This document shows positions 1-21,449 of a stretch of 21,449 bases of DNA, piece after piece. The notes under the pieces are model-generated. The model was given only the letters and a program-made list of their open reading frames with translations, was not told where the DNA came from and ran no database searches. The DNA lies in the IMG/VR virus record IMGVR_UViG_3300037493_004310, positions 1-21,449 of that record. One strand, given 5' to 3'. Each line of letters opens with the position of its first letter. Position 1 is the stretch's first letter. The stretch is from a virus. The position numbers were made by a program, and so were the translations under genes.

Positions 1-342
1 GGCGTCTGAATGACACCGCTCCAAGTCTCGCTTCAGACCGTCCTTGATTTTCTTCAACCACTCCGCCGAAGTGTAGTTTGATGCGTTCGTCTTGAGTCCG
101 ATGTGGTTCACGACATCCTGCAAGTTGACTCCGATGCCGTTTTCGCTGTAGATACGCTCTGCCACCTTGAGCCGTGCGTAGACCTCGGCGCAGTTCGCCT
201 CGGTGATGACAGAAAGGTCGATAAGAAGCATTCCCCACACGAGAGTGTTAGTCGTGGGGTTGAGTCGGGTATCGTCGCCATCTCCCTTGAAGCACACGCT
301 GTTGAAGTTGTTGATCGCAGTCAGGTCGTAGGTGAAAGCCAT
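1..342 (-). CDS. Hypothetical protein, 3' end outside window
   Basis: The minus-strand frame is open from an ATG at 342 to the window edge, giving 114 residues with no stop, so the C-terminus is missing. The start follows an AAGGAG Shine-Dalgarno site that lies inside the last codons of the uvdE-like gene; the uvdE stop is 2 bp upstream of this ATG, so the two are probably translationally coupled. The N-terminal half is mixed hydrophobic (residues LVWGMLLIDLSVIT), and the second half is charged and probably helical (EVYARLKVAERIY, WLKKIKDGLKRDLE). I recognise no family. Codon use matches its neighbours. Confidence 0.8.
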   Translation of the reverse strand, partial: MAFTYDLTAINNFNSVCFKGDGDDTRLNPTTNTLVWGMLLIDLSVITEANCAEVYARLKVAERIYSENGIGVNLQDVVNHIGLKTNASNYTSAEWLKKIKDGLKRDLERCHSDA

Positions 343-344
343 GT

Positions 345-1280
345 TCAGACTCCTTGTAATGAGGGGTTTGCCGGGACGGTGCTACGATACCGCATGAGAG
401 CCTTTTCCTTCATCTTCGCTTCGATCATTACATCGTACTGCCTGTCGTGGCACAGTTCGGGGATTCGCTTCATCACCCAGTCCGAATGGGCTTGCGGCAT
501 TGCATCGGGGCGAGACTCGCTGTAGTGGATTTTGGGGATGCGGTGGGTGCTCCATGTGGAAAACGCCATGCTTGCCGCTTCCGTCAGCTCGTCGCCGCCA
601 TTGTGGAGGGAGTGATGGTGAGTGTCAATCACAATGGGTACTCCGCATCCGTCATGCACTTCCATAAGGTCGCGGATACTCCACATTGATGCCTTGTCAT
701 CGTTTTCGAGAGTGATCCTGCAACGAACAGGGTCGGGCAGGGATACATAGGCTTTGATCCATCGACGAGCGGTGGATGCCTTATCTCCATAAGTGCCTCC
801 CATGTGGATGTTTATGGCGAAATCTTCGTTAGTTCCAAGAAGATCGCCAATGATGGAGTGCATCAACAGGCATTTGACGGACTTCGACACCACATCGTCT
901 GAGGGAGATCCCAAACAGGTATAGGGCCCTGGATGCATCGACAGGCGAATGTCATTGTCTCGCGCAATTTTTCCTGCGCGTCCCAATGCAAAACCAATGG
1001 CTTCGGCATCAGTAAGTTCTGAAAGTCCATACCCAAGGTCTGGATGATCCATGAACGGAAGAACGCCAGACCCAACTCGAAAGAAGTGGATGTCATTGGC
1101 TGCATTCCACTCCATGACGCGAACAAGGTCTTTGGCGTTCTTGAGAGCCAATTCGCTTGCCCTGCGGATGGAAAATCCATCCATTCGTAGCGTTCGGTCG
1201 GTGAACACTCGATTGGATGACGGCTTGGTTTCCCCAAGAGTCATGTTTACACACGCGTATCCAAGATGGCGAATGGGCAT
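345..1280 (-). CDS. uvsE: UV damage endonuclease, UvdE/UvsE family
   Basis: A 311-aa protein that starts at an ATG behind a strong AGGAGG site. It reads as a complete UVDE enzyme, a TIM-barrel endonuclease that nicks DNA 5' of UV photoproducts and some other lesions without an N-glycosylase step. The N-terminus (RHLGYACVNMTLG) is the family's typical opening. Metal-site residues appear in the expected order: H116 in SMHPGPY, H159 in NIHMGG, E192 in LENDD, D219 and H222 in IDTHHH, K250 and H252 in PKIHY, E287 in MIEAKMK. Nothing essential looks lost. The last ten residues (VPANPSLQGV) are encoded by a copy of the dispersed 13-bp element plus the next gene's ribosome site, so this tail is probably dictated by nucleotide function. 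It likely protects phage DNA during infection. Confidence 0.95.
   Translation of the reverse strand: MPIRHLGYACVNMTLGETKPSSNRVFTDRTLRMDGFSIRRASELALKNAKDLVRVMEWNAANDIHFFRVGSGVLPFMDHPDLGYGLSELTDAEAIGFALGRAGKIARDNDIRLSMHPGPYTCLGSPSDDVVSKSVKCLLMHSIIGDLLGTNEDFAINIHMGGTYGDKASTARRWIKAYVSLPDPVRCRITLENDDKASMWSIRDLMEVHDGCGVPIVIDTHHHSLHNGGDELTEAASMAFSTWSTHRIPKIHYSESRPDAMPQAHSDWVMKRIPELCHDRQYDVMIEAKMKEKALMRYRSTVPANPSLQGV
370..382 (-). promoter_or_regulatory. 13-bp element, copy 1
   Basis: GCACCGTCCCGGC. Inside the C-terminal codons of uvsE (VPA frame), before the next gene's AAGGAG. Confidence 0.85.
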
Positions 1281-1292
1281 GACTCCTCCTGT

Positions 1293-1305
1293 ACCGGGAC
1301 AATGC
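1293..1305 (-). promoter_or_regulatory. 13-bp element, copy 2
   Basis: GCATTGTCCCGGT, the only copy with a changed last base. Directly before AGGAGG of uvsE. Confidence 0.85.
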
Positions 1306-1335
1306 TTGAGCGCAGAGATTCTAGTTGCCTAAGAA

Positions 1336-1572
1336 TTATCTCTCGCTGACAAGTTCATTTTCCCCCGATTTCTCATTTCGGTGGGGCGGTTTTTCGTCTT
1401 CGATCCGCTCCACGGCTTCGGAAAGCCGTTTCATGGTGACTTCCATCTCGCCCATCTGCTGTGTCATGGCAGAAAGACGCGAGTTCAACGCATGGAGCGA
1501 CGAGATGAGGTCGGGTACGGTTCCTTCGATGAACCTGCGTCCCATAATGGTCAAGTGAAAAGGGGTATCCAT
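1336..1572 (-). CDS. Small coiled-coil protein (78 aa)
   Basis: I chose the ATG at 1572 because an AGGAGA site precedes it by 7 bases; upstream lies a copy of the 13-bp element and a hairpin, so the longer reading frame is not used. Residues about 20-60 (DLISSLHALNSRLSAMTQQMGEMEV onward, heptad-like L/M spacing) predict a coiled coil, and the tail is very polar (EDEKPPHRNEKSGENE). It probably oligomerises. No catalytic motif and no family recognised. Confidence 0.75.
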   Translation of the reverse strand: MDTPFHLTIMGRRFIEGTVPDLISSLHALNSRLSAMTQQMGEMEVTMKRLSEAVERIEDEKPPHRNEKSGENELVSER

Positions 1573-1605
1573 GTGTTTCTCCTGTGCTTTCTTTACTTGA
1601 TCATT

Positions 1606-1618
1606 GCCGGGACTATGC
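1606..1618 (-). promoter_or_regulatory. 13-bp element, copy 3
   Basis: GCATAGTCCCGGC, between an 18-bp hairpin and the 1572 gene start. Confidence 0.9.
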
Positions 1619-1623
1619 CTATT

Positions 1624-1667
1624 GACAGCGGGAGGGGCGTGTTGCTCATCACGCTCCTCCCGCTGTC
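1624..1667 (-). other. 18-bp intercistronic hairpin
   Basis: Arms 1624-1641 and 1650-1667 (one G-U), loop of eight, after the 1682 stop. No T-tract. Confidence 0.8.
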
Positions 1668-1681
1668 CTTGTTTCGGTGGC

Positions 1682-2236
1682 TCACTTTTGCGCGAGGATG
1701 ATGAGTCCCTGAGAGGCGAATTGTTCATGCATCTTCTTGATAGACTCAGGATTGCGGCTGTTGATGGCGGCGAAACCGTAGGTCTTGCGCGGACGCTCAA
1801 GTTTCGCGCAGCGGAAAGCCGTGGATCCACGCTTCACGGCGCGCTTCGCATACGCATCCCAGTCCTTGTCTCCCGCCACATCGAATGCGAGGGAAGAAAT
1901 AAAAGTCTCAAGATCAAGACGATCCTCGGGATTACCATTCCACAGGCGGCTGATCTCGTCACTCAGGGTGTTCCACAGGGTCTTGTCGTCGAAGACGATG
2001 TCGGTGCATCCACCGTGTCCATCGTTCTTCGCGCGTCCAACCTTCACGCCGTCGAGGGTGATGTTGGCACTAAAGCACATAGTCTCTTCGCTCATGCTCT
2101 TGTACTCCTTGAAGAAGGTGAAGCCGATGCGAAGGGACAGGGGCTTCATGGCATCGTGGAAGTCATCCCACGCCTTCTCGAAAGCACTCACATCAAAACT
2201 CGATCCGTCGATGTTGTTGGCAGTAGTGGTAGTCAT
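1682..2236 (-). CDS. Hypothetical phage protein (184 aa)
   Basis: A soluble 184-residue protein starting at 2236, just after a copy of the 13-bp element and an AAAGG site. The middle carries FSANITLDGVKVG followed by NDGHGGCTDI, a glycine-rich turn between predicted strands that I associate with uncharacterised phage accessory proteins, though I cannot name a family. The C-terminal half is helical and basic (RAVKRGSTAFRCAKLERPRKTYGF). An 18-bp hairpin follows the stop. Confidence 0.8.
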   Translation of the reverse strand: MTTTTANNIDGSSFDVSAFEKAWDDFHDAMKPLSLRIGFTFFKEYKSMSEETMCFSANITLDGVKVGRAKNDGHGGCTDIVFDDKTLWNTLSDEISRLWNGNPEDRLDLETFISSLAFDVAGDKDWDAYAKRAVKRGSTAFRCAKLERPRKTYGFAAINSRNPESIKKMHEQFASQGLIILAQK

Positions 2237-2248
2237 GGATTTGCCTTT

Positions 2249-2261
2249 GCCGGGACTATGC
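2249..2261 (-). promoter_or_regulatory. 13-bp element, copy 4
   Basis: GCATAGTCCCGGC, in the 38-bp gap between the 2275 stop and the 2236 start. Confidence 0.9.
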
Positions 2262-2274
2262 AGATCAGGTGACC

Positions 2275-3009
2275 TTAGCGGTGCAGGTTGCCGTTTTCGT
2301 CAAAGTGATATTCGTTTGCGATGGCGTTCTCCATGACCGATTCCTCGCTACGCAGGTACTCATACTCGTCTCTGAGGTCGCGGTAGATGGCGTGACAGAG
2401 ATTCATTCGCAGACGCTCCACAGCATAATTCAATTTATTTTGCAAATTCATCCAATTGATCTCACATCCGATCTCTGCGGCATCCTTCAGTTCCTCAAGG
2501 ATATCAGACTCGGTGTTCATCAATTCCACGCATGTCTCGACTTGGTGAGAGTTCGACTTCCGTACAAGCCAGACCCCCATGTTGCCTTCTTTCGCGATAC
2601 GAAGAAGGGGAGATAGCGACGAGGACACCTCGATTCCGCCGATCTTATAGACGATCCACGGCTGAAACAGTTCCTTGCCATTTTCTCCCACGGCGATGCT
2701 AGTGCTTGGTTTGGGAGGGGCGACGAGGAAGTCGATCAGCTCGTTTTCGCGGATGAAACGAGAGGTGAAGGATACACCGTCGTCCTTACAGTCGAATCCC
2801 GTGTAGCGGATATCTGCGTCAGGCATCCCGATTGATGAGAGAGCATCCTTCCAAATGTTGATGACAGGATCGCACCAATCGCTGTGGTCAGTCGATGCAT
2901 CAGCAATGGCGCTAAATGCCTTTCCGTATGCACTTGGATTAATTTCACCGCTCTCTGCGGCTTCCTTCATCTCAGAAAGTGTACGTAGGATGGTTGCGAT
3001 CTTCTTCAT
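2275..3009 (-). CDS. Hypothetical phage protein with C-terminal helical module
   Basis: 244 aa. The start ATG at 3009 overlaps the preceding gene's TGA (ATGA), so translation is coupled. The C-terminal stretch, about residues 190-244, contains a long helix then DEYEYLRSEESVMENAIANEYHFDENGN. An EYEYL-S-E-...-ANEY-F-G arrangement recurs at the end of many uncharacterised phage proteins in my memory, so I read this as a conserved module of unknown role. The first 40 residues are also helical. No catalytic residues are evident. Confidence 0.8.
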   Translation of the reverse strand: MKKIATILRTLSEMKEAAESGEINPSAYGKAFSAIADASTDHSDWCDPVINIWKDALSSIGMPDADIRYTGFDCKDDGVSFTSRFIRENELIDFLVAPPKPSTSIAVGENGKELFQPWIVYKIGGIEVSSSLSPLLRIAKEGNMGVWLVRKSNSHQVETCVELMNTESDILEELKDAAEIGCEINWMNLQNKLNYAVERLRMNLCHAIYRDLRDEYEYLRSEESVMENAIANEYHFDENGNLHR

Positions 3010-3509
3010 ACTGGTGTTGCTCGCCGGGACGATGCAGCAAGCATCAGTTCCATGAGAGGGTCATTGCACATCAGCCAAGGATAGGTCATGTTCCTAAAGA
3101 ATAGCCTGTTATAAAGTTCTATGCCACCTTGTATCTGAAGATGCGACAACTTGGACGAGAAAATGATGGACGCACCAAGGTGCTGCTTTGCAGCGCACAT
3201 TGCCGCGATAATCCTTTCGCTGTAATCGCAATGGTGGCTAGAGTTAACGAAGCAGCAGAAGGAACTACCTTCTTCCGTAGGGAAGCAACACACATCATCT
3301 GTTCCCCATCTGCTACTTCTGGCAATGCGGTCGATTTGAAACAGACCATCCCCTTCAATGAAGCGAATCCTGCCGTGAGAATAGGAGAACGTCATGGGAA
3401 TCCCATTCGTCAATCCGCTCCTCCAGATCGACCCTATGTCCATGTACACAAGTTCAAATGCATCTGCATCGAACTCTGCATCTCGCACCCATGAAGTTTG
3501 GTATGCCAT
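3006..3509 (-). CDS. Hypothetical protein (167 aa)
   Basis: Starts at 3509 after a 13-bp element and an AGGG site; first protein gene downstream of tRNA-Gly. It ends with a 4-bp ATGA overlap on the next gene. Here the 13-bp element is coding in the SSRR frame near the C-terminus, unlike the VPA frame in uvsE. The protein is rich in Cys and aromatic residues (DDVCCFPTEEGSSFCCFVNSSHHCDY) but has no regular zinc-finger spacing. Family unknown. Confidence 0.75.
   Translation of the reverse strand: MAYQTSWVRDAEFDADAFELVYMDIGSIWRSGLTNGIPMTFSYSHGRIRFIEGDGLFQIDRIARSSRWGTDDVCCFPTEEGSSFCCFVNSSHHCDYSERIIAAMCAAKQHLGASIIFSSKLSHLQIQGGIELYNRLFFRNMTYPWLMCNDPLMELMLAASSRRATPV
3023..3035 (-). promoter_or_regulatory. 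13-bp element, copy 5
   Basis: GCATCGTCCCGGC, within the final codons (SSRR frame) of the 3006 gene. Confidence 0.9.
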
Positions 3510-3521
3510 GTTTTAAACCCT

Positions 3522-3534
3522 GCCGGGACAATGA
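3522..3534 (-). promoter_or_regulatory. 13-bp element, copy 6
   Basis: TCATTGTCCCGGC, between tRNA-Gly and the 3509 start. Confidence 0.9.
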
Positions 3535-3543
3535 CACGATTAA

Positions 3544-3614
3544 AGCGGGTAAGGGGATTCGAACCCCTGAGAAAAGTTTGGAAAACTCTTATGTTGCCAC
3601 TACATCATACCCAC
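3544..3614 (-). tRNA. tRNA-Gly (anticodon TCC)
   Basis: A full cloverleaf can be drawn: acceptor GTGGGTA/TACCCGC (one G-U), D stem ATGT/ACAT, anticodon stem AGAGT/ACTTT around loop TTTCCAA (TCC), T stem AGGGG/CCCCT around TTCGAAT. The discriminator is T and no CCA is encoded. It reads GGA codons. It lies between the small membrane-protein gene and the 3509-3006 gene and shares their transcript; a 15-bp hairpin 7 bases upstream may help processing. Confidence 0.95.
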
Positions 3615-3621
3615 ATGAATA

Positions 3622-3662
3622 CACGCAGGGCAAGGGAAGAATATCAACCCTTGCCCTGCGTG
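3622..3662 (-). other. 15-bp intercistronic hairpin
   Basis: Arms 3622-3636 and 3648-3662 are perfectly complementary with an 11-nt loop. It lies between a protein gene stop (3676) and the tRNA-Gly 5' end (3614). There is no T-tract on the minus strand after it, so an RNase III or other processing site, or a decay barrier, is more likely than an intrinsic terminator. Confidence 0.75.
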
Positions 3663-3675
3663 ATTGATTTTGCCC

Positions 3676-3885
3676 TTAAGCCATCTTATCGGCTATGAGC
3701 GTCCAGACCTGAACAATGACGTTCTTGATCCACACGACTCCTGCCGATGAGAACGGAAGCAGCGCCAGAGTGATGAGCAGGGATCGGGTGATTCCTGCCT
3801 TCCAGAGCCATCGGTCAAGGAAGCTGCAGCATTCCTTCTTTGGCATCTCACACTCGGCTATGTTTGGAGTACCGTTGTACTTCAT
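3676..3885 (-). CDS. Small membrane protein (69 aa)
   Basis: 69 aa with a Cys-containing polar N-terminus (residues 9-20: IAECEMPKKECC) and one hydrophobic segment, about residues 34-62 (RSLLITLALLPFSSAGVVWIKNVIVQVW), consistent with one or two membrane passes. It is first in its transcript: an ACTACAAT promoter lies 68 bases upstream with a C/G hairpin in the leader, and no 13-bp element is present. The Shine-Dalgarno site is poor (AATTAACC before ATG), so the leader may matter for translation. Function unknown; position does not suggest holin. Confidence 0.65.
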   Translation of the reverse strand: MKYNGTPNIAECEMPKKECCSFLDRWLWKAGITRSLLITLALLPFSSAGVVWIKNVIVQVWTLIADKMA

Positions 3886-3927
3886 GGTTAATTCAAGCGT
3901 CCAGCGACCGCAAGCCTAATGAGGTTC

Positions 3928-3946
3928 ATCCCCTCGCTGGGGGGAT
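3928..3946 (-). other. Leader hairpin
   Basis: ATCCCC and GGGGAT arms (3928-3933 and 3941-3946), just downstream of the 3953 promoter and near the 5' end of the transcript for the 69-aa membrane protein. Similar short C/G hairpins open other leaders in this window (12777, 15371). Confidence 0.5.
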
Positions 3947-3952
3947 AATCTC

Positions 3953-3984
3953 ATTGTAGTAGGCTGTTATCACTTTAACGATTT
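3953..3984 (-). promoter_or_regulatory. Promoter, ACTACAAT class
   Basis: ACTACAAT at 3960-3953 on the minus strand, with -10 hexamer TACAAT. The -35 is poor. It lies between convergent-free minus genes, after the 3970 stop, and should transcribe the membrane protein gene, tRNA-Gly and genes to the left. Confidence 0.6.
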
Positions 3985-4383
3985 CTTTGCCGTCTTGGAG
4001 AGAAGTTCCATCGGATCACCCATGTTCTTTGCTTCCTCGCGGAGCAGAAGTTCGATCTTCGGTGCGTTATGAGACATCTCTTCAGTCACGACTAGGAAAG
4101 CAGCCTTCATCTCGCGGGTGGTGAAAGCCATAGGCTTCAGCATCCACCTTGACTTGATTGTAACCTTACCCTTGCTGCTGCGCGTCCACACTACCGTGAT
4201 CGTTCCGAACACCGAACCCTGTCGAATGTAGGCTTTGAACCAAACATTGGTGGATGATGTTGACTTATATGTGTTCGTTGGGTCATGGTAGGAAGAGTCG
4301 ATGCGCCATGCGGGGAAGTCCACTCTAGCCTTCTGGCGAATGGCATCTTCGATCATCTGGACGGTTTCGGATATTGGTTCCAT
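3970..4383 (-). CDS. Hypothetical protein (137 aa)
   Basis: Start chosen at 4383, where a 13-bp element and a purine-rich AAAAGAG precede ATG; the longer frame runs back into the upstream gene and is rejected. Begins MEPISETVQMIEDAIRQKARVDFPAWRID, a helix then strands (NVWFKAYIRQGSVFGTITVVWTRSSKGKVTIKSRWML) and a C-terminal helix rich in Lys. The strand-rich basic centre could bind nucleic acid, but that is only inference. Last gene before the 3953 promoter. Confidence 0.75.
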   Translation of the reverse strand: MEPISETVQMIEDAIRQKARVDFPAWRIDSSYHDPTNTYKSTSSTNVWFKAYIRQGSVFGTITVVWTRSSKGKVTIKSRWMLKPMAFTTREMKAAFLVVTEEMSHNAPKIELLLREEAKNMGDPMELLSKTAKKSLK

Positions 4384-4395
4384 GACTCTTTTGCT

Positions 4396-4408
4396 GCCGG
4401 GACTACGC
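4396..4408 (-). promoter_or_regulatory. 13-bp element, copy 7
   Basis: GCGTAGTCCCGGC, adjoining the 4409 stop. Confidence 0.9.
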
Positions 4409-4720
4409 TCATTCCATGTAGCCATACTCGCGCATGGTCTGGACTGTTTCTGTCCCGATTTTTTCCTGCACCATTCCTGCATTGGAAAGAGTGAGCAGAC
4501 TGAACTTGCCGTACATCCCGTGATCGCGAAGAGCTTGATGCCAACCGAATGCTTCCCCATTGGGATCGACTTCGATTACATACCACTTCTGATGCCTGTC
4601 ATGCGGATTCGAGATCTTGGATATGATCCTAGCCTTATCTCCGTGACCTTCGGTTTCACCTATTCGCGGTGCGTTATCTGGTACAACAAATCTACCAAAA
4701 TGCATTGAATTATCGCTCAT
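4409..4720 (-). CDS. Hypothetical protein (103 aa)
   Basis: Begins MSDNSMHFGRFVV. The ATG at 4720 sits inside the last codons of the preceding gene, an 11-bp overlap, and this is one of the junctions with no 13-bp element, which fits coupled translation with no intergenic space. Contains RHQKWYVIEVDPNGEAFGW, a two-strand pattern, and a helical C-terminus. An alternative start four codons upstream (4732) is possible. Family unknown. Confidence 0.75.
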   Translation of the reverse strand: MSDNSMHFGRFVVPDNAPRIGETEGHGDKARIISKISNPHDRHQKWYVIEVDPNGEAFGWHQALRDHGMYGKFSLLTLSNAGMVQEKIGTETVQTMREYGYME

Positions 4721-5252
4721 GAACAGTCTCAATAGGGGTAAGCATTCTTGCCCATCCGTCGAACTCGGAATCCCTTGGAGTATCCGTGCAGATCATCCAT
4801 ACGGGATCTCCCTCTAGGTCTTGCTCTCGCAGAGACTTCACGAATGTCAGGGAACGATAGCCAAAGTTGAAATGTATAGAAACAGTACGCGCCCCCATGC
4901 GCGAATGGTATCCATCATCCTTGTTCCAATCAACATTGTTGAAGTTGGAAATAACGCAATCAATTGCCTTTGTCTCGTCGCGAAGTGCGTTCTTGGCATT
5001 TGCAGACACGGCAAGGGCTTCCTCACCTCGGTAGCCTACCAACGACCCCTCTGGGTAGACGAAGATGACATGACTAATCGTATCCCGCGCCCCAACAAGA
5101 TATCGGGCTTGACCAACCTCAATCAGAAACAGGGAAACCGAAGTTCCCATCATGTCTTGATCGTCCAATGACTTTGCGTCTTGGACAACTGACGAAAGCC
5201 ATTGCCCAAGCGAACGGAAAGCCGAATCCTTCAGCGTCGTGATAGTCAGCAT
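4710..5252 (-). CDS. Hypothetical protein (180 aa)
   Basis: 180 aa, starting 13 bases after the 13-bp element (GCACTGTCCCGGC) with AAGGA immediately following, a textbook example of the element feeding into a Shine-Dalgarno site. Mixed alpha/beta with strands SVSLFLIEVGQARYLVG and HVIFVYPEGSLVGYRG; no motif recognised. Downstream of clpS in the same transcript. Confidence 0.8.
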   Translation of the reverse strand: MLTITTLKDSAFRSLGQWLSSVVQDAKSLDDQDMMGTSVSLFLIEVGQARYLVGARDTISHVIFVYPEGSLVGYRGEEALAVSANAKNALRDETKAIDCVISNFNNVDWNKDDGYHSRMGARTVSIHFNFGYRSLTFVKSLREQDLEGDPVWMICTDTPRDSEFDGWARMLTPIETVHER

Positions 5253-5264
5253 GACTTGTTCCTT

Positions 5265-5277
5265 GCCGGGACAGTGC
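5265..5277 (-). promoter_or_regulatory. 13-bp element, copy 8
   Basis: GCACTGTCCCGGC followed at once by AAGGA. Confidence 0.9.
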
Positions 5278-5280
5278 CCG

Positions 5281-5568
5281 TTACGGTGCTTGAACGATGG
5301 TGGCAGTCAGTCGCTTTGACTGTAACTGGTCACGTTTGAACTCTGCGTGTTCCTTGAGACAAGTCGCAACTACGCTCATCCCTTTCGTGTGAACCTCAAG
5401 CGTCTTGTCCATTGCGGACATAGGCTCTAATCTCGTCACGGTGATGAGCGTCTGAATGACATACTCAAAACTGTTCGTATTGTCATTGTGCAGAACCACG
5501 TTCCACATGGTTGGCGGCTTCGGTTCTGGTTTCATCGGTTTGATGGTTGTGTTCTGTTCTGTTTTCAT
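5281..5568 (-). CDS. clpS: ClpS, ATP-dependent Clp protease adaptor
   Basis: 95 aa, close to normal ClpS length. ClpS docks on the N-domain of ClpA (or ClpC) and delivers N-degron substrates while blocking others. After a disordered Pro/Lys-rich N-terminal extension (1-20) comes WNVVLHNDNTNSFEYVI and later EVHTKGMSVVATCLKEHAEFKRDQL. The residues that read the substrate N-terminus align: N28, D29 and H60 keep the exact 32-residue spacing of E. coli N34, D35 and H66, and F34 replaces the E. coli M40 gatekeeper. An AGAGGAAA site precedes the ATG. It is first protein gene after tRNA-Arg and has no 13-bp element; it is presumably read from the strong 5680 promoter. Probably redirects host proteolysis. 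Confidence 0.93.
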   Translation of the reverse strand: MKTEQNTTIKPMKPEPKPPTMWNVVLHNDNTNSFEYVIQTLITVTRLEPMSAMDKTLEVHTKGMSVVATCLKEHAEFKRDQLQSKRLTATIVQAP

Positions 5569-5595
5569 TTGTTTTCCTCTGATCTTTTTCGGATG

Positions 5596-5669
5596 CGCCC
5601 CCGATAGGATTCGAACCTATGACCTGATCTTTAGGAAAGATCCGCGCTATCCATCTACGCTACGAGGGC
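5596..5669 (-). tRNA. tRNA-Arg (anticodon CCT)
   Basis: Acceptor GCCCTCG/CGGGGGC, anticodon stem GATCT/AGATC around TTCCTAA (CCT), T arm TAGG-TTCGAAT-CCTA. 74 nt, no encoded CCA, discriminator G. Reads AGG, usually a rare codon in hosts. It starts 10 bases after the -10 box of the 5680 promoter, so it is close to the transcript's 5' end. Confidence 0.96.
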
Positions 5670-5679
5670 TTAATTTGCT

Positions 5680-5708
5680 ATTGTAGTGGGGCGGGGTTCG
5701 GTGCGCAA
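5680..5708 (-). promoter_or_regulatory. Promoter for tRNA-Arg and clpS
   Basis: -35 TTGCGC (5708-5703), 17-bp spacer, -10 TACAAT (5685-5680) within ACTACAAT. Best-formed member of its class. The tRNA-Arg 5' end lies 10 bases downstream of the -10, leaving only a few leader nucleotides. Confidence 0.8.
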
Positions 5709-5748
5709 CATTCCGTATCGTAAATGCGAATCTGTGGCTCCCATAACC

Positions 5749-6192
5749 TTATTGCCGCATCTTCCTGCTTGTGACCACCATTCGGAGCGCGGCAATAGGA
5801 TCGCCACTAAGAAGAGCGAATGCGTCAAGCCCGTGACTTCGGATAGCCTCCATACAGGGATCGAACGCGAACGAAGAGATGTGACCGTAACTCTTCGGAG
5901 AAACCAACACAGTTTCATGTATCGTCGATTCCTCTTCCTTCATAAAATTGGTGAACCATCCCTTTGCGGAATACTCCACCAACATATCGCCCATGACCTT
6001 GCTGATTCGCAGAATGAGGCGAACGCTTTGCACCTCGCGCTGACCAAAGCGCGGGTTAATCATCAGCCACATTTTGAAGGACGGATCACCATTGATATTG
6101 TCCTTGAACTGCTTGCGGATGTTTCTGCGAAGTGCATTCACCTTCTTGGGATCTTTTGAGATATCGAGGATGTAATGCTTGTTCATCTTCAT
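5749..6192 (-). CDS. Hypothetical protein (147 aa)
   Basis: Starts at 6192 with GAGGA seven bases upstream; the 13-bp element immediately precedes that site. A second ATG two codons in is possible. The N-terminus is highly basic (DPKKVNALRRNIRKQFKDN); a central SVRLILRISKVMGDMLVEYSAKGWF region is followed by a Cys- and Met-containing C-terminus. No family recognised. It follows the Ser-Val tRNA group on one transcript. Confidence 0.75.
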   Translation of the reverse strand: MKMNKHYILDISKDPKKVNALRRNIRKQFKDNINGDPSFKMWLMINPRFGQREVQSVRLILRISKVMGDMLVEYSAKGWFTNFMKEEESTIHETVLVSPKSYGHISSFAFDPCMEAIRSHGLDAFALLSGDPIAALRMVVTSRKMRQ

Positions 6193-6204
6193 ACTATGAT
6201 CCTC

Positions 6205-6217
6205 GCCGGGACAATGC
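6205..6217 (-). promoter_or_regulatory. 13-bp element, copy 9
   Basis: GCATTGTCCCGGC followed by GAGGA, before the 6192 start. Confidence 0.9.
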
Positions 6218-6218
6218 C

Positions 6219-6271
6219 AACAAGACTCCCTGTTGGATTCGAACCGAAGACTTTTTTCGTGTTGTCGCTAA
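6219..6271 (-). pseudogene. tRNA-like remnant
   Basis: Immediately after tRNA-Val the minus strand shows a GGTTCGAATCC T-loop signature, but no matching acceptor or D arm fits the 37 bases available before it, and the T stem is poorly paired. A CCAACA/TGTTGG hairpin follows. I read this as a decayed tRNA; a highly unusual armless tRNA is a weaker option. Confidence 0.4.
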
Positions 6272-6343
6272 TGCACCATGCAGGATTCGAACCTGCGACC
6301 CTTGCTGTGTAGGAGCAATTTTCTACCGCTGAAATAATGGTGC
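6272..6343 (-). tRNA. tRNA-Val (anticodon TAC)
   Basis: Acceptor GCACCAT/ATGGTGC, anticodon stem TTGCT/AGCAA around CCTACAC (TAC), T arm GCAGG-TTCGAAT-CCTGC. Discriminator A, no CCA encoded. 72 nt. The D arm is short-stemmed but the rest is regular. It is 13 bases downstream of tRNA-Ser on the same strand. Confidence 0.93.
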
Positions 6344-6356
6344 TATACTACATGAA

Positions 6357-6445
6357 CGGACAGAGTGGGATTCGAACCCACGGTACAGGTTACCCCGCAC
6401 ACAGCATTTCCAATGCTGCTCCTTCAACCGCTCGGACATCTGTCC
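6357..6445 (-). tRNA. tRNA-Ser (anticodon GGA)
   Basis: 89 nt with the long variable arm expected of class II tRNAs (GTGCGGGGTAACCTGTAC). Acceptor GGACAGA/TCTGTCC, anticodon stem CAGCA/TGCTG around TTGGAAA (GGA), T arm GTGGG-TTCGAAT-CCCAC. No CCA encoded. Its 5' end lies 10 bases after the TACAAT box of the 6456 promoter. Confidence 0.96.
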
Positions 6446-6455
6446 ATGAACAGGC

Positions 6456-6485
6456 ATTGTAGTCAGCCCATTCTGTCTAGCAGGA
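6456..6485 (-). promoter_or_regulatory. Promoter for tRNA-Ser/tRNA-Val
   Basis: ACTACAAT at 6463-6456, with no good -35. The first T of the -10-proximal motif overlaps the stop codon of the 43-aa Trp-rich ORF. The spacing to tRNA-Ser is the same as at the tRNA-Arg promoter (10 bases). Confidence 0.65.
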
Positions 6486-6594
6486 AGTAATACAGTTTCC
6501 AGAACCAAGAGGGCTGTGCCCATTGAGGCACGGTGGAAATCCACCATGACATGATTCGTTCAAGAGAGGGGAGCCAGCTTGGTACGGTCTGCAT
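6463..6594 (-). CDS. Putative Trp-rich micro-protein (43 aa)
   Basis: A short frame beginning MQTVPSWLPSLER and containing six tryptophans in 43 residues, with a hydrophobic aromatic C-terminus (SWFWKLYYFLLDRMG), which suggests membrane association. It starts 12 bases after a 13-bp element, the spacing seen for established genes, but the Shine-Dalgarno site is weak, and the frame ends exactly at the tRNA-Ser promoter. Too short for certainty; its position rather than its sequence is the argument. Confidence 0.45.
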   Translation of the reverse strand: MQTVPSWLPSLERIMSWWISTVPQWAQPSWFWKLYYFLLDRMG

Positions 6595-6606
6595 GAATGA
6601 GTATCA

Positions 6607-6619
6607 GCCGGGACAATGC
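6607..6619 (-). promoter_or_regulatory. 13-bp element, copy 10, with inverted half-copy
   Basis: GCATTGTCCCGGC adjoining the 6620 stop. Part of a 10-bp inverted repeat (6612-6621, 6625-6634). Confidence 0.9.
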
Positions 6620-7300
6620 TCATGGAGCATTGTCTGTAGTCTGGTCTGTAATATCGTCTGGATACTCGTCGCTGTACGCTCCAGAGTTACATTCATCCTC
6701 ATCGTCTTCGTGGAACTCGTATTCGCCCTCTTCGGATTGGAGGGTGAGAAGATCAACGGTCAGGCTGCCATTATAGATGGATCCGCTACCTGCACCGCTG
6801 TCGTTGTTCATAATCCAGAAGATGCCGTCCTCTCCGATTCTCGCCGCAGAGCAAGCCTCGCACCAAGCATTCCATGCCCCCGCCTTTAGGCTAGGATCGG
6901 CGCAGTCGAACTCACAGTCTTGCTCAAGGTCGATCTCGTCCGTACCTCCTATGTAGACGTATCGGACGGAGAGGATCCCCTGTGCGAGTGCGAGCACCGC
7001 CGCAGTAGCCATCTGCATCCCCGTATCCGATACTGTATCGCCCGCAAGTGAACATAATCGTCTGCGCTGCACAAATTCATTGATGGCATCCTCTGATTCA
7101 AGGGTGCTGCGAACATCGGCAGGAACAGAATCAGCCATTCCATGCAGGATGAGCTGGCGAAGAAAATCGTCCTTATCCTTCGCCGCTTCCGTAAACATGG
7201 TGTCGGATGAAAACTGACTATCCAGAGTCTGACCAAGTTCTGCGCGGAAGGCGTAGTCATTGATCTTGTCGAGCCAATAGTGATGGATGGTGATGCTCAT
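6620..7300 (-). CDS. Hypothetical acidic protein (226 aa)
   Basis: Starts at 7300 after a 13-bp element and AAGGA. The N-terminal two thirds is helical (FLRQLILHGMADSVPADVRSTLESEDAINEFVQRRRLCSLAG), with Cys residues at CEFDCADP and WCEACSAA, and the C-terminus is strongly acidic (EEGEYEFHEDDEDE). Such a tail suggests DNA mimicry or partner binding, which is inference. Its stop region forms a 10-bp inverted repeat with the next 13-bp element. Confidence 0.8.
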   Translation of the reverse strand: MSITIHHYWLDKINDYAFRAELGQTLDSQFSSDTMFTEAAKDKDDFLRQLILHGMADSVPADVRSTLESEDAINEFVQRRRLCSLAGDTVSDTGMQMATAAVLALAQGILSVRYVYIGGTDEIDLEQDCEFDCADPSLKAGAWNAWCEACSAARIGEDGIFWIMNNDSGAGSGSIYNGSLTVDLLTLQSEEGEYEFHEDDEDECNSGAYSDEYPDDITDQTTDNAP

Positions 7301-7312
7301 GGATTAATCCTT

Positions 7313-7325
7313 GCCGGGACAATGT
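7313..7325 (-). promoter_or_regulatory. 13-bp element, copy 11
   Basis: ACATTGTCCCGGC followed by AAGGA, before the 7300 start. Confidence 0.9.
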
Positions 7326-7326
7326 G

Positions 7327-7563
7327 TCAGGGACGGTCGGTTCCGATGTCTGCGGGAAGAACCCCGTCATATACATCGAAGGGCAGATCATTCGATTCAG
7401 TACGCTCGTTCGGCAGAGGGTGCTTCATTCTCTCGCGCATAAGCGCACGCAGCGTTTCCTGTAGTGATCTGATCTCTGCGGCGGCTTCGGTGAGCCAGAT
7501 TTTCGAGACAGGATCTTCGGAGAGTTGTGCAAGGGTGAGGAGATTGGAAGAGTGTTTATCCAT
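7327..7563 (-). CDS. Small helical protein (78 aa)
   Basis: MDKHSSNLLTLAQLSEDPVSKIWLTEAAAEIRSLQETLRALMRERM is one long predicted helix with coiled-coil character; the rest is extended. The ATG overlaps the previous gene's TAA (TAATG). Upstream GAAGAA serves as a weak ribosome site inside the upstream gene's last codons. Family unknown. Confidence 0.75.
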   Translation of the reverse strand: MDKHSSNLLTLAQLSEDPVSKIWLTEAAAEIRSLQETLRALMRERMKHPLPNERTESNDLPFDVYDGVLPADIGTDRP

Positions 7564-7862
7564 TATATCTTGTTCTTCGCCGGGACTGCGCCCATCTCAA
7601 TGAGTTTCATAGCGCCCTTGATTGCCCTGCGCCTACGCTGCCTAAGTGGAACGCATCTCACACAATCGGGAAACCTATGAATGAAGTCGAGTACGGATTC
7701 AATGGACGTGTCGGCGTTCATTATCGGAGCGCCATGAGAAGCCGATTTTCCCATGACAAACACCTCGTCGGCGGAGTCTCTGAAGAATACCAAGCCAGTT
7801 TCCGCGTTAAAGCAGATCGCCTTAACAGCCTTATCTGAAAATGACTTAGGTTCTGTAGGCAT
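7563..7862 (-). CDS. Hypothetical protein (99 aa), start abuts tRNA-Lys
   Basis: 99 aa ending VPAKNKI, where the 13-bp element is read in frame. A small strand-rich domain (AICFNAETGLVFFRDSADEVFVMGK) is followed by a helical basic C-terminus (RQRRRRAIKGAMKLIEM). The ATG is only 2 nt from the tRNA-Lys discriminator base, leaving no room for a separate ribosome site; tRNA 3' processing would give an essentially leaderless message. The next in-frame ATG is 36 codons in and would cut into the strand region, so I keep this start. Confidence 0.7.
   Translation of the reverse strand: MPTEPKSFSDKAVKAICFNAETGLVFFRDSADEVFVMGKSASHGAPIMNADTSIESVLDFIHRFPDCVRCVPLRQRRRRAIKGAMKLIEMGAVPAKNKI
7579..7591 (-). 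promoter_or_regulatory. 13-bp element, copy 12
   Basis: GCGCAGTCCCGGC, coding (VPA frame) near the end of the 7563 gene. Confidence 0.85.
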
Positions 7863-7864
7863 AA

Positions 7865-7937
7865 TGCCCCGAGAGAGACTTGCACTCTCCTAACACGGAT
7901 TAAAAGTCCGTTGCTAAACTACCTCAGCTATCGGGGC
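7865..7937 (-). tRNA. tRNA-Lys (anticodon TTT)
   Basis: Acceptor GCCCCGA/TCGGGGC, anticodon stem ACGGA/TCCGT around CTTTTAA (TTT), T stem GAGAG/CTCTC around the less common TGCAAGT loop. Discriminator A, no CCA. 73 nt. Read from the 7969 promoter, 31 bases upstream. Confidence 0.95.
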
Positions 7938-7968
7938 TTGATGAGCACGCTACAAGCACGTGAACGCT

Positions 7969-7997
7969 ATTGTAGTAAGAGCCGGGACGATGCGCTA
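7969..7997 (-). promoter_or_regulatory. Promoter for tRNA-Lys operon with embedded 13-bp element
   Basis: -35-like TAGCGC (7997-7992), 17-bp spacer, -10 TACAAT (7974-7969) within ACTACAAT. The 13-bp element (7981-7993) occupies the spacer and touches the -35, where a bound protein would block RNA polymerase. Confidence 0.65.
7981..7993 (-). promoter_or_regulatory. 13-bp element, copy 13
   Basis: GCATCGTCCCGGC inside the tRNA-Lys promoter spacer; no protein start follows directly. Confidence 0.9.
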
Positions 7998-7998
7998 C

Positions 7999-8760
7999 CT
8001 ATCGCCCAAGATTAATTCCCGCTGCCAGATCGTGCTCTTCGCAGAGGTCGGTAGCGATATGGTATACATAGGACGACATATACCAATTGTTGACATTTGA
8101 AGTGTTCTTACGCAGTATAATCTGCGCATGGGAGACGACCGTGAAGAACACATCATCTCCAAAAGCGTAATCATTTTCAAGTTCCATGCCTCCGAAGCCA
8201 GATCGCTCATCCTTACGCATCAAGAAGTGAACGCTCCGCATGACATCGCTGTGGGATTGATCGTCGTACTCGTTGCGAAGCAACTGTCGGGTTTCGATCC
8301 TGTCGTACCCAACGCCAAGCATCGCAGCGCGAGTGCAGAGGACTACATCATTTATGTCCCATTGAGGATTGCTCATCTGGAACATACGAACAAGATGCGC
8401 CACCTTCTCGTCTTTGGCGAGCTCGTTGGGCATCAAGTGAATCATCAGCGGCATAGTGGCGCAGATTCGTATCCATGCATCCACAATCGAATCCCGATCC
8501 CCTTCTGAGGGAGACTCAATCGAAAGGAACTTACAGATGATGCTTAGGCATCCCACGCTGCCACCTGAGTCCTGCATTTGCTGATACAGACGACCGTACT
8601 CCATCTCCACATTATCCCCCCTGCGGGGCGACCTTCCGACGAACGGAGAGTGGGTGCATACTCCGTAGCCATCGTAGAATCCCTTCCAGTTGGGAGCACA
8701 GTAGAGGAGGTAGGGAAGGGGGAGTTCCCGAACGATTTGGGTAGTGGATTGGCGATTCAT
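7999..8760 (-). CDS. Hypothetical protein (253 aa)
   Basis: Start set at MNRQSTTQIV (8760), whose ATG overlaps the upstream stop (TAATG); the longer frame lies inside the previous gene. Mixed composition with predicted helices throughout (FLSIESPSEGDRDSIVDAWIRICATMPLMIHLMPNELAKDEKVAHLVRMF) and a hydrophobic C-terminal half (FFTVVSHAQIILRKN). No known domain recognised. Last gene before the tRNA-Lys promoter. Confidence 0.75.
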   Translation of the reverse strand: MNRQSTTQIVRELPLPYLLYCAPNWKGFYDGYGVCTHSPFVGRSPRRGDNVEMEYGRLYQQMQDSGGSVGCLSIICKFLSIESPSEGDRDSIVDAWIRICATMPLMIHLMPNELAKDEKVAHLVRMFQMSNPQWDINDVVLCTRAAMLGVGYDRIETRQLLRNEYDDQSHSDVMRSVHFLMRKDERSGFGGMELENDYAFGDDVFFTVVSHAQIILRKNTSNVNNWYMSSYVYHIATDLCEEHDLAAGINLGR

Positions 8761-9182
8761 TACTTCATAGCTCCTGCCGGGACAACGCATGCCTCGCATG
8801 GAATTGCCTCGCTGATCGGCGCAGCGGGATCGTCAGGAAGTTCCTCTGACAACTTCTTCGCTCCACGCGCCATCCATGCCTCAAGGGGCATATTCTTCAG
8901 CCAATCCTGCGGGGTCGGGATGCGTCCCATGTCTTCAAGGACGTGCTGCTCACCGATGGTGCGAACAGGTACGGTGCGTCCATCACTCTTGCGGGTCAGC
9001 ACCGTGCCGAACACTTGTTCGCACAGAAAGATACCGAAGGACGAATGAAGCAGGGCGCGGTGACGAACATCTGCGACATGGCTCTTTGTCTGGTCGAACC
9101 AATCGTGGATGTGCTGATAATCGGAGGCGGCTCCACCGAACTTCTTGGCGGATGACTTGGCGTGATAGTAGGGGTGGCTCAT
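8760..9182 (-). CDS. DUF6915-like protein (140 aa)
   Basis: The start at 9182 follows a 13-bp element and an AGGAG site. The protein opens MSHPYYHAKSSAKKFGG, then DYQHIHDWFDQTKSHVADVRHRALLHSSFGIFLCEQVFG. The HPY-HA-SS-KK-GG, then IH-WFD-SK-H-AD-RHRAL-H...GIF-CE--FG pattern is what I remember of a widespread uncharacterised family (I believe DUF6915), including many phage members. The conserved His residues could bind metal, unproven. The last codons (VVPAGAMK) are read through a 13-bp element, and the stop overlaps the next start. Confidence 0.8.
   Translation of the reverse strand: MSHPYYHAKSSAKKFGGAASDYQHIHDWFDQTKSHVADVRHRALLHSSFGIFLCEQVFGTVLTRKSDGRTVPVRTIGEQHVLEDMGRIPTPQDWLKNMPLEAWMARGAKKLSEELPDDPAAPISEAIPCEACVVPAGAMK
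8776..8788 (-). promoter_or_regulatory. 13-bp element, copy 14
   Basis: GCGTTGTCCCGGC followed by AGGAG, inside the C-terminus of the 8760 gene. Confidence 0.9.
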
Positions 9183-9194
9183 GGCAATGCTCCT

Positions 9195-9207
9195 GCCGGG
9201 ACGATGC
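9195..9207 (-). promoter_or_regulatory. 13-bp element, copy 15
   Basis: GCATCGTCCCGGC adjoining the 9208 stop, followed by AGGAG. Confidence 0.9.
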
Positions 9208-9927
9208 TCAATCGGGTTCGGGGATGTGAAGACCATTATACAGTACGCCGCTCGTTTCCTGCCATTCCTGTTTACGCACTTCCATGTTGCACTCAAGATC
9301 GAATGTGAGATCCTTCAGAAGAATCCTCACCACTCCATCGTTGTAATACGGCTCGTCGTTGCCGAATCCAGATGGCATCATGTCGTACACCCATTGGTGG
9401 GCTTCAAAGCCATTGGGGAATGGAACATCGCCATCATCTTCTGCCTCCGAAAGCAGGGCGATATTGTCAACATGACCTTCGTCGCCGCCACCGTTGAAAT
9501 CAAAGGTGACTTTCTCGTATCCTGAGCGGTACAGGAACATCGCCTGTGCGAACGCCTTGCCTGTGCGAATGACCTGCTCGGCATGATAACTCAACTGATA
9601 ATCATCTGCATTGGTGCTCTTGGCGATCTCGGACAGGCGCAGGACAGCCAAGAGTTCGTCCTTATACTTGCTAACCTCGGCAGACGGAAGGGCGTTCAGC
9701 ATCTCTGGACAGAACTGGACAAGTGTAACGCAGAGAGGCTCGTCCTTTGAAAGCACGATGTCAAGGAGTTTTTCGTGACGCTTCAGAAACCCATCCATGA
9801 CGGGAGCGTAGACCGTGGCGAAATGCTCTGCGTATCCCTCTCGCTCCTTCTTCACGGTCATAAGGATGCTGCTGATGGGATCTGCGGACTTCTTGGATTT
9901 GCTTGGCTTCTTGGTTTTAGTGGGCAT
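9208..9927 (-). CDS. Hypothetical protein (239 aa)
   Basis: Start at 9927, seven bases after AAGGAG, which itself directly follows a 13-bp element; the start overlaps the previous gene by 11 bp. The first 20 residues are a basic leader (PTKTKKPSKSKKS). Most of the rest is helical, with an acidic glycine-rich patch (FDFNGGGDEGHVDNIALLSEAEDDGD). No catalytic motif. Family unknown. Confidence 0.8.
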   Translation of the reverse strand: MPTKTKKPSKSKKSADPISSILMTVKKEREGYAEHFATVYAPVMDGFLKRHEKLLDIVLSKDEPLCVTLVQFCPEMLNALPSAEVSKYKDELLAVLRLSEIAKSTNADDYQLSYHAEQVIRTGKAFAQAMFLYRSGYEKVTFDFNGGGDEGHVDNIALLSEAEDDGDVPFPNGFEAHQWVYDMMPSGFGNDEPYYNDGVVRILLKDLTFDLECNMEVRKQEWQETSGVLYNGLHIPEPD

Positions 9928-10939
9928 ATGATTCTCCTTGCCGGGACGATGCTTCGCCCTTTGTTCCTACCCATGTGGGCTTGATCCAAACGGTTTTGAC
10001 GAGTGAGTTCCTCTCCCCGTGGTGCTGCTGTCTCATGTGACCACGCCGCAGATGGAACCGTGGGCTTGCATGGTTTCCGCTCGCTTCATCGGATGCCACA
10101 GCTCGGGCAAGTGTCATCACCTGACCTTGCCAAAGTTCTCCCTTGTTTTTCTTGGGATTCGCAGGACGCACAAGGATAGGCGCAGGGGCGTGAATGTCGC
10201 CCACCGTGTTCATGGCAATCAGTAGCTTGACCGCCATCCGGAATGCCCATTGGGTCTGCTTGGTGTCTAGATCCACGGTAGGATGATCCTTCGGATCGAC
10301 GCGGATGCCCATGCGGTCGTACACCATGTCGCTGCCGTACTTATCCATCGTGTCAGACCATGCACCCTCGCAAGGCACTCGAACCCACCCCATATCGCCC
10401 TTGGTGTCGAGCATGGTTCCCTCAAGGACTGGTCGATCCTTGAGAGTTGTGGATGCACCGTTCTCCGTTCGCGTGAATGAGTTGAATCGCATCAGCGTGA
10501 CGGCTACGGGAGCCACCGTGATGGGTTCTCCTTCCCACTCCATGTCGTAGGGCATGTACGGCGGTTCTGTGGGCAGCACGAACATGATGCATTCGGCGGG
10601 GAACTTTATCTCCGCGAAGTCAATTCCTCCCACATCGGTGCGGTCTAGTGCGTCAATCAGTTCCCTGCTCGGGAAATAAGTGGGCGCATTCAGGGTTCGC
10701 ATCATGCTCACCGCATTCGCGGCGCACACTCGAAGATCGCGCGGGTACATCCCGATGATCGGGATGATATCTGGATGGAGAGCGGTGAACGCTGTTGCCC
10801 ACCAGTATCTCGGAGCCATGTATCCCGTGGGAGGCATGATCCTGCGCGGCATGAATCCATCGAACTGCGCCTTGAGGTTTGCGCTGTCCTCGATGAATTG
10901 CGCGTTCATTCGTAGTGCTAGTGTCGAGTTGATGTCCAT
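9917..10939 (-). CDS. Conserved phage protein with C-terminal RRGH/VWI-P-WVG module
   Basis: 340 aa. The last 60 residues carry SPRFHLRRGHMRQQHHGERN... VWIKPTWVG, a short conserved tail I recall from many phage proteins of unknown function; the Arg/His cluster is suggestive of nucleic-acid or metal contact. The N-terminal 250 residues are not recognisable. Start at 10939 follows a 13-bp element and GAGGA. The C-terminus is coded through another 13-bp element in the SSRQ frame and overlaps the next gene. Confidence 0.8.
   Translation of the reverse strand: MDINSTLALRMNAQFIEDSANLKAQFDGFMPRRIMPPTGYMAPRYWWATAFTALHPDIIPIIGMYPRDLRVCAANAVSMMRTLNAPTYFPSRELIDALDRTDVGGIDFAEIKFPAECIMFVLPTEPPYMPYDMEWEGEPITVAPVAVTLMRFNSFTRTENGASTTLKDRPVLEGTMLDTKGDMGWVRVPCEGAWSDTMDKYGSDMVYDRMGIRVDPKDHPTVDLDTKQTQWAFRMAVKLLIAMNTVGDIHAPAPILVRPANPKKNKGELWQGQVMTLARAVASDEASGNHASPRFHLRRGHMRQQHHGERNSLVKTVWIKPTWVGTKGEASSRQGESYAH
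9940..9952 (-). promoter_or_regulatory. 13-bp element, copy 16
   Basis: GCATCGTCCCGGC then AAGGAG; coding (SSRQ frame) in the 9917 gene. Confidence 0.9.
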
Positions 10940-10951
10940 GTAGCCATCCTC

Positions 10952-10964
10952 GCCGGGACAATGC
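10952..10964 (-). promoter_or_regulatory. 13-bp element, copy 17, with inverted half-copy
   Basis: GCATTGTCCCGGC at the 10964 stop, then GAGGA. GGGACAAT (10955-10962) is mirrored by ATTGTTCC (10972-10979), one mismatch. Confidence 0.9.
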
Positions 10965-11311
10965 TAACTCAATTGTTCCATCAGTTCGTAAAGCCCGTGC
11001 GTGTCAAAGGAGTCGATGGAAACCTCGGTCATTCCTGTGGCTTCGATCATCTCTGCAAGCTGGGCATCCATTTGCTTCGGATCGTCGGAGCCGTCCCATT
11101 GCATCGTAATGCAAGTCATGTCGCGCCATTCGCTGTTGTCCAGATCGCGGATAAAAACCCTAACGATCTCGTCCTTGCGGAGAAGTATCAGGGCTGCCAC
11201 GGGATCCTCTTCCTTGGAGGAACAGACCAACAGTCTGAAATGGGAAGTCCCTGCGGGAACGTTGCCGCTCCCGCAGGGATTGCCACCATCACTCACGCCG
11301 CTGTCGTTCAC
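10964..11311 (-). CDS. Hypothetical protein (115 aa), GTG start
   Basis: The best start is GTG at 11311, overlapping the upstream TGA (GTGA), but no strong Shine-Dalgarno site exists and the first 20 codons are Gly/Ser/Asn-rich and span a 10-bp hairpin (11249-11278), so the true start is uncertain. From residue about 23 the protein looks normal: HFRLLVCSSKEEDPVAALILLRKDEIVRVFIRDLDN, alternating strands, then a helical C-terminus. Family unknown. Confidence 0.65.
   Translation of the reverse strand: MNDSGVSDGGNPCGSGNVPAGTSHFRLLVCSSKEEDPVAALILLRKDEIVRVFIRDLDNSEWRDMTCITMQWDGSDDPKQMDAQLAEMIEATGMTEVSIDSFDTHGLYELMEQLS
11249..11278 (-). other. 10-bp perfect hairpin near a start
   Basis: CCCTGCGGGA and its complement (11249-11258, 11269-11278) separated by 10 nt, inside the 5' coding portion of the GTG-start gene. 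It could hold translation in check or mark an attenuator; there is no T-tract. Confidence 0.6.
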
Positions 11312-11958
11312 GCCGCCACCATCGCACCAGACCAAGCGTAGTTCATGCGGCGACCCTCACCCGCGCTCTCGGCGGTGACGAAATCGCTCTTGCGAAGCGA
11401 GGACAGAGCCGTACCGATCTGACCGCCGATGCTGTCGGGAACATTGATCCCCGCAGAAGCGTAGCACTCTCGCACCAGACCCTCAATCGCATCCGTACCC
11501 ATCGGGACGGACGAGTTCTGGAGGATCTCAGACACGACTGTCTTCACTCCCTTGCCGCCGGGGCCATGCGGACGGCGACCCGCTGTGCTGAGTTCGACGC
11601 TTTCACGGGCGACCTTCTTGACAGGCTTCGCCTTCACATCCTTCTTGACGGGCTTCGCATCCTTCTTGACAGGCTTCGCAACGATCTTCTGTGCGGCAAC
11701 GGGCTTGCGCTGCGGAGCAGGAGCCTCGCCCGTATTCATCAACGATCCGATCTGCGAGGCGACATGAGCGCGGAGTGCGGTCTGACGCTGCGTATCGGAA
11801 CCTGCCAGACGGTCGAACTCAGTCGTAGCAGTCTGGAGAGTCTGAGCGAACTTCGCCATCGCCGCGAAGTAAATCGCGGGAGAGATGCGGAGCGCGTTGC
11901 AGACTGCAAGCGGGTTTGCGGACGGGGAAAGGACGCTGTTCTGTGCTTTACGTGGCAT
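11308..11958 (-). CDS. Lys-rich linker protein with C-terminal winged-helix-like domain
   Basis: 216 aa from the ATG at 11958 (AGGAG, 7 bases upstream). An N-terminal helical domain (1-75) is joined by a histone-H1-like basic linker, about 85-118 (repeats of PVKKDAK / PVKKDVK / AKPVKKVA), to a C-terminal part, about 130-216 (GVKTVVSEILQNSSVPMGTDAIEGLVRECYASAG... LSSLRKSDFVTAESAGEGRRMNYAWSG), whose helix-helix-helix then turn pattern resembles a winged helix. That suggests a DNA-binding, nucleoid-like protein. No specific family assigned. Possible candidates for the dispersed-element binder include this protein, but nothing proves it. Confidence 0.75.
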   Translation of the reverse strand: MPRKAQNSVLSPSANPLAVCNALRISPAIYFAAMAKFAQTLQTATTEFDRLAGSDTQRQTALRAHVASQIGSLMNTGEAPAPQRKPVAAQKIVAKPVKKDAKPVKKDVKAKPVKKVARESVELSTAGRRPHGPGGKGVKTVVSEILQNSSVPMGTDAIEGLVRECYASAGINVPDSIGGQIGTALSSLRKSDFVTAESAGEGRRMNYAWSGAMVAA

Positions 11959-11988
11959 ATTGAAAACTCCTGCGGGGCTTTGAAAATT

Positions 11989-12013
11989 GCTTCCCTCGCC
12001 CGCGAGGGGAAGC
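11989..12013 (-). terminator. GC hairpin with short T-tract, upstream of the Lys-rich gene
   Basis: GCTTCCCTCGC and GCGAGGGGAAGC (one bulge), followed on the minus strand by AATTTTC. Between the 12064 and 11958 genes. May be a weak terminator or leader hairpin that separates expression of the two genes. Confidence 0.5.
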
Positions 12014-12063
12014 ACCTTCCTCAGACCAATGCGCGGTCATGGAGGAAGGAGTTTGCTTGTTAG

Positions 12064-12720
12064 TTACTTGCTTGCCGGGACAATGTTCTTGATCACCGTG
12101 ACCGAAGACTTCACCTTCGGCTTGCGGGGCTTTGCTGCCTTGACGGGCTTGCACCCGCGAGACTGAAGAGCGGCGTTGTACGCGGCTTCCAGAGCGGCGA
12201 ATTGATCGTCGTTCATCTCTCCTGTGATCTCGGCGCTGCCGTCAGCGACGAACACGGTGGCGACCTCTCCCATGATGGATGAGTTCGGGGATTTCGGCGT
12301 GGAGCCAATCGGCTCAAGCACACTTCCTGCACCGAAACGCTTCTCCCACATTTTGCGAATGTGTTCTGCACCACCCGCGACAACTGGAACTCCCGCCGCT
12401 TCGGATTCAACGGCGCGTGAGTGACGAATCGCAAGCTCAGAGGAAAGAGCCGCCGCCTGATCTGCGGTCAGTCGGGGGAATGTCCATTCAATGATCCACT
12501 CCGCAAGAGGCGCAGACTTCATGGATTCCTTCACGGGAGCTCCGATCTGGAATCCCGTGCCGATCACGGCAACGGTCGTGCCGCTGAAGGTCTGCTTGGC
12601 GTTGCCAATGACGAACTCGCGGTCGGAAGACTCTGATTCCTTGAGCGTCGATGTGAGGCTTGCCTTGCGAACCATGTTTGATGCGACTGCCGAAGCAACA
12701 CTATTGAAGAGACTGTTCAT
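12064..12720 (-). CDS. Hypothetical protein with basic C-terminus (218 aa)
   Basis: 218 aa; start at 12720 follows AAGGA. Central residues include QTFSGTTVAVIGTGFQIG and a long helical stretch (DQAAALSSELAIRHSRAVESEAAG). The last 30 residues are strongly basic (CKPVKAAKPRKPKVKS), then VPASK through an in-frame 13-bp element. First gene after the 12.8-kb promoter, so possibly an early, highly expressed DNA-associated protein. Family unknown. Confidence 0.75.
   Translation of the reverse strand: MNSLFNSVASAVASNMVRKASLTSTLKESESSDREFVIGNAKQTFSGTTVAVIGTGFQIGAPVKESMKSAPLAEWIIEWTFPRLTADQAAALSSELAIRHSRAVESEAAGVPVVAGGAEHIRKMWEKRFGAGSVLEPIGSTPKSPNSSIMGEVATVFVADGSAEITGEMNDDQFAALEAAYNAALQSRGCKPVKAAKPRKPKVKSSVTVIKNIVPASK
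12074..12086 (-). promoter_or_regulatory. 13-bp element, copy 18
   Basis: ACATTGTCCCGGC, coding (VPA frame) at the end of the 12064 gene, over 100 bp from the next start. Confidence 0.9.
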
Positions 12721-12776
12721 TGCCTGTCCTTTTCTAATGCCGTTCCCGTTTTGGGATTTGGCGTTCTAGGAATTGT

Positions 12777-12793
12777 TCCCCCACCGTGGGGGA
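12777..12793 (-). other. Leader hairpin near transcript 5' end
   Basis: TCCCCCA/TGGGGGA, 3-nt loop, starting within a few bases of the predicted start site of the 12.8-kb promoter. Likely stabilises the 5' end of the message. Confidence 0.65.
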
Positions 12794-12803
12794 GTTGTAT
12801 CTT

Positions 12804-12832
12804 AATTTACGCCGGGACTATGTGCCAGTCAA
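12804..12832 (-). promoter_or_regulatory. Sigma-70-like promoter with element in its spacer
   Basis: -35 TTGACT (12832-12827), 17-bp spacer, -10 TAAATT (12809-12804). A complete copy of the 13-bp element (12811-12823) fills the spacer. Should transcribe the 12720 gene and those to the left. Confidence 0.75.
12811..12823 (-). promoter_or_regulatory. 13-bp element, copy 19
   Basis: ACATAGTCCCGGC in the spacer of the 12.8-kb promoter. Confidence 0.9.
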
Positions 12833-12865
12833 GCGCCTCGTTACACTTATTCACAAATTTATGAG

Positions 12866-12911
12866 ATATTTTCCGCCCAAAATATCCTCCCCTTTTTTAT
12901 TTCGGGGAGGA
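12866..12911 (-). terminator. Two abutting hairpins after the VWA gene
   Basis: TCCTCCCC/GGGGAGGA (12885-12892, 12904-12911, 11-nt loop), then directly an ATATTTT/AAAATAT hairpin (12866-12872, 12879-12885). On the minus strand the first is followed by TATTTT. Together they probably end the MoxR-VWA transcript before the 12.8-kb promoter. Confidence 0.6.
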
Positions 12912-12940
12912 AAGGATCTGGACTTCTATATCCGCCCCAT

Positions 12941-12953
12941 GCCGGGACGATGG
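12941..12953 (-). promoter_or_regulatory. 13-bp element, copy 20
   Basis: CCATCGTCCCGGC, 14 bp past the VWA gene stop, with no start nearby. Confidence 0.9.
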
Positions 12954-12966
12954 TATTCCCCCGTTG

Positions 12967-14289
12967 TCAGGAAGGAACACCGATCTGAACGCACTCGCCG
13001 TATGGAGGCTTTTGTGAAGTGGTCATCACCCAAATGACATCCATGCTTGGCTGCTCCCCGAACTCGCCGTAACCGTCCGTAATGTAAACAACAACATCAA
13101 CGGAAACACGATTGTCTTCAAGGTGCGTGAACACAGGTCGGAAGTCGGTTCCACCGCCGCCCTCGTACTTCGTCGGTACGGATTCGGTAGCGTCAAGCCA
13201 TCGTCCCTGATGAACTGCGGCATCACAGTCCATCAGATAGATGGAGCATCCGAACTGCTTGCGGATCTCTTCCAACTCCGCAACCGCCTGAGCGATCTCC
13301 ATCTCGCCAATCGACCCCGAAGTGTCAACGGCGAAGCCGATGCGCGGAGTTTTGAATCCGCACGGAGATGGCAGATACATATCCTGCCAGACGAATCGAC
13401 GGTTCGGTGGGAGGAACTGGTAATCATCGCGGCGGTCGCGGGTCACGCCGAAGCGAATGTACTGGCGCAACTTCTCGCTCCAAGCGACTTTGCTGTCCAC
13501 CTTCTCCGACACCATGCGCTCTAGCCCTTCGGGCAACTCGCCCTGCTGCTTCGCGTAGGCGGCAGCACGGGCAATCGCCCTGTCCCAATCCTGCTCCTTG
13601 GTTCGCTCCTCGTCGCCGCGCTCACGCGCGATCTTCTCACCGTTGTTCGGTTCGCCGCCCTGCGGGTTGCCCTCGTCCATATCCCTGCCTGTGCCGCCGC
13701 CGCAGTTGCCGCCGCTTTTGCCGCCGCAGTTGCCGCCGCTGTTGCCGCCGCCGTTGCCGCCGTTGCCGCCGCCGTTGCGGAGCAGTTCTTCGTAGATTTG
13801 CTCCGAAGTCAGTTCGCGGTACTTCTCGTCAAGGCATCCCCCTTCGATCCACGAATCGCGTCCCATCTGATCCAAAAGAATCAGGTTCTCAGCGAAGTCG
13901 TTCGCAAAGTTCCAGATCAGGGGATCACGGTTGAGTCGGCGGTCGAAGTGACTGAAGGCGACATGACCAATCTCATGCGCGATCAGGAAGCACAGTTGCT
14001 TGTCGCTGAGTTTGTCCATGAACACTCGCCCAAGACGGATGTTGCCACATTTGTCAACGCAAGCGGTTGGAACATCGGAGATGAAGAACTTGCATCCCGC
14101 CGTGAGGAATCCCCAAAACGGCATATAACGATACAAGGTCATGCAGCATCCATCAATGCGCTTCTGGCGGTCGTTGTCATCTCCGCTCAGAATGGCTGCT
14201 CCAGAGTAGGTTGTTGCGGAAAGGGAGGAGGCAGGGGCGACCGTAGCCACCCCTGCCTTGCCGTTGGTGATGTTGGACTTCTTAGCCAT
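12967..14289 (-). CDS. VWA-domain putative metallopeptidase (DUF2201 type)
   Basis: 440 aa. The N-terminal domain has the zinc-protease signature HEIGH (105-109), then NFANDFAEN (127-135). A low-complexity Gly/Asn linker (173-200) leads to a C-terminal von Willebrand A domain with MIDAS motif D322-T-S-G-S326, T381 in GGGGTDF and D405 in ITDGYG. This domain pair matches the DUF2201 family (metallopeptidase-like N, VWA-like C). It is encoded just downstream of the MoxR-type ATPase, the common pairing in which the ATPase remodels a VWA partner or its target. Whether it cuts peptides is not known. Start at 14289 follows AAGGAGC. Confidence 0.9.
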   Translation of the reverse strand: MAKKSNITNGKAGVATVAPASSLSATTYSGAAILSGDDNDRQKRIDGCCMTLYRYMPFWGFLTAGCKFFISDVPTACVDKCGNIRLGRVFMDKLSDKQLCFLIAHEIGHVAFSHFDRRLNRDPLIWNFANDFAENLILLDQMGRDSWIEGGCLDEKYRELTSEQIYEELLRNGGGNGGNGGGNSGGNCGGKSGGNCGGGTGRDMDEGNPQGGEPNNGEKIARERGDEERTKEQDWDRAIARAAAYAKQQGELPEGLERMVSEKVDSKVAWSEKLRQYIRFGVTRDRRDDYQFLPPNRRFVWQDMYLPSPCGFKTPRIGFAVDTSGSIGEMEIAQAVAELEEIRKQFGCSIYLMDCDAAVHQGRWLDATESVPTKYEGGGGTDFRPVFTHLEDNRVSVDVVVYITDGYGEFGEQPSMDVIWVMTTSQKPPYGECVQIGVPS

Positions 14290-14301
14290 GACTTGCTCCT
14301 T

Positions 14302-14314
14302 GCCGGGACGATGT
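14302..14314 (-). promoter_or_regulatory. 13-bp element, copy 21
   Basis: ACATCGTCCCGGC then AAGGAG, between the MoxR and VWA genes. Confidence 0.9.
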
Positions 14315-14319
14315 GAGCA

Positions 14320-15339
14320 TCACTTGCGGATGCCGTATCGGTCGATCAGTTCGCTGTGCTGCGTGACCCACTTGTGCGCGGACTTCGCGCTGAGAACCGC
14401 CTTGCGAACATCCATGTTGCCAACCATCGAACGAACGATGAACAGGCAAGTGATTTCGGGAGGCATCGTTCCCGCGATCTCACACGCCCTGTCGGTGTTC
14501 GCGGCAATGAACTTCGCATCTCCACGGAGGAGTCGCGAGGACAAGCCCATCGCCACCGCATAGGACACGCTGACCCGCTTCGGATCGTGCGTGAACCGTT
14601 CCTTACCCGCGAGGAGCGCGTCAAGGTCTGGCATATCCTTCAGTTCGCGGCGGTAGCCATCGAACTCCGCTGCGGCTCCCTTGCCGATGATGCCCGTCAC
14701 GAACTCCATATCGTCCGTTCCAGAGCCGATCAACTGGCTCACGCGATCCCAAGCGCGGGGCGAGGCGAAGTTCTCGTACTCGTCCTTCGGATCGGTCGAG
14801 AGCAGGGCGGGACGGAAGTTCAAGAAGCCCACAACATCGTCATGGACACCCGCGCCGAACGCCCAAGTAGTCCACGACTTGACATCGGGTTCGTAATTCA
14901 CAATCGCGAATCGGTTGCGGAGGGGAGCCGACATTGGCTGCACATGGGCGCGGTGCGAGGACTTGTTTCCCGCTGCACACACATACCAACCGTCACCCAA
15001 CTTGTGGGAACCGCACTTGCGGTCGAGAATGATCTGGAGAGCGGCGTTCTGCACCGCCACCGAAGCGGTGTTCAGTTCGTCGAAGAACAGAATGCCCTCG
15101 CCGTCCTGCGGGATGAAGTCGGGTCGCGCCCAAGCGACATTTGCACCGCTCTCGCCGCGCTCGATGAGCGGCAGACCACGAAGGTCAACGGGGTCGAGCA
15201 TGGAGAGGCGCACATCAATCACGCGCTTGCCCTCCGCTGCCTGATGGACTTGCTGAGACTTGCCCACTCCGGGCGCTCCGAAGATGAAGCAGGGGATGTT
15301 GGCGCGACGATAGATCTTGATAGTGTCAACGAGATTCAT
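14320..15339 (-). CDS. MoxR-type AAA+ ATPase
   Basis: 339 aa. Walker A GAPGVGKS (21-28), Walker B ILFFDELN (83-90), sensor-1 N125 in AAGN, and arginine-finger region PLRNRF (139-144). This is the compact MoxR/RavA layout, a hexameric remodelling ATPase that normally works with a VWA protein; the next gene is one. Start at 15339 follows AGGAA, after a 60-base leader containing a 13-bp element and a GCCCC/GGGGC hairpin. Role in the phage (assembly, DNA metabolism or host remodelling) is not determined by sequence. Confidence 0.9.
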   Translation of the reverse strand: MNLVDTIKIYRRANIPCFIFGAPGVGKSQQVHQAAEGKRVIDVRLSMLDPVDLRGLPLIERGESGANVAWARPDFIPQDGEGILFFDELNTASVAVQNAALQIILDRKCGSHKLGDGWYVCAAGNKSSHRAHVQPMSAPLRNRFAIVNYEPDVKSWTTWAFGAGVHDDVVGFLNFRPALLSTDPKDEYENFASPRAWDRVSQLIGSGTDDMEFVTGIIGKGAAAEFDGYRRELKDMPDLDALLAGKERFTHDPKRVSVSYAVAMGLSSRLLRGDAKFIAANTDRACEIAGTMPPEITCLFIVRSMVGNMDVRKAVLSAKSAHKWVTQHSELIDRYGIRK

Positions 15340-15370
15340 GGTGTTCCTGCCTGAGTGATTGGTGCTTGCC

Positions 15371-15384
15371 GCCCCACACGGGGC
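15371..15384 (-). other. Leader hairpin before the MoxR gene
   Basis: GCCCC/GGGGC with ACAC loop in the untranslated leader between the 13-bp element and the AGGAA site. Confidence 0.5.
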
Positions 15385-15399
15385 TATGCCTAGTTCCCT

Positions 15400-15412
15400 G
15401 CCGGGACGATGC
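15400..15412 (-). promoter_or_regulatory. 13-bp element, copy 22, with inverted half-copy
   Basis: GCATCGTCCCGGC adjoining the 15413 stop. GGGACGATG-CT-CATCGTCCC (15402-15421) is a perfect 9-bp inverted repeat. Confidence 0.9.
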
Positions 15413-16378
15413 TCATCGTCCCATCATCTTGATAAGTCTACGAGCAGCGATAATTCCACGGCGCTGCTTGGCTGCGGTGTTGAGAAACTCGTAGAGACAC
15501 GGAGCCTCACCGATCCAACCAACGAGCCTGTCTGGTGTTCGTTCGGTGCAATGGTTCAGTCCCTGACGAAGCCAGCCATGCACAGATGCGCTGTCCTCGC
15601 TCCAAGGACTTGCATCACGGATCAGGCAGTCATGTGTTCGTAGGCTGCGGTCTGCCTTCGTGCGCCACCTCGTACCGATATGCGGCACAACATGGTCGAT
15701 CAATGATTGACCCCTTTCGCCGCATGGATCGACATGGTATGCCATTCCGCTCAATACATCAATAGGGTTGGATTCATTGTTCATCCATGAACGAACAACC
15801 TCACCAAGGAAATCCTTGCAGTTTCCCTCTGGGATCGAACGAAGTACACAGGGAATCATCCGCCTGTCTGCAACCATGACGGCTGCAACGGAACCAATGT
15901 CGGCGCTGTACATGATGCTAATGTCCTCTTCCTTGAGGATTCGGAATGGAGATCGACCGCTGTGCATCTCAAATACCCCTCCATTGAGCATCGCCTTTGC
16001 GATCTCAGGATCACGCAGCACGGATGCGGAAATGTCACTTGAAGTGAACTTACTCTTGCTATGGGGACAACGAGCAATGAGAGCCATCGCCGCGATCACG
16101 GCATCTTTGTCGGACATCCAATTCTTCTGCCACTCGCAGCGACCAGATTCGCCACCAATGGCGAATGCAATTGCGCCGCCGAATAGTCCAGATGTGGACA
16201 GGGTGGCGATATCCTTATCCTCGATATTCACGAGGTTGGTCTTGCCGTACAGGTCTGAGTGTGAGAGCAGATAGTTCAGCAATCTCGCACCTAAACCAGA
16301 GGGAATGGATTCCCAATCCTGAGAGGAAGGAGAGTGCATCCTTGCAACGGCAATACGGAGTTCGTCTTTAGTGGTCAT
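15413..16378 (-). CDS. Hypothetical protein (321 aa), first gene of the leftward cluster
   Basis: 321 aa, start at 16378 behind AGAGGT and a variant 13-bp element. No domain recognised. Hydrophobic patch LFGGAIAFAIGG at about 64-75 and a basic C-terminal end (AKQRRGIIAARRLIKMMGR). Numerous Cys/His (CPHSK, CGERGQ, HDCLIRD, HCTERT) without regular zinc spacing. The last codons form a 9-bp inverted repeat with the adjacent 13-bp element (15402-15421). Confidence 0.8.
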   Translation of the reverse strand: MTTKDELRIAVARMHSPSSQDWESIPSGLGARLLNYLLSHSDLYGKTNLVNIEDKDIATLSTSGLFGGAIAFAIGGESGRCEWQKNWMSDKDAVIAAMALIARCPHSKSKFTSSDISASVLRDPEIAKAMLNGGVFEMHSGRSPFRILKEEDISIMYSADIGSVAAVMVADRRMIPCVLRSIPEGNCKDFLGEVVRSWMNNESNPIDVLSGMAYHVDPCGERGQSLIDHVVPHIGTRWRTKADRSLRTHDCLIRDASPWSEDSASVHGWLRQGLNHCTERTPDRLVGWIGEAPCLYEFLNTAAKQRRGIIAARRLIKMMGR

Positions 16379-16390
16379 GGTCTTACCTCT

Positions 16391-16403
16391 GCCGGGACGC
16401 TGC
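16391..16403 (-). promoter_or_regulatory. 13-bp element, copy 23
   Basis: GCAGCGTCCCGGC then AGAGGT, before the 16378 start. Confidence 0.85.
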
Positions 16404-16526
16404 TCTTTCGGGCATCCCCTATGATCGTTCTAGTGAAGAAACGGGGCGAACTGCTTCCTTCCGCTCAACTTTCCGTCAAATGGACGTTTTTTCTATGGAA
16501 CAGACAGCATTCGAACCAAAATGCCT

Positions 16527-16539
16527 GCCGGGACAATGT
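16527..16539 (-). promoter_or_regulatory. 13-bp element, copy 24
   Basis: ACATTGTCCCGGC on the minus strand, so opposed to the plus-strand gene at 16564 and overlapping its candidate -35. Confidence 0.9.
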
Positions 16540-16558
16540 TCAAGCCATCCGATATACC
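16530..16558 (+). promoter_or_regulatory. Candidate rightward promoter
   Basis: GGGACA (16530-16535), 17-bp spacer, TATACC (16553-16558), five bases before the ATG. The -35 is part of a 13-bp element, again an operator-like position. Confidence 0.4.
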
Positions 16559-16563
16559 TATAT

Positions 16564-17298
16564 ATGGCGAAGTCAAAGGGAGGACTCAATCCAGTACGCT
16601 CTGAATGGGCGAACTTTATCGTTGCGTCTGCATGGATTGATGGATACGGCACGAACGAAGTGGAACTTGTCCAAGGCCGTAACGGCGGCGGCAAGCCTGT
16701 AGCTGGAGCACTTGCGAACTGCGCGAACAAATGCATTGACTTCTCGCGACGACAATCAGGCTCGATCATGGAACTGGCGCACAGCATAGCCAGCGGCATG
16801 GCTGATGCATCGGTTAGAGAAGGATGGACAGGAGCAGGGGTGGCGTCCGCTGTAGTCAAGACGACTCATCCTCAAGTAACCATGGGCGATGCGACATGGC
16901 TCATCGAGAGCTGGGCAGCTGAGGTGGACAAAGTCGATGACCGCATCTTCAACACGCTTTCCCGTGGATGGGTCATCCATGCCGATGCACAGGAGGGAGC
17001 ATGGCTCGCCCTGAACGGGGCTTACCTCATGGAATGGGCGAAGCCGTGGAGTCTGTGGAGCGGAACCACGGGAAGGTTCTGCTGGGCGGCGCTTAGGAAG
17101 CGATGGGGCATGCCTTTGAAGGAATGGGACAGAGAGCCAGAACCTCACGGCAGAAACTTCGCACGCTTCGCATCCGCTGCCAGAGGCAGCTCTCAGCCTT
17201 GGAGCGTTCGTTGGAGTCACCAACCACCGCCACCGGATGAGCGTGATGTGAACTTCGTTCCGCATATTGCCGCTCAGCCTTCAGAGCGACCACTATAA
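16564..17298 (+). CDS. Hypothetical rightward protein (244 aa)
   Basis: Plus-strand gene from ATG 16564 (MAKSKGGLNPVRSEW), divergent from the long leftward cluster. No Shine-Dalgarno site precedes it; the bases upstream are TATACCTATAT, so a leaderless message is possible. Contents: a helical, tryptophan-rich protein (WANFIVASAWIDGYG, WLIESWAAEVD, WAKPWSLWSG) ending in a Pro/Arg-rich tail. No DNA-binding fold is obvious. Its opposite orientation next to the integrase module fits a lysogeny-related gene, which is inference only. Its stop overlaps the next promoter. Confidence 0.75.
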   Translation: MAKSKGGLNPVRSEWANFIVASAWIDGYGTNEVELVQGRNGGGKPVAGALANCANKCIDFSRRQSGSIMELAHSIASGMADASVREGWTGAGVASAVVKTTHPQVTMGDATWLIESWAAEVDKVDDRIFNTLSRGWVIHADAQEGAWLALNGAYLMEWAKPWSLWSGTTGRFCWAALRKRWGMPLKEWDREPEPHGRNFARFASAARGSSQPWSVRWSHQPPPPDERDVNFVPHIAAQPSERPL

Positions 17299-17299
17299 T
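17294..17299 (+). promoter_or_regulatory. -10 TATAAT for a leaderless gene
   Basis: Perfect TATAAT, seven bases before the ATG at 17307. A transcript would start at or within a base of the A of ATG. The -35 region is poor. Confidence 0.6.
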
Positions 17300-17306
17300 T
17301 GTCTGC

Positions 17307-17612
17307 ATGAACCCTCTTGACGAAACTCAATCGGATGCCCATGCAGTTGGCGGCCATACTCTGGAAGAGACTGCATGGAACCGCTTGATCGAAACGGGAA
17401 GGGGGTTACCAGACCATGTACACGCCTCACCAGATGTTTCTGCTCTCATGGATTTCCGTCTGCTTTTCGCCCAATGGATTTCGGCATCGTCCCGGCAAGC
17501 CATTCCTATGGGTGACCGATCCAAGTTTTTGAGGGAAGTCAATGAAATCATGGAAGCCACAGTCATGGCGATTTCAATCAGATCTCATCAACTTGGTCTT
17601 CTAGACTCTTAA
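17307..17612 (+). CDS. Small rightward protein (101 aa), probably leaderless
   Basis: MNPLDETQSDAHAVGG onward, 101 aa, mostly helical with no recognised domain. Seven bases separate a TATAAT box from its ATG, as at 21105, so its message probably lacks a leader like lambda cI from PRM. A copy of the 13-bp element lies inside it in the gene's own direction, followed 13 bases later by an in-frame ATG (17510); a 34-aa internal product is conceivable. Its 3' end overlaps the convergent 17578 gene by 35 bp. Confidence 0.65.
   Translation: MNPLDETQSDAHAVGGHTLEETAWNRLIETGRGLPDHVHASPDVSALMDFRLLFAQWISASSRQAIPMGDRSKFLREVNEIMEATVMAISIRSHQLGLLDS
17484..17496 (+). promoter_or_regulatory. 13-bp element, copy 25, reversed
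   Basis: GCATCGTCCCGGC on the plus strand inside the 17307 gene, 13 bases before an in-frame ATG. Confidence 0.9.
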
Positions 17613-18000
17613 GAATAAGTTCTTGGACTGGGTCATGCATGATCAAGCCACCATGCGCTTCAAAAACACTCATCACCACCTCTGATGGAACCTGCGCGTA
17701 GACGGTATCCATAGGTCTCGTCTCATCCTCCGCGTACGGCAGTAGTTCAGCCACTTCTGCTGAAGGGTAGCCCAGCTCCCAGCGTACCCACATATCCGCA
17801 TTGTTCTCCCTTGGCCAACAATAGTTGAAGGCGGAAGCCTGAACGGAAACAGTAAACCCGTCGTAGCACTTCAGTGCATTGATAGGGAACGAGCGTTCAC
17901 CGTGTTCGCTGCGACGACGAGCCATGAACTCCTTGGTGAGTATCTGAGATGCTGTTTTGCTATCCATGTGAATGCAAGCTCTCGAGCTGAAGAAGTCCAT
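17578..18000 (-). CDS. Hypothetical protein downstream of integrase (128-140 aa)
   Basis: Start uncertain: ATG 18000 gives 140 aa, ATG 17967 gives 129 aa from MDSKTASQILTKEF; neither has a good Shine-Dalgarno site. Central strands (GFTVSVQASAFNYCW, MWVRWELGYP) and an acidic C-terminus (DPVQELILKSLEDQVDEI). Follows the integrase by 26 bases and converges on the 17307 gene. Confidence 0.65.
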   Translation of the reverse strand: MDFFSSRACIHMDSKTASQILTKEFMARRRSEHGERSFPINALKCYDGFTVSVQASAFNYCWPRENNADMWVRWELGYPSAEVAELLPYAEDETRPMDTVYAQVPSEVVMSVFEAHGGLIMHDPVQELILKSLEDQVDEI

Positions 18001-18026
18001 GTCTTATGGATTCTTTCCCCAATTTT

Positions 18027-18923
18027 TTATGGGGCACTTGTAATTCCTACCTTGAGTCCATGCACGGGAGAAGGCAGCCCTGCAGAAACACTCCATGCAG
18101 TTTCCGCCAGACGTCGGTCGTATCTCAATGTAGTGGCAGGGTTCGAATGACCCATCAACCTCATCACGATGCCAATGTCCGCTCCAGATCCAAGAACTTG
18201 ACCAACAAATGTCCTGCGGAAGTCATGCGGCATCGTCCCGGCAATACCTGCTTTGCTTGACAACCCGTTCAGTACGGACCTCACGCCCGACTGACTCAGC
18301 CTGCATTGGGCGGCATCCTCGCCGCGAACGGAGCACAGCAATGGATCGCAACCATTCAGTTTGCCCCTCCGGACCAGCCACAAGTCTAATGCTTCTGCAC
18401 TCTCTGCGGGCAGCTTGAGTTCTCGGATCCTCCCCCTCTTCCCCTTCACCCGAAGGATATCGCCAGACCAGTCTTCGCAGTTCAGTCCCACGATCTCGCT
18501 TCGACGCAGTCCAGCACCCAGTAGACAGAGAAGCGATTCATTGCGGGATCCGGCAAGACCTGCGCCGCATGCTCGAGCCAAGGCCCTGATCTCGTCATCG
18601 CGGAGATGCCGGCCAGTGGGCGGAGTATCGCCGGCGGGCGTCCACTTGGGCATCGCCCTGTCCGCAGACTCTCGATCCTGGTGGCCCAGACGCCAGCACT
18701 CTCGAATCAACTCACGCCAAAAACTCAGCATCTTGGCAATCGTGCGTCGTCCGTACCTGCCAGATAGTTCGCGCACGAGTTGGCTCGAATGTGCATAGGT
18801 GATACCAGACTGCAGGTCCGCCTCCGTTATACCAACCATAGCCAAGCACTTACGTAGGCAACTTCCTGCGGTCTGCGCAGAGAGTGCACTTAATCGAGAA
18901 CAGTACGAGTCAATCGGACTCAT
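18027..18923 (-). CDS. int: Tyrosine recombinase (integrase)
   Basis: 298 aa with an N-terminal SAM-like helical DNA-binding region (about 1-85) and a catalytic domain with all expected residues: R140 (GAGLRRSE), K160/K162 (VKGKRG), H233 and R236 (MPHDFRRTF), H259 (MGHSNPATT) and Y268 (LRYDR). It integrates or excises DNA, or resolves dimers. The start overlaps the preceding gene's TGA (ATGA). The MPHDFRR stretch is coded opposite a 13-bp element (18230-18242). Slightly higher GC than the leftward cluster. Confidence 0.95.
   Translation of the reverse strand: MSPIDSYCSRLSALSAQTAGSCLRKCLAMVGITEADLQSGITYAHSSQLVRELSGRYGRRTIAKMLSFWRELIRECWRLGHQDRESADRAMPKWTPAGDTPPTGRHLRDDEIRALARACGAGLAGSRNESLLCLLGAGLRRSEIVGLNCEDWSGDILRVKGKRGRIRELKLPAESAEALDLWLVRRGKLNGCDPLLCSVRGEDAAQCRLSQSGVRSVLNGLSSKAGIAGTMPHDFRRTFVGQVLGSGADIGIVMRLMGHSNPATTLRYDRRLAETAWSVSAGLPSPVHGLKVGITSAP
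18230..18242 (+). promoter_or_regulatory. 13-bp element, copy 26, reversed, inside int
   Basis: GCATCGTCCCGGC on the plus strand, antiparallel to int, across its AGTMPH codons. Confidence 0.85.
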
Positions 18924-19333
18924 GTAGTCTTCTCCATGGTGTCAGCGTGCATCTGTTTCGCCTGCATGGCAGCTGCCTCTGCAGACAGGACCGCAATCGG
19001 GTCCTTCCTTAGGCAAACGTCATCCAGTGCGTTCAGTAGTTCACGAACCTTCTCCGCTGATTCCGTTTTCAGCAAATTCATCATCTGCGCGATCACTTCC
19101 ACGTCCTCGATGGAAATGTAACCACCTCGAAAATTGAGGTAGCACCATCCGCAGCCGTTCCCATAAGTCTGGCTGTTTGCGTTGCTCATGACGCACATCT
19201 TGCAGCAGCCATGCAGGTGGAAATAACCACGACTGGAACAAGAACTCAGTGCCCAGCCAAGGGCTGCGAGCTTCATCCTGGTGTCCTCTATCGCAAATTC
19301 ACGACCAGTAAGAGACTGTTTCTCTGCAGACAT
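18920..19333 (-). CDS. Small Cys-rich protein, candidate recombination partner
   Basis: 137 aa from MSAEKQSLTG (19333), chosen because AGGAG lies seven bases upstream. A Cys cluster (C43, C44, C47 in HGCCKMC; C61 and C64 in GCGWC, with H39 and H41 nearby) could bind zinc. The N- and C-terminal regions are helical (LALDDVCLRKDPIAV, AEAAAMQAKQMHADTM). It is translated into int through an ATGA overlap, the usual position of an excisionase or other directionality factor, though it is larger than most and has no winged-helix signature. Confidence 0.8.
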   Translation of the reverse strand: MSAEKQSLTGREFAIEDTRMKLAALGWALSSCSSRGYFHLHGCCKMCVMSNANSQTYGNGCGWCYLNFRGGYISIEDVEVIAQMMNLLKTESAEKVRELLNALDDVCLRKDPIAVLSAEAAAMQAKQMHADTMEKTT

Positions 19334-19372
19334 AAACACTCCTGGCAAATAGGAATAGCCGTAATGCTACAT

Positions 19373-19401
19373 ACCGTAACTGCACAGAACGAAGAAGTCA
19401 A
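19373..19401 (-). promoter_or_regulatory. Promoter for the Cys-rich/int operon
   Basis: -35 TTGACT (19401-19396), 17-bp spacer, -10 TACGGT (19378-19373), ending 40 bases before the start codon. Confidence 0.6.
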
Positions 19402-19942
19402 GTGCTCGGAACGAAGATTCTGCGCAGTAAAGAAAAATCACTAATCGGCGAGAATACTGCCCCATAATCATTGCAGTGCGTGAGGACTCCATCATCCCAG
19501 CGTAGCTAGAAAGCCAACTGGTCCATAAGCAGTGCGCAGAATATACGTTCCGTGCACCAACGAGAGAAAGCATGGACTTCGTTTACCTCTTCGGAGCACA
19601 AACACCCATGTAGTTTGATCTCGAAGGCTGCCTTAGCGTCCCATGCCACATGGAGTCTGAGAGGTCGTACACATATGATGAACAGTAGAAATGATGGGCA
19701 ATGCTTCTCTGTGCTGCACTTGGAAGGAAGTACATGACTGCTTCTGTCCAAAAAACTGCGGATTGCCACTCCCAAACGAGTCATGCATCAGATTGGATGA
19801 AGCGGTGCGCTACACAGGGCTGTTCAGTGCCTCTGTTTAAGCCAGTAGTTCGGCCGCGCGAGCTATTGCAAACACTATGGCATTTCGTGCGACGGGTTAA
19901 GAAATTATGCTTGCAGTGCGTGTTTAAAACAGTGCGCATACA

Positions 19943-19978
19943 CACATATAAATTTCTTCTAAAAGAAATTTATATGTG
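19943..19978. repeat. Perfect 16-bp inverted repeat
   Basis: AT-rich arms 19943-19958 and 19963-19978 with a 4-base CTAA loop. Too long and perfect to be chance. May be a cruciform, recombination or replication signal; no T-tract. Confidence 0.85.
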
Positions 19979-20014
19979 AAGACAGAGAAGCCCTGCCTAT
20001 TATGAAAGATTCAT

Positions 20015-20044
20015 AAAAAAAACCACGCACCCTGCGGTGCGCGG
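20015..20044 (-). terminator. Intrinsic terminator of the 44-aa gene
   Basis: Arms 20023-20031 and 20036-20044 pair fully in minus-strand RNA (one G-U), loop of four, then eight T residues (20022-20015). Confidence 0.9.
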
Positions 20045-20080
20045 CTTCACTAAATACATCAGATACTTACGAACGCAGAA

Positions 20081-20215
20081 TCAGCCTCTTGGCTTTTTAA
20101 GACGCGCTGCCTGAACTTCCGCAAGAGCCATCCTGCGGCATGCATCCTTCAAAGCCATTGCTTCTTTACGCTTACGCATATTCGCTGCCAAGTTGTTTGT
20201 GTTGTTCTTTGCCAT
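20081..20215 (-). CDS. Small basic protein (44 aa)
   Basis: A complete short gene: GGAGGT six bases before ATG (20215), 44 codons, a TGA, and a strong intrinsic terminator 37 bases on. Product starts MAKNNTNNLAANMRKRKEAM and stays helical and very basic (about 12 Lys/Arg, net strongly positive), suggesting nucleic-acid binding or an inhibitor of a host RNA- or DNA-associated machine. No homologue comes to mind. It lies beyond the terminator of the 20262-20498 RNA, so it may be expressed by readthrough. Confidence 0.75.
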   Translation of the reverse strand: MAKNNTNNLAANMRKRKEAMALKDACRRMALAEVQAARLKKPRG

Positions 20216-20258
20216 AGAATGACCTCCAGTACCTATTTCGGATGAACCATACCAATAA

Positions 20259-20294
20259 AAAGAGAGGACGCAGCTTGGACGGCGTCCTCTCTTT
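20259..20294 (-). terminator. Strong hairpin terminator upstream of the 44-aa gene
   Basis: Perfect 13-bp stem (20259-20271, 20282-20294), 10-nt loop, T-tract on the minus strand (TTTTTATT). It ends the RNA started at 20505 and would attenuate the 44-aa gene. Confidence 0.85.
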
Positions 20295-20498
20295 CTCAGT
20301 TGCCCTCCGAAGCGATCCTGGGGGGAGCAGGTAGACGCTGTCGAAAGGCCTTGATAAAACCATAGGAGAGATGGTGGTTTCTCCTCTAATCAGGATGCTT
20401 GACCGATTCCCTGGTCCTTGCAGACCATTTTCACGGTTGCGCATGCATTGTTCAGCGTGCTCTATGCCTTTCTAAGGAGGCAAGGCACTGATAGTTCT
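20259..20498 (-). ncRNA. Candidate structured leader or small RNA (about 240 nt)
   Basis: From the 20505 ACTACAAT promoter to the 20259 terminator there is no credible gene, though inverted segments are plentiful (CCTTGCC...AAGGC; AGGAGA...TCTCCT). It could be a free-standing small RNA or the attenuator leader for the 44-aa gene. It does not match 6S, tmRNA, SRP or RNase P signatures that I can recall. Confidence 0.45.
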
Positions 20499-20504
20499 GA
20501 ACCC

Positions 20505-20533
20505 ATTGTAGTAGGCTCAGGACGATATCAAAA
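20505..20533 (-). promoter_or_regulatory. Promoter, ACTACAAT class
   Basis: ACTACAAT at 20512-20505. Upstream the minus strand reads ATCGTCCTGAGC, a partial copy of the 13-bp element in the spacer region, as at 7981. Confidence 0.55.
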
Positions 20534-20574
20534 AAAACATAGTAGAATTGTTCAGAAGTTTATCACTCAGTGCC

Positions 20575-20720
20575 CTACAAACAACAAGACTGCCACACAG
20601 CCGAAGCAATGTGGCAGTCTTGTTGGGTGCGTGCCGCCCAATCGTCCCACGAACGGCACACCGAGGAGTCAATGAGCCTGATCCCATTGGACGGAATCAG
20701 ACTCAAGAAGAGAGAACAAC
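20575..20720 (-). ncRNA. Candidate small RNA with 16-bp terminal hairpin
   Basis: From the 20727 ACTACAAT promoter to a perfect 16-bp stem (20582-20597, 20610-20625). The open frame across it has no ribosome site. The hairpin lacks a long T-tract on either side, so termination is uncertain. Confidence 0.4.
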
Positions 20721-20726
20721 AGAACT

Positions 20727-20756
20727 ATTGTAGTGCCTAGTTCCGCTCGCGAGCAG
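20727..20756 (-). promoter_or_regulatory. Promoter, ACTACAAT class
   Basis: ACTACAAT at 20734-20727, three bases beyond the stop of the 20737 gene. -35 not clear. Confidence 0.55.
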
Positions 20757-21105
20757 ACATAATTTGAGTTTTGTCGCAAATGACGGTGACGTCACCAGTT
20801 ACGAATGGATGCAGCATCGGCATGGTCAGCCCTTCCAGACCAATGGTCAGCCTTTCCAGGCCAAAGAGCCGCGCAGCAATCCGCCGTGCCTCGATCAGTG
20901 CCAGAGCCCTGTTGCCCGTAGACAGGTCGTAGCAGATCTCCCAGCAAAGCGGTGCGCCACTGGCCATGTAGACCATGTCTGCGTAAGCCTCGATCAGGCC
21001 TCCGCTTGTGATAATGATGAAAGCCTTCGGTGCACCACCCTCCATATCACTTGAGTTCAATGCAAACGGGTCGTAGCCAATAAAGATCTTGTCGAGCTGT
21101 TCCAT
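20737..21105 (-). CDS. Hypothetical protein, probably leaderless (122 aa)
   Basis: I prefer the ATG at 21105 (MEQLDKIFIGYDPF): it is seven bases after the TACAAT of an ACTACAAT promoter, the same spacing as at 17307. An upstream start (ATG 21150) would put that promoter inside the gene. The protein has strands AFIIITSGGLIEAYADMVYMASG and a helix (ALALIEARRIAARLFG), then a 7-residue tandem repeat, GLERLTI-GLEGLTM, from a 21-bp duplication. Family unknown. Confidence 0.65.
   Translation of the reverse strand: MEQLDKIFIGYDPFALNSSDMEGGAPKAFIIITSGGLIEAYADMVYMASGAPLCWEICYDLSTGNRALALIEARRIAARLFGLERLTIGLEGLTMPMLHPFVTGDVTVICDKTQIMSARERN
20822..20863. repeat. 21-bp tandem duplication
   Basis: Two adjoining 21-bp copies (20822-20842, 20843-20863), differing at two bases, inside the 20737 gene; keeps the reading frame. 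Confidence 0.8.
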
Positions 21106-21112
21106 GCATTCC

Positions 21113-21141
21113 ATTGTAGTAACCCTCAGAATAAATTCGGA
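21113..21141 (-). promoter_or_regulatory. Promoter, ACTACAAT class
   Basis: ACTACAAT at 21120-21113, no clear -35. Positioned to start transcription at the ATG at 21105. Confidence 0.55.
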
Positions 21142-21245
21142 TATTTCCATCAGGTACAACCTAACCTTATGCGGCTTCCCATGATAACGCAGTGCTACAG
21201 CCTGTCAAGCAAACGGATCATCATGTGGATAACCTGTTGGCCAGT

Positions 21246-21304
21246 GGGCTTCTCGACGGAGTCGATGCTGCCCAAAGGGGCTACTCGACGAAGTCGATGC
21301 TGCC
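21246..21304 (+). repeat. 27-bp direct repeat pair
   Basis: GGGCT(T/A)CTCGACG(G/A)AGTCGATGCTGCC twice, 5-bp spacer. Period of 32 bp is about three helical turns. Confidence 0.85.
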
Positions 21305-21358
21305 TATATAATGCAATTGCCGATGCCGCTCAGTGGGCTGAAATGGCATTCAGTGGGA

Positions 21359-21396
21359 CAAAGTGTAGCAAAGGTGGGGCAAAGTGTCGCAAAGTG
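21359..21396 (+). repeat. Four phased CAAAGTG iterons
   Basis: Starts 21359, 21369, 21380, 21390; spacings of 10, 11 and 10 bp place all four on one helix face, next to the AT tract. Confidence 0.85.
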
Positions 21397-21449
21397 GGGA
21401 TATTATATAATATATATAATTAATTTATATGTCGCCAGAGGGCCCGTAA

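Follow-up and report, generated by a model that had tools for sequence, protein, structure and literature searches.

A short one-way repeat that recurs along a viral contig is found, at one locus, between the −35 and −10 boxes of a promoter; does it act there as an operator, and are its other copies to be read in the same way? The stretch of DNA analysed here (the window) is the complete IMG/VR record IMGVR_UViG_3300037493_004310, of 21,449 bases, probably a fragment of an uncultured phage, and its gene calls, made with a simple custom script, are approximate. The repeated element, GCCGGGACNATG, or GCATnGTCCCGGC when read on the minus strand, is real: with up to two mismatches it is matched 31 times, against 7.4 matches expected and a maximum of 14 in 100 shuffles, and a weight matrix recovers 24 copies on the minus strand and 2 on the plus strand with scores of at least 14 bits, the chance level in the window being about 0.3 per strand at 9 bits. 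The locus that raises the question comprises three features:

12804–12832, minus strand: sigma70-type promoter TTGACT-N17-TAAATT, its spacer holding the element, 13.1 bits; orthologs in the related contigs G001 and G002
12809–12823, minus strand: element copy in the promoter spacer (copy 19 of the sequence-only reading), 18.5 bits
12776–12793, no strand assigned: leader hairpin CCCCCACGGTGGGGG, 3' of the promoter and conserved in G001 and G002

On the minus strand, the −35 box TTGACT occupies 12832–12827, the spacer 12826–12810 and the −10 box TAAATT 12809–12804. The sequence-only reading had the copy exactly fill the 17-bp spacer; it does lie in the spacer of TTGACT-N17-TAAATT, but its 12-base core (12811–12822) sits within the 17 bases without filling them. 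The promoter scores 13.1 bits, where the 99th percentile of stretches drawn at random from the window is 9.8, with weights set to approximate E. coli values. A plain consensus scan rates it 9 out of 12, and finds 11 promoters in the window against 13.5 expected from shuffles; because this is no excess, the window alone would not prove the promoter. The case is nevertheless strong, because both G001 (TTGACT-N17-TAATCT) and G002 (TTGACA-N17-CATGAT) have an orthologous promoter, followed by the leader hairpin and the gene seen in the window, and in all three phages the 17-bp spacer holds that phage's own, different element. A conserved spacer site with a different element in each phage is as expected of an operator that co-evolves with its binder.

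The other promoter overlaps proposed from the sequence fared less well. Copy 13 had been said to fill the spacer of a tRNA-Lys promoter (7969–7997), where the −10 box TACAAT is good and the −35 box TAGCGC poor, the whole scoring 4.5 bits, below the 5.6 that mark the 90th percentile of the background; the tRNA-Lys promoter of G002 is without the element. For copy 24 (16527), supposed to overlap a rightward −35, the best rightward promoter reaches 4.1 bits, which is background, and both overlaps were rejected on these scores. The site at 20505 does resemble a promoter (10.7 bits, with a spacer of 15 bp), but the degenerate copy claimed for it scores −11.3 bits and was discarded. A strong promoter overlap occurs once per phage, in three phages, and the statement that the element lies inside promoter spacers is firm for 1 of the 26 copies. 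As for the operator reading built on it, the spacer copy conserved at an orthologous promoter, with differing elements, speaks for it in three phages, whereas most of the sites originally cited give no support. Operators in promoters are also too narrow a description, because the other 25 copies lie outside well-supported spacers, most of them intergenic and many a fixed number of nucleotides away from a start codon. A mixed reading, of an operator together with stoperator-like sites, fits the sequence better and is partly supported. Two observations concern the surroundings of the tRNA genes: the 76-bp tRNA-Lys stretch (7863–7938) is identical in G001, where it is outside the element field, and the minus-strand ACTACAAT, a −10-like box, recurs at 3952, 5680, 6455, 7970, 20509, 20726 and 21112, near tRNA genes and elsewhere.

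The remaining copies in the window are as follows:

368–382, minus strand: upstream of the incomplete leftmost gene of the window, 22.2 bits
1291–1305, minus strand: upstream of uvdE (345–1280), 18.7 bits
1604–1618, minus strand: element copy, 24.4 bits
2247–2261, minus strand: 12 nt from the ATG of 1682–2236, 24.4 bits
3021–3035, minus strand: upstream of 2275–3009, 23.1 bits
3520–3534, minus strand: between tRNA-Gly (3544–3614) and gene 3006–3509, 21.0 bits
4394–4408, minus strand: 12 nt from the ATG of 3970–4383, 20.8 bits
5263–5277, minus strand: 12 nt from the ATG of 4710–5252, 22.6 bits
6203–6217, minus strand: 12 nt from the ATG of 5749–6192, 23.5 bits
6605–6619, minus strand: 12 nt from the ATG of a small gene near 6594, 21.7 bits
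7311–7325, minus strand: 12 nt from the ATG of 6620–7300, 23.8 bits
7577–7591, minus strand: upstream of 7327–7563, 16.8 bits
7979–7993, minus strand: upstream of tRNA-Lys (copy 13), promoter −35 unsupported, 19.5 bits
8774–8788, minus strand: upstream of 7999–8763, 21.7 bits
9193–9207, minus strand: 12 nt from the ATG of the DUF6915 gene (8760–9182), 24.3 bits
9938–9952, minus strand: 12 nt from the ATG of 9208–9927, inside the 3' end of 9917–10939, 25.0 bits
10950–10964, minus strand: 12 nt from the ATG of 9917–10939, 23.5 bits
12072–12086, minus strand: in the leader of 11308–11958, 23.8 bits
12939–12953, minus strand: directly past the stop of the vWA gene, 18.8 bits
14300–14314, minus strand: 12 nt from the ATG of the vWA gene (12967–14289), 23.5 bits
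15398–15412, minus strand: 60 nt ahead of the gene for the MoxR-like ATPase (14320–15339), 24.3 bits
16389–16403, minus strand: 12 nt from the ATG of 15413–16378, 20.1 bits
16525–16539, minus strand: opens the element field, with the early genes on one side and the divergent Fic-fold gene on the other, 23.1 bits
17484–17498, plus strand: inside gene Y, 25.0 bits; G001 has its own element at the aligned codons
18230–18244, plus strand: inside the integrase gene (antisense), 25.0 bits; no G001 counterpart found

Among the genes of the window are those of a phage-borne ClpS adaptor (5281–5568) and of a UvdE endonuclease (345–1280).

Related contigs were found by searches with the MoxR-like ATPase and the DUF6915 protein, IMG/VR contigs being chosen for encoding relatives of those two proteins; they are fragments, and the phage group is not defined as a taxonomy. 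Terminase (phrog_2) and portal (PF04860) were not found in six of the records. The closest relatives each carry a recurrent one-way element, mostly of another sequence than that of the window: GGCGTCAAAAC in G001 (58 copies), GGCGTCGTCCCA in G002 (28), ACCGGCGCGCAG in G003 and G004 (14 and 15), the 33-bp CCCGAAnCCCGAAAACtGGAnCGgGGTTAGGGC in G005 (38), CTCGTTTTCCCCC in G006 (39) and CTTTTTCCCCC in the G014 contig, whereas two close neighbours, L001 and L002, have the window's element in common. By the same repeat-finding method, more distant relatives showed no element of this kind, and other k-mer repeats in L069, L077, L088, L097 and L101 were set aside as tandem or coding repeats. A separate repeat, TATAGAATGTTA, with an AT-rich flank, lies upstream of genes and tRNAs in L103 and looks like a different kind of phage promoter. 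Two related viral contigs carry tmRNA genes (L046:13085–13426, tag ANESLMLQAA; L054:11329–11683, tag ANESLMAVAA), and a protein of the element-bearing L046 (18073–18456) matches Pfam Phage_L5_gp82 (5.9e-34).

The positions of the elements are kept where their sequences are not. The G001 element is found no more than 15 nt from the expected spot for 19 of 23 window copies (1.3 expected, P about 2e-20), and that of G002 for 14 of 18 (0.9 expected), the offsets depending on how the core is defined. Element sequence does not track relatedness, since the window and G001 differ in it at 89% MoxR and 76% Fic-like identity, and G003 and L110 share one at 66% and 46%. The consensuses of G001 (GCGTC-AAAACCG), G002 (GCGTC-GTCCCAG) and the window (GCATn-GTCCCGGC) appear to be mixtures of two half-sites, as two-part recognition would allow. 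Integron-like cassette boundaries were rejected by inference, gene order being conserved across the window, G001 and G002.

A second regularity is the distance to the start codon. In the window the core ends exactly 12 nt before an ATG in 12 of 23 copies, and one nucleotide off that distance in one more; the corresponding spacing is 15 nt in G001 (41/58) and 14 nt in G002 (12/21). AGG follows the element directly in all three, and the window has a separate AGGA past the core. In G005 most copies are away from an ATG, many lying 40–50 nt upstream and separated from it by a stretch that resembles a hairpin, and the full 33 bp are intact whether or not an ATG follows. Copies are overwhelmingly co-directional, by 58 to 1 in G001 (plus one weak extra), 28 to 1 in G002, 38 to 0 in G005 and 39 to 2 in G006, with fewer than one expected per strand. 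The direction of the element follows that of the gene, because a minus-strand gene of G003 carries it reversed, at the usual distance; at tRNA genes it mostly stands after the gene, not before it. Folding of the RNA around the copies gave a mean z of about 0 or positive in the window, G001, G002, G003 and G006 and a weak −1.4 in G005, and an RNA hairpin or terminator was rejected as the nature of the element; zero reverse copies in G005 at 9 bits argue against an antisense RNA.

Where the field of elements begins, the window holds three further features:

16564–17298, plus strand: divergent border gene, 244-aa protein with a predicted degenerate Fic fold (structure model and comparison)
17307–17612, plus strand: gene Y, 101 aa, adjoining the Fic-fold gene; ortholog in G001
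18027–18923, minus strand: tyrosine integrase (PF00589, 6.7e-20)

Gene Y has a perfect copy of the window's element at codons ASSRQ, and its G001 ortholog has the G001 element at the aligned codons KASKL. No gene starts at this site, which follows the Fic-fold gene and points in the same direction as that gene. In L5-clade phages, stoperators occur in genes downstream of the repressor gene, with one site upstream of the repressor (PMC6550527), and the layout at gene Y matches theirs, an analogy that is suggestive only. The integrase is near the border gene in the window and in G001, and the region resembles a lysogeny module; as an integrase was found in only these 2 of 11 records, several of the 11 being fragments, control by a lysogenic repressor may be limited to some of the phages.

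In each of the distinct phages with a contig that reaches the border (the window, G001, G003, G005, G006, G014 and L110/G017), the element field starts beside a divergently transcribed gene of one family, and in G003 and L110 the first element, as read from the sequence, overlaps the N-terminal codons of that gene. The border protein has no Pfam or PHROG match. An AlphaFold model built from five sequences (pLDDT 74) gave 25 top Foldseek hits that are all Fic (best E 0.048) and, in VIA, Z up to 15.0 with an rmsd of 3.9 over 203 residues, compared with a Z of 4.2 for the highest-scoring row that is neither Fic nor AvrB, so that a Fic fold is predicted over most of the protein. Unlike Fic-domain proteins, which it resembles in predicted fold, it has a degenerate HxFx[D/E]GNGRxxR motif, reading [KCS]P[WYF]..., with the active-site His missing in all seven homologs and the first Arg also replaced. 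No DNA-binding domain was seen in the predicted fold, and no relatives of the Fic-like protein were found in the genome collection or in annotated phages. A role as the sole specificity factor is weakened by its identity, which does not follow the element. That the Fic-fold protein or its partner Y recognises the element as part of an immunity switch, a toxin-like fold turned into a component of a genome-wide repressor, is in our view quite improbable; if true, it would mean that the specificity of a Fic-fold repressor system switches between close relatives. For G003 and L110 there is another candidate binder, a 229-aa protein (L046:15343–16032) encoded beside the G003 Fic-fold gene and kept in L110 at 59%, whose C-terminal HTH_23 match (E 0.044) is below the cut-off. 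No L5-type repressor, a monomer with HTH and stoperator domains, was recognised among the scanned proteins of these fragmentary contigs.

All together, we think it probable, if with some reserve, that the elements are DNA sites of a phage-encoded transcription regulator, comprising one operator and many stoperator-like sites. The site in the 12804–12832 spacer would be the operator, where a bound protein would keep the host RNA polymerase off the −35 and −10 boxes; the sites at gene junctions would act in one direction, stalling polymerase that reads on across the early genes during the silent state of the phage; and the binder, presumably encoded in the integrase/Fic-like region, would change together with the element, leaving each phage lineage with its own tag at the same places. 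Several points count against this regulator: the spacing to the ATG is more exact than binding to DNA would call for, and suits a role in translation start; strong promoter overlaps are limited to one in each of three phages; an integrase was seen in only two of the records; and the best-placed candidate for the binder, the Fic-fold protein, diverges out of step with the element.

The exact spacing is what control of translation explains best. The element would then be read in the mRNA beside the Shine-Dalgarno sequence, with a phage factor promoting or blocking initiation, as proposed for the cluster K SAS; the AGG directly past it in three contigs, the presence of about one copy per gene and the tRNA genes that are mostly followed rather than preceded by it agree with this. 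We nonetheless consider it unlikely, given a conserved promoter-spacer copy where no gene starts, the conserved copy in the middle of gene Y, and the many G005 copies 40–50 nt from an ATG, whose 33 bp are kept with or without one. It is fairly unlikely, too, that the core is a phage-specific promoter, serving a phage polymerase or a phage factor that redirects the host enzyme, so that almost all early genes would have a start of their own. One-way copies at a fixed distance upstream of genes, a turnover between relatives of the kind seen in phage promoters and a field confined to one part of the contigs would all suit such a promoter, yet copies lie within coding sequence and right after stop codons, the tRNA units have sigma70-like promoters without the element, and it would be strange for such a core to overlap an intact sigma70 promoter; a search for a single-subunit RNA polymerase (PF00940) gave no match, in a weak search whose controls were silent as well. 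A neutral or structural repeat, for instance a signal for recombination, packaging or partition that spread with no bearing on expression, could alone explain many near-identical copies in one phage, but is highly improbable in view of orthologous copies replaced in concert, a direction tied to the gene on both strands and the exact spacing to the ATG.

The regulator sites that we favour resemble the cluster K SAS in appearance, but in their presumed action they have their closest parallel in the operators and stoperators of L5 and other cluster A mycobacteriophages (PMC9283540, PMC6550527), which are likewise short, asymmetric, oriented with transcription and mostly intergenic; the window element is such an asymmetric, transcription-oriented site in many copies. 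L5-type sites number 20–30 per cluster A genome, and the elements here 14–58 per contig. Further likenesses are a sequence that differs between relatives and the presence of copies within genes, which in the L5 clade are those that follow the repressor gene. L5-type sites include at least one in an early host-type promoter, and here one copy lies in promoter sequence, at 12804–12832 and in its orthologs, that may be active early. The many copies at an exact start-codon distance, and differences between close relatives that are more abrupt than those of L5-clade motifs, set the elements here apart; no overall relation of these phages to cluster A was seen. The cluster K SAS, a 13-bp repeat at non-structural genes, and the ESAS, which hold sigma70-like promoters (PMC3203893, PMC11373665), are similar in being asymmetric one-way repeats upstream of start codons, beside the Shine-Dalgarno sequence. 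The SAS, however, is common in sequence to the cluster K subclusters (consensus GGGATAGGAGCCC, against GCATnGTCCCGGC in the window), contains the Shine-Dalgarno sequence and lies about 3–9 nt from the start codon, whereas the element here precedes the Shine-Dalgarno sequence, with a window core that ends 12 nt before the ATG, turns over between close relatives and is also present mid-gene and in a promoter spacer. The 21–22-bp direct repeats of the T1-like phages TLS and Stevie (PMC11447400, PMC4319613) and the 26-bp repeat of Mordin (PMC4611695), whose function is given as unknown in these reports, are also one-way, placed before starts and mostly intergenic; they belong to different phages and have different sequences, with 8–21 copies per genome and, in TLS, a distance of about 76 nt from the start codon against 12–21 nt here.

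One-way repeats at gene starts are therefore already known from cluster A (stoperators), cluster K (SAS), T1-like phages and Mordin, and for the T1-like repeats and the SAS their role has been stated as an open question. New are the same sites with different sequences in close relatives, together with the conserved promoter-spacer site, the mid-gene site and the Fic-fold border gene. As positions are kept and sequences change in concert, position becomes separable from sequence, and the relatives provide matched pairs for direct tests. The arrangement read from these contigs, with a one-way tag at the majority of early genes and a tag sequence peculiar to each phage, suggests a genome-wide switch under the phage's own control. 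If this is true, stoperator-like silencing would extend beyond the mycobacteriophages, where it was shown, and its specificity could switch between phages whose neighbouring proteins are nearly 90% identical.
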